Assembly (NCBI RefSeq): GCF_008000755.1
Contig: NZ_CP041690.1
Coordinates: 1,737,260-1,801,259 of the forward strand
Direction of reading: 5' to 3'
DNA: 64,000 bases
Origin: Youhaiella tibetensis
GTDB taxonomy: Bacteria; Pseudomonadota; Alphaproteobacteria; Rhizobiales; Devosiaceae
Within the stretch, counting starts at the first letter, position 1. Every line of letters begins with the position of its first letter. Of the stretch, positions 1-64,000 are shown in pieces. Below the pieces are notes generated by a model that had not been told where the DNA came from, did no database searches, and was given only the letters and a program-made list of their open reading frames with translations. Made by a program: the position numbers and the translations under genes.

Positions 1-2565
1 GCGGCCGCCGCGCTGACCAGGGAAATCGGCTCTGCGCTGCGGAACCTCGACGTGATCGAGGTCACTCCGGACACCAAGACGCGCTTTGCCGGGTTGGGTG
101 TCACGCTCGACGACTACTGGAAGAACGTAGTCTTCGTGAAGGCTGCCGCGCAGCCCTCGGTGCTCTCCGCCGCCGCGCTTGCCGCCAAGGTCGAAGAGCC
201 CGTTGCCGCCACCGCGGCCAAGGAAGATGCCCCGATCACGCTTGCCGGCATCCGCGCGGCGGTGCGGGAGGCAATGGTTGCGACCCAGCCCGTCATCCAG
301 CAACAGGCCGCGCCGCTCCAGCTCAGCGTCGCGCTCAATGCCGTCGAGCAGGTCAACGACCATCTCTGGAACAGGGACCAGGTCGCGACGCTCGCCGGGC
401 TCCTCAACTTCATGGTGCTGCGGCCCAATTCGAACGCGATCTTCCTGCCCGCCGACGTCTGGATCGAAAACGCGGTGGTGGTCGCCGGAGCCACGGCCCT
501 CTCGGTCGTGCTGCACAACAACGCCGGCAACGCCATCGCCAGCTTCGGCCCGACCAATCCCGTCGCTGCCAGCCAGGTCAGCCGCGTCGGCGTGCGCGGC
601 ACCAATAGCGGCGGCCCGGTGACCGCCACGGTGACGCTGACCCTCAACCGGAACGGCGTGCGCTTCCCGCTCGAGCTGCCGGCAGTGACGGTGGACAAGG
701 GATTTTCGGGAGAAACCCGGGTCGTCAAACTTTCGGCGGGCGGGGTCAACGCCAATCTCAAGACCCACCTTTCCGCCAACCGCGCCTATTATAGCCAGGC
801 GGTGTTCCGCTCGCTCGACGCCGCGCAGATCGCGCTGCTGCTTTCGGGGTACCGGATCGAGATCGCCGGCAAGATGGTGCCGGTGGCGCAATTGCTCGAC
901 CCCAAGCCGATCCGCTATGTCGGCAACTACCTGGCGTTCCGCATGGGCGTTGACCCCGCCATCGATGCGACCTGGCCGAAATGGCTCAATGAACGCGGCA
1001 TCAAGGTGGGTTCGGCCAGCGTCGACGTGGTTCCCCTGGCCAGCGGCGGCACCTTCGCCGAAGCGGTTCTCGGGCGCGCCAACTCGGCCGAGAAGCTCGA
1101 CATCACCCGGTTCTGGAACTGGCAGGATTCGCCCATTCCGCTCCAGCCCACCGAAATTGCCGCTATCCAATCGGGCAGCCGCGCCACCCCTGAAGACGTC
1201 ACGCCCGGCCAGCTGTCGAGCCCCATCATCAACCAGATGGCGCCTGCGGCCTTGCCCGATCCGACGGGCATTGCCGCTATCCTCACCGCCATCCAGAATG
1301 GCAACATGTTCCGCGACATGAGCGGCCTGCAAGGTACGATCGGGCTCGCACAGGCCGCCCTTCAGGCCACGGCCGCCGGGGCTTCCACGGCGGGCCAACA
1401 GGCGGGCACCAACATGCAGAACCACCTGCAGGCCCAGACCGAACGCATGCGCATCGCGGCAGACCTCGCCAAATCGGTCATTTCGGCGGCGGCCGGCGTT
1501 CCCTCGACCGGCGGCTCGGGCGGCGGCAGCAGCAACCACTCACAGGACGGCGCCAAGGTCAACTATTTCGACAAGACCGCCGGCAAGGGCGGTGGCGCTG
1601 CCGGATCGGCGACCGGCTCCGCCGGTGGCGCCATTCCCGATGGCGGATCGACTTCGGGCGGCGCTTCGGGCGCGGGCGCCGGAGGCGGCGGGACTTCGGG
1701 AGCCTCGGGAGGCGGCGACGCCGGCTACTCGCAGAACCCGGGAATTCTCTCGGCGACCTGGGGCGACACGCAACCGCCTTCGAACTTCGTCAGCAAGCTC
1801 ATCGACAAGATCACCGGCACCGGCGAGGAGCCGGAATCAGGCGCCGTCGCGCTCGGCAACGCCACCAAGGCCTGGCCCTATCTCGACCGGACGCGGGTCG
1901 TCACCCGTCTCAACGCCCTGCGGGGCGATCCTGATCTCTTCGACCAGGGCAAGATGGGCCTTTGCACCGCGGCGGCCTTCTACCACCACATCCTGCAGCG
2001 CAATCCGCTCAAGTTCGCCCAGTTCGCCAATGCCCTGCACGGCGCGGGCGTGGGCTATCTGGGCGAGCTCAAGGTGCGGGCCGGCTATGACCTGCGCAAT
2101 GCCGACTACGCTGCCCTGGCCGCCAAGCATCCGCCTTTCCCGCCCGAGGCGGACTGGATGCTCATGAGCGCGCTGCGCGACAGCGAGAACTGGATCTTCG
2201 ACTTCGAGGGCGATCCGGACGACGACGACATCTCAACCTCGGCTAAGGAACTGAGCGAGTGGTACGGGGACACCAAGCTCTATTCCTCAGTGTCCTTCAG
2301 CACCGACCAGTCGATCGCCAAGATCAAGGCAATCAAGAAAGAGCCCGACAACCACGTCGCCTTGTGGATCAGGACCAACATGATCTCGCCCGGCCGCATG
2401 ACCGGTCACATGATCACGGTCGAATCCCCCATCACGATCGATGCGACCAACAAGATCACCTTCGACTACTGGACCTGGGGACGCCAGAAGCCCTACCAGA
2501 CCATCTCGATGCAGCTGAACGCCTTTCAGCAGGACTTCTTCGGCGTCATCACGGCCAAGTTCTAG
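1..2565 (+). CDS. Large protein of unknown function with papain-like C-terminal domain (5' partial)
   Basis: The frame is open to the first base of the window, so the start lies upstream; a GTG at 52 is the first possible start inside. Residue numbers below count from that GTG. The N-terminal half is a non-repetitive globular region I do not recognise. Residues about 490-570 are a Gly/Ser/Ala-rich low-complexity linker. The C-terminal domain carries DQGKMGLC with Cys638 preceded by Gln, which resembles the oxyanion-Gln/catalytic-Cys block of papain-fold peptidases. Downstream are GHM with His786 and a D-Y-W-T-W-G stretch at 805-810, in the order expected for Cys-His-Asp/Asn. No signal peptide can be judged because the N terminus is missing. 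The peptidase assignment is inference from motif spacing; the biological role is unknown. Confidence 0.6.
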   Translation, partial: AAAALTREIGSALRNLDVIEVTPDTKTRFAGLGVTLDDYWKNVVFVKAAAQPSVLSAAALAAKVEEPVAATAAKEDAPITLAGIRAAVREAMVATQPVIQQQAAPLQLSVALNAVEQVNDHLWNRDQVATLAGLLNFMVLRPNSNAIFLPADVWIENAVVVAGATALSVVLHNNAGNAIASFGPTNPVAASQVSRVGVRGTNSGGPVTATVTLTLNRNGVRFPLELPAVTVDKGFSGETRVVKLSAGGVNANLKTHLSANRAYYSQAVFRSLDAAQIALLLSGYRIEIAGKMVPVAQLLDPKPIRYVGNYLAFRMGVDPAIDATWPKWLNERGIKVGSASVDVVPLASGGTFAEAVLGRANSAEKLDITRFWNWQDSPIPLQPTEIAAIQSGSRATPEDVTPGQLSSPIINQMAPAALPDPTGIAAILTAIQNGNMFRDMSGLQGTIGLAQAALQATAAGASTAGQQAGTNMQNHLQAQTERMRIAADLAKSVISAAAGVPSTGGSGGGSSNHSQDGAKVNYFDKTAGKGGGAAGSATGSAGGAIPDGGSTSGGASGAGAGGGGTSGASGGGDAGYSQNPGILSATWGDTQPPSNFVSKLIDKITGTGEEPESGAVALGNATKAWPYLDRTRVVTRLNALRGDPDLFDQGKMGLCTAAAFYHHILQRNPLKFAQFANALHGAGVGYLGELKVRAGYDLRNADYAALAAKHPPFPPEADWMLMSALRDSENWIFDFEGDPDDDDISTSAKELSEWYGDTKLYSSVSFSTDQSIAKIKAIKKEPDNHVALWIRTNMISPGRMTGHMITVESPITIDATNKITFDYWTWGRQKPYQTISMQLNAFQQDFFGVITAKF

Positions 2566-2569
2566 TTGG

Positions 2570-3784
2570 TCAGACGGCGGCCGGTGCGGATGTCGTTCCG
2601 CGCCGGATGCGCCAGATGAGCGGCACGAGGATGAGGGCGACGGCGGGGAAGACCAGCCAGTTGAGCGCTGCCCAACCCGACGATGTCAGCAGCGCCCCCG
2701 ACGAGAACGAAGCCAGCGCCACGATCCCGAAGACGATGAAGTCGTTTGTTCCCTGCACCTTGCTGCGCTCTTCGGGGCTATGGCAATCGGTGACCATGGC
2801 CGTGGCGCCCAGGAAGCCGAAATTCCAGCCGATGCCCAGCAGCGTCAGCGATACCCAGAACTGCACGATCTCCGTGCCCGAAAGTGCCACCATCGCCGAG
2901 ACGCCGATGATCGCAAGACCGAGCGCGGTGACCCGCTCCTTGCCGAAGCGAGCCATTAGGCGACCCGTGATGAAGCTTGGGCCGAACATGGCGAGCACGT
3001 GCCACTGGATGCCCAGGGCCGCGTTGCCCACCGAGTGTCCCATATGGACCATGGCCACCGGCGCGGCCGTCATGACGAAAGTCATCAGGCCGTAGGATAC
3101 CACGCCCGCCGCCACCGCCAGGATGTAGCGCGGCGACCGCAGGATCTCCGACAGCGGGCGTCCGCCGGACTTTTGCGCCTGCGGCACCCCGCTGCGTTCG
3201 GGCGAGCGCAGGAGCAGCAGCACCGGGATGGCCAGCAGCGCGAGCGCCGCCTGGCTGAGGAAGCTGCCCGCGTATGGCACGTCGGGAATGCTCTCCCGCG
3301 TCCAGATGACGAGCTGCGGGCCCAGTATCGCGGCCGCCAGGCCGCCCACCATGACCGATGAGATGGCCACGCCCTTGAGAGGCCCGCTCACGCCATCCGC
3401 CGCCGCAAAGCGGTAGCTCTGGACGTAAGACGCATAGAATCCGCCCACGAACGTTCCCAGGCTAAAGACCCAGAAGGACGCCCAATAGATGCCAAGGGCC
3501 GCAATGAGCCCGGCGACTAGACCCGTCGCCGCGCCCAGAAGGTAGCCCGAGCGCCGGCCAAACCGGCGCATTATGAAGGCCGCGGGCAGGGTGCCCAGCG
3601 CCAGGCCAAGGTTGTAGAGGCTGACCGGCAGGGTGACGATGGCCGGATCGGTGGACAATTCCTGCCCCACCAGCCCGCCGAGCGAAATGACGATCGGTCC
3701 GCTCGATCCGCCCAGGGTCTGGGCCATGGCCAGAACCAGGATATTGCGCTTCGTCGTCGTCTCGTCGGTCATCGGGCTGCCCAT
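2570..3784 (-). CDS. MFS transporter
   Basis: A 404-residue protein with about twelve hydrophobic segments and the MFS loop signature between TM2 and TM3 (R-R-F-G-R-R-S-G, near residue 75). This fits a 12-TMS major facilitator antiporter of the inner membrane. The substrate cannot be read from sequence. It ends 4 bases from the end of the convergent gene to its left and is divergent from a MetR-like LysR gene 101 bp away, so regulation by that protein is likely. An alternative ATG four codons downstream (3772) is equally plausible, because neither start has a strong ribosome site. Confidence 0.85.
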   Translation of the reverse strand: MGSPMTDETTTKRNILVLAMAQTLGGSSGPIVISLGGLVGQELSTDPAIVTLPVSLYNLGLALGTLPAAFIMRRFGRRSGYLLGAATGLVAGLIAALGIYWASFWVFSLGTFVGGFYASYVQSYRFAAADGVSGPLKGVAISSVMVGGLAAAILGPQLVIWTRESIPDVPYAGSFLSQAALALLAIPVLLLLRSPERSGVPQAQKSGGRPLSEILRSPRYILAVAAGVVSYGLMTFVMTAAPVAMVHMGHSVGNAALGIQWHVLAMFGPSFITGRLMARFGKERVTALGLAIIGVSAMVALSGTEIVQFWVSLTLLGIGWNFGFLGATAMVTDCHSPEERSKVQGTNDFIVFGIVALASFSSGALLTSSGWAALNWLVFPAVALILVPLIWRIRRGTTSAPAAV

Positions 3785-3885
3785 GCTAATAGCTCAGGGC
3801 GCGCAGCCCGAATGTTGACGCTGGTCTAACAAAGCCTCAGCATGAAGGAAAATGGTCATTATTCACGCAAGCATGCAATCCGCTC

Positions 3886-5756
<1,871 letters not shown>

Positions 5757-5796
5757 TCATGACCCTCCATTTTGATTTGCGGGGAGGATAGGCCCT

Positions 5797-5853
5797 TACC
5801 GGCTTAAGGATTAGCCGGTAGATGTGATATGAACTTGTGAGGTTCATTCACAA
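5797..5853. promoter_or_regulatory. Palindromic LysR-type operator region
   Basis: The intergenic region between the aldo/keto reductase and the LysR gene holds a perfect 8-bp inverted repeat, TACCGGCT-N8-AGCCGGTA, at 5797-5820. Nested repeats follow: ATGAAC-N7-GTTCAT at 5829-5847 and TTGTGA-N7-TCACAA at 5835-5853, which abuts the LysR ATG. Sites of this size with a T-N11-A core are typical of LysR binding. The role in autoregulation and control of the reductase is inferred from position. Confidence 0.55.
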
Positions 5854-6747
5854 ATGCCCAGCGATAACCTGAACGATATTGCGGCCTTCATCGCCGTAGC
5901 CCACGAGCGCAGCTTTACCAAGGCGGGCGCCAAACTTGGCGTCACGCCCTCGGCCCTCAGCCATTCGGTGCGGGGACTCGAGGAACGGCTGGGCATCCGG
6001 CTTCTCGCGCGGACGACCCGCAGCGTCTCTCCGACCGAGGCAGGCGAGCGGCTGGTCCGGTCGCTTGGGCCGCTTCTGGAGCAGGTTTCGGTGGAACTGG
6101 CCGGGCTGAGCGAGTTGCGCGATCGTCCCGCCGGCACCGTGCGCATCACCTGCAACGACTACGTCATCGGCACGATCTTCCGGCCAAAGCTCGGGGATTT
6201 TCTGCGACGCTACCCCGATATCAAGGTCGAGCTGATCATCGACTACGGCTTCACCGACATTGTCGAGGAGCGCTTCGATGCCGGCGTGCGGTTGGGCGAG
6301 GCACTGAGCAAGGACATGATCGCCGTGCCGATTGGCCCGGATTGGCGCTTCGTAGTGGTGGGGGCGCCGGAATATCTGGCCGACCATCCAGCGCCTGAGA
6401 CGCCCCAGGAACTGACCGAGCATATCTGCATGAACTATCGCCTCACCGGAGCGGGTTCGGTCTATGCTTGGGAATTCGAGAAAGACGGTCGCAAGGTCAA
6501 CGTAAAGGTCGACGGCCAGCTCACCTTCAACAGCGCCATCCCGGTCCTGAACGCTGCGGTAGATGGCCTGGGGCTCGCCTATGTCCCGGAGGACTTGGCG
6601 GCTCCATACCTGTCGGACGGGCGTCTCAAACTGGTTTTGGACGATTGGTGCCCGGTAATCCAGGGCTACCATCTCTACTATCCGAACCGCCGGCAGGCCT
6701 CGCCGGCCTTCGCGCTTTTGGTTGAAGCCCTGCGCTACCGGCGCTGA
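5854..6747 (+). CDS. LysR-family transcriptional regulator
   Basis: A 297-residue protein with an N-terminal HTH at about residues 20-44 (SFTKAGAKLGVTPSALSHS) and a full periplasmic-binding-fold effector domain. The short D/N-R-P-A-G-T-V-R-I hinge and the R-L-G-E phrase near residue 150 place it with the large CrgA/DsdC-like group often found beside aldo/keto reductases and short-chain dehydrogenases. It is divergent from the aldo/keto reductase at 4770-5753 and most likely controls it. The start is the first ATG after the palindromic operator. Effector unknown. Confidence 0.9.
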   Translation: MPSDNLNDIAAFIAVAHERSFTKAGAKLGVTPSALSHSVRGLEERLGIRLLARTTRSVSPTEAGERLVRSLGPLLEQVSVELAGLSELRDRPAGTVRITCNDYVIGTIFRPKLGDFLRRYPDIKVELIIDYGFTDIVEERFDAGVRLGEALSKDMIAVPIGPDWRFVVVGAPEYLADHPAPETPQELTEHICMNYRLTGAGSVYAWEFEKDGRKVNVKVDGQLTFNSAIPVLNAAVDGLGLAYVPEDLAAPYLSDGRLKLVLDDWCPVIQGYHLYYPNRRQASPAFALLVEALRYRR

Positions 6748-6780
6748 GCGCCTTCTCCCATACTTATATGTAACGCACGA

Positions 6781-6799
6781 CGGGCTTGCTTCAAGCCCG
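6781..6799. other. Short perfect stem-loop between LysR and monooxygenase genes
   Basis: CGGGCTTG-CTT-CAAGCCCG forms an 8-bp stem with a 3-nt loop, 34 bp after the LysR stop and about 50 bp before the next start. There is no following T-run, so it is at best a weak or Rho-assisted terminator, or a leader structure for the monooxygenase. Confidence 0.4.
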
Positions 6800-6847
6800 C
6801 CACTATCGCCTAAAAGGCTGGCTCCGAAGCGCAAGAGGAGTGCAGCA

Positions 6848-8347
6848 ATGACTAGCCATGACGTTGTCATCGTTGGAGCGGGCCCGACCGGGATGATGCT
6901 CGCCGCGGAACTGTCGCTGGCCGGCGTCGATGTCGCGATCGTCGAGAAGCGGCCCACGAGCGAGGTCGTCGGCTCGCGCGCGGGAGGGCTTCATGCCCGC
7001 ACGCTCGAGCTTTTCGACCAGCGCGGCGTTGCCGATCGGTTCGTGGCCGAGGGCCAGAAGGCCCAGGTGACCGGCTTTGCTGGCAAAGTGCTCGACCTCA
7101 GCGACTTTCCCACGCGGTTCCCCTTTGGCCTGGGCCTGAGGCAGTCGCGGATCGAACCGATCATGGCCGATTGGGTCCGGGACCTCGGCGTTCCGGTCTA
7201 CCGGGACCGCGAGGTCATCGATTTCTCCACCGATGATGATGGCGTCGACATTGCCCTCGATGACGGCACGTCTCTGGACGCGCTGTACCTTGTGGGTTGC
7301 GACGGGGGCCGCAGCCTCGTTCGCCGGATCGCCGGCATCGAGTTTCCGGGTTGGGAGGCGACGGTCAGCAATATCATCGCCAATGTCGAACTCGCCGAGA
7401 CGCCCGAATGGGGCATTCGCCACGATGACGCGGGCATCCACTCGCTCGGTCGGCTCGATTACAAGATCGTCGATGGCAAGATCGTTTATGCCGACGAGGG
7501 GCCGGTCGGCGTGTTGGTGACGGAGCGCCAGGTCAACCAGGGTGAACCTACGCTCGATGATCTCAAGGCCGGCATGGTGGCCGCTTTCGGCAGCGACTAC
7601 GGCGTGCACAGCCCCACCTGGCTCTCGCGCTTCAGCGATGCCACGCGCCAGGCGGCCACCTATCGAAAGGGCCGTGTACTGCTGGCAGGCGATGCCGCCC
7701 ATATCCATTATCCGGCAGGCGGGCAGGGCCTCAATATCGGCGTCCACGATGCGGTCAATCTCGGCTGGAAGCTCGCGCAGGTGATCAAGGGTACCTCGCC
7801 CGAAAGCCTGCTGGATACCTACCACGCCGAGCGACACCCGGCGGACGCCCGCGTCCTGCAGATGACGATGGCGGCCGGAACGCTCCAGCGCCCGGGCGCC
7901 CGCATCGACGCGGTGCGCAACGCCATGGCCGATCTCCTGGGCATCGAGGAAGCGCGCAAGCGCTTTGCCGGTATCCTCAGTGGTCTCGAGCTGCGCTACG
8001 ACCTGGGCGAGGGTCATCCACTCCTCGGCCGGCGCATGCCCGACCTCGACCTGGCGACGGCGACCGGCCCGATGCGCGTATTTTCCCTCCTGCACGAGGC
8101 GCGCCCAGTGCTGATCAACTTCGGCCAATCGGACGCGGTGGATGCCGGAGGCTGGGCCAGCCGCGTCAAGCTCATCGAGGCAAGCCATGACGGGCCCTGG
8201 GAACTCCCCGTGCTCGGCACGGTACGCGCACCGACCGCCGTCCTCATCCGTCCTGACGGCTACGTCGCCTGGGTCGGCGAGGGGAGCGAGGAAGGGCTCG
8301 TGCAAGCCCTCTCGCTCTGGTTCGGTCCCGCCATCCCGGCTAGTTGA
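6848..8347 (+). CDS. FAD-dependent aromatic-ring monooxygenase
   Basis: I chose the ATG at 6848 because AAGAGGAG lies 7-14 bases upstream and the protein then begins [15 protein letters not shown], the usual start of this family with the Rossmann GxGxxG at residues 10-15. The 499-residue length matches PheA/TfdB/rifampicin-monooxygenase-type flavoproteins. The second FAD/NADPH motif is C-D-G-G-R-S near residue 151. The third is L-A-G-D-A-A-H followed by G-G-Q-G-L-N near 280-300. The C-terminal 110 residues form the thioredoxin-like domain of the group. It hydroxylates an aromatic compound using NAD(P)H and oxygen; substrate unknown. Its 3' end overlaps ugpC (convergent) by 8 bp. Confidence 0.85.
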
Positions 8348-9389
8348 TGCGGCGCTCGGTGGCGTCGTAGAGGTGCACGGCCTCCATCGGGGCGCTCAGG
8401 GTGATTTCAGCCAGGGGCGCTCCCGAACGATAGGCGCCGGGAACCCGAGCGATCAGCGTGCCGATCTGCGGACCGCCATTCACATAGAGCAGGCTCTCGG
8501 CGCCAAGCACCTCGACGCCCTCTATCCTGCCGGTCAGCGAGATCGCCGGGTTCTCGATCGGTTGCAGCGAGAGGTCCTCGGGGCGGAATCCGATCATGCC
8601 GCCCCGCACGGGGAGGGCAGGGCTGAGCAATGCCGAAGAGCCACGAAGGTCGTCGGTCGCCACCAGGTTCATCCCGGGCGAGCCTATGAACCGCGCCACG
8701 AAGGTCGTCTGGGGCCTGGCATAAAGCTCGTAGGGTGTTCCCACCTGTTCGATCCGCCCCGCATTCATGACCACCAGGCGATCGGCCAGCGTCATGGCCT
8801 CGAGCTGGTCGTGGGTTACATAGACCGAGGTCGCGCCCAGAGCCTTCTGCAGGCGCCGGATTTCCACGCGCATATGCCCGCGCAGCTTGGCATCGAGATT
8901 GGAAAGCGGCTCGTCGAACAGGAACGCGCGGGGCTTGCGCACGATGGCCCGGCCCATCGCCACACGCTGGCGCTGGCCACCCGAAAGGGCGGCGGGTTTG
9001 CGATGCAGGTATGGCTCGAGCTCCAGGACGCGCGCCGCCTCCGCAATGCGCGTTTCGCGCTCGGCGCGCGGCGTGCCACGGTTCTTCAGGCCATATTCGA
9101 GATTGCCGTAGACGCTCATGTGCGGATAGAGCGCGTAGTTCTGGAACACCATGGCGATGTCCCGGTCCGCCGGCTCCACGTCATTGACGACCTTGCCATC
9201 AAGAGCAATCGTGCCGTCCGAGATCGTCTCCAGCCCCGCGATCATGCGCAACAGCGTGGACTTGCCGCAGCCGGAGGGACCCACAAGCACCAGCAACTCG
9301 CCATCCTGGATGGTCAGGTCAATGCCCTTCAGGGCGAGCACATTGCCCGGATAGCGCTTCTGGGCCGAGTGGATTTCAATGGTGGCCAT
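8340..9389 (-). CDS. ugpC: ABC transporter ATP-binding protein, UgpC/MalK type
   Basis: The start is placed at the ATG giving MATIEIHS. The 349-residue protein has Walker [10 protein letters not shown] (37-45), Q-loop Gln83, signature LSGGQ (135-139), Walker B with Asp159/Glu160 and H-loop His193. The C-terminal third is the regulatory OB-fold (TOBE) typical of sugar and glycerol-3-phosphate importers. It is the last gene of the operon that starts with ugpB at 15602, only 13 bp after the HAD phosphatase gene, so it should energise the UgpA/UgpE channel. Substrate assignment rests on the neighbours. Confidence 0.88.
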
Positions 9390-9402
9390 GCTGTGTCTCC
9401 GC

Positions 9403-10086
9403 TCAGAGTTGTGGCACTGCCATGCGGACATGGCGCGAGAGTTGATCGGCAAGTTCGTCCGCCCCGACCGCGACGCTCAGCGCACCGGCGTCCATGAGCG
9501 CCTCGGGTCTTCCCGATCGGGTTTCATTGGCGGCCACGAACCCGATGGCGCGCACACCTGCCGCCAGCGCCGCGCGGACACCGGCCGGGCTGTCATCGAT
9601 CATGAGCGCGTGGCGGGCCGCGATCCCGGTCTTACCGAGGCAGTGTTCGATGAGATCCGGGGCCGGCTTAGGCGAGGCCACCATTTCGGCGCTATAGACA
9701 TGCGGCGCGAAATCGGCCCAAAGCGGCGTCAGGCCGAGGCTGCTTTCGAGCCGCGTCAGTGTGCTGTTGGAGGCAACGCAGCGCATGACCTCGAACGACC
9801 GGACGAGCCCGAGCATCCCGTCCATGACCGCCAGTTCGCGGCGGAACGTCTCGTAGAGCTCGCCATGCCAGTGGGCGAAAACGCCCTCGGCGTCCGCCAG
9901 TCCGCGGACGGTGAGCATTTGCTTGAGCTCGACCTCGGACTTGCCCGTGAATTGGACGAGCACCTCTTCGGGCGAGATCGGCACGCCGCCCCGGGTCACC
10001 GCTTCTGCCAGCGTCCGGCAGGCAATCGGTTCGCTGTCGATCAGCACGCCGTCGCAGTCGAAGATAATCAGGTCGATGTCGTTCAT
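9403..10086 (-). CDS. HAD-superfamily hydrolase (small phosphatase)
   Basis: A 227-residue protein starting [19 protein letters not shown]. Asp10 and Asp12 are the nucleophile and acid/base of the HAD DxD motif. S-P-K-P-A-P-D supplies the conserved Lys and I-D-D-S the Mg-binding acids. It resembles the phosphoglycolate-phosphatase/beta-phosphoglucomutase group with a helical cap after motif I. Its ATG overlaps the PhoD stop codon (ATGA), so translation is coupled. In this operon it may dephosphorylate an imported or released phosphoester such as glycerol 3-phosphate; that is inference from context. Confidence 0.85.
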
Positions 10087-11618
10087 GAAGTATGCGGTCC
10101 AGTCGTAATGAGGGCCGGTTCGCCATCGGCGACGGCAAAGCTTGCAAGGTTGAAGGTGGTGGCGTCCGGATCGGCGCGATCGCTGACGGCAAGGAACTGC
10201 GTTTCGAGGCGCGTGGCGCTCACCCGGGCGATGGCGTAGCCATGCTGCTGGCCCTCGGCAAACTTGATGTGCGAATTGCCCGCGAGCGCGGCGGCGGTCG
10301 CCTTGGCCGAAGGACCGTTCGAGGTGATCGAGCCGACGGTGAACTCGACGGCGAGGTTTCCCGGCGCCGGTTCGAGAAAATCGCGAGGGAGCTCGGCCGC
10401 GTAGAACGTGTGGACATCCCCACCAACGAATACCGGGTTTGAAACCCCAGCGGCGTCGACCATGCCGAGAAGTCGCCTGCGCGCGGCCTGATAGCCGTCC
10501 CAACCGTCCAGGATATCCGCCTCCTTGCCCGAGCCGGAAACCCGTTCCGAGAGCAGCGTCGGCTGGGCGATCATCGTCCAGCGCGCCTGAGCGACCGAAA
10601 GGCGCCTGGCCAGCCACTCCTCCTGGTCTGGCCCGAGCATGGTGCGATCCGGGTCGGCGGCTTCGGCCAGGCTTTGCGCGACATGCGTGCGGTATTGGCG
10701 CGCATCGAGGAGAGCCAGATCGAGCAGGGAGCCGAACGAATAATAGTCGCGGATCGTCAGGTTATCGAAGCCCGGCTCTATGTGCGGCGGAACCGGCATG
10801 TGCTCGTACCAGGCCTGATAGGCCGCCCGTCGACGTGCCAGGAAAGCCTCGGCCTGAGGAGCGGTCGGCGCCGCGTCGGAATAGTAGTTGTTGACCACTT
10901 CGTGGTCGTCCCAGATCAGCAGCCACGCGAAAGCCGCATGGGCCGACTGCAGATTGGCGTCCGACTTATAGGTGGCATGACGGGCGCGGAACTCGCCGAG
11001 CGTGGTCGGTATCGGGCCGTCATGAGAGCGCACGCGTCCGGCGCCCGAGCTGCTCTCATAGATGTAGTCGCCCAGGTGCAGCACGAAATCGAGGTCGCGT
11101 CCGGCCATGTCGCGGTAGGCCGCGTAAAAGCCCTGCTCGAAGTGCTGGCAGGAGGCGTAGGCGAAGGTGACCGGCTCCATCGACCCAGCGGGCGGCGCGG
11201 TGCGGGTCCGGCCCACGGCGCTCGCAACGGTCGCGGTGGCGAAGCGATAGTAATAGGTCATTCCGGCTTCGAGCCCCGTGACCTCAATGTGCGCCGAATG
11301 GGCGAAATCGCCCACCGTCTCATACCGGCCGCTCTGGACGATCCGCGTCAGTTCCCGATCGAGGGCGATGACCCAATCGATTTCCACTGGTCCACGCGGA
11401 GCTTCCACTACAGGAGCGAACGAGAAGGGGTCGGAGGGCGCCTCGGGAAAGATCAGCCTCGTCCAGAGGACGACGCTATCGGGCCTGGGACAGCCCGACG
11501 CGACCCCGAGGGCGAAGGTCGGCGCTCCGGGCGCCTCACCCGCTCGGGCGAGCAGCGGCCAGGCTGCCACCGCGGCCAGGCCGGCCCCGATCGCCTGGCG
11601 TCGGTTGATACTACCCAT
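10083..11618 (-). CDS. PhoD-like alkaline phosphatase/phosphodiesterase, Tat-exported
   Basis: A 511-residue protein. The N terminus INRRQAIGAG followed by a hydrophobic Ala-rich stretch is a twin-arginine signal, so it should be folded in the cytoplasm and exported to the periplasm. Metal-site motifs of the PhoD family are visible: A-S-C-Q-H near residue 155, H-L-G-D-Y-I-Y-E near 182, W-D-D-H-E-V-V-N-N-Y near 236 and G-G-D-V-H-T near 394. The family hydrolyses phosphomonoesters and phosphodiesters with Fe/Ca. It overlaps the upstream GDPD gene by 8 bp and is coupled to the HAD gene. In the operon it would release phosphoesters outside the inner membrane for Ugp uptake. Confidence 0.9.
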   Translation of the reverse strand: MGSINRRQAIGAGLAAVAAWPLLARAGEAPGAPTFALGVASGCPRPDSVVLWTRLIFPEAPSDPFSFAPVVEAPRGPVEIDWVIALDRELTRIVQSGRYETVGDFAHSAHIEVTGLEAGMTYYYRFATATVASAVGRTRTAPPAGSMEPVTFAYASCQHFEQGFYAAYRDMAGRDLDFVLHLGDYIYESSSGAGRVRSHDGPIPTTLGEFRARHATYKSDANLQSAHAAFAWLLIWDDHEVVNNYYSDAAPTAPQAEAFLARRRAAYQAWYEHMPVPPHIEPGFDNLTIRDYYSFGSLLDLALLDARQYRTHVAQSLAEAADPDRTMLGPDQEEWLARRLSVAQARWTMIAQPTLLSERVSGSGKEADILDGWDGYQAARRRLLGMVDAAGVSNPVFVGGDVHTFYAAELPRDFLEPAPGNLAVEFTVGSITSNGPSAKATAAALAGNSHIKFAEGQQHGYAIARVSATRLETQFLAVSDRADPDATTFNLASFAVADGEPALITTGPHTS

Positions 11619-12357
11619 TCACGCGTTCCCCGGCGACTTCCAGCGCCAGGACCGGGTCGTCGCTCGTGACGAAGCCAACGCCCCTTGCCAGCCAGGTCTC
11701 GATCTCGGCCCGTTCGTTGATCGTCCAGGCACAGAGAAGCGAGGGGGCAATGCGCGCGGTGACTTCCGTCCAGGACGCGGCGAGGAGGTCCTTGTGGATA
11801 GCGATGATCCGCACCAGGTCGTCCGCACGATCGAGCGCCGCGGCCAGACCACCGAGCTTTTCGGCGGACTTGTCATTGATCGAGATGAGGCGGTCGATAT
11901 GCGGGGCGATGCGGCGGCACTGCTCGAGCACGTCCGGGTTGAAGCTCGTGAGGAGGCTGCGCGAGGCCAGCCCGTGCCGATCCAGCGCATCTGCGGCCAG
12001 GGCTTCGAGCCCGGCATAGGGCACGCCCTCGGCGTTGGCCTTGAGCTCGACATGCAGTTCGACCGGTCGCGCGGACGCGAAGAGCGAGAGCACCTCGTCC
12101 AGCGTCGAGATGGCTTCGCTGGAACCCTTGAGGCGGATCGATGCGCGTTCGGTCGGCGACAGGGCCGCAACGGCGCCGCTGCCCTCGGTGGTCCGGTCGA
12201 GCGTGGCGTCGTGGATGACGACAAGCTCGCCGGCCTGCGTCAGATGCACGTCGAATTCGATCGCCGCGACATCGAGCGCGAGCGCCTCGCGGAAGCCTTC
12301 GATCGAATTCTCGGGCCACAGGTTGCGTCCGCCGCGATGGCCGACAATGGCAGTCAT
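11611..12357 (-). CDS. ugpQ: Glycerophosphodiester phosphodiesterase
   Basis: A 248-residue GDPD with the family signature G-H-R-G-G (His7), P-E-N-S (Glu16), E-F-D-V-H near residue 40 and V-I-H-D. There is no signal peptide, so it is the cytoplasmic UgpQ type rather than periplasmic GlpQ. It would cleave imported glycerophosphodiesters to glycerol 3-phosphate and an alcohol. It lies 20 bp after ugpE and overlaps phoD by 8 bp. The gene symbol is by analogy with the ugp operon. Confidence 0.88.
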   Translation of the reverse strand: MTAIVGHRGGRNLWPENSIEGFREALALDVAAIEFDVHLTQAGELVVIHDATLDRTTEGSGAVAALSPTERASIRLKGSSEAISTLDEVLSLFASARPVELHVELKANAEGVPYAGLEALAADALDRHGLASRSLLTSFNPDVLEQCRRIAPHIDRLISINDKSAEKLGGLAAALDRADDLVRIIAIHKDLLAASWTEVTARIAPSLLCAWTINERAEIETWLARGVGFVTSDDPVLALEVAGERVNG

Positions 12358-12377
12358 GGAACACCTATCGGTTGGAA

Positions 12378-13298
12378 TTACTTGCCTGAATCAACGAGGC
12401 CCTTGGCGAACCAGCGCTGCAGGAAAAGGATGACGAGGGTGGGCGGCAGCATCACGAAGAAGGAGGCCGCCATGGCGATTTCCCACCCGCCCTCGGAGTC
12501 CCCGACGGGGACGAAGTTCTTGAGAGCGACGATGGCGGTGGCCATGTTCTTGTCGGTCGTGAACAGCATGGGCCAGAGGTACTGGTTCCACCCGGCGATG
12601 AAGAGGATGATTGCCAGCGCAGCGATGTTGGGAATGGAGAGCGGCAGGAGGATCTGGAACAGGAACTTCATCGGCCTCGTCCCGTCGAGCTTGGCCGCCT
12701 CGCACAATTCATCAGGGACCGTGAGGAAGAACTGGCGAAAGAGAAAGACCGCGGTCGCCGAGGCGATGATCGGGAAGATGAGCCCCGAATAGGTGTTGAC
12801 GAGGCTCCAGTTGAAGCCGGCATCGATCCTGTAGCCGGTGAGAGTAGCGATGACCGAGCTGATCCCCAGGACGTCGAGCGCCCAGCGCACCGGCCCGGCG
12901 ACATCGGCAACGGCCTCGTAGGTCGGCAGGATGCGCACTTCCACCGGCAGCATCAGCGAAATGAAGATGAGCCAGAACGCGGTCCGCCGGAATGGAAACC
13001 GGAAATAGGTGATGGCGAAGGCGGCGATGATCGAAGTTGCGATCTTGCCGAAGACGATGCCAAGCGTGACCACGAACGAGTTGAAGAACACGCGCGAGAA
13101 ATTGCCCTGTTGCCAGGCCTTGCCGGCATTCTCGACGAACTGATCGCCAGGCAGGAGAGGGAAGGGCACCTGGTTCATTTCCGCCCCCGTATGGGACCCG
13201 GCGACGAACGCGAAATAGAGCGGTAGGCACACGAGCGCCGCCCCGGCAAGCAGGATCAGGTGACAGATGATTGTGAGAACGGGATTGCGCTCGACCAT
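12378..13298 (-). CDS. ugpE: ABC transporter permease, UgpE type
   Basis: The start chosen is MVERNPVLTIICHLILL; the 306-residue product has six membrane spans. The EAA loop (L-C-E-A-A-K-L-D-G, near residue 207) that contacts the ATPase is intact. The segment R-I-L-P-T-Y and the polar loop after TM1 match glycerol-3-phosphate permease UgpE. It starts 2 bp after the stop of ugpA. It forms the inner-membrane channel with UgpA. Confidence 0.9.
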   Translation of the reverse strand: MVERNPVLTIICHLILLAGAALVCLPLYFAFVAGSHTGAEMNQVPFPLLPGDQFVENAGKAWQQGNFSRVFFNSFVVTLGIVFGKIATSIIAAFAITYFRFPFRRTAFWLIFISLMLPVEVRILPTYEAVADVAGPVRWALDVLGISSVIATLTGYRIDAGFNWSLVNTYSGLIFPIIASATAVFLFRQFFLTVPDELCEAAKLDGTRPMKFLFQILLPLSIPNIAALAIILFIAGWNQYLWPMLFTTDKNMATAIVALKNFVPVGDSEGGWEIAMAASFFVMLPPTLVILFLQRWFAKGLVDSGK

Positions 13299-13300
13299 GG

Positions 13301-14302
13301 CTAGACCTGGTAGTTGACCCTGCGATCGAGGGCGCGGAACTGGAGGATGGTGAACAGCACGGCCAGTGCCATCAGCACGATCGACTGGGCCGCCGACGAG
13401 CCGAGGTTCAAGTTGACGAAGCCGTCCTGGTAGACCTTGTAGACGAGCGTGGTCGTCGAGCCGGCGGGACCGCCGCGGGTGACCGCGTCGATGATGCCGA
13501 AGGTGTCGAAGAGGCCGTAAACGAAGTTGATGATGAACAGGTAGAAGACCGTGGGCATCACCAGCGGCACAGTGATGGTGCGGAACCGCCGCCACTGGCT
13601 GGCGCCGTCGATGGCGGCGGCCTCGCGCAGGGATTGCGGAACGGCGAGCATGGCCGCGGTCAGGAAGATGAAATCATAGCAGATGTGGTTCCACACCGAG
13701 GCCATGGTGATCAGCACCACCGCGTCCCAGGGGCGCAGGTTCGGATCCCACGGCAGCCCCATCGCGTGCAGCCACCCGGCGATCGGCCCGACCGAGGGGT
13801 TGAACAGGAATGCCCACATGGCGCCGGTGACCACCGGGGCGATGGCGTAGGGCAGGAGGATGACGGTGCGATAGGCGTAGCGTGCACGCACGATGTGGTC
13901 GATCGCAAAGGCCAGGGCGCCCGCTATGACGAGGGTGATGATGTTCTGCGTGATGGTGAACCAGAACGTCAGCCAGGCGCTGTAGCGATAGTTCTCGCTG
14001 GCGAACAGCTCGACGAAATTGCGCAGCCCCACGAACACGGATTTGCCGCCGAACGGATCGATCTGGACAAAGGCCAGCGAAAGCGCCTTCCAGGACGGCA
14101 CGAAAAAGAAGAACAACAGGATGATCAGCTGTGGCGAAAGCAACGCCGCGGCGAGCCCCGTGCCCTTGAAATAGCTGCGCTTGAGGCCTTCCTCGCTCGG
14201 AGCGAGCAGGCCAGCCAGGCCGGCGCTCCAGCCGGAGAAGAGGGCGCCTTTCGGCGCCCCCTTCAGAGCCGTGGCCTCACTGGGCTGCATGGAGCTGCTC
14301 AT
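13301..14302 (-). CDS. ugpA: ABC transporter permease, UgpA type
   Basis: An inner-membrane permease with six spans and the EAA motif L-R-E-A-A-A-I-D-G. Candidate ATGs at 14320, 14302 and 14290 all overlap the 3' end of ugpB; no start codon is available further in, before the first membrane span. This gives an unusually long hydrophilic N-terminal tail of about 45-50 residues compared with typical UgpA. A strong GC hairpin lies inside this 5' coding part. 14302 is one reasonable choice of start; the exact one is uncertain. Confidence 0.85.
   Translation of the reverse strand: MSSSMQPSEATALKGAPKGALFSGWSAGLAGLLAPSEEGLKRSYFKGTGLAAALLSPQLIILLFFFFVPSWKALSLAFVQIDPFGGKSVFVGLRNFVELFASENYRYSAWLTFWFTITQNIITLVIAGALAFAIDHIVRARYAYRTVILLPYAIAPVVTGAMWAFLFNPSVGPIAGWLHAMGLPWDPNLRPWDAVVLITMASVWNHICYDFIFLTAAMLAVPQSLREAAAIDGASQWRRFRTITVPLVMPTVFYLFIINFVYGLFDTFGIIDAVTRGGPAGSTTTLVYKVYQDGFVNLNLGSSAAQSIVLMALAVLFTILQFRALDRRVNYQV
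14242..14259 (-). other. GAAA-tetraloop hairpin at the ugpB/ugpA junction
   Basis: On the transcribed strand GGGCGCC-GAAA-GGCGCCC forms a 7-bp GC stem closed by a GNRA tetraloop. It lies 18 nt past the ugpB stop and inside the first codons of ugpA. Hairpins just after the binding-protein gene often stabilise the upstream message and lower expression of the permease; that role is inference. Confidence 0.5.
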
Positions 14303-15602
14303 ACTGGCGCAGGACTTCATTGCCGCGAGAGACAGCCGCGTCGAGAGCTTGCTGGACGGTCTTCTGGCCAGTCCAGGCCGCCTGGATCTCCTCCACGAGG
14401 ATGGCGGACGTCTGGTTCGAGTTGCCGAAGCGGAAGCCGCGCGAGTTGACGGTCGGCGTGCCCTGGGAAAGCTGCTTGATGGCGATTTCGCGGGTCGGGT
14501 GCTTCTCGAAGAAGCCGGCGGCCTTCATCTTCTCGTAGGCGGCGTTGGTCACCGGGACATAGCCGGTCCACTCGCTCCACCAGGCCTGAGTATCCGGCTG
14601 GGCGATGAAGTTGAGGAACGCGGCAGCGGCGGCGTTCTCGGCATCGGTCTTGCCCTTGAGGACCCAGAGCGCGGCCCCGCCGATATTGCTGTTGTGTGGC
14701 TCGACGCCTTCTTCATGCGGCTGGAAAGCAGCGCTCCAGTTGAACTTGGCGTTCGCTTCAACGTCGGCATGTCCGGCGGTCGAAGCCGAGATGGTCGAGC
14801 AGGTGCCCGAGGTATAGAGCTGCATCGGTGACAGGCCCTGCCCGGCAAGCTGGATCACGCCGTCATCGATCCACTTCTTGAGGCGTTCGACCTGCTGGAC
14901 CACCGGGGTCGTGTTGTAGACGTACTCGGTATCCAGACCCTCGAAACCATTGCCCTTGGTGCCGAACGGATAGTCGTTGATCGAGGAATACCCTTCGATC
15001 AGGCTCCAGTAGAAATCGCTGTTGAGCGCCATCGCGCACTCGGAGATGCCCTTCTCCTTAATGGCGTAGAGCTGCTTCTCGAATTCCGGCCAGGTGGCGG
15101 CCGGACCATCGAATCCGGCGGCCTTGAAGTGGTCGGCGTTGTACCACATCACGGCGGTCGAGGAGTTGAACGGCATGGCGGCGGGCGTGTCGCCCACCAG
15201 GTAGAAATCGGCGACCGGCTTGACGAAATTGGCCCAGTCGACGGTGTAGCCCTGCTGGGTCATCAATTCGCTGACCGGCACGATCGCGTTGGAGTCGATC
15301 ATGGTCAGGAACGTGCGTTCGCTGGACTGGATGATGCTCGGATGCTGGCCAACGCGGTAGGCCGCGATCATGGCAGCGAAGGTCTCTTCGTAATTGCCCT
15401 TCTTGATGCCGACGACTTCGTACTTGTCCTGGCTGGCATTGAAGTCGGCGATGATCTTCTGAATGCCTTCCTCGACGCGGCCGCCATTGGCGTACCACCA
15501 CTCGATGGAAGTCTTGTCCTGGGCCCATGCAGGCGAAGCAAGCGATGCCAATAGGCAGGCCGCGGCTCCCGCCACGGCGGCGCCCCTAACGAATTTGCTC
15601 AT
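14277..15602 (-). CDS. ugpB: ABC transporter substrate-binding protein, UgpB type
   Basis: A 441-residue periplasmic protein with a clear Sec signal peptide ending A-S-P-A-W-A-Q (cleavage near residue 28). Mature-protein features match glycerol-3-phosphate/glycerophosphodiester binding protein UgpB: E-W-W-Y-A, S-S-E-R-T-F-L, M-P-F-N-S-S-T, W-E/W-P-E-F-E, G-G-A-A-L-W-V and R-G-F-R-F-G-N. It opens the operon that continues with the permeases, GDPD, PhoD, HAD and ATPase. Specificity for glycerol 3-phosphate or glycerophosphodiesters is inferred from homology and from the esterases in the operon. Confidence 0.92.
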   Translation of the reverse strand: MSKFVRGAAVAGAAACLLASLASPAWAQDKTSIEWWYANGGRVEEGIQKIIADFNASQDKYEVVGIKKGNYEETFAAMIAAYRVGQHPSIIQSSERTFLTMIDSNAIVPVSELMTQQGYTVDWANFVKPVADFYLVGDTPAAMPFNSSTAVMWYNADHFKAAGFDGPAATWPEFEKQLYAIKEKGISECAMALNSDFYWSLIEGYSSINDYPFGTKGNGFEGLDTEYVYNTTPVVQQVERLKKWIDDGVIQLAGQGLSPMQLYTSGTCSTISASTAGHADVEANAKFNWSAAFQPHEEGVEPHNSNIGGAALWVLKGKTDAENAAAAAFLNFIAQPDTQAWWSEWTGYVPVTNAAYEKMKAAGFFEKHPTREIAIKQLSQGTPTVNSRGFRFGNSNQTSAILVEEIQAAWTGQKTVQQALDAAVSRGNEVLRQYEQLHAAQ

Positions 15603-15913
15603 GAGATTCCTCTACGGGTCGGCTCGGTGTGAAGTGGTGGCCAAGCTGCATCTTGAAGCCACGACCCAACGCTTAGCGGCCGCGTGCAACGCTTATGTGA
15701 CAATTGCTCGTCCGTTGAACAAATGCCCAAATGAAGTGTGCGGAGGAAAATCGGCGTTCCCACGGTGCCGATTGGTGAAGCAAGAGGGGTGCTGTTTTTG
15801 AAAGGGAAACGGCGCGGGCGGCGAGGGGGCCGCACTCGACACATCGTTGGGGCGAGCGGACAGATACCGGCGAACGGGGCCGAGGGACCGCGCAGCTTCA
15901 CGGAGGTGGTGTA
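15603..15913. other. Upstream region of the ugp operon
   Basis: About 310 bp without a convincing gene. It should hold the ugpB promoter on the minus strand. CAACGCTTA occurs twice as an exact direct repeat at 15667-15675 and 15687-15695, exactly 20 bp apart, a candidate regulator site. I could not find a good two-half PhoB box. Confidence 0.4.
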
Positions 15914-16057
15914 ATGCAAATTGCCGCTCGAGCGCCCGCCACGCGTTCCGTCGGTTTTTCGGAACTGGCCGATCTCGTTCGACAGCTGGAACAGGGTGTG
16001 GTGCTGCCGGCCCCCGTGGACCGGCAGCTTTGTTTAGTGGCGGGTGGTTTCGAATAG
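15914..16057 (+). CDS. Small 47-residue hypothetical protein
   Basis: ATG at 15914 is preceded by GGAGGTGG about four bases upstream, a near-perfect ribosome site. The product is 47 residues with an amphipathic central part (F-S-E-L-A-D-L-V-R-Q-L-E-Q). It ends inside the 3' end of the convergent dps gene. No family recognised. Support is the ribosome site only, so it may be spurious. Confidence 0.35.
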   Translation: MQIAARAPATRSVGFSELADLVRQLEQGVVLPAPVDRQLCLVAGGFE

Positions 16058-16525
16058 GAACCAGGCGCGGCGTTCGGTTTCGTCGATCCAGGTTTCGATC
16101 AGGCTCGCGGTCGCTACGTCGCTGTGTTCTTCGGCGGTTGCGTGGGTTGCGCGCAGATAGGCAGCAAACTGCCGATTGTCGCTTGCAAGTTCGGCAATCA
16201 TGTCTTCCGGGGTGACGTAGGGAGCGTCGTTGTCGGGGATACGCTGCAGACGGGAGATGTGGCCAACCGAGCGCAAAGTAGTGCTGCCGATCTTGCGGGC
16301 GCGTTCCGCGACATCGTCGGTCATGGCAAGGATCTGATCGGACTGTTCGTCGAGCATGAGGTGATAGTCGCGGAAATGCGGCCCGGACATATGCCAGTGA
16401 AAGTTCTTGGTCTTGAGATAAAGCGCGAAAGTATCGGCAAGCAGGGTGGTCAGCGCTGCCCCGACATCGCGGGTGGCATTCTCGCCGAGGTCGGTTGGGG
16501 TGCGCAGGGCATTCTTGGTCGACAT
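16034..16525 (-). CDS. dps: Dps-family DNA-protecting ferritin
   Basis: A 163-residue protein of Dps length. The inter-subunit ferroxidase ligands are in place by spacing with E. coli Dps: His43 in NFHWH, His55, Asp59, Asp70 and Glu74. It forms 12-mers that oxidise Fe(II) with peroxide and store iron, protecting DNA in starvation or oxidative stress. It lacks an obvious Lys-rich N-terminal tail. It is followed on the same strand by nothing and preceded by a bicupin gene 22 bp away, which suggests co-transcription. Confidence 0.92.
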   Translation of the reverse strand: MSTKNALRTPTDLGENATRDVGAALTTLLADTFALYLKTKNFHWHMSGPHFRDYHLMLDEQSDQILAMTDDVAERARKIGSTTLRSVGHISRLQRIPDNDAPYVTPEDMIAELASDNRQFAAYLRATHATAEEHSDVATASLIETWIDETERRAWFLFETTRH

Positions 16526-16547
16526 TTACGTTTCCTTCTGGGCTAGG

Positions 16548-17600
16548 TCAGGAGATGGGATCGATCGGATTGGTGCGGGGCACCAGCAGCGGATCGATTT
16601 CGGTGAAGGGGAAGTGGGGCAGGTCGTCTTCCGCCATGCCCAATGCGATTGCGACCAGGTCTCGCGGATAGACATTGATCAGCGAGCGATAGCCGACATC
16701 ACCGGGCGAGGCCTGATCGAAGAACACGAGGACATGGAAATTGTCTTCGCCCACATTCTCAATGTGGTGCGGGTAGGCCGGCGGGATGAAGTAGGCGTCG
16801 CCGGGGCCAACGATATAAGTGTCGGTGCTGCCATCGGGGTCGAGAATGGTCATGCGCCCGGTGCCGGACAGCACATAGCCCATTTCGGCGGTTTCCGGGT
16901 GCCAATGCGGCTCGCGCATCCCCCTCGGGGTGATCACCACCGAGAACATGGCGATATCGCGCAGAACCGGCCAAAGAGCCGATTTTGCGGTATGTGCGGT
17001 GCCGGCGGGAAAAGTGATCTGCGGCGGCGTCGCTTCCAATGAATATTTATAGGCGTTGACGTGCCGGGCCTGGCCTTCGACCAGCGGGGCGGTCGTAAGT
17101 CCAAGGATTTTCGGAACGCTCGTCCTGCGGTCGAGCATCTCGAAGGCGGAAGCGGGCAGATCATAGGTATTGCCGAGCACCGCGTCGCTCATGGCGTCAA
17201 ACGCCGCCTTCATGCCGAAGTCTTCCGGCCGCTCATGGGAGAAAGCCAGGATCAGTTCGGTGCGGCCGTCATTGAGGTTCTCGATGCTGTGCATCGCGCC
17301 GGAAGGCACAAAGAACATGTCGCCCGCTTCGACCACGAAGCTTTCGCGTTCGGCATGGTTGGCGGCGATGGTGACCAACGCTTCTCCCGTGGCGCAATAT
17401 CCGAGTTCGTGGGCATTGGCATGCCAGTGAGGCTCACGCACGCCGCCCTTTTCCAGCACCAGTCGACGCAGGGACAGGCGGCGCAGAATCGCGAGCGTCG
17501 CGCCATCCATGTGTGAAATGAACCCGAGGGGGCCGCTGAAACGCGGGTTTTCCTGGCCGAGGCGTACGACGTGGCGCGAGGTGGCTGCAGTGGCATCCAT
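16548..17600 (-). CDS. Bicupin protein, oxalate-decarboxylase-like
   Basis: The start is MDATAATSRHVV, with AAAGGAA upstream; the product has 350 residues. Two cupin barrels each carry the metal motif: R-E-P-H-W-H-A-N-A-H-E then H-S-I-E-N, and R-E-P-H-W-H-P-E-T-A-E then H-H-I-E-N. This matches Mn-binding oxalate decarboxylase-like bicupins. No signal peptide is seen, so it is probably cytoplasmic. The real substrate is not certain. It is upstream of dps on the same strand. Confidence 0.85.
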   Translation of the reverse strand: MDATAATSRHVVRLGQENPRFSGPLGFISHMDGATLAILRRLSLRRLVLEKGGVREPHWHANAHELGYCATGEALVTIAANHAERESFVVEAGDMFFVPSGAMHSIENLNDGRTELILAFSHERPEDFGMKAAFDAMSDAVLGNTYDLPASAFEMLDRRTSVPKILGLTTAPLVEGQARHVNAYKYSLEATPPQITFPAGTAHTAKSALWPVLRDIAMFSVVITPRGMREPHWHPETAEMGYVLSGTGRMTILDPDGSTDTYIVGPGDAYFIPPAYPHHIENVGEDNFHVLVFFDQASPGDVGYRSLINVYPRDLVAIALGMAEDDLPHFPFTEIDPLLVPRTNPIDPIS

Positions 17601-17713
17601 GACTGAATTCCTTTTGGGATTTTGTCGATGGAGACAGGCTAGGCGGTGCCTCTGCCCGTCTCCATTCACCGTCGGGTTGTTGCGGCCATACTTGCGTATG
17701 GTCCCGGGTGAGT

Positions 17714-18550
17714 TCAGCTCCTGATGAAGGCGAGGAGGTCCGCATTGATCACATCGGCATGGGTCGTCGCCATGCCGTGCGGATAGCCCGCATAGGTCTT
17801 GAGCGTGCCGTGCTTGAGCAGCTTGATCGAGAGCAGCGCTGAATCGGCGATTGGCACGATCTGATCGTCTTCGCCATGCAGGACGAGGGTCGGCACCTCG
17901 ATCAGGCGTAGATCATCGGTGAAATCGGTCTCGGAGAAGACCGCGATGCAGTCGTAATGCGCCTTGGCGCCACCCATCATACCCTGCCGCCACCAGTTGC
18001 GGATCGTGCCTTCCGACACAGCGGCGCCCGCGCGGTTGAAGCCGTAGAACGGCCCGCTGGGGACGTCGAGGTAGAACTGCGCGCGATTGGCGGCGAGCGC
18101 GCTGCGGAAACCGTCGAACACCGATTTCGGAAGACCGCCGGGGTTCTTTTCGGACTGGACCATGATGGGCGGAACGGCGCCGATCAATACTGCCTTGGCG
18201 ACGCGATCGTTGCCGTAGCGCGCGACATATCGGGCTACCTCTCCGCCGCCGGTCGAGTGCCCGACATGAACGGCGTTTCGCAAATCCAGTGCCGCGGCCA
18301 GTTCGGCGACATCGGCGGCGTAGGTGTCCATGTCATTGCCGGTATCGGTCTGGGTGGAGCGCCCGTGGCCTCGCCGGTCATGAGCGACAACGCGGAAACC
18401 CTGTGCCGCGAAGAACAGCATTTGCGCGTCCCAATCGTCGGCGGAAAGCGGCCAGCCGTGGTGAAACACGATGGGCTGGGCGGTCTTGCTGCCCCAATCC
18501 TTGTAGAAGAAGCGGGTGCCGTCTCTGAGGGTAATGTATCCGTCGGCCAT
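17714..18550 (-). CDS. Alpha/beta hydrolase, non-heme chloroperoxidase-like
   Basis: A 278-residue protein starting [17 protein letters not shown] is eight bases upstream of this ATG, better than the ATG two codons earlier. The catalytic nucleophile is in G-H-S-T-G-G-G, the acid in H-G-E-D-D-Q-I-V-P and the His in Y-P-H-G-M. These are the hallmarks of the cofactor-free haloperoxidase/arylesterase group. The physiological reaction is probably ester or perester hydrolysis. It lies between the bicupin and the two-component genes. Confidence 0.88.
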
Positions 18551-18654
18551 TTGCATGTCTCCTTGCGGGTGCCTTTGATTGACCAGGCGAGGCTAGGAGA
18601 GGGAGCCAGCGAAGATAATCCTACGCTGGGGTGGCGTCATCATACCTAGGTATA

Positions 18655-19044
18655 TCAGGCTACCGCATCTTCGATGTGACGCAGCAGCAATGCCGTTTCG
18701 ACCGGCTTTTCGAGAAACGCGCGCGCGCCCGCTTCCATGACGCGCCCGCGTATGGCCTCGGTCGGAAAGGCGGTCATGAAAATCATTGGCGTTGTCGAAC
18801 CCGTCTCGATGAGGCGGTTCTGCAGTTCGTCACCGCGCATGTGCGGCATCTGAACGTCTGTGATGATGCAGTCTGCGGGCCGGTCTCGCCCCTTTTCGAG
18901 GAATTCCACGCCCGAGCCATAGGTGTCGACATCATAGCCGAAGGATCGGAGGAGGTTGGAAAGGGAGGTGCGGACGCCCTCGTCGTCATCGACGATTGCG
19001 ATGGTCTGGTGTGTGGTCATCTTGATCTGCGGGGTTGGCTGCAT
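18655..19044 (-). CDS. Single-domain response regulator receiver
   Basis: A 129-residue receiver with the acidic pocket D19-D20-D21, phosphoacceptor Asp63 in IITDVQMPHM, Thr in FMTAF and the K-P motif in LEKPV. It has no output domain. A second possible start is the Met at residue 9 (19020). It closes the leftward cluster of two kinases and a FixJ-type regulator, so it is likely a phosphate sink, shuttle or partner-binding receiver for one of them. FixJ-like sequence style suggests it arose from a FixJ receiver. Confidence 0.88.
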   Translation of the reverse strand: MQPTPQIKMTTHQTIAIVDDDEGVRTSLSNLLRSFGYDVDTYGSGVEFLEKGRDRPADCIITDVQMPHMRGDELQNRLIETGSTTPMIFMTAFPTEAIRGRVMEAGARAFLEKPVETALLLRHIEDAVA

Positions 19045-19114
19045 ATGGGGCAGGCAGCGTTTCGCCCGTTGTCGCCCAAAGCCGGCTTCTGCGAAATTAT
19101 ACGGAGGTTTGTCC

Positions 19115-19774
19115 TCATGGCGCTTTCTTGAGGCCCAGCGCTTCGCCCTTACGCACCAGATCTGCGAGGGTGCGGACGCCCATCTTGCGCATGACGTTGC
19201 CGCGATGGATTTTGACCGTGATTTCGCTGAGCCCGAGAATGCCGGCCACCTGCTTGTTCATCAGCCCGGCCACCACATGTGTCATCACTTCGCGCTCGCG
19301 CGAAGTGAGGCTGTCGAACTCGGACCGTAAGCCTCCCAATGCGGCATTGGCGGCCCTGTTCGCCGTGTCTCGTTCTATGGCGGCCATGACGGCGTCGAGC
19401 ATATCCTGATCACGGAACGGCTTGGCGAGAAAGTCGACGGCGCCAGCCTTCATCGCCCTCACTGTCATGGGGATATCACCATGGCCGGTCATGAACACAA
19501 TCGGCCGGTCTATGCCGCTCTTTGCAAGGTGTTCCTGGAAATCGAGGCCGCTGACGCCGGGCAGTCGCACGTCAAGCACGATGCAGCCAGGCCCGTCCGG
19601 CAGTTGCGCGGCGAGAAGCTCGCCGGGCGTGGCGAAGAGCCGGGTCGCCAGTGAAACCGACCGTAGCAGGTTGTCGAGCGCATCGAGGACCGAAGGGTCG
19701 TCGTCGACGACCGCCACGAAAGGGGCCGCCGGGGTAGAAGGCGAGGCGGGTTGATTGCTGGTTTGCCGGATCAT
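19115..19774 (-). CDS. FixJ-family response regulator
   Basis: A 219-residue protein with a receiver (Asp24-Asp26, phosphoacceptor Asp68 in VLDVRLPG, F-L-A-K-P-F) joined to a LuxR-type HTH (L-T-S-R-E-R-E-V-M, then N-K-Q-V-A and T-V-K-I-H-R-G-N-V-M-R-K-M). This is the FixJ/TtrR arrangement. Its ATG overlaps the TGA of the adjacent histidine kinase (ATGA), so the two are translationally coupled and almost surely cognate. Confidence 0.92.
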   Translation of the reverse strand: MIRQTSNQPASPSTPAAPFVAVVDDDPSVLDALDNLLRSVSLATRLFATPGELLAAQLPDGPGCIVLDVRLPGVSGLDFQEHLAKSGIDRPIVFMTGHGDIPMTVRAMKAGAVDFLAKPFRDQDMLDAVMAAIERDTANRAANAALGGLRSEFDSLTSREREVMTHVVAGLMNKQVAGILGLSEITVKIHRGNVMRKMGVRTLADLVRKGEALGLKKAP

Positions 19775-21654
19775 GTTGTCCCCGATGCCGTTGAGGGCAG
19801 TGTAATGACGAATTCCGCCCCAAGCCCCGGATTGGCGTTTACCGTCAGAGTGCCGCCGTGGGCTTCGACCGTGGTGCGGCATATGGGAAGACCCATGCCC
19901 ATGCCTTCGGCCTTGGTGGTGTAAAATGGCTCGAAGAGACTGGCGACATGCTCGGGCGCGATGCCCGGTCCACTATCACGCACTGATATCTCGACAGTGC
20001 CATTCTTGCCGGGCCGTGCGGCGATGGAAACGCGCTGTGCTCCGTCCTGACCGTCCATGGCCTGCATGGCATTGACGAGAAGATTGACCAACACTTGTTG
20101 CAGCTGCACGCGGTCGCCCAGAACACCAGGCAAGTTGGGGGCGACGTCCGCGATGAGCTGGGCGCCGGAACGAGCCAACTCGCGGTCGACCAACAAGGCC
20201 GCATCGTCGACAATGGTTGCGATGTCCAGTTCGACCTTCTGGCTCGGCGCTTTTTGGAGGAAAGCGCGAATGCGCTTGACGATCTCTGCGGCACGGCGCC
20301 CTTCGGCGACGACGCGACCCAGCGAAGTCTCTACTTCGCCAAGCTCCGGAGGATCGCGATGGAGCCAGCGCATCCCCGCCTCGCCATTGGTCACGATGGC
20401 CATCAGCGGCTGATTGACCTCATGGGCGATCGACGCGGTCAACTCGCCCAGAGTCGCGACGCGTGCTGCGTGGGCGAGTTCGGCCTGCGCTTGCTGCAGG
20501 GCATCCTGGGCATGCCTGATGTCGGTCACGTCGAGCATGAAGACCAGGACGCTGTCGCCGTCATCAGCGCTGGTTGGGAAGGTGATGGTGAAGAGCACCG
20601 GGACTAGCCTGCCATCGGAGGCGACCACCTCGGTCTCACCCTCGAAGAAGGCGTCTCCCCGCGCGAATGCTGCCAGCGCCGCAGCAAATGAGCGGTCGGT
20701 CTCGGCAAGGATATCATCCGCCGTCCGGTGGGCAGCCGACTCGCCATCGCTGCTTGCGCCGACAATGCGCTGGAGCGCGGGATTAACACCAGTAATGCGC
20801 ACCAGCCTGCGCGCGTTCTGCACGAAGTCGGCATTCAGTTCGCGGCCCTCGGCAGCATCAAGGGCCGCCAGGACGTCCGACCAGTCTTCCTGAACTACAC
20901 CCATACGAGTGGCGTCGAACATCCGGCGAAACCGGCGCTCGCTCTGCACGAGCGCGGCATGCGCTGCCTTGCGTTCGGAGACGTCGGTATGAGTTTCCAT
21001 GATGCCGAGGATGGCATCGTCAGGCCCGTGCGCCAGAGCCCATCGGCTTTCGAGGGTAAGCTTCGCGCCGCCTCGCGTCGTGTGCTCCGTCGTGCCATCC
21101 CATCGGCCGGTTTCCAGAAGAGTCCGCTGCGCGTTCGCCCGGTCGACAGGGAAGACGGTTTGCAGAAGATCGTCGACCCTTTTTCCGATGGCTTCTGGCG
21201 CCGACCAGCCATAGGTGTCTTGTGCGGCCCGGTTCCAGAACAAGATGACGCCGTTCATGTCAGTGACGAAGATCATGTCGTGGGAAAGATCGATGAGCTG
21301 CGCCTGGGCGGCGAGGGTCTGTGTCGCGGCCTGGTTCCGCAGGGCCAGCGTCAGAGCGATGGCCACCGCTGCCATGCTGACCAGGGCCCGCAGCGCGGGT
21401 GCATCGCGCAACGGCCAACCATGCGAGATCACATAGGCAAGCACGGTGAGGACGAGGCAGGTGACCGCCATCGCCACAATCTCCCAGCGTCGGCCACTAT
21501 GGGCGACCAGGAAGATCGAGAGCACGTAGAGGACCGCCACTGCCCCCTCCAACGGCGACAGCACGTCAAAGAGAAAGATGGAGGCCGTCAGGACAATGCC
21601 GCCCGCCCGATAGATGTGGGGATTGACCGACTTGTAGCGGGATTGGAACGGCAT
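19771..21654 (-). CDS. PAS-domain sensor histidine kinase, FixL-like
   Basis: A 627-residue inner-membrane kinase. The N-terminal ~110 residues hold several hydrophobic spans. A PAS domain follows (about 115-235), then a second PAS-like region (about 245-385), then a HisKA domain with His411 in I-A-H-E-V-N-Q-P-L and an ATPase with N box N-L-L-V-N-A, G1 D-S-G-P-G-I and G2 G-M-G-M-G-L. The H box and T-L-G-E-L-T-A-S-I-A-H-E-V are FixL style. I see no clear heme-binding PAS signature, so oxygen sensing is not supported. It is coupled to the FixJ-type gene and starts 25 bp after a second kinase gene. Confidence 0.9.
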   Translation of the reverse strand: MPFQSRYKSVNPHIYRAGGIVLTASIFLFDVLSPLEGAVAVLYVLSIFLVAHSGRRWEIVAMAVTCLVLTVLAYVISHGWPLRDAPALRALVSMAAVAIALTLALRNQAATQTLAAQAQLIDLSHDMIFVTDMNGVILFWNRAAQDTYGWSAPEAIGKRVDDLLQTVFPVDRANAQRTLLETGRWDGTTEHTTRGGAKLTLESRWALAHGPDDAILGIMETHTDVSERKAAHAALVQSERRFRRMFDATRMGVVQEDWSDVLAALDAAEGRELNADFVQNARRLVRITGVNPALQRIVGASSDGESAAHRTADDILAETDRSFAAALAAFARGDAFFEGETEVVASDGRLVPVLFTITFPTSADDGDSVLVFMLDVTDIRHAQDALQQAQAELAHAARVATLGELTASIAHEVNQPLMAIVTNGEAGMRWLHRDPPELGEVETSLGRVVAEGRRAAEIVKRIRAFLQKAPSQKVELDIATIVDDAALLVDRELARSGAQLIADVAPNLPGVLGDRVQLQQVLVNLLVNAMQAMDGQDGAQRVSIAARPGKNGTVEISVRDSGPGIAPEHVASLFEPFYTTKAEGMGMGLPICRTTVEAHGGTLTVNANPGLGAEFVITLPSTASGTT

Positions 21655-21679
21655 CGGGCCTTGTTACTCCAGGGTTGTT

Positions 21680-22501
21680 TCAGCGCAGCGCGGGGGCGAT
21701 CACGTGGAGGGCCTGGCCGTTGCGTGGTCGGTCCTGCAATCGATCATGATCGATATTCACTGGTGCCACATAGCGTGGGGCGGACAGAGAAAATGTCGAG
21801 CCTTGCCCGTCGATCGAGTGAACAGACATTCGGTGCCCGAGCGACATTGCCAGTTCACGAGCAATGGTCAATCCAAGTCCGAGGCCCTCTGTTTGCTCCG
21901 CCTGGCTGCCACGCTCGAAGGCGTCGAAGATGCGATCGAGTTGCCTGGCCGGAATGCCACTGCCTTCGTCCTCGACGATGAGGCGAACCGCGTCGGCCTC
22001 GACGAGAGCCGACACGAAGACCGCGCCGCCACGAGGGCTGTAGCGGATGGCATTGCCGACGAGGTTGCGCAGGATCGACTTGAGCCGACGCCCATCCGAA
22101 AGCACCAGCAAGCCGGACAGGCGAACGGCAAGCGTTATCGAGCAGGCCTCGGCATAGTTGCGCCAGTCTTCTTCAATGCCCTCGAAGATGTTGTCGAGGG
22201 AAACGGGAGCTATCTGACCTGATGCCCGGCCCAGTTGGGAGACATGGGCAATGTCTTCCAGCTCAAAGTTCAGCCGGTCCAGAGCGGCGACGGCCAGGCG
22301 CAACCTGTCAGCGGCCTGATCCGTCAAGCCCTGTTCTACTGCCCGCTCGATACTCAGGCGCGCCACTTGCAGCGGCTGGCGCAGGTCGTGCCCGGCCATA
22401 GCCAGCAACTGCGCAAGCGCTTCGGTTGAACCGAGTATCTGTCTTGTGGCTTCTCTCTCGAACGACACTGGCATTCCGACCCCTCCGGTATCTGATGTCA
22501 C
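21680..22501 (-). CDS. Soluble sensor histidine kinase
   Basis: A 273-residue kinase with no membrane segment and no recognisable sensor domain. The phosphoacceptor is His38 in A-G-H-D-L-R-Q-P-L. The ATPase N box (N-L-V-G-N-A-I-R-Y), G1 (D-E-G-S-G-I) and F/G2 boxes (G-L-G-L-G-L) are complete. The GHDLRQPLQ style H box is found in hybrid kinases that sit beside FixJ regulators. First gene of the leftward two-component cluster; the input signal is unknown. Confidence 0.85.
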   Translation of the reverse strand: MTSDTGGVGMPVSFEREATRQILGSTEALAQLLAMAGHDLRQPLQVARLSIERAVEQGLTDQAADRLRLAVAALDRLNFELEDIAHVSQLGRASGQIAPVSLDNIFEGIEEDWRNYAEACSITLAVRLSGLLVLSDGRRLKSILRNLVGNAIRYSPRGGAVFVSALVEADAVRLIVEDEGSGIPARQLDRIFDAFERGSQAEQTEGLGLGLTIARELAMSLGHRMSVHSIDGQGSTFSLSAPRYVAPVNIDHDRLQDRPRNGQALHVIAPALR

Positions 22502-22658
22502 CGAATGTGCCGGCCGTGCGAAGAATTGATACTATACGCTGGTTTAGGTCACTCCGCGGATGGGCCACCCTTCGTATGGTTCGCTCATTTGGAGGCATGA
22601 TTTCGCTGGCTGCAATCAGTGCCCATTTTGGCACGTCCGAAATGCAGAGCTGACCACG

Positions 22659-23339
22659 ATGCCAAGATTTCTCCGCCCATGCGTATACCTCAATGGGACG
22701 CCATTCAGTGATTTGGCGTTCGCCAGCATGGGAACTGCGCTGCAAGGCTATGTCAGCGGTCTCGCCTATACCAATCTCGGAAATCTCTATGCCAGCTTCA
22801 TGAGCGGCAATAGCGGACACCTCGCTCAACAACTCGTTCAGGCGAATACGACTGGGGCAGGTCTGGCGCTAGGCGTCATCCTGACCTTCGTCTTCGGCGT
22901 ATCCGTCGGCACGGGGCTCCTGGACAATGTACCGGCAAGATGGTCGATGACGAGCGTTCTGGCGCTTGAAGCGGCCATCGCTGCGGCTTCCATAGTCTTG
23001 GCTTTGGACCATGCCGCCCTTCCTTCCGCCCTGGCCCTCGTGGCGCTCGTCGGCACGCATTCGGTGCTGCATCGCCAGGTCGAAGGCGTAGAGCTCGGGC
23101 GCGGCTATGTTACGGGGTATCTCTTTGCGCTGGGTGAGGCGCTGGCCCGCCCCAAGCGAACATCTCTGGTCTTCCTCGAGATCTCGGCTTGGTTGCTGCT
23201 CGTTACTGGCATGCTGATTGGGGCGGCCACAACGCAATTTCTTGGTCAGGCGAGAGGCACATTGTTCGTCCTCGCCATGCTGATTGTTCTTGAAACGATG
23301 CTTTGGCGGCCGTGGCTGGCGGATCGCGATGCGACCTAG
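22659..23339 (+). CDS. DUF1275 (YoaK-like) integral membrane protein
   Basis: A 226-residue protein with about six hydrophobic segments and the family block A-S-F-M-S-G-N-S-G near residue 45, matching the F-M-S-G-N motif of DUF1275. Function of the family is unknown. The ATG at 22659 has a weak ribosome site; an internal Met in F-A-S-M-G-T is possible but would remove part of TM1. It is divergent from the two-component cluster and may be one of its targets. Confidence 0.8.
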   Translation: MPRFLRPCVYLNGTPFSDLAFASMGTALQGYVSGLAYTNLGNLYASFMSGNSGHLAQQLVQANTTGAGLALGVILTFVFGVSVGTGLLDNVPARWSMTSVLALEAAIAAASIVLALDHAALPSALALVALVGTHSVLHRQVEGVELGRGYVTGYLFALGEALARPKRTSLVFLEISAWLLLVTGMLIGAATTQFLGQARGTLFVLAMLIVLETMLWRPWLADRDAT

Positions 23340-23380
23340 AGGCTCTGAGCGTTACATGCACCCAGAGCCGGGCCGGTTAG

Positions 23381-24940
23381 CTAGTCCTGGTCATAAATCT
23401 CGGCCCAAAGATCGAGTCTTGCCTTGATTGGGTCGGGCATCACGCCCGTGCCCTCGTTGCCGAAGTTGAAGACCGTTTCAGCGCCGGGTTTGTACTCCGG
23501 CCAGTTGGGGCGGTTTTCTCCATTCGGATCACCGGTCTTGGCGAAACTGACCCAGTAGGCGCTGGCGAGCGTACCCATGGCCTTGTCGTCTTCACTCACC
23601 TTGTTGCCGACGAGCGCGGCGGGGACGTTCAGCGTGTAAGGGATCTCGAAGCCGTGCTTTGTGCCCTTTTGCTGCTCCCGCGCCGCCGTCGCGACGTACG
23701 AGAAGCGGTACCACCAGATCGGTTCGCCCGAGGCGGCGACGAGGTCTGCGAGGTGGCGCGAAGGCTCGACCAGCGTCTTGTCGGCCAGCACTTGCACCTT
23801 CAATTCGTCGAAATCGGCTGTGCCATCAGGGTCGTAGAGCTTTCGGGCGGCGTCGGCCTTGTCGCCGAACAGGGCGAAGAGTTCATCCTTGGTGGTGGCA
23901 ACACCGACCCCCAGGTCAGCACTGTTGGCGCCCACCAGAACCGGCACCTTGGCCCAGCTGCCAGCCTTTAGCAGGGCATCGGGTGTGTCCGTGAGGAACT
24001 TGCCGTCGATCATGGAGCTCGAAAATCCAGGAACGGGGACACCGGTGCTCAGTGCAGCCACGGCCTGGGCGGCAGAGGCGTCATCGACGAGGCTCTCGAC
24101 CGGCATGGCGCGCAGGCGGGTGAGGCCCAGCTTTCCATCAACGACGATGCCGAGTGTCCGAGCGTAGTCCATCGCGATCTTCTGCGCATCATCGAGCGAG
24201 CTCAGTGGCAGGCTACCCGCACGGGCCGAGGGCACCCCAGGAGATTGCAGGATCGCCTTGGCGAAAAGGCCGCGCGATAGGGGCGAGACCATGTGAGAGA
24301 GCACCGAGCCGCCGCCCGCGGATTCGCCGAAAATGGTTACATTGGCCGGGTCGCCGCCAAAGGCACCAATGTTTGCTTGCACCCATTTCAGGGCCGCGAG
24401 TTGATCGTAGTAGCCGTAGTTGCCGAAGAGCTCGGTCTTCTCGTCCTCCAGCAACTGGGGAAAGGCGAAGTAGCCGAGCCGTCCCATGCGGTAGTTCATG
24501 CTCACCATGATGACGCCTTGGCGTGCGATGGCGTCGCCAGGATACTGCGCGGTGTTTCCGTGAGCCAGCGCACCGCCATAGATCCAGACCATCACAGCGA
24601 GCGGCGCCTTGCTCGCTTCGGCCGGGCGCCACACGTTCAGGGTAAGGCAGTCCTCGGACTTGGGAATATCGTCCGTCTGCATGCAGGCCGGGCCGAACTC
24701 TGCGGCTTCGAGTACCGCGCTCCATGGAGCGGGAGGCTGAGGTGCCCTCCACCGCAACTCGCCCACAGGGGGTGCGGCAAACGGGATGCCCTTGAATGAG
24801 ATCACACCGTTGGCCTCGGTGCCGTGCACCATGCCATCAGTGGTTTGGACGGTGGTGAGGTCCGCGGCACTCGCCGCAGCAACCCCCAAAAACAGGCTCG
24901 CCGTCAAAGCCGCAACCTGCACCAGAGTCGTCATCTGCAT
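23381..24940 (-). CDS. Type-B carboxylesterase, secreted
   Basis: A 519-residue protein with a signal peptide (cleavage near A-S-A-A-D, residue 26). The catalytic Ser207 is in F-G-E-S-A-G-G; the His lies in G-T-K-H-G-F-E-I-P-Y; a Glu should follow the Ser at mid-protein. The EDCL block with Cys98 and the upstream Cys86 gives the conserved disulfide. The family hydrolyses carboxylic esters in the periplasm. AGGAG precedes the ATG. It faces the DUF1275 gene and is isolated from a 420-bp region upstream. Confidence 0.9.
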   Translation of the reverse strand: MQMTTLVQVAALTASLFLGVAAASAADLTTVQTTDGMVHGTEANGVISFKGIPFAAPPVGELRWRAPQPPAPWSAVLEAAEFGPACMQTDDIPKSEDCLTLNVWRPAEASKAPLAVMVWIYGGALAHGNTAQYPGDAIARQGVIMVSMNYRMGRLGYFAFPQLLEDEKTELFGNYGYYDQLAALKWVQANIGAFGGDPANVTIFGESAGGGSVLSHMVSPLSRGLFAKAILQSPGVPSARAGSLPLSSLDDAQKIAMDYARTLGIVVDGKLGLTRLRAMPVESLVDDASAAQAVAALSTGVPVPGFSSSMIDGKFLTDTPDALLKAGSWAKVPVLVGANSADLGVGVATTKDELFALFGDKADAARKLYDPDGTADFDELKVQVLADKTLVEPSRHLADLVAASGEPIWWYRFSYVATAAREQQKGTKHGFEIPYTLNVPAALVGNKVSEDDKAMGTLASAYWVSFAKTGDPNGENRPNWPEYKPGAETVFNFGNEGTGVMPDPIKARLDLWAEIYDQD

Positions 24941-25360
24941 CTCGTCTCTCCTGTCGAGCGAAATGGTTCAAAGGTTGACGCGGGCTGGCAGGCAAAAAAG
25001 AACACTAGCGTTCCCGCTCACCTGGCGGCTCTATGTTGTTGTTTCGCCTTCTTTTGCTGCTTCGGCTAAACAGTCAAACGTCGACACTTACAGTGCTAAA
25101 GTCCGCCTGTGATTTGACGCTATTAAAGATGGCAGGCGCCGTCTGTCAGAAATTTGCAGCGGAAAAGGGCGGTGCAACGCCACCACAATGTTGCAAGTGG
25201 CAGCCTGTCTGCGCTGGTCGGAGACGTCGCCGGATTGACTCTCGCCAAGGGGTTACTTCGTGCCAAATCCGCAGGACGCTTACGTGGTCAACAGCATCAC
25301 GCCTGGCCGTGATGCCGACTAGGCCGAAGGCCGGTCGACCTTTCCGGATCCGTGGCCGCT
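24941..25360. other. Intergenic region without a supported gene
   Basis: About 420 bp between the starting end of the esterase gene and the 3' end of the Crp/Fnr gene. I see no gene with a ribosome site and no known element. The composition is noticeably more AT-rich than its surroundings. The esterase promoter should lie at its left side on the minus strand. Confidence 0.4.
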
Positions 25361-26065
25361 CTAGGCGAGATCGACATAGTCCCGCAATCCCGCTTCATCG
25401 AGGATAACGATGTGGCGATCATCAAGGCGAATAAGCCCATCGTTCTGCCACTGGTTCAACACCTGGTTGACCCGCTGGCGGGTGGTGCCGATGAGCTCGG
25501 CGATCACCTCCTGGGTAAGTTTCAACTCGAGGCGAACTCCGCCTTCCACCCGATGGCCGCGACTCTTGGCGAAAATCAGCAGACGTTCGGCCAGTCGCCC
25601 TTCGGCCCCAAGCTTGGTCAGGGCTTCGATCCAAGCCAGCGCCTCCCGCACGCGCTGCCCCTGGATCAGGATCAGCATCCGGGCAAAGGCAGGGTGCGCA
25701 TCCACCAAGGCAAGAAAATCTCGGGCGGCAAGGTGCATCAGTGTAGCATCCGTCAATGCCCAGCAATCCATCGTTCGTCCGGCACCATCAATGGTCGAGA
25801 TGTCGCCCAACCACTTACCGAGCTCGACGATGTTGACTATTGAATGTCGGCCGGACGGCGACAGCGTGCTGTGTTCGACCTGCCCTGACAGACGGGCATA
25901 GGCGCCGTCGCTCGGATCGCCCTTGCTGAACAGTTGTTCGCTGGCCACCAGATGCCGGACATGCCCGCGTGCCTCGATGGCAGCGCGCGTCTGCGCCGGC
26001 ATCGCCGCGTAAGACGGGTTGATCAGTAGGCCAGAAAAATCAGCAGACCTCTCACCAGTGGGCAT
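25361..26065 (-). CDS. Crp/Fnr-family transcriptional regulator
   Basis: A 234-residue protein from the ATG giving MPTGERSADF; a TTG three codons earlier (26074) is an alternative. A cyclic-nucleotide-binding-like beta roll occupies residues ~20-130 and the Crp-type winged HTH is near the C terminus (L-T-Q-E-V-I-A-E-L-I-G-T-T-R-Q-R-V-N). It lacks the Cys cluster of Fnr, so it is not an iron-sulfur oxygen sensor. The cAMP-site R-S/T signature is not evident, so the ligand is unknown. Confidence 0.88.
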   Translation of the reverse strand: MPTGERSADFSGLLINPSYAAMPAQTRAAIEARGHVRHLVASEQLFSKGDPSDGAYARLSGQVEHSTLSPSGRHSIVNIVELGKWLGDISTIDGAGRTMDCWALTDATLMHLAARDFLALVDAHPAFARMLILIQGQRVREALAWIEALTKLGAEGRLAERLLIFAKSRGHRVEGGVRLELKLTQEVIAELIGTTRQRVNQVLNQWQNDGLIRLDDRHIVILDEAGLRDYVDLA

Positions 26066-26435
26066 CGGGTGCAATTCCGGACAAGAGGGACGCAGGCGAA
26101 ATCATAGTCTTGTTGTGCAGACGTTCAATGACAGATCCATCCGTGGCGAACTGGGCGGCTCGCTCGTCGAAGAGGGCAGGGGGATCACCGTCTCGGCGAC
26201 ACGCCAGCCCATGACACTCGTCACGGGAGACGGTGATCGAGGCCACGGCAATCGAAGATGCCGGAAGAACGTTGTCCCCTGAAAGGCCAAATTCTCATTG
26301 GGCAGTAAAGGGTTGACTCGCCTAAGGCAGACCGGTTTCCTACGTCGAGGGGCGAGTGACAGTGTTCACGTCGCCGCCGAAGGAGGCCATTCCGACTGTT
26401 GTCGACATCGGATCAGACTGCGGAGAGAGAGCGTG
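26066..26435. other. Intergenic region upstream of the autotransporter
   Basis: About 370 bp with no supported gene. Open frames here have no ribosome site or recognisable protein. GGAGAGAG just before 26436 is the ribosome site of the autotransporter gene. Divergent promoters for the Crp/Fnr and autotransporter genes are expected here. Confidence 0.4.
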
Positions 26436-26840
26436 ATGCCAAGCGGCCGGTTTGCTCGTATTGATGGCCTGTGGCCAGCGTACTCGCTCCGTATCGCAGG
26501 AATCCGACGCTTCTTTTTACCTTCTTTGCCATCGGCCAGGGCCATCGCTCTTTGGAATGCGGCCGTCGTGCCTGCGCTATGTGGCCTGATATGGGTGACA
26601 ACGCCACAGGCGGCATTGGCCGCGTGCGGGCTCATAATTAGTTCAACCACTCACGTGACCGGATCGGTCGCCTGCCTTAGCTGGGAAGGCGGCGACCTCG
26701 ACATCGACTGGTATGATACGGGAACGGGCGAGGTCGTGGGGCGGATGAGGCCATCCTTTACACCGGCACAGGTGGCACTTTTCGCAACAACAATCTGGTT
26801 TCAGGAACAGACACTGGCTTCGTCGTCCGCGGCGACCTAA
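26436..26840 (+). pseudogene. N-terminal part of a frameshifted autotransporter (signal peptide)
   Basis: ATG at 26436 follows GGAGAGAG. The predicted start is an extended signal peptide: a long basic N region (R-I-A-G-I-R-R-F-F), then a hydrophobic stretch ending T-T-P-Q-A-A-L-A-A. The mature start A-C-G-L-I-I-S-S-T and V-A-C-L-S-W-E-G-G-D-L-D-I is typical of large autotransporter adhesins. The frame then stops at 26840 without passenger homology, while the passenger continues in the -1 frame, open from 26717. A single-base deletion between about 26710 and 26750 explains both. Confidence 0.7.
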
Positions 26841-26935
26841 GCGATTTCAACAACAACGGCACGACCGAGGGGACCGGCGCCGCCGGCGTCGGCATTCTCA
26901 TCGAATCGACTGGTTCTGTAAGTCGCGTATGGAAC

Positions 26936-28867
26936 ATGGATGATGCCTTCGTGCAGGGGACCGTCGCTGGCATCGACAATGCCGGGCACATTGGCGAGAT
27001 ACTCAATGATCCGGACGGCACGATCCAGGGTGACGATTACGGCATCCGCAATTCCGGCACGCTCGATCTCATCACCAATTCCGGCACCATCCGGAGCGAT
27101 GGCGTAGCGATCCGCAACGAGATTGGTGGTGCGATTACCCAGATCACCAATACCGGTACCATCGCCGGAGACATAACCAACGCCTCGACCGTAAGTCTGA
27201 CGCTGAGCGGTGGTGCGGATGCGGCGCACATGGGCATCTTGACGGGTTCGGACGGCACCACCGGCGCAGCGCACCGGGGTTCAATCACCAGCACCGCGGC
27301 CAACCTCATCTTCAAAGAAGGCTATCTGCTGCTCAACAGCAATATCGACGTCGGCGCCTATGCGGTCACTAATACAGGCGCCGTCCTGCAAGTGGACAAC
27401 GCTATCGCCATTACCGGTGACTATGTCCAAACCGGTGGACGGCTGGTCGCGACCGCGAGTAATGGCACCATCGATTATGGCTATCTTTCGGTGTCCGGCG
27501 ACGCCACCATCTCAAACAGCACCGTTACGGTCTCGGGCCCGAACCTGGCTCTCGACCAGCGCTTTGTGCTTGTCGATGCCGGCGGCACCGGCAGCTACAG
27601 CAACAACACCGCCACTGTGGCGGTCACCAACGGTCTTGCCGCCCGCCTGGAACAGGACGGCGAAGATCTAGTCGTTGTGCTGACGCGAGACGATGCCAAT
27701 ACATATACTGCCAAGGGCCGCGCTGCGGGCGGGAATGGCGAGATCATCGGTGTCGCACTGGACGCCATTTTCGATGGCCCCAGCCGCGCCAGCTTCCAGT
27801 CCGTTTTTAACGCGATCGACACCCAACCGGGCGACGAACAGGGAGACGCTATCAGGCAGTTGGCTCCGAGCAACCTGATCGGCGCCTCTCACCAGGCGGC
27901 CAACGCTCTTGCCGACACTCTTCGCAATCGGCAACTGGCCAGCTTTTCATACTCCGGCAGCGCGCCGGGTGCGCTCGCGCTGCCCTATGCGCCGACCGAC
28001 GTCATCGACGACCCATTCGCCCAGCTGCTCACGCCGCCGCGCGATGCATGGTCACTCTGGGGCCAAGTCCTGGGTGGTGCGTCGCGGCGCAGCGCTGACG
28101 GCGGGGGCGATGAGACGTCAGCCTACAATGTCGGTCTGGTTGCCGGGATCGATCGCCAGTTCTCCGACCGTTTCAGCGGCGGCGCAGCCCTGGGTTGGGT
28201 GCAGACCGGCATGACAGGCAGCGGCAATACGAGCGGATCGACCAGCAATTCCCAGACCTATCAGGGCAGCGTCTACGGCACCTTTCGCCAGAGCGGCTTC
28301 GTCCTCGAAGGCCAGCTGGGCCTGGGCGGGACCCACACCGAGCAGAAGCGCCCCATCCGTTTCCTGGGCGCCACGGCCGAGTCGAGCTTCGTCGGCCAGC
28401 ATTACGCTGCCGATGCCCGGATTGGCTATGACCTCCCCCTGGGCGGAGTGACGCTAACGCCTCGCCTGGGCCTGCGCGTCATCCACGCCCGTAGCAACGG
28501 CTATGAGGAAACCGGCGCAGGCGCGGCGAACCTGACGATTGAGCCAGCCAGTGCCACCAGCATTGCGCAGGATCTGGGCGCCAGCCTCTCGTGGGGCACG
28601 AACACCGCCTTGGGCGACCTAGCCACCGAGATCGGCCTGGCCTGGCTACACGACTATGCCGGCAACAGCGCAACCACTACCGCCACTCTAGGCGGACAGC
28701 GACTGGCCGTCACACATTCGGGCGGTGGTGCGGACGGTATCCAACTGGGTCTCGCCGCCTCCCTCCATTCCGCCAACGGCCTTTCGATGCGCATGGACTA
28801 CACAGGGGAATGGCGCCCCGGCTATCAGGGCCAGAATGGGCAGATCAGGATTTCCAAGGGCTTCTAG
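26936..28867 (+). CDS. Autotransporter passenger and beta-barrel domain (cut from its signal peptide)
   Basis: The first ATG in this frame is at 26936, but autotransporter-like sequence (N-N-N-G-T-T, G-T-G-A-A-G-V-G-I-L) runs back to 26717. Residues 1-250 are Asn/Gly/Thr-rich beta-helix repeats with N-S-G-T and N-T-G-T-I units. Residues about 360-643 are the outer-membrane barrel: W-S-L-W-G-Q-V-L-G-G, repeated amphipathic strands, and a C-terminal Phe preceded by I-R-I-S-K-G. As read, the 643-residue product has no signal peptide and could not be exported. Either the gene is dead, the base is a sequencing error, or frameshifting joins the parts. Confidence 0.8.
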   Translation: MDDAFVQGTVAGIDNAGHIGEILNDPDGTIQGDDYGIRNSGTLDLITNSGTIRSDGVAIRNEIGGAITQITNTGTIAGDITNASTVSLTLSGGADAAHMGILTGSDGTTGAAHRGSITSTAANLIFKEGYLLLNSNIDVGAYAVTNTGAVLQVDNAIAITGDYVQTGGRLVATASNGTIDYGYLSVSGDATISNSTVTVSGPNLALDQRFVLVDAGGTGSYSNNTATVAVTNGLAARLEQDGEDLVVVLTRDDANTYTAKGRAAGGNGEIIGVALDAIFDGPSRASFQSVFNAIDTQPGDEQGDAIRQLAPSNLIGASHQAANALADTLRNRQLASFSYSGSAPGALALPYAPTDVIDDPFAQLLTPPRDAWSLWGQVLGGASRRSADGGGDETSAYNVGLVAGIDRQFSDRFSGGAALGWVQTGMTGSGNTSGSTSNSQTYQGSVYGTFRQSGFVLEGQLGLGGTHTEQKRPIRFLGATAESSFVGQHYAADARIGYDLPLGGVTLTPRLGLRVIHARSNGYEETGAGAANLTIEPASATSIAQDLGASLSWGTNTALGDLATEIGLAWLHDYAGNSATTTATLGGQRLAVTHSGGGADGIQLGLAASLHSANGLSMRMDYTGEWRPGYQGQNGQIRISKGF

Positions 28868-29031
28868 CGAGAAGCGTCCACGCCATCTCGTTGAACAGCC
28901 AGCCCCGGAATAGCGTGACCTTCTTTTGCCTCACGCCTTGCGTCGCGCCGTCCCCATTCAAGGACTACCTTCCTTCACTCGCTGAACCATCCACGCGTCG
29001 AAAAGTTGACTCCTCAACACAGGAGCATCCC

Positions 29032-29443
29032 ATGGGAAGAGATTCGACCGTCGCTCGGCGGAAGGCCATTCGGAAGGAAGTCGCATCGGATGACGCCGAG
29101 GCGCCAAAACGGCGATCGGAGGCGATGCGGGCGGGGGCGCGCCAGTATCCGGAACCGCCGTTTCCGCCTCAGCATCAGCCCAAACCCGGCAAGGAAGCGC
29201 TGCTGGAACCGGCGCCGATGTATGACGCGCCGTTCTATAAGGGTTCGGGCAAACTCGAGGGCAAGGCGGCCTTGATCACCGGAGGCGATTCCGGGATCGG
29301 ACGGGCCGTTGCGATCCTTTTCGCGCGCGAGGGCGCGGACGTCGCCATCGTGCATCTGGACGAGGAGCAGGATGCCGATACCACGCACAGGGCAATCGAA
29401 GACCGTCAAGACGTTGGGCGCTCTTGACATCCTGGTCAACAAT
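29032..29443 (+). pseudogene. Truncated short-chain dehydrogenase (general-stress-protein type)
   Basis: ATG at 29032 follows AGGAG. The N terminus matches the long-leader SDRs (YghA/GSP39 type): E-P-P-F-P-P-Q-H-Q, K-L-E-G-K-A-A-L-I-T-G-G-D-S-G-I-G-R-A with the NAD motif, then D-V-A-I-V. The frame stops at 29427. The next SDR element, G-A-L-D-I-L-V-N-N, is found in another frame up to 29443, so about 25 residues are missing and a frameshift has occurred. The catalytic Ser-Tyr-Lys part is absent. Confidence 0.75.
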
Positions 29444-29462
29444 TGCCTTTCGCCCTCAGTGG

Positions 29463-29737
29463 ACGGCATTCGACATCTCATCGGTTGGCTGGTCAGCCTG
29501 GCTTGCACTGGCCTGGTACGGGCTGGGCACGCTCGCGCTCGGGAGCTGGCTCTGGTACTCGGGCTGGCACACGCGCAAGGATCAGTGGCCGCGGCCTTCA
29601 TGGGCGCTATGGCGGCGTCGGCCCTTGCCTTGTCCTATCTGCTTCTGGGCGAGCCATTCCGATGGGTTCATTTGCTTGGCTTCGGGATCGTGTTCGCGAG
29701 TGTCCTCCTGATCAGCCAGGAGCATGCGTCGGAGTAA
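29463..29737 (+). pseudogene. C-terminal remnant of an EamA/DMT transporter
   Basis: Directly after the SDR remnant the sequence reads A-W-Y-G-L-G-T-L-A-L-G-S-W-L-W-Y, the start of the last spans of an EamA permease, in one frame. It continues in the -1 frame as A-A-A-F-M-G-A-M-A-A-S, then L-L-L-G-E-P-F-R-W and L-L-G-F-G-I-V-F-A-S-V-L-L-I, the closing EamA helices. The N-terminal three quarters of the transporter are missing. Deletion between two neighbouring genes followed by a frameshift is the simplest history. Confidence 0.65.
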
Positions 29738-29814
29738 CCCCAGCCCGACACCCCTGCGGCTCTCGAGTTTTTTCGAACCGTCGCCCGCCCGTCACGTTGC
29801 GTCAGGATGATCCC

Positions 29815-30321
29815 ATGGAGAATCCGATGAGCTATCTACGATCTGCCGCCATGATTGCCACGTCCACCGTGGTGATGTTCGGCCTGATGTACCTGAACAC
29901 CTTTGCGATCGATCATGTGTTCTGGAGCCAGACAAGAGCGTGGATGGCGCTGCTGATGGGCGCGACCATGGCGGTCATCATGCTGCTGTTCATGCTCAAG
30001 ATGTACGAGAACCGGACTGCCAATATGGCGATACTCGCTGGAGCGGTGGTCTTGTTCGCCGGTTCGCTATGGCTGGTTCGCAGCCAGGCCACGGTCAGCG
30101 ACGCCGACTATATGAAGGCAATGATCCCGCATCACTCGATCGCCATCATGACCAGTGCACGTGCGCACATAAAGGACCCGCGGGTTCGTGACCTGGCCGA
30201 CGGGATCATAAAGGCGCAGGTCCGCGAGATCGATGAAATGAAGGCACTCATCTCCGATCTCGAGGCAAACCCGCCATCTTCCTCTAGCCCCGATCTACCG
30301 CCCGGCGTGGCGACGCAGTGA
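29815..30321 (+). CDS. DUF305 membrane protein
   Basis: A 168-residue protein with three N-terminal membrane spans and a DUF305 segment whose His pair lies in K-A-M-I-P-H-H-S-I-A-I-M, a metal-binding hallmark often seen in copper-associated proteins. A second ATG at 29827 has a good GGAG spacing and is an alternative start. The conserved opening MFGLMYLNTFAIDHVFWSQT is usual for the proteobacterial membrane form. Possible role in metal handling; not proven. Confidence 0.85.
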   Translation: MENPMSYLRSAAMIATSTVVMFGLMYLNTFAIDHVFWSQTRAWMALLMGATMAVIMLLFMLKMYENRTANMAILAGAVVLFAGSLWLVRSQATVSDADYMKAMIPHHSIAIMTSARAHIKDPRVRDLADGIIKAQVREIDEMKALISDLEANPPSSSSPDLPPGVATQ

Positions 30322-30361
30322 GCATGTCGCCTGTTGCCAGTCCAGGCGGTAGGGGAGAGGT

Positions 30362-31663
30362 CTACTTCTCGCTGCCATGACTCGCGGGGTCGGACGCGCC
30401 CTTCTTCGGCTCCTCGTTTGCGCCGGACAGGTTCAGCCACTGCGCTAGCGGACGCAGGGTCAAGGCCTGGACGATCAGGGAAAAAAGCACCACTGCGTAG
30501 GTCGCGGCGAGGATAATCGGCTTGGCGTCCCCGGGCGGGATCGCCAAGGCGAGCGCAACGGAGATGCCCCCGTGTATTCCTGCCCAGCTGAGGAAGACCA
30601 TGTTCCTGGGCTTGATGTCGAGCCTGACGGGCAACAGGAACGGCACACCGATAGCGGCCACTCTGGCGAGCAGAACCAAGGGGATGGCAAGAGCGGCGAC
30701 GACGAAGTTTTCCGGTGCGGGAGCCACGATGAGGACTTCCAATCCGATCAACAGGAAAAGCACCGAATTGAGAACCTGATCGATCATCGTCCAGAGTGCT
30801 GAAACATAGTTCTCCGTTTCCTCGCTCATTGCGTCCTTGGAAGCCCGACTTCCCACGAGCAGGCCCGCAGCCACCGTCGAAATGGGACCGCTCGCTCCGA
30901 TACGCTCTGCAATGGCGTAAGTCGCCGTCACCAGAGCAAGGGTGATCAGCACTTCGACCGCGAAATCATCGATGGCGCGCATTGCTCGATAGGCGAGGTA
31001 GCCAGTGGTGGCGCCGAGGGCCAGGCCACCGCCCGCTGCCCAGAGTATTTCCAGCGCGGCCTGTTCCACATGCGGCGACTCATGACCGGAGGCGATGCCG
31101 ACAAGAAACGTAAAGAGCACGATCCCGACGCCGTCGTTGAACATGGCTTCGCCCTTGAGTTCCATCTGGAGCCGGTTAGGCAGCCCGGCACTTTTGAGGA
31201 TCGCCAGGATGGAAATGGGATCGGTCGGGCAGATCAGCGCGCCGAAGACGAGGGCCCAGGGAAGCGTGACGGGCAGGCTCATGAACTGGCACAGCCACCA
31301 GAAACTCAGGCCTACGATCAGCGTGGAAAGAAGGGGCCCGACGAGGGCCAGGTAAGCGACAGGCCCCCGCAGGCTGTGTAGCGCGCGGAAGTCGGTATGC
31401 AGCGCCCCGGCGAAGAGGATGAACGCCAGCATTCCATCGATCACCAACCCGGTGAAGTCGAGTTCGCCCAGGGAGCGGGCCACCTCGTCGTATGGCGTCT
31501 GCTGAGGGAAGAATATCTCCGCCAGGATTAGTGCGATCGCGACGAAGAGCCCCAGAAGCAGCAGGCCGATGGTCCGCGGCATGCGAAATGTCAGGCCATT
31601 TATCCAACCAAAGAGGGCCGACAGAGTCAGGAGAAGTGCCGTCAGTTCAAGAGGTGAAGCCAA
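30362..31663 (-). CDS. CPA1 sodium/proton antiporter, NhaP type
   Basis: A 433-residue protein with about twelve membrane spans. The ion-site motif I-C-P-T-D-P-I-S lies near residue 145 and F-N-D-G-V-G-I-V-L-F near 174, both CPA1 signatures. It begins with TTG; GGATC is just upstream. The C-terminal tail is short and charged (E-E-P-K-K-G). It exchanges Na+ or K+ for H+ across the inner membrane in pH and salt stress. It is convergent with the DUF305 gene. Confidence 0.9.
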   Translation of the reverse strand: MASPLELTALLLTLSALFGWINGLTFRMPRTIGLLLLGLFVAIALILAEIFFPQQTPYDEVARSLGELDFTGLVIDGMLAFILFAGALHTDFRALHSLRGPVAYLALVGPLLSTLIVGLSFWWLCQFMSLPVTLPWALVFGALICPTDPISILAILKSAGLPNRLQMELKGEAMFNDGVGIVLFTFLVGIASGHESPHVEQAALEILWAAGGGLALGATTGYLAYRAMRAIDDFAVEVLITLALVTATYAIAERIGASGPISTVAAGLLVGSRASKDAMSEETENYVSALWTMIDQVLNSVLFLLIGLEVLIVAPAPENFVVAALAIPLVLLARVAAIGVPFLLPVRLDIKPRNMVFLSWAGIHGGISVALALAIPPGDAKPIILAATYAVVLFSLIVQALTLRPLAQWLNLSGANEEPKKGASDPASHGSEK

Positions 31664-31993
31664 GAGATCCTCGCAATGCTGTCGTGGTCAGGCGACGGTG
31701 AGGGCCGCACTCAGCGGGTCAGCGCTGCCGAGGAAGGCCGACGCGCATATGTGTCTGAACGAGGCGGCGCCAGATTTGTTCAGTCCGCTTGGCGACGCTG
31801 GGTAAACAGCGGCCGTCCGGTTATCTCTGGGAGACCGAGGGCCTTACAGCGTCGCCTCGCTTGCCGTCTGCTGGCTCGCTGGACGTCAGCAGTTAGCCAC
31901 AGGCGCGGCGGACATGGAGCCACTACACCAGCTCATCTCGCAGTTGCTGCAAGAGCAATTGGCCAGCACAGTTCCTTCGGTAGGCCAGGCGCC
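31664..31993. other. Intergenic region, no supported gene
   Basis: About 330 bp between the start of the antiporter gene and an integrase remnant. Open frames exist but none has a ribosome site or recognisable family. Probably decayed DNA of a former insertion. Confidence 0.35.
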
Positions 31994-32150
31994 GCGCGAA
32001 TGGGGAAGACGAAGCGCGTGCACGGGCCGCCCGTTCAGTTCAAGATCACATCAGACACGAGAGCCAGCCTGCTCGCCTGGCTCGAGCGACGCGGCGGCAG
32101 TGTCGAAGATTTCACATTCCCCTGCCGCGTGCATCCCATTTGGCCTGATG
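31994..32150 (+). pseudogene. Tyrosine recombinase/integrase remnant
   Basis: About 50 codons read R-V-H-G-P-P-V-Q-F-K-I-T-S-D-T-R-A-S-L-L-A-W-L followed by S-V-E-D-F-T-F-P-C-R. This is the stretch that precedes the R-H-x-x-R box in a group of proteobacterial tyrosine integrases (R-P-V-x-F-E-L-T-x-x-T-R, then L-F-P-S-R). Catalytic residues are absent on both sides. It is a dead fragment. Confidence 0.5.
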
Positions 32151-32312
32151 GGTGGTGGGGTCACCTCGGCGCCGCAGACTCCGCGGAGAGCTTGAGCGGT
32201 GCACGACGTCAGGCATTTTCTAGCCACGGCCGTTTGCCGTTGGCGCATTGGACCATATCCGCGTCGCGCACTCGCGCCACCACCGCAGCGGCCGCTTAAG
32301 GCTCTCACCTGC

Positions 32313-32708
32313 TCATGGTTGGTCCTCGCGGTTGAAGAAGATGGAGCGATCCTGTCCGGTCTTGCTGTGTTGCTCATCGAGGATGGGGCGCAACTCGAGA
32401 ATGCCGACCGGCGGACCGCTCATCGCCAGGTCGATCGCTTCGTCGAGATCTTGCGCCTCTATGACCATAAATCCGGCTATCCATTCCTTTGTTTCAATGA
32501 ACGGTCCGTCGGTCCGCAAGACGCGGCCATCGCGCGCCTTCAGCACCACCGAGGTCTCCGGTCCCTTCAAGGGGCTGGCCATGTGGAGTTTGCCGGCCTT
32601 GAACAGCGCTAAATCCTGTTCAATGCATGCATCCTTGACGCTTACGCTATCCGGACTTTCCGGCGCTTCTGAGTCGTGGTCCGAATAGACGATGCAAAGG
32701 TACTTCAT
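32313..32708 (-). CDS. YciI/DGPF-domain protein
   Basis: A 131-residue protein starting MKYLCIVYSD, with GGGAG upstream. The signature D-G-P-F-I-E-T-K-E near residue 67 defines the DGPFAETKE subfamily of YCII-related ferredoxin-like-fold proteins. Members often sit beside ECF sigma factors; none is seen here. Function is unknown. Confidence 0.88.
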   Translation of the reverse strand: MKYLCIVYSDHDSEAPESPDSVSVKDACIEQDLALFKAGKLHMASPLKGPETSVVLKARDGRVLRTDGPFIETKEWIAGFMVIEAQDLDEAIDLAMSGPPVGILELRPILDEQHSKTGQDRSIFFNREDQP

Positions 32709-32911
32709 GGTTTTCTCCCTCTGGGCGTGTTCCCCTAGTCGCGCCGCCCGCCAGGATTTCGACACGCGTCCGAGTATTTGCCACAGGAAAGCTTCACTGT
32801 GAGGATCGGGCGCCGGGCGCGGGATAGGGGCGGTGATATTCAACCCTAGTCCGCAAGAGCTAGAGGCGAGCAAGGGTACCGGCGATAGTGATTAGCCATG
32901 GAGGTATAACC

Positions 32912-33163
32912 ATGGTTCGACTGCTACTTTTAGCCCCTCTTACTGTCCTCCTCGGACAGCCTGCTTTGGCAGCGCCTCCTTCCCCGAGCACCAACTGGGG
33001 ACAGCAGGTGAAGGCGGCCAATGAAACTAACGGATATCCTGGTGGCACCAACCGCGGCGCATATGTCCGGGAACAGGCGCGAGACGCCGAGGGACCAGGC
33101 TACGGCTACGAAATACAGACTTTAGCGCCCATCGGCGGCCAACCTGCGCCTCATAATCGTTGA
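32912..33163 (+). CDS. Small secreted protein of unknown function
   Basis: ATG at 32912 follows GGAGG with ideal spacing. The 83-residue product has a Sec signal (M-V-R-L-L-L-L-A-P-L-T-V-L-L-G, cleavage at A-L-A-A near residue 18). The mature ~65 residues are polar and Gly/Pro/Asn-rich with N-G-Y-P-G-G-T-N-R-G-A-Y-V and no Cys. I do not recognise a family. Followed by a strong stem-loop. Confidence 0.65.
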   Translation: MVRLLLLAPLTVLLGQPALAAPPSPSTNWGQQVKAANETNGYPGGTNRGAYVREQARDAEGPGYGYEIQTLAPIGGQPAPHNR

Positions 33164-33181
33164 GGGTTCTGGCAACCGCAG

Positions 33182-33206
33182 GCGGCCCCAAGATCCCCGG
33201 GGCCGC
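33182..33206. terminator. Stem-loop between convergent genes
   Basis: GCGGCCCC-N9-GGGGCCGC forms an 8-bp GC stem, 19 bp past the stop of the small secreted protein and 38 bp before the msrA stop. No long T-run is seen; it may serve both directions. Confidence 0.45.
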
Positions 33207-33243
33207 TTCGACTTGTTGAGCCTCTGTCGAGGGCAGCGAACAG

Positions 33244-33756
33244 TTAGGCTGCAGATCCGGTCCTGTGAGGCAGCACCCAGTTCGGACGCGGAAAATGACA
33301 GGTGTATCCGTTCGGGATGCGCTCAAGGTAGTCCTGGTGCTCAGGCTCGGCTTCCCAGAAATCACCGACTGGTTCGACTTCGGTGACGACCTTGCCTGGC
33401 CATAGCCCGGATGCTTCGACGTCCGCGATCGTGTCGAGCGCAATCGCCTTCTGCTCATCGCTGGTGAAGAAGATCGCCGAACGGTAGCTCGTGCCGCGAT
33501 CGTTTCCTTGACGGTTGAGCGTCGTCGGATCGTGGATCTGGAAGAAGAACTCCAGCAATTGGCGATAGGTGGTTTGCGAGGGATCGTAGGTGATCTCGAT
33601 CGCCTCCGCGTGGGTGCCGTGGTTGCGATACGTCGCGTTCTGCACATCCCCACCTGTGTACCCGACCCGAGTCGAGATTACGCCCGGACGCCTGCGGATG
33701 AGGTCCTGCATGCCCCAGAAGCATCCACCGGCCAGAACAGCACGTTCAGTCGCCAT
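33244..33756 (-). CDS. msrA: Peptide methionine-S-sulfoxide reductase MsrA
   Basis: A 170-residue MsrA with catalytic Cys12 in G-G-C-F-W-G and a C-terminal Cys153 (Y-T-C-H-F) for resolving the disulfide. R-N-H-G-T-H-A-E-A and I-H-D-P-T-T-L are conserved substrate-site elements. It repairs the S form of methionine sulfoxide in the cytoplasm. Its ATG shares one base with the msrB stop (TGATG), so the pair is co-translated. Confidence 0.95.
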
Positions 33757-34202
33757 CAGATATCCTCCACTTGGTTGAGATAGGCTCCGTAGCCTTGGCT
33801 TTCCATCTCCGCGCGCGGCACGAAGCGCAGCGACGCCGAGTTGATGCAGTAGCGCAAGCCGCCGCGATCGACCGGCCCGTCGGGGAAGACGTGGCCGAGA
33901 TGGCTATCACCGTAAGTCGAACGCACTTCCGTGCGGATCATTCCGTGGCTGTTGTCGCGCAGTTCATTTACGTTCGCGGGCTCGATCGGCTTGGTGAAGC
34001 TCGGCCATCCGCAGCCGGACTCGTACTTGTCCGAGGACGCGAAGAGCGGCTCGCCCGAGACGATATCGACATAGATGCCCGGCTCCTTGTTATGGAGAAG
34101 GGCACCGGTCCCGGGGCGCTCGGTTCCGCTCTGCTGCGTCACTCGATATTCCTCGGGGGTCAGGCTGGCGATCGCTTCTTCTGTCTTCTTGTAGGCTGCC
34201 AT
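33756..34202 (-). CDS. msrB: Peptide methionine-R-sulfoxide reductase MsrB, zinc-free type
   Basis: A 148-residue MsrB from the ATG giving [10 protein letters not shown]. Catalytic Cys119 (G-G-L-R-Y-C-I-N-S) and Cys64 in S-G-C-G-W-P-S-F are present. Both C-x-x-C zinc pairs of many MsrB proteins are missing: the first is replaced at about 44-48 and the second at 95-99 (S-T-Y-G-D). This is the metal-free form. It repairs the R-isomer and forms an operon with msrA. Confidence 0.93.
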
Positions 34203-34307
34203 TGGATACTCCTTCGGATTTCTCTGTTGCAGAAGATGGTTATCCGATCCCGGTGAGTCCAATGCACTTCGGCTATAATTTCCATGTGCTCCTCGAATGC
34301 CGGCGGC

Positions 34308-35183
34308 TTATGCCCAACTAAACTGTTCGACCAGCACGCGAAGCTGTCGCAGCGCCAAGGGTGTGCCCGATCCCGAAATGGTCTGGAACGCTACCACGCG
34401 AGCGAGGTCGATCGTGTCGACTGGGCGTAAGGCGAGGCCTCCGACGATTGCTGAGCGCTCGGGCAGCATGCAAACGCCGGTGCCCTCTGCCACGGCCTGT
34501 TGTATCAGATCCTCGCGCTCGGATCGAAGCCGCGGAATCATGATGATTGTGCGTTCGCGCAGGTGGTCCTGCACCCGGGAGCGGAACTCGCATTGGATGC
34601 GATCGAGATAGGGGAGTTCCGATAGCTCGGCCAGAGTTACCGAAGCGTGGTTCGCCAATATGTGCCGCTGCGCCATCGCCAGCAGCAGCCGCTCCCGAAA
34701 CATTTCAACTGTTGCGATCTTGTTGTTTCCGGCAACCGGGTCGGTGCAAAAACAGCCATCAATCTGACCGCCGAGCAGGTATTCCAGACTCACATCACGG
34801 GTGATGGGGCGGAGAACCAGTTCCAACATCGGCATCTGGTTAAGAGCGTGTTGGAGGAAGCCGGTGACCAGCGCCGGGGCGATGGTGTTGACGATGCCTA
34901 GCGTTAGCGTCTCGCGTCGACCGTGGACCCGATTGAGAGAAATCGCGCGAACCCGCTGCTCGCTCTCTGCGATCGCCGCGAACTCAGATCGTATTTCGCG
35001 GCCGAGCGCGGTCAGTCGACTATCCTTGCCGTCGCGATAGACCAGCGTTCCGCCCAGCTCCTGTTCGAGACGCTGGATTGCGCGGGTGAGGGTGGGTTGC
35101 GAAATCCCGCTTCTCATGGCCGCTTCGGTGAAGTTGAGGGTGTCCGCCAGGTTCAAGAAGTATCTGATCTGGTTGAGTTCCAT
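34308..35183 (-). CDS. LysR-family transcriptional regulator
   Basis: A 291-residue LysR protein from the ATG giving MELNQIRYFLNLADTLNFTEAA. HTH at about 17-41 (N-F-T-E-A-A-M-R-S-G-I-S-Q-P-T-L-T-R). The effector domain is complete. It is divergent from a degraded zinc alcohol dehydrogenase at 35342, which was probably its target and is now lost; it may be an orphan or control distant genes. Confidence 0.9.
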   Translation of the reverse strand: MELNQIRYFLNLADTLNFTEAAMRSGISQPTLTRAIQRLEQELGGTLVYRDGKDSRLTALGREIRSEFAAIAESEQRVRAISLNRVHGRRETLTLGIVNTIAPALVTGFLQHALNQMPMLELVLRPITRDVSLEYLLGGQIDGCFCTDPVAGNNKIATVEMFRERLLLAMAQRHILANHASVTLAELSELPYLDRIQCEFRSRVQDHLRERTIIMIPRLRSEREDLIQQAVAEGTGVCMLPERSAIVGGLALRPVDTIDLARVVAFQTISGSGTPLALRQLRVLVEQFSWA

Positions 35184-35341
35184 TACCTCATCCTCGCCGT
35201 CTTGCTTGCGCCGCCTCTGGACGGGCACGGCTGATCCATAATGCAATTTTCTGCCCGCACGGAATCTATACACACCAGCTATCGCCGGTGACGAATTCGC
35301 CGCCTGCCAGACGGCAGCGGCCGACCCCAGGAGACCAGCCG

Positions 35342-35620
35342 ATGAAAGTAATCACGGTAACGGACCAGAACGCCGGGTGGCTGGTATGAAGCTGATGGAT
35401 AGACCCGAGCCAAAGGCCGCGATCAACGATGTCGTGTTTCAGGTCGAGGCGGCGGGCTTTGTCAACACAGAGCTGGAGTGGCCTTCGACCTGGCGATCGC
35501 GCCTCCCGCGCCCGGACGCCATCGATCCTTGGGCATGAGCTGGCCGGTGTCGTCACAAGGCTGGGGTACGGCACGACGAGGCTATCGATTGGCCAGCGCG
35601 TCCTCGGTCTATCTGAGCTC
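35342..35620 (+). pseudogene. Degraded zinc-type alcohol dehydrogenase/NADP oxidoreductase
   Basis: Three frames together give the N terminus of a medium-chain dehydrogenase. M-K-V-I-T-V-T-D-Q-N-A-G is at 35342, then M-K-L-M-D-R-P-E-P-K-A-A-I-N-D-V-V-F-Q-V from 35386. Then R-T-P-S-I-L-G-H-E-L-A-G-V-V and G-T-T-R-L-S-I-G-Q-R-V-L-G-L follow up to about 35620. Two frameshifts split it, and everything after residue ~90 is missing. It lies between a LysR gene and the tRNA-Gln. Confidence 0.7.
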
Positions 35621-35699
35621 GTGACAAGCGCCCGTCTATTGCAGGCAAAGGTCTGAAACAGCTCCCCAGCGACACCACGATCCGAATCGTCTCTGGTGG

Positions 35700-35759
35700 C
35701 CAACTCGCTGGGAAGCCACGCGATCTGTCCGGCGGAAGTTGGTGCCAACTTGCTGGGAA
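35700..35759. repeat. Imperfect 15-bp direct repeat with a palindrome beside tRNA-Gln
   Basis: CCAACTCGCTGGGAA at 35700-35714 and CCAACTTGCTGGGAA at 35745-35759 differ at one base and are 45 bp apart. The second copy is part of a perfect palindrome AAGTTGG-TG-CCAACTT at 35736-35751. It sits 20 bp from the 3' end of the tRNA, where integrative elements often leave scars. Confidence 0.45.
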
Positions 35760-35779
35760 CATTCAGTTTGCTGAGAGGC

Positions 35780-35853
35780 TGGCTGGGGAACCTGGATTCG
35801 AACCAAGATTAACGGAGTCAGAGTCCGCTGTTCTACCATTGAACTATTCCCCA
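35780..35853 (-). tRNA. tRNA-Gln (anticodon CTG)
   Basis: Read on the minus strand, TGGGGAA pairs with TTCCCCA as acceptor stem. The D-arm has G-T-T-C-A-A-T-G-G-T-A-G. The anticodon loop CTCTGAC sits on the stem GCGGA/TCCGT and carries anticodon CTG. The T-arm has GGTTCGAATCC. The terminal GCCA is encoded. Length is 74 nt including CCA. CTG reads the glutamine codon CAG. Confidence 0.95.
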
Positions 35854-35927
35854 CCGGGTGGAGGCGCGGGGCCTTTCCGGGGGCCGGGCGCGGGGCTCGG
35901 CGGGCTGCCCTCGGGCAGCGCGGGCTC

Positions 35928-35956
35928 TACATAGCGACACGAGTCTGCGATTGCAA
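35928..35956 (-). promoter_or_regulatory. Probable sigma-70 promoter of tRNA-Gln
   Basis: On the minus strand TTGCAA (35956-35951) and TATGTA (35933-35928) are separated by exactly 17 bp, followed by a GC-rich discriminator (GAGCCCGCG). This is typical of stable-RNA promoters under stringent control. It lies about 75 bp upstream of the mature tRNA 5' end. Confidence 0.55.
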
Positions 35957-35969
35957 GCAGCAACAAGAG

Positions 35970-35990
35970 CCTGTGTGAAAAACTCACAGG
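35970..35990. other. Hairpin in the tRNA-Gln / ppx intergenic region
   Basis: CCTGTG-N9-CACAGG with an A-rich loop, just upstream of the tRNA promoter. The surrounding 290 bp (35854-36146) holds further GC-rich inverted repeats, including GCCGGT-TTCG-ACCGGC at 36104-36119, a UUCG-tetraloop hairpin 27 bp before the ppx start. No protein gene is seen there. Confidence 0.4.
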
Positions 35991-36146
35991 AGCCTGCCGG
36001 ACCCGCCCTGGCGGGCAGGCACGATGGCGTGGGCGCCATTGCGCTAACCCCCACCATGCTCTAGGTTCATCGTGACATGTAATTGAACTGCGCCCGGGCG
36101 CGCGCCGGTTTCGACCGGCACGGCGACCGCGCAGACGGAGAAACAA

Positions 36147-37343
36147 GTGACCGATTCCGATCGGTCCGCAGCTGCCGCCGCTCCCGATGGGACGGCGCGG
36201 CGCCGCAACCGGGGCAACTCCCGCCCGGGTCAGATCGCCAAGGGAAGCCCGCCGGCTTCCAAGGGCGAAGCGGATAGGCGGACAGGCAACGCCCCGAATC
36301 CGTCGCCGCGCCGGGCGCGCGGTTCGGTTTATGCAGCCCTCGACCTCGGTACGAACAATTGCCGCCTGCTGATCGCCAGGCCGAACGAACATGGCTTCCG
36401 GGTCCTGGACGGGTTCACCCGCATCGTCAGGCTCGGGGAGGGGGTCTCCTCCACGGGGCGCCTGGGTGACGCGGCCATGGACCGCACTATCGAGGCGCTC
36501 AAGCTCTGCCGCAACAAGCTGCGTGACCACGAGCCGGCCCGCATGCGCCTGGTGGCGACCGAAGCCTGCCGCGCCGCCGAGAACGGCTCGGAATTCCTCA
36601 AGCGCGTCGAGGACGAGGTCGGGCTGGTGCTCGAGATCGTCGACCGCCGCACCGAGGCCGAACTGGCCGTCACCGGTTGCGCGGACCTCATCGAGAAGGA
36701 CGCGCAGGGCGCGCTGATGTTCGACATCGGTGGCGGCTCGTCGGAGCTCGCCTGGCTGGATTTCCGCGGCGGCAGGCCGCGCAGCCAGGGGCGCATGGCC
36801 GCTTCCATCCGGTCCTGGCAATCGCTGCCGGTGGGCGTGGTGTCAATCGCCGAGCGCTTCGGAGGCGTGGACGTGACGCCCGAAACCTTCGAGGCCATGG
36901 TGGCTTACGTCGCCGGACACCTGCGTCAGTTCCGGGGCAGGGAGAAGCTGCGCCAGATGATCGCCGAGCACCCCGTGCACCTGATCGGCACCTCGGGCAC
37001 GGTGACGACCCTGGCGGGCCTGCACCTGGGCCTCGAGCGCTACGAGCGCCAGAAGGTCGATGGGCTGTGGATGACCAACGGACAGGTCATGGAGACCATG
37101 AAGGTGCTGCTCGGCATGCCGTTCGAGCGCCGCACCAACCATCCCTGCATCGGGCGCGACCGCGCCGACCTGGTGCTGCCCGGCTGCGCCATCTTCGAGG
37201 CGATCCGCCGCGAATGGCCGACCGAACGCGTGCGGGTCGCCGACCGTGGCCTGCGCGAGGGCATCCTGATTTCCCTGATGGACGCGGACCGCACGTTCAA
37301 GCGCCCGTCGCGACCGGCCCCGAGGAGCAGCCGTTATGCCTGA
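36147..37343 (+). CDS. ppx: Ppx/GppA exopolyphosphatase-family phosphatase
   Basis: A 398-residue protein starting with GTG; GGAG lies about eight bases upstream. After a ~60-residue basic, disordered N-terminal tail the Ppx/GppA actin-like domain begins with [21 protein letters not shown] and [10 protein letters not shown] are phosphate-binding motifs; [10 protein letters not shown] is the second. It degrades polyphosphate and/or pppGpp. The next gene, rlmE, overlaps it by 8 bp, a common alphaproteobacterial pair. The extended tail is longer than in E. coli. Confidence 0.9.
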
Positions 37344-38049
37344 AATTCCAACCGGGAAAGGCGCAGGACGCCGTTCGGACCGTGACCTCAAGGTGCGCGT
37401 CAAGACCGCGCGCAAGCGCAAGCTCTCCTCCACGCTCTGGCTGGAACGCCAGCTCAACGACCCCTATGTCGCCAAGGCGCGGGCCGAGGGCTACAAGTCG
37501 CGCGCGGCCTTCAAGCTCATCGAGCTCAACGACAAATACAAGCTCCTGCGCAAGGGCATGCGTATCGTCGATCTCGGCGCGGCACCCGGCGGCTGGTCGC
37601 AGGTGGCGGCGGCCGAGATCGGCTCGACCGACGAGCGCCCGCTGATCGTGGGCATCGACTATCTCGACATGGACCCGATTCCCGGCGTGATCCTGCTCAA
37701 GAAGGATTTCACCGAGGACGATGCGCCCGACATGCTGATCGAGGCGCTCGGCGGGCACCGGCCGGACCTGGTGATGTCGGACATGGCAGCGCCCACGACG
37801 GGCCACCGGGCCACCGACCACCTGCGGATCATGCACCTGGTCGAGATCGCGGCGGACTTCGCCATCCAGGTGCTCAACCCCGGCGGCGCCTTCATCGCCA
37901 AGGTTTTCCAGGGCGGTACGGAGCACCAACTGCTCCACGACCTCAAGCGCAACTTCGCTTCGACCTTCCATGCCAAGCCGCCTTCCAGCCGCTCGGATTC
38001 GGCGGAGGCTTACCTCGTCGCCAAGGGCTTCAAGGGGCGCAGCGAGTAG
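37336..38049 (+). CDS. rlmE: 23S rRNA (uridine-2'-O) methyltransferase RlmE/FtsJ
   Basis: A 237-residue SAM-dependent methyltransferase. [19 protein letters not shown] (SAM site), [15 protein letters not shown] and S-A-E-A-Y-L-V-A supply the K-D-K-E catalytic tetrad of the FtsJ family. It modifies U2552 of 23S rRNA in the large subunit. The N-terminal 35 residues are basic, a common alphaproteobacterial extension. It overlaps ppx by 8 bp. Confidence 0.94.
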
Positions 38050-39441
38050 CTACTCGCCGCCTGAGGCTCCCACGCCCTCCTGGGCGAGATGTCGGCCGGC
38101 ATCGCGCGGCAGCCTGAGGAACATGATCACCGACACCGCGCACACCGCCGCCACGATGGCGAAGGCGATGCGGAAATCCGCCACCACCAGTTCGCCGCCG
38201 CGCATCAGATGGCTGGCCTCGAGAATGCCGCCGCCGAGCGCGACGCCGAGGGCGAAAGTCAACTGGCCCCAGACCTGCGCAATGACATTGGCGCCCCCGA
38301 CATCCTTGTCGTCGATATCGGCGAAGGTGAAGGCATTGCTGCCGGTCCAGAAGGTGGACTGGGCGAAGCCCGAGATGATGAGTATGCCGATGATGATCGC
38401 GCCGGGCGTGGTGGCGTCGTAGAAGGCGAAGGCGGCGATGCCGAGCGTGGTGACGAAGGTGGCCAGCGCCAGCGTATTGCGGAAGCCGAACCTTTCGAAG
38501 AGCCAGGTCGCCACGAACTTGGCGGCGAGGGCGCCGATGGCGCTCGAGAAGGTGACCATCCCCGATTCGAACGCCGTCATGCCGAAGACCAGTTGCAGCA
38601 TGAGCGGGAAGAGGAAGGGCGTGGCGCCAAGCCCCAGCCGGAAGAAGGTGCCGGCCACGACGGCGGTGCGGAAGTAGGGGAAGCGCAGGAGGCGCAGGTC
38701 GAGCAGGGGATGCTCGACCCGCAGCGCATGGGCGACATAGAACCCGCCCAGCACGACGCCCAGCACCATGGCGATGAAGCCGTAATAGGTCGGCAGCGCC
38801 GGCAGGCTCACCACCGAGACGCCGAAGACGAAGAAGGCGAAGGCGGAGCCGGCGAGGAAAAAGCCCGGAAAATCGATGGCTCGTGGCGCGTTGCGCTTGG
38901 TGTCGGGCAGGAAGGCGCCGACGAGCCAGATGCCCAGGATCCCGATCGGCACGTTGATGAGGAAGATCCAGTGCCAGGAAAGATAGGTGGTGAGGAACCC
39001 GCCGAACGGCGGGCCGACGATGGGGCCGATGAGCCCCGGAATCGTGAGCCAGGCCATGGCGTTGACCAGTTCGTTGCGCGGGGTGGCCCGCACGAGGACG
39101 AGACGCGCCACCGGCGTCATCATCGCGCCGCCCATGCCTTGCAGGAACCGTGCGGCGACGAAGGCGGTGAGGGAGTTGGAGTGCGCGCAGGCGACCGAGC
39201 CGAGGACGAAGACCGCCATGGCGCCGCGGAAGACGTTACGTGCGCCGAAGCGGTCTGCCATCCAGCTGGAGACGGGGATAAAGATGGCGAGGGCGACGAG
39301 GTAGGAGGTGAGCGCCAGCTTGAGGGCGATGGGTTCGGTCCCGATATCCCTTGCGATATCGGCCAGTGACGTCGCGATCACCGTCGAATCCATGTTCTCC
39401 ATGAACAAGGCGACGGCGAGGATAAGTGGCGTCAGGCGCAT
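38050..39441 (-). CDS. MFS drug-efflux transporter, DHA2-like (copy 1)
   Basis: A 463-residue protein with about 14 membrane spans, starting MRLTPLILAVALFMENMDSTVIATSL. Motif D1/A type elements L-F-M-E-N-M-D-S-T-V-I-A and D-R-F-G-A-R-N-V-F-R and motif C-like G-P-x-x-G-G-F are visible, as in the DHA2 (EmrB/MdtD) drug:H+ antiporters. It lies 43 bp downstream of a close paralog in the same orientation and its stop abuts that of rlmE. Substrate unknown. Confidence 0.9.
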   Translation of the reverse strand: MRLTPLILAVALFMENMDSTVIATSLADIARDIGTEPIALKLALTSYLVALAIFIPVSSWMADRFGARNVFRGAMAVFVLGSVACAHSNSLTAFVAARFLQGMGGAMMTPVARLVLVRATPRNELVNAMAWLTIPGLIGPIVGPPFGGFLTTYLSWHWIFLINVPIGILGIWLVGAFLPDTKRNAPRAIDFPGFFLAGSAFAFFVFGVSVVSLPALPTYYGFIAMVLGVVLGGFYVAHALRVEHPLLDLRLLRFPYFRTAVVAGTFFRLGLGATPFLFPLMLQLVFGMTAFESGMVTFSSAIGALAAKFVATWLFERFGFRNTLALATFVTTLGIAAFAFYDATTPGAIIIGILIISGFAQSTFWTGSNAFTFADIDDKDVGGANVIAQVWGQLTFALGVALGGGILEASHLMRGGELVVADFRIAFAIVAAVCAVSVIMFLRLPRDAGRHLAQEGVGASGGE

Positions 39442-39484
39442 GGCAAATCGGTAAAATTTGAAAACAAAAACGGGTAGTGCGCGA

Positions 39485-40900
39485 TCACTCTTTGCTTTCC
39501 GCGAAGGCGTTTCCGCCCGGTGCGCGGTGTCCCGAAACCTGGTGGCCGGCATCGGGCGCCAGGCGCAGGAACGACAGCGCCGCGCAGGCCGAGAAGATGC
39601 CGACGACCCAGAACGCGACGTGGAAGTCGTTGAGGTTGAGCGGCCCGGCATGGGTGCGCGAGGAGATTTCGAGCAGCGCGCCGGCAAGGGCGACGCCGGT
39701 GGCGATCGAAAGCTGCTGCATGACCGCGTTGATGGCGGTGGCCTGGCTCATGTCGGCTTCATCCACATCGGCAAAGCTGAGGGCGTTGACGCCAGTGAAG
39801 GTGATGGAGCGCAGCAGACCCGTAAGCAGCAGGACGCCCATGATGAGCGCAATCGGCATGCCCGGCGAGAAGAAGCCGTTGACGAAGATGAAGAACCCGC
39901 CCACGCCCGCGCCGAAGCTGAGCACGGTGCGGAACCCGAAACGCGCATAGGTGCGCTCGGCCAGGAACTTGGAGGTGATGGCGCCAATGGCGCTCACGAA
40001 GGTGACAAGGCCGGATTCGGCCGGGTTAAGCCCGAAGGCGAGCTGGAGCATCAGCGGCAGCAGGAAGGGGATGGCGCCCACCCCGACGCGGAAGATGTTG
40101 CCACCGAGCGCGGCGGCACGGAAGAGGGGGTAGCGGAACATCCTGGGATCGAGCAGCGGATACTCGGTGCGCCGGGCATGGAGCAGGTAGAGCAGGCCCG
40201 CCGTGACGCCGACGGCGATGGTGAGATAGCCGTAGACGATGGGCAGGGCCGGCAGGCTGACCACCGAGAGGCCGAAGACCAGGCCCGAGAAGGCGATGCT
40301 GGTGAGGACGAACCCGACGAAATCGATGGGTCGGGGCGTGCGCACGTCGAGCACCGGCAGGTAGCGCGAGGCGAAGACGATGCCGGCCAGCCCGATCGGC
40401 ACGTTGATCCAGAAGATCCAGTGCCAGGAAAGGTAGGTGGTGAGGAAACCGCCGAGCGGCGGGCCGACGAGCGGGCCGATAAGGGCAGGGATGGTGAGCC
40501 AGGCCATTGCCGAAACGAGCTCGTTGCGCGGCGTCGAGCGCACGAGGAGCAGGCGGCCCACCGGGGTCATCATCGAAGCGCCAGCCCCCTGGAAGAAGCG
40601 CGAGATGACGAAGGTCGGCAGCGAATTGGAGAAGGCGCAGGCCACAGAACCCATCACGAAGACCAGGATCGCCAGCCGGAAGATGTTGCGGGCGCCGAAC
40701 CGGTCCGACATCCACCCGCTGATGGGGATGAAGATGGCGAGCGAGACCAGGTACGAGGTCAGCGCCAGCTTCAGCGCCACGGGCTCGGTGCCGATATCGG
40801 CGGCGATGGCGGGCAGGGACGTGGAAATGACCGTGGAATCGAGCTGTTCCATGAACAGCGCGACCGCAAGGATCAGGGGCGTTATCCGCAAGGAAGGCAT
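39485..40900 (-). CDS. MFS drug-efflux transporter, DHA2-like (copy 2)
   Basis: A 471-residue paralog of the downstream gene, alike along its whole length: L-F-M-E-Q-L-D-S-T-V-I-S, T-E-P-V-A-L-K-L-A-L-T-S-Y-L-V and L-S-W-H-W-I-F-W-I-N-V-P-I-G. The start chosen is the ATG giving MPSLRITPL. Together with copy 1 this is a tandem duplication with diverged substrate-facing segments. It probably exports small toxic compounds by proton antiport. Confidence 0.9.
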   Translation of the reverse strand: MPSLRITPLILAVALFMEQLDSTVISTSLPAIAADIGTEPVALKLALTSYLVSLAIFIPISGWMSDRFGARNIFRLAILVFVMGSVACAFSNSLPTFVISRFFQGAGASMMTPVGRLLLVRSTPRNELVSAMAWLTIPALIGPLVGPPLGGFLTTYLSWHWIFWINVPIGLAGIVFASRYLPVLDVRTPRPIDFVGFVLTSIAFSGLVFGLSVVSLPALPIVYGYLTIAVGVTAGLLYLLHARRTEYPLLDPRMFRYPLFRAAALGGNIFRVGVGAIPFLLPLMLQLAFGLNPAESGLVTFVSAIGAITSKFLAERTYARFGFRTVLSFGAGVGGFFIFVNGFFSPGMPIALIMGVLLLTGLLRSITFTGVNALSFADVDEADMSQATAINAVMQQLSIATGVALAGALLEISSRTHAGPLNLNDFHVAFWVVGIFSACAALSFLRLAPDAGHQVSGHRAPGGNAFAESKE

Positions 40901-41110
40901 GGCAAGGACCGGAACTAGCGGCCAGGGGAGCGCGGCCGCGCGGCAGGTATGGTTGTCGATAGTCCTGAGTCCGGCCACTTGGCAACTCAAACCGTCCGCA
41001 CCCCTGCAAAAGTCGGATGGCGCCGGGCGAAGGCGTGGTTAACGAAAGGCAACCCGTGCCGCCTCAGTGCGTTCTCTCTCCCAGGACGAAACCACCCGAG
41101 GAGAGAGCGA

Positions 41111-41488
41111 TTGGCTATCAAGCAACTGGTTCTCGCCACTCTTTTCTGCGTGCCTGCGTTGACGGCCTTCGCGCAGGAGCCGAACCCCGAGGGGACGTGG
41201 CGCGACGAATACGGGACGATCTTCCAGATATCGCTGTGCGGCGACGGCACGGGGCTGTGCGCCAAGCTCATCGACGTGCAGGGCAAGTCGCGGACGGAAG
41301 AGAACCTGGCCTATGTCAACCAGCAGGTGCTGCAGGCAGACCAGACCGCCGAGGCGGAGTGGAAGGGCACGGTGATCTACAACGGCAGCGAAGCGGGAGC
41401 GACCATCAACCAGAACGGTCCCGATACGCTCAGCATCACCGGCTGCCGGATGATCCTTTGCCAGACCCTGGTCTTCAACCGCATGTGA
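41111..41488 (+). CDS. DUF2147-like small exported protein
   Basis: A 125-residue protein beginning at TTG (41111) with GGAGAGAG just upstream; no ATG fits. The signal peptide is I-K-Q-L-V-L-A-T-L-F-C-V-P-A-L-T-A-F-A, cleaved near residue 21. The mature part starts with P-E-G-T-W-R-D-E-Y-G and has G-T-G-L-C-A-K-L-I-D-V and G-C-R-M-I-L-C-Q-T-L, similar to DUF2147 periplasmic proteins. Function unknown. Confidence 0.7.
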   Translation: MAIKQLVLATLFCVPALTAFAQEPNPEGTWRDEYGTIFQISLCGDGTGLCAKLIDVQGKSRTEENLAYVNQQVLQADQTAEAEWKGTVIYNGSEAGATINQNGPDTLSITGCRMILCQTLVFNRM

Positions 41489-41643
41489 CGACCGGGCCGG
41501 ATCGGGTTCCACGGGCTGTCGCAGCCCGCCGGCGCTGCGACAATGCCGCCCCCTTTGCAAACCGTCATGCCGGTGATATTGACCCTCGCCAACCTGAATG
41601 CGGGTGAGTCCCTCGACTCCCCCTTCGATTCCATCATTTCTGA

Positions 41644-43173
<1,530 letters not shown>

Positions 43174-43179
43174 CCGGCG

Positions 43180-43626
43180 ATGAGCGCCAACGCCCTCTGG
43201 CTGCTTGCGGCACTCTGGGTGCAGGGCGCTCTGGCATTGGCGCTGGTCTGGATACTGGGCCGGCGCCGGCTGCCGCTGATCGGGCAGGGGACGATCGCGA
43301 TAGACGAAATCGCGGTCTCCAAGCATCCCTGGCCGCTCAGGGCGCAACTGGCATCGAACGCGCTGGACAACCAGTTCCAGTTGCCCGTGCTGCTCTACGT
43401 GGCCGGCTTTGCCGCGCTCCATCTCGGCCCGACCCTGCTCGAGGTGGCGCTGGCGTGGGTGTTCGTCGCCAGCCGACTGGTGCATGCCGCCATCCACGTG
43501 ACCAGCAACCATGTGGTGCGGCGGTTTTCGGCCTATATGATCGGCTACATCGCCATCATCGCCCTCTGGATCGACCTGGCCGTGCGGCTGGTCGCCCTGG
43601 CCCTTGCGGGCGGGGTTCACTCGTAA
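43180..43626 (+). CDS. MAPEG-family membrane protein
   Basis: A 148-residue protein with four hydrophobic segments, fitting the MAPEG fold (membrane-associated proteins in eicosanoid and glutathione metabolism). N-A-L-D-N-Q-F-Q-L-P-V-L-L-Y and R-L-V-H-A-A-I-H matches the bacterial members. Catalytic activity is not established. It lies between guaB and an RsmB-family gene with very short gaps, so it is co-transcribed with guaB. Confidence 0.85.
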   Translation: MSANALWLLAALWVQGALALALVWILGRRRLPLIGQGTIAIDEIAVSKHPWPLRAQLASNALDNQFQLPVLLYVAGFAALHLGPTLLEVALAWVFVASRLVHAAIHVTSNHVVRRFSAYMIGYIAIIALWIDLAVRLVALALAGGVHS

Positions 43627-43638
43627 GGTTCTCTTTCA

Positions 43639-44922
43639 ATGCGTCTGCCCGGCCGACTGTCCGCCGCCATCGAAGTGCTCGCCGACATGGAGGCGCGCAA
43701 GCGTCCGGTTTCCGAGGCGCTCAAGGCCTGGGGCCTCAACAACCGCTTTGCGGGGTCGGGCGACCGGGCCGGTATCGGCAACATGGTCTATGACGTGCTG
43801 CGCCGCCGTGCGTCCCATGCCTGGGCGATGGGCTCGGACGATCCGCGCGCGCTGGTGCTCAGCGTAGCCGTGCGCGAATGGGGCGAGACGCCCGAAGGGC
43901 TCAACGCAGCCTTTGAGGGCGACAACTTCGCGCCCGCGCCCATCACCGCGGAAGAGGCGACGCGCCTGACCGCGCACGATCCGCTGGCCGGCGCGCCCGA
44001 TGCCGTAAAGGCCGATATTCCCGATTGGGCCGGCCCCTCGCTCGCCTATCTCGGCGACTGGGTGGCCGAGGGCCGCGCCATGACCGAGCGACCGCCGGTG
44101 GACCTGCGGGTCAATACGCTCAAGGCCACTTCCGACAAGGTCCGCAAGGCGCTCTCGCGCTTCACCCCCGCCGATACCTTCGCGGCCAACGGGCTTCGCA
44201 TGTTCGCGGGCGGCAAGGATGCGCGCACGCCAAACGTGCAGTCCGACGAAGGCTACATCAAGGGCTGGTTCGAGGTGCAGGACCTCGGCAGCCAAGCGGT
44301 CGCGACGCTGGCCGGCGCCCGTCCGGGCGAGCAGGTGCTGGACCTCTGCGCCGGCGGTGGCGGCAAGACGCTGGCGATGGCCGCCGACATGGGCAACAAG
44401 GGCCAGATCTTCGCCTATGACAGCGACCGCTCGCGGCTGGCCCCGATCTACGACCGGCTCAAGCGCAACGGCGTGCGCAACGTGCAGGTGCGCGCTCCCG
44501 AGCCGGGAGCGCTCGACGACCTCGCAGGCAAGATCGACCGTGTGCTGATCGACGCGCCGTGCACCGGCACGGGCACGTGGCGGCGGCGGCCGGACACCAA
44601 GTGGAAACTCTCCTCCGAGCAGATCGCGACGCGCCTGGGCGAGCAGGCGGCGCTGCTGGTCGAGGGCGCGACCTATGTGAAGGCAGGCGGGCACCTGGTC
44701 TACGTGACCTGCTCGCTGCTGGCCGACGAGAACCGGAATCAGATTGAGCGGTTTCTCGCAGAACATGCTGATTTCAAAGCGGTTTCCGGCGAAGGGCTTT
44801 GGAACGAAGCCTTTGGCGAGGCGGTTGGGACGCCGTATTTCGGACCCGAAGGCGGCGTGACGCTGACCCCGCACCGGACGGGAACGGATGGGTTTTATGT
44901 CTGCGTGATGCGGCGGGGGTAG
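43639..44922 (+). CDS. RsmB/NOP-family RNA cytosine-C5 methyltransferase
   Basis: A 427-residue protein with an N-terminal RNA-binding region and a C-terminal m5C methyltransferase. SAM motif L-D-L-C-A-G-G-G-G-K-T; motif IV D-A-P-C-T-G-T-G-T-W-R-R; and motif VI V-T-C-S-L-L with the nucleophilic Cys. It lies between guaB and guaA, the common order in Hyphomicrobiales. The RNA target (16S rRNA or tRNA) is not settled by sequence. Confidence 0.92.
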   Translation: MRLPGRLSAAIEVLADMEARKRPVSEALKAWGLNNRFAGSGDRAGIGNMVYDVLRRRASHAWAMGSDDPRALVLSVAVREWGETPEGLNAAFEGDNFAPAPITAEEATRLTAHDPLAGAPDAVKADIPDWAGPSLAYLGDWVAEGRAMTERPPVDLRVNTLKATSDKVRKALSRFTPADTFAANGLRMFAGGKDARTPNVQSDEGYIKGWFEVQDLGSQAVATLAGARPGEQVLDLCAGGGGKTLAMAADMGNKGQIFAYDSDRSRLAPIYDRLKRNGVRNVQVRAPEPGALDDLAGKIDRVLIDAPCTGTGTWRRRPDTKWKLSSEQIATRLGEQAALLVEGATYVKAGGHLVYVTCSLLADENRNQIERFLAEHADFKAVSGEGLWNEAFGEAVGTPYFGPEGGVTLTPHRTGTDGFYVCVMRRG

Positions 44923-44932
44923 GGCCGCGGCT

Positions 44933-45022
44933 CGCGGCCTCGCCTGACCGAAGATCCTGCGCCCCTGGCTCCCCCTCACCCGCCGCTGCGCGGCGACCTC
45001 TCCCCGACGGGGCGAGGTGGCG
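44933..45022. repeat. Palindromic REP-like intergenic element
   Basis: A hairpin GGCCGCG-GCT-CGCGGCC at 44933-44949 is followed by a CCCCCTCACCCGCC...CCTCTCCCC-GAC-GGGGCGAGG unit at about 44970-45018. It contains two further inverted repeats, GCCGC-TGC-GCGGC and CCCC-GAC-GGGG. This style of C-rich palindrome is widespread between genes in Hyphomicrobiales. I saw no second copy in this window. Confidence 0.45.
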
Positions 45023-45085
45023 GAGTTGCCGGCACGATGATGCCACACTAACGTTCTCCAACCACGGAAGCCGCCTCGGGAGCGC

Positions 45086-45526
45086 CTAGCTTTCCGTATC
45101 CAGCCAGATCGTCACCGGCCCATCGTTGGTCAGCGAGACCTTCATGTCCGCGCCGAACACGCCGTTGGCCACTTCCATTCCCTCGGCGCGCAGCGTGGCG
45201 GAGAAGCGCTCATAGAGCCTGCGGCCGTCATCGGGCGCGGCGGCGGTCGAGAAGCCGGGGCGATTGCCCTTGGTGTCGGCCGCCAGCGTGAACTGGCTGA
45301 TGACGAGCGCCGCGCCGCCGATCTCGAGGAGCGAGCGGTTCATGCGGCCGGCGTCATCGGGGAAGATACGCAGCTTGGCGACCTTGCGCGCCAGCCAGTC
45401 CGCCTTCTCGTCGCTATCACCCTGCATGGCGCACACCAGCACCAGCAGACCGCGTGCAATCGCGCCGACTGTCTCGCCGTCGACGGCGACGGCCGCGGAG
45501 GAAACGCGCTGGATGAGGGCTCGCAT
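45086..45526 (-). CDS. dtd: D-aminoacyl-tRNA deacylase
   Basis: A 146-residue enzyme, the usual Dtd length. S-S-A-A-V-A near residue 9 lies in the conserved N terminus; S-Q-F-T-L carries the Ser-Gln-x-x-Thr motif, and N-x-G-P-V-T near the C terminus (N-D-G-P-V-T) is the cis-Gly-Pro chirality filter. It removes D-amino acids from tRNA in the cytoplasm. Convergent with the RsmB gene and divergent from tspO. Confidence 0.95.
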
Positions 45527-45648
45527 GGAGGTCTCCGATTGGTCTGTCGCGGGGATAGCCGCCGCCCGCCGTCGATGCAACCGGGTGAACCGAAACGTTC
45601 CGCGCTTCGTTAGGAGAAGAAGCAATATCCAAACGAAGGCAGCAGACG

Positions 45649-46131
45649 ATGAACAGCCTCGCAATCGACTATCGCAGCCCCAGGTCCCTGGTGATCCTCG
45701 CCATTTTCCTGGTCGTCGTCATCGGCATGGGCGCGCTGATCGGCATCAACACCGCCCCGGGCGAGTGGTACGCCTCGCTCAACAAGCCGCCGTTCAACCC
45801 GCCCAACTGGGTATTCGGCCCGGTATGGTTCACGCTCTACGTGCTCATCGCCATCGCCGGCTGGCGCACCTTCATGCGCGACAGCGGCGGCACCGAGATG
45901 AAGGCGTGGTTTGGCCAGATGCTCCTCAACTGGGCGTGGTCGCCGGTGTGGTTCACGCTGCACCTGCTCTGGCCGGCCTTCGCCGTGATCGTCGTGATGT
46001 GGCTGCTGATCGTGGCGTTCATTGCCGGCTCGTGGCGCAAGGACCGGGTCTCGGCGTGGCTGTTCGTGCCGTACCTCGCCTGGGTCAGCTTCGCGTCCCT
46101 GTTGAATCTATCTGTCGCCATCCTCAACTAA
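45649..46131 (+). CDS. tspO: TspO/MBR-family membrane protein
   Basis: A 160-residue five-span protein. [21 protein letters not shown] is the TspO signature and [10 protein letters not shown] the second conserved block. The family binds tetrapyrroles and is a stress regulator in photosynthetic and other alphaproteobacteria. No tetrapyrrole genes lie nearby. Confidence 0.94.
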
Positions 46132-46139
46132 GTTATTGA

Positions 46140-46769
46140 TCAAGCGTGCAATTCCTTGGCGATGGGCGGGCCGATGACGTAACGGTCGAAGCGCACCTCG
46201 AGCCCTTCGCCGACCGGCGAGCAGCACATGCGTCCGATCTCGACCGATGGGGGCATCGCGAGGTAGGCCAGGCGCACGAGGCGCCACTCGCCGCCAACCA
46301 GCAACTGCACCCGCAACGCTTCGGCGTGGCGGGTGAGACGCAGGGTCACCGGTTGCGAGGAGGCTCCGTCGAGCCGAAGCACCGACCAGTCCGACTGGTC
46401 GTCGCGCGTCACTACCACCGAGAAATGCATGTAGCCGTCGGTGAACTCGACCCCGGCCTTGAGCCAGTTCCGCTCGTCAACGCGCAGCATCAGCCCGGCC
46501 TGGTCGTAGAGTTCGGCATAGTCAGCCGAGACCTGCAGCTCGGCGCTGAAATCGCCCTCGACCGGCTCGGCATAGAAATGGCCGTTGTCGTGGAGGAAGC
46601 CGTAGAAGGTGTTGTTCCAGAAGTCGGTTTCCCGGGCGGTGGTGACAGCGAGCACGCCGCCTTCCTCGCCCCAGATGGGTGGGTCGTTGTGCCAGACTGG
46701 CATGGGCGGCATCTCCACTTGAATCGGATCGGCAGCATCGAGGCGTAACCGGCGGGAACGACTCGTCAT
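46140..46769 (-). CDS. DUF1349 (concanavalin-like fold) protein
   Basis: A 209-residue protein from MTSRSRRLRLD; a shorter start near M-P-P-M-P-V is possible since typical members begin close to the W-x-x-x-P-P block. The core has T-D-F-W-N-N-T-F-Y, D-Q-A-G-L-M-L-R, W-L-K-A-G-V-E-F and S-V-V-V-T, all DUF1349 features of a beta-sandwich. Probably carbohydrate- or ligand-binding; function unknown. Convergent with tspO and divergent from guaA. Confidence 0.8.
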   Translation of the reverse strand: MTSRSRRLRLDAADPIQVEMPPMPVWHNDPPIWGEEGGVLAVTTARETDFWNNTFYGFLHDNGHFYAEPVEGDFSAELQVSADYAELYDQAGLMLRVDERNWLKAGVEFTDGYMHFSVVVTRDDQSDWSVLRLDGASSQPVTLRLTRHAEALRVQLLVGGEWRLVRLAYLAMPPSVEIGRMCCSPVGEGLEVRFDRYVIGPPIAKELHA

Positions 46770-46859
46770 TTCGGCGGCCTGGCCTGTCGCGACGGTGACG
46801 CAGGGCTCCCCTGCGTGCGCCCGCTTGCGTATTTCCCAGACTCCCGCTAATGGCTCGCC

Positions 46860-48434
46860 ATGCAAACATCGGCGACCGCTTCTCCCCCGCAAAACAGCAT
46901 TCTCATTGTTGATTTCGGATCGCAAGTCACACAGTTGATCGCGCGGCGTATCCGCGAGGCCGGCGTGTATTGCGAGGTTCATCCGTTCAACACGGCTGAG
47001 AAGGCCCTCCACGCGCTCAACCCCAAGGGCATCGTGCTCTCGGGGAGCCCGGCTTCGACGCTGGACGACAACGCGCCCACCATCCACCCCGACCTGATCG
47101 CCGCCAACGTGCCGATCCTGGGCATCTGCTACGGCCAGCAGGCGCTCTGCATGGCGCTGGGCGGCAAGGTCGAGCGCGGGCACGACGCCGAATACGGTCG
47201 CTCCGAGGTCAAGGTCGAGAAGGCCTCTGCTCTTTACGATGGCGTCTGGGACGTGGGCACCGAGCACACCGTCTGGATGAGCCACGGCGACCGCGTCACG
47301 GCGATCCCGCCGGGCTTTGAAGTGGTCGGCACCTCCAATGGCGCCCCCTTCGCCATGATCGCCGACGAGAAGCGCCGCATCTGGGCCGTGCAGTTCCACC
47401 CCGAAGTGGTGCACACGCCCGATGGGGCCAAGCTCTACGCCAATTTCGTCCACGAAATCTGCGGCATTGCCGGCGACTGGACCATGCACGCCTACCGCCA
47501 GCGCGCCATCGACAAGATCCGCGCCCAGGTGGGCAAGGGCAGGGTGCTTTGCGCCCTTTCGGGCGGCGTCGACTCCTCGGTTGCCGCGGTACTCATCCAC
47601 GAGGCGATCGGCGACCAGCTTACCTGCGTCTTCGTCGACCACGGCCTGATGCGCATGAACGAGGCCGACGAAGTCGTCACCATGTTCCGCGACCAGTACA
47701 ATATTCCGCTGGTCCACGTGGATGCCTCCGGCAAGTTCCTGGGGGAACTGGAGGGGCAGACGGATCCCGAGACCAAGCGCAAGATCATCGGCAAGCTCTT
47801 CATCGAAGTCTTCGAGGAAGAAGCCAAGAAGATCGGCGGCGCCGAGTTCCTGGCGCAGGGCACGCTCTACCCCGACGTGATCGAAAGCGTCTCGTTCTCG
47901 GGCGGCCCGTCCGTCACCATCAAGAGCCACCACAATGTGGGCGGCCTGCCCGAGCGCATGAACATGCAGCTCGTCGAACCGCTGCGCGAACTCTTCAAGG
48001 ACGAAGTGCGCGCGCTCGGTCGCGAACTGGGCCTGCCGGACCGCTTCATCGGCCGCCACCCGTTCCCCGGTCCGGGCCTCGCCATCCGCTGCCCGGGCGG
48101 CATTACGGCAGAAAAGCTCGACATCCTGCGCAAGGCGGACGCGATCTATCTGGACGAAATCCGCAAGTCCGGCCAGTACGACAAGATCTGGCAGGCCTTC
48201 GCCGTGCTGCTGCCGGTGCAGACCGTCGGCGTGATGGGCGATGGCCGCACCTACGAATTCGTCTGCGCCCTGCGCGCGGTGACCTCGGTGGACGGCATGA
48301 CGGCCGACTTCTACCAGTTCGACATGAACTTCCTCGGCAAGACGGCAACGCGCATCATCAACGAAGTGCGCGGCATCAACCGGGTCGTCTACGACGTCAC
48401 CAGCAAGCCACCCGGCACGATCGAGTGGGAGTGA
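46860..48434 (+). CDS. guaA: GMP synthase (glutamine-hydrolysing)
   Basis: A 524-residue enzyme making GMP from XMP, ATP and glutamine. The N-terminal class-I glutaminase has nucleophile Cys90 in G-I-C-Y-G-Q-Q and the His-Glu pair in F-H-P-E. The ATP-pyrophosphatase domain has the P-loop S-G-G-V-D-S-S. The C-terminal dimerisation domain is complete, ending P-P-G-T-I-E-W-E. A strong terminator follows 4 bp later. Confidence 0.97.
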
Positions 48435-48437
48435 TCC

Positions 48438-48467
48438 AAAGGCCGGCATCGCCGGCCTTTTTCTTTT
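48438..48467 (+). terminator. Rho-independent terminator of guaA
   Basis: AAAGGCCGGC-ATC-GCCGGCCTTT forms a 10-bp stem with a 3-nt loop and runs into TTTTTCTTTT. It starts four bases after the guaA stop. Confidence 0.93.
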
Positions 48468-48474
48468 CCGGCGC

Positions 48475-49542
48475 TCAGCCGCGTCTTTCGCGGAAGGTCC
48501 GGGCGCCGGCGTGGAAGATCCGCCGTAGTTCCTGATCGGGGCCCGGCTCGTCCGGGTGCTCTGTGGGCGCGTTCATATGGAAGCGGGCGCGGTATTCGGT
48601 GGGCGGAATGCCTATGCGGGCCATGAAGGCGCGGCGCATGTTGGCCTCTCCGCCCAAGCCCGACAGCACCGCCACCTCGCCCAGGCCGCGATCGGTCCAT
48701 TCGAGGAGATTGCAGGCATGCCGGAACCGGGCGTCGGCGACGAACTCGCCGAGTGGGGTGCCCGTATGCAGCCGGAAGGCGCGCAACAGGGTGCGCTGGC
48801 CCATGCCCGCCCGCCTGGCCAGCGCTTCGGTGCGCAGGTCCTCGGCCGGGTTGTCGATGATCCATTGCTGCAGTTCGCCGATGGCGGGCGTGTCCGAGAA
48901 CTGCGCTCGCAGATGCGTGCTGAACTGGGACTGGCCCCCCGACCGGCGCAGGTAGAGCACCATGTGGCGCGCCACTTCCATCGCCAGCGGCCGGCCGCAA
49001 TCGGCCTCGATGAGCGCCAGCGCCAGATCCATGCCGGCGGTCATGCCCGCCGAGGTCCAGACATTGCGGCTGCGCACGAAGAGCGCATCCATGTCGACAT
49101 CGGTTTCCGGATAGCGGCGGGAGAGCTCGTCGCCATAGGCCCAGTGGGTGGCGACCCGCACCGAGCGGGTCAACCCGGCCGCCGCAAGCAGGAAGGCGCC
49201 GTTGCAGACCGAACCGTAGCGCCCCGCAGTAGTGGCGCGCTCGGCCAGCCAGGCCTTGGTGCGGCTGTCCTCGCCCGCCAGCGGCGCAGCGGGGCCGCCG
49301 GGAACGAGCAGTGTGTCGACGCTGGACGGCAGGGTCGCGAAGCTATGGGTGGGCTGGAGCGAAATCCAGCCGCCGGCTGCCTGCACCATCTTGCCGTCAT
49401 GGGAAACGGTCGCGATGTCGTAGGGTGCGTTCCCGGAGATGAAGTTCGCCAGTCCGAAGCATTCGAGCGGGCCCGTGACGTCACTCGGCGCAACGCCGTC
49501 ATAGACGAGCATCGCTATCGAGTGTTGCCCCTTGTCCGCCAT
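48475..49542 (-). CDS. GlxA-type AraC-family transcriptional regulator
   Basis: A 355-residue protein from MADKGQHSIAMLVYDGV. The N-terminal DJ-1/PfpI domain has V-P-G-G-P near residue 80 and S-V-C-N-G-A-F-L-L near 115; the C-terminal AraC HTH covers residues ~220-310. This GlxA type (DJ-1/PfpI-AraC) controls many small pathways. Its target is unclear; the neighbouring guaA and VOC genes are unlikely partners. Confidence 0.9.
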   Translation of the reverse strand: MADKGQHSIAMLVYDGVAPSDVTGPLECFGLANFISGNAPYDIATVSHDGKMVQAAGGWISLQPTHSFATLPSSVDTLLVPGGPAAPLAGEDSRTKAWLAERATTAGRYGSVCNGAFLLAAAGLTRSVRVATHWAYGDELSRRYPETDVDMDALFVRSRNVWTSAGMTAGMDLALALIEADCGRPLAMEVARHMVLYLRRSGGQSQFSTHLRAQFSDTPAIGELQQWIIDNPAEDLRTEALARRAGMGQRTLLRAFRLHTGTPLGEFVADARFRHACNLLEWTDRGLGEVAVLSGLGGEANMRRAFMARIGIPPTEYRARFHMNAPTEHPDEPGPDQELRRIFHAGARTFRERRG

Positions 49543-49692
49543 TGACCGTGCCCCATGGTGTTCGGACCTTCGAGTGAACACACCAGCCGGTTCCCGGGCA
49601 AGCGATATCCGGCATAAGCGGGACCCGCGACGCCAGTCGGGTCGGGAGGGGATTGGCGTCCCTTCGCGCCCTACGGGAGCGTGGTGAACCGC

Positions 49693-50112
49693 TCAGGGGG
49701 CCGCGTCCTGATAGAGGCTGGCGAACTCCTCGGAGGGTGGAATGGGTTTGATGATGTCGATCAGGACGCCATTGGGATCGGCAGTGATGAAGTGGCGCTG
49801 ACCGAAGGCCTCGTCGCGCAAAGGCGTCAGTATCGGGAGCCCGGCTTCGACGGCGGCGGCGTGAATGGCATCCACATCTTCCACTTCGAAATTGAGGATG
49901 ACACCGCTGGCCTTGCCGCGGGCCGGCAGGGGCACGGTTTCATGCGCGCCGTCCAGAACGGCGAGGTTCACCGCTCCATCATCGGGCAATTGCAGATGGA
50001 CATACCAATCGGCCGCGAAGAGCGCCACGAAGCCGAAGTGACGCTGGTAGAATGCGGCAGTGCCAGCGACGTCGGAGGTCATCAGGACAGGGTAATAGCT
50101 TGTGACTTTCAT
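49693..50112 (-). CDS. VOC-family (glyoxalase/bleomycin-resistance-like) protein
   Basis: A 139-residue beta-alpha-beta-beta-beta module pair. Typical phrases are [20 protein letters not shown] and [14 protein letters not shown] precedes the ATG. Family members bind small molecules or antibiotics. Divergent from a TetR gene with two operator-like palindromes in between, so it is the likely regulated target. Confidence 0.88.
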
Positions 50113-50134
50113 GGTGGCGTCTCCCGGGGCATTA

Positions 50135-50180
50135 ACATACAGTCTGTTTGTATCTGTCGATTAACATACAGGCTGTATGT
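50135..50180. promoter_or_regulatory. Paired palindromic TetR operators
   Basis: ACATACAG-T-CTGTTTGT (50135-50151, one mismatch) and ACATACAG-G-CTGTATGT (50164-50180, perfect) are 17-bp palindromes with centres 29 bp apart. They fill the shared region between the VOC gene and the TetR gene. The second one directly abuts the TetR ATG at 50181. Confidence 0.75.
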
Positions 50181-50759
50181 ATGCAACGTGTTTCGAACCA
50201 GGATCGCACCGAGCGCATGCGACGCACGCTCTTGGATGTGGCGCGGACCCTGTTCGTGGAGAAGGGCTATGCCCAGACTTCGACGCCGGAGATCGTCGCG
50301 GCGGCAGGGGTGACGCGCGGGGCGCTCTATCACCACTTCGCCGACAAGCAGGCGGTTTTCCGCGCCGTGGTGGAAAGCGAGGCGGCCGCGGTTGCCGTTG
50401 CCATCGAAGCGCATGCGCAGGATGCCGCGGACGCGCGCGGCGCCTTGCGAGCCGGCACGCGCGCCTATCTCGAGGCAATGCGCGTGCCCGGGCGGACGCG
50501 CCTGCTGCTCATCGAGGGGCCGGCAGTCCTGGGCAGCGCATTGCTGTCGTCGCTCGACGCGGAGCACGCGGCACGTACGCTGCGGGAAGGCATCGAGGCC
50601 GCGCGCGCCCAGAGCGCGGCGGCATCGGCCATCCCGGCCGCCGTGCTTGCCGATCTGCTTTCGGCCGCTTTCGATCGAGCGGCCATCGCGATCGAGGGCG
50701 GCGCAAAGCCGGAGACGTTCCTCGAGGCGATGGACGAAATGATCGCACGGCTGGTCTAG
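50181..50759 (+). CDS. TetR-family transcriptional regulator
   Basis: A 192-residue TetR repressor from MQRVSNQDR. The HTH is T-P-E-I-V-A-A-A-G-V-T-R-G-A-L-Y-H-H-F at about residues 35-55. The C-terminal ligand domain is Ala-rich and helical. Other in-frame starts (ATG 50148 and 50217) exist; the one chosen sits just after the operator and lacks a leader, so the start is not certain. It very likely represses itself and the VOC gene. Confidence 0.88.
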   Translation: MQRVSNQDRTERMRRTLLDVARTLFVEKGYAQTSTPEIVAAAGVTRGALYHHFADKQAVFRAVVESEAAAVAVAIEAHAQDAADARGALRAGTRAYLEAMRVPGRTRLLLIEGPAVLGSALLSSLDAEHAARTLREGIEAARAQSAAASAIPAAVLADLLSAAFDRAAIAIEGGAKPETFLEAMDEMIARLV

Positions 50760-50834
50760 GCCGTCGCCAGCCGCTTTGTTGTGGAAGGATGTCCCACGGG
50801 CTGCGCCCTGGGCCGCGTCGGGGTAAAAGACAGT

Positions 50835-51569
50835 ATGTGCAATCTCTACTCGGTGACCACCAACCAGGCCGCGCTGCGGGCGCTGGTGCGCGCTTTCCAC
50901 GATGCGACGGGCAACCTGCCGCTGCTGCCGGGAATCTATCCCGACTATTTCGCCCCCATCGTGCGCGGCAACGATTCCGAGCGGTCGCTCGAACTCGCGC
51001 GCTGGGGCCTGCCTTCGCTGGTGGGCGTCGATGACGGCAAGCCCAATCGCGGCAACACCAATATCCGCCGGCCCTGGCTGGACGACTGGAAGGGGTATCT
51101 CGGCCTCGAGAACCGCTGCCTTGCGCCCTTTACCCGGTTTTCCGAACCCACCAGGCTCGCCAGCGGCGAGAGCGGCAATGCCTGGTTCGCGCTCGACGAG
51201 AGCGAGCCGCTCCTCTGCTTCGCCGGCTTCTGGACGCGCTGGCACGGCATGCGGCGCAAGGACGAGGGCGTGATGGATCACGCCGTCTTCGGCTTCCTCA
51301 CCACCGCGCCCAACGACGTGGTCGGCGCCATCCACGAAAAGGCCATGCCCGTGATCCTCACCAGCGAGGAAGAGCGCGAGGTCTGGCTGCGCGCGCCCTG
51401 GTCCGAGGCGCGCGACCTGCAGCGGCCGCTGCCCAACGGCGTGCTCAAGGTGGTGCACGAGACCCCGCTCAAGGTCCTGCCGGGCGTTGAAGGCATTCCC
51501 TCGGGCGATCCGCTACGTCCCAGCCAGGCCTCCAAGCCCGAGGAACCCGACCAGCCTTCACTGTTCTAG
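50835..51569 (+). CDS. SRAP-family protein (SOS response-associated peptidase)
   Basis: A 244-residue protein starting Met-Cys-Asn-Leu-Tyr, so Cys2 becomes the N-terminal nucleophile after Met removal, as in HMCES/YedK. A-R-W-G-L, N-T-N-I-R-R and [14 protein letters not shown] are conserved in the family. It forms a thiazolidine bond to abasic sites in single-stranded DNA, shielding them. The N-terminal R-W-G-L and H-x-R/K-M-P motifs are intact. Confidence 0.92.
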
Positions 51570-51632
51570 CCCACTGGCACAAACCCACCGACTCGTTGCT
51601 AAGTACCGCCCAATACGGGGGAGTATTGCAGC

Positions 51633-52199
51633 ATGTGGATTTTGATCGCCGGTCTGGTGGTGTTTTTCGCCATTCACTGTATCCGGATCGTCGCGCCGGA
51701 TTTTCGCGAGCGCCAACTGGCGCAGAACGAGCGGCGCTGGAAGGGCATTTATTCGCTGGTATCGCTGGTGGGGCTGGGTCTGATCATCTGGGGCTGGTGG
51801 GTCTACCGTGGCGAGGCGCCCGAGATATATGAGCCGCCGGCCTGGGGGCGTCACGTCACCATGCTGCTGGTGCTGCTGGCCTTCATCCTGCTCGCGGCAT
51901 CCAACATGCCGGCAGGCTATATCAAGACCTGGGTGCAGCATCCGATGCTGACCGGCGTCTTCCTCTGGGCCCTCGGTCACCTGCTGGCCAATGGCGATCA
52001 GGCTTCACTGCTGCTCTTCGGCAGCTTTCTCGTCTATTCGCTGGTGGACCGCATCGCAGTGGCGGTGCGACCCGCGCCGCCGGTGGCGTTCGTCAGCGCC
52101 CGCTCCGATGTCCTGGCCATTGTCATTGGCGTGGTGATCTACGCGACCTTCGTGCTCTATCTGCACGGCTTGCTGTTCGGCGTCTCACCGCTGAGCTAG
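51633..52199 (+). CDS. NnrU-family membrane protein
   Basis: A 188-residue protein with five or six spans. F-F-A-I-H-C-I-R-I, W-V-Q-H-P-M-L-T-G-V and L-W-A-L-G-H-L-L-A-N-G-D are NnrU signatures (heme-binding-like His residues). NnrU is linked to nitrite/nitric oxide respiration in some alphaproteobacteria, but many members lack that context, as here. Its 3' end overlaps the convergent deacetylase by 15 bp. Confidence 0.9.
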   Translation: MWILIAGLVVFFAIHCIRIVAPDFRERQLAQNERRWKGIYSLVSLVGLGLIIWGWWVYRGEAPEIYEPPAWGRHVTMLLVLLAFILLAASNMPAGYIKTWVQHPMLTGVFLWALGHLLANGDQASLLLFGSFLVYSLVDRIAVAVRPAPPVAFVSARSDVLAIVIGVVIYATFVLYLHGLLFGVSPLS

Positions 52200-52916
52200 A
52201 TCGCCATCGGCTCCGAAGGTCACGACGTCCTCGAGGCGCACGAAGCTGAAGCCGCGCGCCTTGAGGGCGAGTATGCCCGCCGCCACGCCACCGCCGGCAG
52301 GCCGCCGGGGCTGGTTGATATGGGCGATGATCACGTCGCCGTCCTGGGCGTGCGCGATCCGATGGGCGGTCGAGGCAGCCGAGAGCGAGGCGCCCTGGTC
52401 GCCATTGAGCGAGTAGCCCGCGATCTTGAGGTCGAGGTGACGCACGAGCGACATGGCTTCCGGGCTATAGAGCGCGGTGGCGTCGCGATACCAGCTGGCC
52501 TTTACGCCGGTGGCGTGGAGCAGGGCGACCTGGCCGCCCTCGACTTCGGCGGAAATGGCATCGAGCGTGCCGGCGGGCCGGATGCCGTAGACGGGCTTCG
52601 TCCCCAGCACGGCCGGAACATGCTCGGCCCCGTGGTCCTCGAGCTCGAAGAGTTCGGGGTGGGCGAGCATCACCTTGACCGCCGCCTCGTTGCGCGCGAG
52701 CCAGCGCGCCGTCACGAAGACCGTGGCGGGGATGGCGTTGTCGACCAGCGTGGAAAGGATGCGCATGTCGGTGCCGCCCATGCAGGCGTCGAGCGTCAGG
52801 GCCACCTGGGGGTGCTCCGGGCCGCCCGACGCGATGTTGAGCCGCGGCTCGCGCAAGGGCTCCGCAAAGGCGTTTGCGCTCCAGACGAGAAAGGGCAGGG
52901 CGAGAAGCAGACGCAT
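52185..52916 (-). CDS. Polysaccharide deacetylase-like protein, exported
   Basis: A 243-residue protein with a signal peptide (L-L-L-A-L-P-F-L-V-W-S-A-N-A-F-A, cleavage near 18). L-T-L-D-A-C-M-G-G-T-D carries the NodB first Asp; A-T-V-F-V-T-A-R-W-L and D-H-G-A-E-H mark the barrel. It keeps the overall NodB fold but the His-x3-His zinc motif is not clear, so activity is uncertain. Upstream is a separate operon on the other strand. Confidence 0.78.
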   Translation of the reverse strand: MRLLLALPFLVWSANAFAEPLREPRLNIASGGPEHPQVALTLDACMGGTDMRILSTLVDNAIPATVFVTARWLARNEAAVKVMLAHPELFELEDHGAEHVPAVLGTKPVYGIRPAGTLDAISAEVEGGQVALLHATGVKASWYRDATALYSPEAMSLVRHLDLKIAGYSLNGDQGASLSAASTAHRIAHAQDGDVIIAHINQPRRPAGGGVAAGILALKARGFSFVRLEDVVTFGADGDLAQR

Positions 52917-53073
52917 GGGAAATACCGGGAAAAGGGGCCGTTTCGACCAACGTGATCCTACCCGATTGCGGCGCGAACAAGTTCACGGATTTTCGCTATC
53001 CGGTTCAATTGCAATCCTAAGCCTGCATCACTATTGTGCCGCAACTTTCAAGACCGGTTAGCCAAGGCCTTCC

Positions 53074-54027
53074 ATGTCCCAAGACAACATTTTCCGCGAA
53101 GTCGACGAAGAGCTGCGCAGCGAGCGCATGCGGACGCTATGGCGCCGTTTCGGGCCCTACGTCATCGGCGCGGCGGTTGCCGTGGTGCTGGTCGTGGCGA
53201 TCAACGAGGGCTGGAGCTGGTGGCGCAATTCCACCGCTGCCCAGGCCTCCGATGAATACTACGCGGCTCTCAAGCTCGCCGATGGCGGCGACCTTGCGGG
53301 CGCCCAGGCCGAACTGACCAAGATCGAGGGGCAGGGCGGTGGCTACGCCACGCTCGCCAAGTTCAAGCAGGCTGCGCTCCTGGCCAAGGACGGCAAGAAG
53401 AGCGAAGCGGTGGCCGCCTATGACGCCCTCGCCTCGGGCGAGAGCAATGTGCGCTTGCGCGAACTGGCGCTGGTGCTCGCCGGCAACCTGCTGGTGGATA
53501 CCGGCACGCTCAACGACGTCGAGCAACGCGTCGGCTCGCTCAACACCACTGACAGCCCGCTGCGCAATTCGGCGCGCGAAGCCATCGGCCTGGCCCAGTA
53601 CAAGGCCGGCGACCTGACCGCCGCCAAGGCGACGTTCGACGCCATCATGACCGACCCGATCGCCCCGCGCGAACTGCAGAATCGCGCCGAGCTCTATATC
53701 GCCCAGATCGTGGCCGAAGGCGGCGCTGCCGCCGCCACTGTCGCTGCCGACACCCCGGCACCGGCCGCCGACGCCACCGCCGCGCCCGCAGCCGACGCGA
53801 CGCCCGCTCCTGCGACCGACGCTCCGGCTACCGAGGCTCCCGCCGCTGCCGCACCGGCAGCCGACGCGCCGGCGGCTGATGCTCCCGCGGCCGAGTCGGC
53901 AAATCCGCTGGCCAACAGCTCCTCGATGATGCAGATGATGACTCCGGCCCCGCAGGCGCCCGCCGAGCAGCCCGCAGCCACCACCGAACCCGCAACGCCC
54001 GCGCAGGCTCCCGCGACGGCCAACTAG
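53074..54027 (+). CDS. YfgM-like tetratricopeptide membrane protein
   Basis: A 317-residue protein. N-terminal amphipathic segment, then one membrane span at about 27-47, then TPR helices (residues ~60-215), then a ~95-residue Ala/Pro/Thr/Asp-rich disordered tail. The order TPR protein directly before der mirrors yfgM-bamB-der in gammaproteobacteria, though BamB is missing here. YfgM is an ancillary subunit at the SecYEG translocon. The long A/P tail is extra. Confidence 0.85.
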   Translation: MSQDNIFREVDEELRSERMRTLWRRFGPYVIGAAVAVVLVVAINEGWSWWRNSTAAQASDEYYAALKLADGGDLAGAQAELTKIEGQGGGYATLAKFKQAALLAKDGKKSEAVAAYDALASGESNVRLRELALVLAGNLLVDTGTLNDVEQRVGSLNTTDSPLRNSAREAIGLAQYKAGDLTAAKATFDAIMTDPIAPRELQNRAELYIAQIVAEGGAAAATVAADTPAPAADATAAPAADATPAPATDAPATEAPAAAAPAADAPAADAPAAESANPLANSSSMMQMMTPAPQAPAEQPAATTEPATPAQAPATAN

Positions 54028-54063
54028 GCTGTCGCGACCCAACTGCGTGAGACTGGAGGACCG

Positions 54064-55494
54064 ATGAGCGTCACAGTTGCCATTGTCGGTCGTCCCAATG
54101 TGGGCAAATCGACCCTTTTCAACCGCCTCGTCGGGCGCAAGATCGCGCTCGTCGACGATACGCCGGGCGTGACGCGCGACCGCCGCGAAGCGGAGGGGCG
54201 GATTGCGGACCTGCATTTCCGCATCCTCGACACGGCCGGCTACGAGGACAAGACCGACGGCTCGCTCGAAGATCGCATGCGCCGGCAGACCGAGCTGGCC
54301 ATCCGCGAGGCCGACGTCATCCTTTTCATGTACGACGCCAGGGCCGGGGTGACCCCGCTTGACGAGCGCTTCGCGCAGGTCCTGCGCCGGGCGGGCAAGG
54401 ACGTGCACCTGATCGGCAACAAGGCCGAAGGCAAGGCGTCCGATGCCGGGCTGACCGAAGGCTATTCGCTCGGCTTCGGCGAGCCGGTGCCGCTGTCGGC
54501 CGAACACGGCCAGGGCATGGCGGACCTTCACGCCATCATCTCCCAGGCCATCGACCGGATCGTAGACAAGCAGAAGCAGACGGCGCAGGCGAGCCTGGAC
54601 ATCATGCCCGAGGTCAACGTCGACCTGCCCGAGGACGATGGCACCGACGAGAACGCCCCGACCCGCCGCTGGGACCCGACGCGCCACCTCAACGTCGCCA
54701 TCATCGGTCGCCCCAACGCCGGCAAGTCGACGCTGATCAACCGCATGGTCGGCGAGGAACGCCTGCTGACAGGCCCCGAGGCCGGCATCACGCGCGACAG
54801 CATCCTGGTGCCCTGGGAATGGGAAGGGCGCACCATCAACCTTGTGGACACGGCCGGCATGCGCCGCCGCAACAAGGTGCACGAAAAGCTCGAAAAGCTC
54901 GCAGTGGGAGATTCGCTGCGCTCGATCCAGTACGCCGAAGTCGTGGTGCTGCTGCTGGACGCCACGATCCCGTTCGAGAAGCAGGACCTGCAGCTTGCCG
55001 ACCTCGTCGAGCGCGAGGGCCGCGCGCTGGTGATCGCCCTCAACAAGTGGGACCTGATCGAGGACAAGAACGCCGCGCTCACGGAGTTGCGCGAGATGTG
55101 CGAGCGGCTGCTGCCGCAGTTGCGCGGCGTGCCGCTGGTGACGCTTTCCGGCCTGCAGGGACGCAATATCGACAAGCTCATGGCCGCGATCTTCAAGATC
55201 GAGAAGGCCTGGAACACCCATATCTCGACGGCGCGGCTCAACCGCTGGCTGGCGGCCATGATCGAAGGTCATCCGCCTCCGGCCGTCTCCGGACGTCGCC
55301 TCAAGCTGCGCTACATGACCCAGGCCAAGACGCGCCCGCCCAGCTTCATCGTCTTCTCCTCGCGCCCCGATGCCCTGCCTGCGGCGTATCAGCGCTACCT
55401 GGTCAACGGCCTGCGCGAAACCTTCGAGATGCCCGGAACGCCCATCCGTCTTTGGGTTCGCGGCGGCAAGAACCCGTTCGCCGACCAGGACTAG
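54064..55494 (+). CDS. der: Ribosome biogenesis GTPase Der (EngA)
   Basis: A 476-residue protein with two GTPase domains: G1 G-R-P-N-V-G-K-S-T and D-T-A-G-Y-E first; G-R-P-N-A-G-K-S-T and D-T-A-G-M second, both with N-K-x-D-like motifs. A C-terminal KH-like domain follows. It assists 50S subunit maturation. Starts 36 bp after the YfgM-like gene, with GGAGG just upstream. Confidence 0.97.
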
Positions 55495-55635
55495 GCGCGC
55501 CTGTTTGGGGTTCGCGCGGGAAAAACATCCGCGCGACTTATTCACACCCATAGCGAAAATTGCGGAAATGCCGCATAACTCTCAACGCTTAAGCGACCCG
55601 ATGCAGAGTGCGGGGCCGCATCCTTTGATACGAGC

Positions 55636-56916
55636 TTGTTTCTCGAAATACTGATTATCGCCGTTCTGACCCTGGTGAACGGCCTTCTCGCAATGTCCGA
55701 GCTCGCCGTGGTGTCCTCACGGCCAGCGCGCCTCAAGGTTTTGGCGGCCGATGGCCGCAAGGGCGCCGAAACAGCCATGAGGCTGGCCGAAAACCCCGGA
55801 CGGTTCCTCTCGAGCGTACAGATCGGCATCACGCTGGTCGGCGTCCTGTCGGGCGCCTTCTCGGGCGCCACGCTCGGCGGGCGCCTGTCGGTCTGGTTGG
55901 CGAGCGTCGGCGTAGCCCCCGGCGCGGCCGACGCGCTGGGCGTGGGTATCGTGGTGGTGATCATCACCTACCTCTCCCTCATCATCGGCGAACTGGTACC
56001 CAAGCAGATCGCCCTGCGTGATCCGGAAGGCATCGCCACCCGTGTGGCGCCGAGCATGGCGATGATCGCCACCGTCGCCGCGCCACTGGTGTGGTTCCTC
56101 GACATTTCCGGCCGCGCCGTGCTGACCCTCCTGGGGCAGGGCGGCGAGCAGGAAGAAAAGGTCACCGAAGAAGAGGTCAAGACCCTCATCGCGGAGGCCG
56201 AGAGCGCCGGCGTGCTCGAAAGCGACGAGCGCTCGATGATCACCGGCGTCATGCGCCTGGCCGACCGCTCCGCGCGCGGCCTGATGACGCCGCGTCGCGA
56301 CGTGGAACTGATCGATCTCTCCGACGACATGGAGACGATCCGCAAGACCATTCGCCAGACCCACCGCTCGCGCCTGCCGGTGCAGGACGGCGACGCCGAC
56401 ACCATCATCGGCGTGCTGGCGATCAAGGACCTAGTGGAAGTCTATGCGGAGGGCAAGCCGCTCGACATCCGTCGCCTGGTGCAGCCCGCCCCTGTGGTGA
56501 TGGACCGCACCGACGCCCTGGGCGTGGTGCGCGCGCTGCGCGCCTCGGTGGTGCACATGGCGCTGGTCTTTGACGAGTACGGACACTTCGAAGGCATCGT
56601 GACCTCCGGCGACCTGCTTGAGGCGATCACGGGCGTTTTCCAGGAAGAGGAAGGCGCCGACCCGGCGGTCGTGCAGCGCGAGGACGGCTCGTTCCTCGTC
56701 TCGGGCTGGATGCCGGTGGACGAATTCTCCGACCGCATGGGCATTCCCGTGCCGCGCGACGCCAAGTACGAGACCGTGGCCGGCTACGTGCTCTCGCAGA
56801 TGAACCACCTTCCGAGCGTCGGCGAGACGTTCGAACGGGGCGGCTGGCGCTTCGAGGTGGTGGATCTGGATGGGCGACGGATCGACAAGATCCTGATGTC
56901 GCGAGCGGGCGAATAA
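55636..56916 (+). CDS. CNNM/HlyC-type transporter (hemolysin family)
   Basis: A 426-residue protein with the DUF21 four-span membrane domain (L-T-L-V-N-G-L-L-A-M-S-E-L-A), two CBS domains at about residues 215-335 and a C-terminal CorC/HlyC domain. Such proteins export Mg2+/Co2+. The only in-frame start near the conserved N terminus is TTG at 55636; its ribosome site is poor, so the start is tentative. Confidence 0.88.
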   Translation: MFLEILIIAVLTLVNGLLAMSELAVVSSRPARLKVLAADGRKGAETAMRLAENPGRFLSSVQIGITLVGVLSGAFSGATLGGRLSVWLASVGVAPGAADALGVGIVVVIITYLSLIIGELVPKQIALRDPEGIATRVAPSMAMIATVAAPLVWFLDISGRAVLTLLGQGGEQEEKVTEEEVKTLIAEAESAGVLESDERSMITGVMRLADRSARGLMTPRRDVELIDLSDDMETIRKTIRQTHRSRLPVQDGDADTIIGVLAIKDLVEVYAEGKPLDIRRLVQPAPVVMDRTDALGVVRALRASVVHMALVFDEYGHFEGIVTSGDLLEAITGVFQEEEGADPAVVQREDGSFLVSGWMPVDEFSDRMGIPVPRDAKYETVAGYVLSQMNHLPSVGETFERGGWRFEVVDLDGRRIDKILMSRAGE

Positions 56917-56932
56917 CGCCCCGCAAAGTCGA

Positions 56933-56957
56933 ACGGCGCGAGGTGATCTCGCGCCGT
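56933..56957. terminator. Bidirectional stem-loop between convergent genes
   Basis: ACGGCGCGAG-GTGAT-CTCGCGCCGT is a perfect 10-bp stem with a 5-nt loop, 17 bp after the CNNM gene and 11 bp before the SDR stop. It has no T-run on either side but is the strongest hairpin in this gap. Confidence 0.6.
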
Positions 56958-56967
56958 CCCGAAAGTC

Positions 56968-57714
56968 TCAGAGTTCGCTCAGTTCGCCCGACTTGACGTT
57001 GAAGAGCTTGCCGTTCTCGGCATAGCGCGGGCTGATCATGTCGACCAGGGCCGGCGCGATGGTCTTGGGCGAGGGCAGGGTATCGGGATCTTCCCCCGGC
57101 ATGGCCTTGGCGCGCATCGCGGTGCGGACCTGCCCGGGATAGAAGATGTTGGCCTTGACCGTGGTGGTGGCCATTTCCTCGGCATAGACCTTGACCATGG
57201 CGTTGAGCGCCGCCTTGCTGGCCGCATAGCTGCCCCAGTAGGCGCGCGGATTGGTGGCCGCCCCGCTGCTGACGAACACCGCGCGCCCGGCCGTCGACTG
57301 GCGCAGCAACAGGTCCATCGAGCGGATCAGGCGGAAGTTGGCCGTCACGTTCGTGGCGAACACCTTGTCGAACTCATCGGGCGCAATGTGGGGCAGCGGG
57401 CTTAGCGTGCCCAGCATGCCCGCATTGGCGATCATGCCATCCAGTGCACCCCAGCGCTCGAAGATCGCCGCGCCCAGCCGGTCGATGGCATCGCCATCGC
57501 GCAGGTCGAGCGGCACCAGCGTCGTCGCCGCGCCAAGGTCCTGGATTTCGTCGTCGAGTTCCTCGAGGCCTCCAACGGTGCGGGCGACGGCGACCACGTG
57601 GGCGCCGCGCCGCGCCGCTTCCAGCGCCGCCGCGTAACCGATACCGCGCGATGCGCCGGTAACGAGCACGACCTTGTCGTGAAGGTCCTGCCCCTTTGCC
57701 TCAGTCTTGGCCAT
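56968..57714 (-). CDS. Short-chain dehydrogenase/reductase (YciK-like)
   Basis: A 248-residue SDR with cofactor motif T-G-A-S-R-G-I-G, N-A-G, catalytic Ser and Y-x-x-x-K (S-Y-A-A-S-K). The substrate is unknown. It shares one base with purF (TAATGG), so it is translated from the same message and may be in the purF operon, as is common in Hyphomicrobiales. Confidence 0.92.
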   Translation of the reverse strand: MAKTEAKGQDLHDKVVLVTGASRGIGYAAALEAARRGAHVVAVARTVGGLEELDDEIQDLGAATTLVPLDLRDGDAIDRLGAAIFERWGALDGMIANAGMLGTLSPLPHIAPDEFDKVFATNVTANFRLIRSMDLLLRQSTAGRAVFVSSGAATNPRAYWGSYAASKAALNAMVKVYAEEMATTTVKANIFYPGQVRTAMRAKAMPGEDPDTLPSPKTIAPALVDMISPRYAENGKLFNVKSGELSEL

Positions 57715-59210
57715 TAACCTGCTTCCCTCATGAGCGAAATCTGCTTGGGTTCATTCTTCTGCCGCCCATCAAGGTCCGTCAGCGAGGTCGGATATTCCCC
57801 GGTGAAGTAGTGGTCCGTGAACTGCGGGGCGAGCGGATTGCGCGCCTCTCCGCCGACGGCGCGATAGAGCCCGTCGATGGAAAGGAACTGCAGCGAATCC
57901 GCCCCGATATAGCGGCACATCGCCTCCAGGTCCGCATACTGGTTGGCCAGCAGCTTTTCCGGATCGGGCGTGTCGATGCCGTAATAGTCCGAGTGGAAGA
58001 TCATCGGGCTCGCCACCCGGATGTGGACTTCCTTGGCGCCGGCCTCGCGGATCATCTGGACGATCTTGAGCGAGGTGGTGCCGCGCACGATCGAGTCATC
58101 GACCAGCACCACGCGCTTGCCAGCGATCTCCTCGCGGTTGGCCGAGTGCTTGAGCTTGACCCCGAACGCGCGGATCTGCTGGGTGGGCTCGATGAAGGTG
58201 CGCCCGACATAGTGGTTGCGGATGATGCCGAGCTCGAACGGAATGCCGCTCTGCTGGGCAAAGCCGATGGCCGCGGGCGTGCCGCCATCGGGAACCGGAA
58301 CCACGACATCGGCCTCGACCGGCGCCTCGAGCGCCAGGTTCATGCCCATGCGCTTGCGCGCGCCATAGACGGAGCGGCCGGCCACGACCGAATCCGGGCG
58401 GGCGAAATAGACGTACTCGAACAGGCACACGCGCTCGCGCTTGGGCGTGCGCGGCTTGATCGAATCGATGGTGATCGAGCCGTCCGCCTGCGTCTCGCAG
58501 ATCACGACTTCCCCGTTCTCGACGTCCCGCACGAACTTGGCGCCGATGATGTCGAGCGCACAGGTTTCCGAGGCAAAGATCGGCTTGCCGTCGAGCTCGC
58601 CGAGCACCAGCGGGCGGATGCCGTTGGGGTCGCGCGCGCCGATGAGCTTGGTGCGGGTGAGGGCCACGAGCGCATAGGCGCCTTCGAGGTGCCCGATGGC
58701 ATCGAGGAACCGCTCGCTGGAGGACTGGCGGCGCGAGCGGGCGATGAGGTGGAGCACCACCTCGGTATCGGAGGTGGACTGGCAGATTGCCCCGCTGGCG
58801 ATGAGCTGGCGGCGCAGGGTCAGCCCGTTGGTGAAGTTGCCGTTATGGGCGATGGCGATGCCGCCGACTTCGAGCTCAGCGAAGAGCGGCTGCACGTTGC
58901 GCAGGATGGTTTCGCCAGTGGTGGAGTAGCGGACGTGGCCCATGGCCATGTCGCCGGGGAGGCGCGCCAGGGTAGCAGGGTCGGTATAGTGATCGCCAAC
59001 GAGGCCCAGCTGGCGTTCCGAATGGAACTGGCGGCCATCGAAGGTGACGATACCCGCCGCCTCCTGGCCGCGATGCTGGAGCGCATGCAGGCCAAGGGCC
59101 GTCAGCGTCGCCGCGTCGCGGTGGCCCAGAATGCCAAACACGCCGCACTCTTCATGCAGCGTGTCGCCATCGATATCGAAATGATCGTCGTCTTGCATGG
59201 GCAGCACCAT
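57714..59210 (-). CDS. purF: Amidophosphoribosyltransferase
   Basis: A 498-residue enzyme forming 5-phosphoribosylamine from PRPP and glutamine, the first step of purine synthesis. The Ntn nucleophile is Cys22 in E-E-C-G-V-F-G, so a 21-residue propeptide is removed. The PRPP motif is V-V-L-V-D-D-S-I-V-R-G-T-T. It continues the purF-cvpA-radA-alr order. Another ATG four codons downstream is possible. Confidence 0.97.
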   Translation of the reverse strand: MVLPMQDDDHFDIDGDTLHEECGVFGILGHRDAATLTALGLHALQHRGQEAAGIVTFDGRQFHSERQLGLVGDHYTDPATLARLPGDMAMGHVRYSTTGETILRNVQPLFAELEVGGIAIAHNGNFTNGLTLRRQLIASGAICQSTSDTEVVLHLIARSRRQSSSERFLDAIGHLEGAYALVALTRTKLIGARDPNGIRPLVLGELDGKPIFASETCALDIIGAKFVRDVENGEVVICETQADGSITIDSIKPRTPKRERVCLFEYVYFARPDSVVAGRSVYGARKRMGMNLALEAPVEADVVVPVPDGGTPAAIGFAQQSGIPFELGIIRNHYVGRTFIEPTQQIRAFGVKLKHSANREEIAGKRVVLVDDSIVRGTTSLKIVQMIREAGAKEVHIRVASPMIFHSDYYGIDTPDPEKLLANQYADLEAMCRYIGADSLQFLSIDGLYRAVGGEARNPLAPQFTDHYFTGEYPTSLTDLDGRQKNEPKQISLMREAG

Positions 59211-59289
59211 CGGCTCCTTGCGTCCAAAAACGGTTCGGACCGCTATAAGCGGTCCGCAATGGGCGAGCTATGGTCTCACCCCGATATGA

Positions 59290-59931
59290 TCAGGCCGGTG
59301 TGTTCGCCGGCTGGTTGGTGACGGGCGCCGGGGGCGTCACGGTGCCCGGGAGCGGGCTGTCGTCTTCGCCGGCATCGGTGCCTTCATCGACAGGCGCCGT
59401 ATCCTCGGTGGGCACGGCACCCTTGCCGCGCTTGAGGATGGCGTTGACCTGTTCTTCCAGGTTCGGCGGCAGCGCCGCGATAAGGGAATCGCCGAAGCCC
59501 TGCAGGATCGGCAGCGACTTCGAGTTCGCGGCCCATGCCGGCAGGTTCGACCCCATCAGCCAGACCCCGAAGATGACGGCGACGACGCCGATCACGATCC
59601 CGCGCAGCACGCCGAAGACGAAGCCCAGGGTGCGGTCGAGCGGGCCGATGCGGCTATCGACGACGAAATCGGCGATGCGCATGGTGATCAGGTGCAGCAC
59701 GATCAGCGAGATGATGAAGGTGACAACCACCGTGGCGACGTCGGCCACGATCTGCTCCTGGATGTATCCACGCGCGATTTCCGGGTGGAACTGCCACATA
59801 TAGATGGCGATGGCAGCGGACCCGGCCCAGGTGGCAAGCGAGAGCACCTCGCGCGTGAGCCCACGCGCCGTGGCGAGGATCGCCGAGATCAGTACCAGGA
59901 TTCCGATCCCAACATCGAATGCTGTCAGCAT
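59290..59931 (-). CDS. cvpA: CvpA-family membrane protein
   Basis: A 213-residue protein with four N-terminal membrane spans (R-G-L-T-R-E-V-L-S-L-A-T-W, D-R-T-L-G-F-V-F-G) and a proline-rich acidic tail (T-D-A-G-E-D-D-S). Directly upstream of purF, as in the colicin V production gene pair. Its molecular role is not established. Confidence 0.92.
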   Translation of the reverse strand: MLTAFDVGIGILVLISAILATARGLTREVLSLATWAGSAAIAIYMWQFHPEIARGYIQEQIVADVATVVVTFIISLIVLHLITMRIADFVVDSRIGPLDRTLGFVFGVLRGIVIGVVAVIFGVWLMGSNLPAWAANSKSLPILQGFGDSLIAALPPNLEEQVNAILKRGKGAVPTEDTAPVDEGTDAGEDDSPLPGTVTPPAPVTNQPANTPA

Positions 59932-60079
59932 AGTCTGCTCGTTTGCCCCGACTTCATTGCTGGCCCTCGTTTAACTGCTTCCGGCGCCGATGCCAAGGCA
60001 GTCTTGCCCCGGCATGGGCCTTGTTCCCAGAAAGCAGGGCAGGAATGGGGCGCCGGCCGGGTATTGCAGGGGCAAACGG

Positions 60080-60355
60080 CTAGTCCGGATCGACTTCCAT
60101 GGTCATCTGGTCGCCCGAAAGCAGCTTCTCGGCAACGAAAAGCGCCCGGTCCCGGTCGCCGCCCTGGTGAAGCACCTCGGTCTCCACCCGCAACAGGTAT
60201 CGCGCCACCCGCTCGGCCGAGGCGCCCGCGGCGACGTCGCGCAGGATCTGGCCGATATAGGCGTCATACTCGCCCTTGGCCCTGGGCACGTTGCGGATGG
60301 AATTGGGATCCCAATAGTCGAGGAGGATCGAGCGGACATGAGCGGCGATAAGCAT
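60080..60355 (-). CDS. Small conserved hypothetical protein (DUF1871-like)
   Basis: A 91-residue acidic, soluble protein: W-D-P-N-S-I-R-N-V-P and E-Y-D-A-Y-I-G-Q-I, a pattern like DUF1871-type small proteins. The role is unknown. It lies in the radA-cvpA interval and could be in that message. Confidence 0.65.
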   Translation of the reverse strand: MLIAAHVRSILLDYWDPNSIRNVPRAKGEYDAYIGQILRDVAAGASAERVARYLLRVETEVLHQGGDRDRALFVAEKLLSGDQMTMEVDPD

Positions 60356-60395
60356 GGGGGCAACCTAGGGGAATTCGGTGGAGACGTCAGCCCGT

Positions 60396-61796
60396 CTATT
60401 CGACCTCGGCCGGCTGCTGGCGCCGACGCCCATTGGCGGCGATGCGCCCGACGAGTTCGGCAAGGTTGGTGAATTCGCTGACGGTCAGGCCGGAATTCTT
60501 GTCGCCATTGGTGAGCCGCCCGGTCGAAACCGCTGAGAAACCGAGCTTTTGCGCTTCACGCAGCCGCAGGCCCGCATGCACGACCGGCCGGATGCCACCG
60601 GCGAGCGAGACTTCCCCGAAATAGACCGAGTCGGAGGGCAGGGGCGCATCGGTGAGCGAGGAGATGAGCGCAGCGGCCACCGCGATATCGGCCGCCGGTT
60701 CGTTGATCTTGAGACCGCCGGCGACGTTGAGATAGATGTCGTTGGCGCCGATGCGGACGCCGCAGCGGGTCTCGAGCACGGCCAGAATCATCGAGAGGCG
60801 CGAGGAATCCCAGCCGACGACGGCGCGGCGCGGGGTGCCGAGCGGGGAAGGGGCGACCAGTGCCTGGATCTCGATAAGGATCGGGCGCGTGCCCTCCATG
60901 CCGGCGAACACGGCCGAACCTGCGGCGCCTTCGTCGCGCTGGTCGAGGAACAGCGCGGAAGGGTTGGCGACCTGGGCGAGGCCGAGGGTCGTCATCTCGA
61001 AGACGCCGATCTCGTCGGTGGCGCCATAGCGGTTCTTCACCCCGCGCAGGATGCGGAACGTGTGGCTGGCATCGCCCTCGAAATAGAGCACGGCATCGAC
61101 CATGTGCTCGACCACGCGCGGTCCGGCAATCTGGCCGTCCTTGGTGACGTGCCCGACCAGGACCACGGCGGCGCCCGACTTCTTGGCGAAACGGGTCAGC
61201 GCCTGGGCGGAAGTGCGCACCTGGGTAACGGTACCCGGGGCGCTCTCGACCCGATCGGTCCACAGCGTCTGGATGGAATCGATGATGACCAGGTCGGGCG
61301 CTTCCCCGTGCTCGAGCGTGGCGAGGATGGTTTCGACATTGGTTTCGGCTGCCAGGTGCACGAGCTTGTCGCCAAGGCCGAGGCGCTGCGCCCGCAGGCG
61401 CACCTGGGCGATGGCCTCTTCGCCTGAGACGTAGATGACGCGCTTGCCGCCATCGCCGAGCGCGGCGGCCGCCTGGAGGAGGAGGGTGGATTTGCCGATG
61501 CCCGGATCGCCGCCGACGAGGATGGTCGAGCCCATAACGAACCCGCCGCCGGTCACCCGGTCAAGTTCGGCAATGCCGGTGACGACGCGCGCGGCGGACT
61601 CGGTTTCGCCGGCCAGGGGTACGAGCGTGGTCGGCCGGCCATTGGCCTTGGCCGATTTCGGGCCGGCACCGACCCCGCTGTCCACGAGCTCCTCGACGAT
61701 CGTGTTCCATTCCCCGCAGCTCTCGCAGCGGCCGACCCATCGCGGATAGACCGAACCGCAAGCCTGGCAGATGAAGCTGGATTTGCTCTTGGCCAA
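60396..61796 (-). CDS. radA: DNA repair protein RadA
   Basis: A 466-residue RecA-like protein. Zinc finger C-Q-A-C at 10-13 and C-E-S-C near 24, Walker A G-G-D-P-G-I-G-K-S-T, the RadA-specific K-N-R-Y-G motif, and a C-terminal Lon-protease-like domain (S-S-L-T-D-A). It is a branch-migration helicase in recombination. It begins with TTG immediately after the TGA of the DUF1697 gene, so the two are coupled. Confidence 0.95.
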   Translation of the reverse strand: MAKSKSSFICQACGSVYPRWVGRCESCGEWNTIVEELVDSGVGAGPKSAKANGRPTTLVPLAGETESAARVVTGIAELDRVTGGGFVMGSTILVGGDPGIGKSTLLLQAAAALGDGGKRVIYVSGEEAIAQVRLRAQRLGLGDKLVHLAAETNVETILATLEHGEAPDLVIIDSIQTLWTDRVESAPGTVTQVRTSAQALTRFAKKSGAAVVLVGHVTKDGQIAGPRVVEHMVDAVLYFEGDASHTFRILRGVKNRYGATDEIGVFEMTTLGLAQVANPSALFLDQRDEGAAGSAVFAGMEGTRPILIEIQALVAPSPLGTPRRAVVGWDSSRLSMILAVLETRCGVRIGANDIYLNVAGGLKINEPAADIAVAAALISSLTDAPLPSDSVYFGEVSLAGGIRPVVHAGLRLREAQKLGFSAVSTGRLTNGDKNSGLTVSEFTNLAELVGRIAANGRRRQQPAEVE

Positions 61797-62345
61797 TCAC
61801 GTGTCCTTTTGTTCGCGGGCGCCGGCGCGTTCGACGAGGCCCCGCAGGGTATTCCAGTTGCGGCCGGTCCCGGGGCCGCAGCGCTTCTCGATCAGGTTGC
61901 CGAGGCGCGAACTTTCGGAGATGCGGCCGGAATAATCGACCACCAGATGTCCGTCCACCACTGCAAAGAGCTCCGGCCCGCCATGGTCGGCCGTCCAGCC
62001 GAAATCGGGGCGGCGGTCGGCGAAGCAGAAGACCTGCATCTGGCTCGGGCGCTCGGCGGCAGCCTCGGGGAACGGATTGGCCTCGAGCACGGCGCGCAAT
62101 TCGGCTGGGCGACGCACGACGGCGACATTGGACGGGCCGAGCCCGAGATCGGCCACCACGCCGTTCATCCGCTCGGAGACAGTTTCGATGCTGCCGGGAC
62201 CGCTCGCGATCATGTTGCCGGTGGCGAGGTAGGTGACGGGATCCTCGAAGCCGGCCGCCGCGACGGCGTCACGCCACCGGGCCATCGACATCACCTTGTG
62301 GGTGATCGGCCCGATCGCCCGCAGCAGGATGACGTAAGTGTTCAT
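61797..62345 (-). CDS. DUF1697 protein
   Basis: A 182-residue protein: N-T-Y-V-I-L-L-R-A-I, A-T-G-N-M-I, N-P-F-P-E-A and R-N-W-N-T-L match DUF1697, a ferredoxin-like fold of unknown function. It sits between radA and the IS remnant and abuts the radA start. It is an accessory insertion into the alr-radA interval. Confidence 0.88.
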   Translation of the reverse strand: MNTYVILLRAIGPITHKVMSMARWRDAVAAAGFEDPVTYLATGNMIASGPGSIETVSERMNGVVADLGLGPSNVAVVRRPAELRAVLEANPFPEAAAERPSQMQVFCFADRRPDFGWTADHGGPELFAVVDGHLVVDYSGRISESSRLGNLIEKRCGPGTGRNWNTLRGLVERAGAREQKDT

Positions 62346-62425
62346 GGCCGGCTCCCCGTATCAGGCAGCGATAACGGAGATTGCGCGGAAGGGCAAGAAC
62401 GAAATGGGAACATCGGGGCGCTGAG

Positions 62426-63207
62426 CTAGTCGGCGTGGACAAATTTGAGCCAGTATCTGGCGGTGGCGAGATGGACCATGCCGAGGAAGCCGTTGGCAAG
62501 CTGGTCGTAGCGGGTGGCGATGGCGCGATTGATCTTGAGATGGCCGAACATACGTTCGATCCGATTGCGCTGCTTGTAGAGCGCACGATCTATACTCGAT
62601 CGTCACGCGGCGGTTTGACCGGCCAAGGATGACGGCCTTGATCTTCCGTTCGGCAAGATCGGCGCGGATGGCGTCGGCATCATAGCCTTTGTCTCCAAGG
62701 AAAGCGTCGGGTGCCTGCTCAGGCAGATCGATCAAATCATCATAGGCCTTGCAATCTGCCGCCTCGCCGCCGGTCAGATGGAAGGCGACTGGTCGCCCAA
62801 GGGCATCAGCCAGACAGTGAAGCTTACTGGTGAACCCGCCCCGCGAGCGGCCAAGAGCGCGTCGATGAGTCCCCCTTTTCCGCCCGCTGCCGAGACGTGG
62901 GCGCGAACGGTGGTGCTGTCGGTGCTGTAGTGATCGCTGTCTGCCATGATCTCGGCCAACGTCACGGCAACGGCCTCCCAGACTCCGGCCTCGCTCCACC
63001 GCCGGAACGTCGATAGATCGTGTTCCAGCTACCATATTTGGGCGGGACATCGCGCCACGGAGCGCCGCAGCGCAGCCGCCAGAGAATGCCGTTGTTGATT
63101 GAACGGTTCTGCTCGGGCAGCCTACCACGACCACGGTTCTCAGGTTCGATTGGCAGCAGGCCCTTCAGAACGCGCCATTCCGCCTCGGTGAGATCGCCCC
63201 TGCTCAA
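62426..63207 (-). pseudogene. Decayed IS5-family transposase
   Basis: Read with shifts, the order is that of an IS5 (IS427-like) transposase: TTG start then S-R-G-D-L-T-E-A-E-W, W-R-L-R-C-G-A-P-W-R-D-V-P; then in another frame V-T-L-A-E-I-M-A-D and S-T-D-S-T-T-V-R-A. Next, in a third frame, come G-E-A-A-D-C-K-A-Y-D and D-K-G-Y-D-A-D-A-I-R. The last frame has E-R-M-F-G-H-L-K and L-K-F-V-H-A-D before the stop. At least three frameshifts make it inactive. I could not match terminal inverted repeats. Confidence 0.85.
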
Positions 63208-63291
63208 GCCTGCCTCCAAAAAGCAGCCTTGAATCAACACAGCGAGACGGCGTCAATGGCCGTCGCGCAAGGTTGGCAGTGTATGCCGATC

Positions 63292-63642
63292 TTATGACAG
63301 CAGGCGGCCTGAGATGAGTTGCTGGACCAGACGAGCATCGTGCTCAGGGCCGGGAGATCGGTATTGCTCCTTATCCCCGCTGACCCACGCATCAGTCACC
63401 CGAACACCATTCGGTGAACCATCGAGACGGACGCCATAAATGCAGGCCCCTGTCCACGAACGATGAAAATAGAGCCAGCCATTCTCAAAAAATATGAACC
63501 ACTTATCGTCCATATCCTGCGGGACGTGTCCAAGCCTGATCCTCTCGCCCTCGGCGTCAGAATACAGTAGTGCAAGGTCGATGCTATCCCGCTGCGCTGG
63601 GAGGGGGAGCGTCTTCCAAGAGGAGCGTGTGGCTGCTTGCAT
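63292..63642 (-). CDS. Hypothetical protein
   Basis: A 116-residue soluble protein with D-D-K-W-F-I-F-F-E-N-G-W-L-Y-F-H-R-S-W-T-G and I-Y-G-V-R, a conserved-looking core I recognise only as a widespread uncharacterised family. GATGAGGC precedes the ATG. It lies between alr and the IS remnant. Confidence 0.6.
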   Translation of the reverse strand: MQAATRSSWKTLPLPAQRDSIDLALLYSDAEGERIRLGHVPQDMDDKWFIFFENGWLYFHRSWTGACIYGVRLDGSPNGVRVTDAWVSGDKEQYRSPGPEHDARLVQQLISGRLLS

Positions 63643-63766
63643 GCCTCATCTAACCAAGGCGATGGAAATCACACAATGAGCCATTTTCAAACTGCTGCAA
63701 TTTGTCCACGCCGCCTAGTCGCCAACCCGGAGCTTCCCCGGGCGGAGAGGCGGGGCCGATTGCACT

Positions 63767-63815
63767 CCTCCACGCGAGTGGAGGCATCCGCGGGGCCCCG
63801 GCTATGCGGCCGGGG
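63767..63815 (-). other. Two hairpins downstream of alr
   Basis: On the minus strand a CCCCGGC/GCCGGGG stem (63796-63815) and a CCTCCAC/GTGGAGG stem (63767-63784; the GNRA loop is GCGA on the plus strand) lie 43-90 bp past the alr stop. The 63643-63857 gap has no supported gene. Likely a Rho-assisted terminator or 3'-end protecting structure. Confidence 0.45.
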
Positions 63816-63857
63816 AAGATCGGGGTGGGTCGAGGAGCGAGGCCCCGTGAGGGGGGC

Positions 63858-64000
63858 TTACTCTTCTTCCGGCATGCCGACATAGTGCCGGGTGAAGCGG
63901 CCCAGTCGCAGCGAAGTCAGGATCTCGTAGCCGATGGTGCCGGCGATATCGGCCTGATCGTCCACCGTGATGCTGGGGCCGAGCACTTCCATCATCTCGC
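63858..64000 (-). CDS. alr: Alanine racemase, C-terminal end (partial)
   Basis: The visible 47 codons read M-E-V-L-G-P-S-I-T-V-D-D, A-G-T-I-G-Y-E-I-L-T-S-L and R-H-Y-V-G before TAA. This is the usual end of alanine racemase, which makes D-alanine for peptidoglycan with PLP. The catalytic part lies beyond the window. The position near radA-cvpA-purF fits the order typical of the class. Confidence 0.8.
   Translation of the reverse strand, partial: EMMEVLGPSITVDDQADIAGTIGYEILTSLRLGRFTRHYVGMPEEE

What the first reader, a model, noticed from the sequence alone, without database searches (positions are those of the whole stretch)
26436..28867. Autotransporter split by a single frameshift between signal peptide and passenger
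The signal peptide ends in frame 0 and the passenger plus barrel continue in the -1 frame with about 120 bp of overlap. Phase variation, decay or an assembly error are all possible.
Basis: seen in the sequence. Interest (0 to 1): 0.5.

Follow-up and report, generated by a model that had tools for sequence, protein, structure and literature searches.

The report
Frameshift-broken autotransporter gene, probably a pseudogene
A bacterial surface-protein gene has lost the link between its export signal and its body through a small reading-frame break; the likeliest reading is ordinary gene decay, although one sequence alone cannot rule out a sequencing error.

Summary
Frame 0 (ATG 26436, stop 26838-26840) encodes a signal peptide plus a two-cysteine module. 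The -1 frame, open from 26717 to 28867, encodes a beta-helix passenger and a full PF03797 barrel; overlap 124 bp. A family profile places the break in 26709-26749. In 32 of 33 judgeable relatives signal and passenger share one frame, as in the 7 other near-full-length autotransporters of this genome. The junction has no run over 4 bases, no slippery heptamer and no repeat tract beyond one triplet repeat. The gene lies in a lower-GC stretch beside tRNA-Gln, where DNA similarity to the matching 80 kb of a same-genus genome ends; none of 135 other family genomes searched has a strong match. A truncated SDR gene and an EamA fragment follow within 1 kb, and a ninth autotransporter place in the genome is a remnant, 68% identical to part of a 965-codon frame in the same-genus genome. 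Best reading: decay of an accessory, adhesin-like autotransporter (0.72). Main rival: residual sequencing error (0.19), which only reads or a second isolate can exclude. Low interest; a linked TPR-sulfotransferase seen beside many relatives may deserve its own look.

The parts
26436..26840 (+). 5' piece (frame 0): long signal peptide and two-cysteine, W-x-G-G mature N-terminal module; runs on out of frame to TAA 26838-26840
   Evidence: profile of 12 relatives matches frame 0 at 26559-26708, domain E 1.2e-7
26709..26749 (+). interval that most likely holds the frame break
   Evidence: profile match leaves frame 0 at 26708 and resumes, weakly, in the other frame at 26750; codon-usage score changes frame; no repeat tract or slippery heptamer in 26640-26840 apart from one triplet repeat
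26717..28867 (+). 3' piece (the -1 frame): passenger and barrel, 716 codons without a stop
   Evidence: modelled beta-helix and barrel of 12 long strands, mean pLDDT 79.3, pTM 0.50
26750..28054 (+). passenger (modelled beta-helix, N-x-G-x-I type repeats), then a low-confidence stretch with helices before the barrel
   Evidence: (conserved columns)
28055..28864 (+). autotransporter beta-barrel (PF03797 match 28055-28804, profile 1-255 of 255) and last strand with C-terminal Phe
   Evidence: (E 1.5e-39)
29032..29427 (+). neighbour: truncated short-chain dehydrogenase, about the first third left
   Evidence: query 43-124 matches 12-94 of a 291-aa chain; profile 2-95 of 293
29546..29737 (+). neighbour: C-terminal fragment of an EamA-type transporter (profile 80-134 of 135)
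35780..35853 (-). tRNA-Gln at which DNA similarity to the compared 80 kb of the same-genus genome begins; the autotransporter lies on the other, lower-GC side

Best explanation
This is a recently inactivated, probably horizontally acquired autotransporter (type Va secretion) gene. Its relatives encode an exported protein: signal peptide, N-terminal module, a beta-helix passenger of short repeats presumed to act as an adhesin, and a barrel that would put the passenger on the cell surface. A small indel just after the N-terminal module moved passenger and barrel out of the frame of the signal peptide. Translation from the frame-0 start should give only a 134-residue product, and the passenger and barrel would have no export signal. 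The gene sits in a lower-GC accessory stretch next to tRNA-Gln where two neighbouring genes are also truncated, so ordinary decay of unneeded accessory DNA is the likeliest cause. Shown: the frames, the homology of both halves, in-frame relatives, truncated neighbours, no known type of switch sequence found. Inferred: that the lesion is real and fixed, loss of function, recency, adhesin role, horizontal origin.
For: Both frames match the same family on either side of 26709-26749. Of 41 loci with a relative, 8 are cut at the 5' side and were not judged; 32 of the other 33 have the passenger in one open frame with a signal-like segment. The 7 other near-full-length autotransporters of this genome have a signal-like N-terminus in frame, read by eye. 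The ninth PF03797 place is a remnant with 150 of 255 profile positions and an internal TAG; its 157-aa open piece is 68% identical to part of a 965-codon open frame of the same-genus genome. Truncated SDR and EamA pieces lie within 1 kb downstream. This genome alone of 136 searched in its family, and 4 of 397 in its order (this one included), have a match at E <= 1e-20. DNA similarity to the compared 80 kb of the same-genus genome begins at tRNA-Gln; GC is about 0.60-0.64 over 12-35 kb against 0.64-0.68 over 36-62 kb. No run above 4 bases and no slippery heptamer in 26640-26840; no tandem tract. Codon usage of the 3' piece is normal for the genome (32nd percentile of 168 genes).
Against: The 3' piece has no stop in 716 codons and keeps conserved residues, so decay must be recent (stop-free survival allows roughly up to 0.06 neutral substitutions per site) or the break is an error. 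Only one genome of the species was at hand, so no sister copy could be compared. The truncated SDR and EamA show that the neighbourhood decays, not that this break is real. 7 of 9 autotransporter places in this genome look whole, so there is no general loss of such genes. The profile match just after the break is weak.
Confidence: 0.72

Rival explanations
1. The frame break is a residual sequencing or assembly error in an intact, working autotransporter gene.
For: A single small break in an otherwise clean 716-codon frame with conserved residues kept and normal codon usage; relatives in one frame; no reads available to check.
Against: Genome is one contig, 99.99% complete, 0.27% contamination. 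In a 400 kb sample 102 of 106 direct same-strand frame switches have the upstream stop within 30 nt; 3 of the other 4 pass the strict rule, with that stop only 32-41 nt past the switch. The scan flags 78 of 80 simulated mid-gene shifts, 57 of 80 by the upstream-stop rule alone, but only 16 of 80 (13 by that rule) about 100 nt from a 5' end, so it says little about breaks like this one. Longest run near the break is 4 bases. The truncations next door are not single-base errors.
Confidence: 0.19
2. Reversible phase variation by slipped-strand mispairing, as in meningococcal autA and autB, with this genome caught in the off state.
For: Autotransporters are known phase-variable genes, and in autB the repeats lie in the signal-sequence DNA (PMC5118866, passages); the 3' piece is whole, as expected of an off-phase gene.
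Against: No run above 4 and no di- or trinucleotide repeat of 3 or more copies in 26640-26840 except a CAA triplet repeat at 26785, whose gain or loss would not change the frame; no tandem array near the junction. The junctions of relatives were not tested for repeat tracts.
Confidence: 0.06
3. Programmed -1 ribosomal frameshifting joins the two frames during translation.
For: The shift direction is -1 and the 124 bp overlap would allow it.
Against: No XXXYYYZ heptamer in any frame of 26640-26834; 32 of 33 judgeable relatives need no shift.
Confidence: 0.03

Closest known systems
capC/capD autotransporters of Campylobacter (PMC7168839; abstract and the section 'Lineage-specific associations' read)
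   Same: Autotransporter genes with patchy, lineage-linked distribution, found intact and inactivated by frameshifts or premature stops; for capC, inactivation independent of homopolymer length upstream.
   Different: Shown there in 7176 genomes; here a single genome, another family and organism.
autB of Neisseria meningitidis (PMC5118866; passages read)
   Same: Autotransporter silenced by a frame break at the 5' end; further disruptions in some strains.
   Different: autB has AAGC repeats that switch the frame; no such tract was found here.
Plasmid autotransporter of Enterobacter sp. 638 (Ent638_4267 in PMC2869309, passages read; I equate it with L020 by its neighbours) and relatives in Lelliottia and Kluyvera
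   Same: Same passenger repeat type, two-cysteine N-terminal module and barrel, 31% identity to the window protein in the alignment.
   Different: One open frame, and beside TPR-sulfotransferase and TPR ('glycosyl transferase family 8') genes, which the window lacks.
Thalassospira autotransporters (L016, L017, L029)
   Same: Among the closest named relatives found, about 36-39% identity; same order of parts.
   Different: One continuous frame each; the deposited gene starts of L016 and L017 lie inside the passenger.

Membership tests
Classical autotransporter (type Va) | C-terminal 12-strand barrel (PF03797) | tested here: met
   E 1.5e-39, profile 1-255 of 255; 12 long strands in the model; NalP, EspP, AIDA-I barrels among the Foldseek matches
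Classical autotransporter (type Va) | beta-helical passenger N-terminal to the barrel | tested here: met
   modelled strands, block pLDDT 89-98 over residues 11-240; beta-helix is my reading of the strand pattern; no Pfam passenger family matched
Classical autotransporter (type Va) | signal peptide in the same reading frame | tested here: not met
   signal peptide in frame 0, passenger in the -1 frame
Autotransporter pseudogene | frame-breaking lesion compared with relatives in one frame | tested here: met
Autotransporter pseudogene | lesion real and fixed in the population | not testable with these tools
   no reads and no second isolate at hand
Phase-variable autotransporter | frame-changing simple-sequence repeat at the break | tested here: not met
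Programmed -1 frameshift gene | slippery heptamer in the overlap | tested here: not met
Programmed -1 frameshift gene | shift kept in relatives | tested here: not met

The most novel reading that the evidence does not exclude
The split is a functional, reversible or recoded off state of a surface adhesin that uses no repeat tract or known slippery sequence.
Probability: 0.03. Interest if true: 0.5.

Novelty: new member of a known kind. Interest (0 to 1): 0.12.

Why it matters
It is one more likely instance of an accessory autotransporter being lost by a small frame break, and a caution that a full-looking barrel frame need not mean a working surface protein. It would matter more only if the break proved reversible or recoded. 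The linkage seen in relatives (autotransporter beside a TPR-sulfotransferase and a TPR protein) is the more fertile lead.

Tried and rejected
Chance overlap of unrelated ORFs: rejected, both halves match one family. A signal peptide in the passenger frame just upstream: rejected, that frame is closed at 26714-26716. Frame switch at a tandem repeat: none found. Integrated element with att site: no second exact copy of 12 nt or more of the tRNA-Gln outside 35700-35900 in the window and no integrase among the 27 window ORFs sent to Pfam (not every ORF of the window), so 'accessory stretch' rests on GC, synteny and distribution only. A frame change inside the EamA fragment: hinted by codon usage, but the other-frame piece had no Pfam match, so not claimed. 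The frame scan does not call the autotransporter break, because the signal-peptide stretch scores as non-coding. Naming the organism: a 16S family search of the genome found nothing (the same search rang in 9 of 14 control genomes) and was not pursued. First genome-contig scan with the single protein found no relative; the alignment scan gave 33 loci. Promoter and terminator scan near the shuffled level. Relatives left out of the count of 41: the 12 distant matches (L003-L014) and 19 of the 24 plasmid records.

Full report
What is there. Frame 0 runs through an ATG at 26436 and stops at 26838-26840; its product has a basic start, a hydrophobic stretch, an A-x-A type end and then a short module with two cysteines and W-x-G-G (signal peptide judged by eye, no predictor was run). 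The -1 frame is closed by a TGA at 26714-26716 and then open for 716 codons to 28867. It carries a full autotransporter barrel (PF03797, E 1.5e-39) and a repeat passenger; the model shows a long run of short strands, read as a beta-helix, and a barrel of 12 long strands (mean pLDDT 79.3, pTM 0.50; best Foldseek matches are autotransporters such as EstA, NalP, EspP and AIDA-I). The overlap is 124 bp.

Where the break is. A profile of the N-terminal region of 12 relatives, which I chose from the loci, was run against 46 six-frame segments of 26000-27600. It matches frame 0 over 26559-26708 (domain E 1.2e-7) and the other frame from 26750 (domain E 0.006); that other frame as a whole stays at E 0.2, and the profile matches a later passenger repeat better (1.4e-4). 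A codon-usage score trained on 84,390 codons of 20 stretches of this genome favours frame 0 at about 26640-26745 and the other frame afterwards; over the signal peptide frame 0 scores poorly and over about 26475-26580 the other frame is slightly ahead. The model is confident from about the eleventh codon of the open frame. The break is therefore most likely within 26709-26749.

Relatives. I examined 41 loci: 5 of the 24 plasmid records, the 33 loci and 3 from the order search. 8 are cut at the 5' side and were not judged (L030, L031, L038, L051, L059, L061, L062, L064). Of the other 33, 32 have the passenger in the same open frame as a hydrophobic segment after a start codon (crude criterion of mean hydropathy 1.6 over 12 residues; in L045 and L049 the segment it picked is internal, and I rely on the N-terminus printed). 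L042, a contig of 4,105 bases of a metagenome-assembled genome, I count as the exception, because its frame opens only 20 codons before a match that starts at residue 197. Identities over long stretches are about 29-40%. In the window genome PF03797 hits 9 places: this one, seven others with open frames of 810-1187 codons whose N-termini, read by eye, hold a signal-like segment in frame, and a remnant with 150 of 255 profile positions and an internal TAG, whose 157-aa open piece is 68% identical to part of a 965-codon open frame in the same-genus genome.

Surroundings. Upstream are a Crp-type regulator and a carboxylesterase on the other strand. Downstream are an SDR gene that stops after about a third of its length, a piece with only the C-terminal part of an EamA transporter, a DUF305 protein and a Na/H antiporter. 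DNA similarity to the 80 kb of the same-genus genome around its matching place covers 35777-48430 in pieces and begins at tRNA-Gln; left of it there is one 71% piece at 8782-9337. The rest of that genome was not compared as DNA, but the antiporter and the esterase have only distant matches in it. GC is about 0.60-0.64 from 12 to 35 kb and 0.64-0.68 from 36 to 62 kb. No other genome of the 136 searched in the family and 3 others of the 397 in the order sample have a match at E <= 1e-20. This fits an accessory stretch; no integrase or att copy was found in what I searched.

Why decay. Nothing at the junction is of a kind known to drive switching or recoding: in 26640-26840 runs are at most 4 bases, there is no XXXYYYZ heptamer in any frame, and the only repeat is a CAA triplet (tandem scan). 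Two neighbouring genes are truncated and another autotransporter of the genome is a remnant. Precedent: frameshifted, lineage-linked autotransporter genes in Campylobacter (PMC7168839, abstract and one section read). The contrast is autB of meningococci, where AAGC repeats switch the frame (PMC5118866, passages).

Why not certain. The 3' piece is clean: normal codon usage (32nd percentile of 168 genes), conserved residues kept, no stop, which limits neutral drift since the break to roughly 0.06 substitutions per site. A recent lesion and a single consensus error would both look like that. In 400 kb of this genome a frame scan found 106 direct same-strand frame switches; in 102 the upstream stop lies within 30 nt, and 3 of the other 4 pass the strict rule, with the upstream stop 32-41 nt past the switch. 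In the window it found 12, none passing; one, at 62591, has the upstream stop 227 nt on but the downstream frame open only 12 nt before. The control flags 78 of 80 simulated mid-gene shifts (57 by the upstream-stop rule) and 16 of 80 (13) near a 5' end. So the assembly is not riddled with breaks, but the scan says little about this one site.

Side observation. 20 of the 41 loci carry, within the DNA fetched, a gene like the TPR-sulfotransferase of L017 (18 loci) or the TPR gene annotated 'glycosyl transferase family 8' of L018; the loci are not all independent (several Herbaspirillum; L018 and L020 nearly alike). In Pfam the first has Sulfotransfer_3 and TPR, the second only TPR. The window and 400 kb of its genome have neither, and a search of the whole genome with the first found only weak matches in the query's TPR part; the second was not sought genome-wide. 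The Enterobacter sp. 638 paper mentions two TPR genes next to its plasmid hemagglutinin-related autotransporter (PMC2869309, passages). One search for papers that hold sulfotransferase, autotransporter, tetratricopeptide and adhesin together returned none in that library.

Noticed in passing
L017-L020, L032-L037, L040, L043-L048, L050, L053, L061: Relatives of this autotransporter are often next to a TPR-sulfotransferase (18 of 41 loci) and/or a TPR gene annotated as glycosyl transferase family 8 (either one in 20 of 41; domains). Possibly a conserved cassette for modifying a surface adhesin; absent from the window.
   Followed up: partly
L016 4217 and L017 4244 (deposited gene starts): The deposited starts of the two Thalassospira autotransporters lie inside the passenger; the open frame with a signal-like N-terminus begins hundreds of bases upstream.
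   Followed up: yes
window genome 709100-709603 (L068 about 9100-9603): C-terminal barrel remnant of another autotransporter with an internal TAG; open piece 68% identical to part of a 965-codon frame in the same-genus genome.
   Followed up: yes
window 29032-29737: Truncated SDR followed directly by an EamA fragment; codon usage hints at a further frame change inside the EamA piece.
   Followed up: partly
window 63722-63835: Repeat of about 100 bp with four similar places in 80 kb of the same-genus genome.
   Followed up: no
window 12000-35780: Lower-GC stretch ending at tRNA-Gln with genes of stress-response type: ferritin-like, cupin, MsrA and SelR domains, antiporter, sensor kinases.
   Followed up: partly
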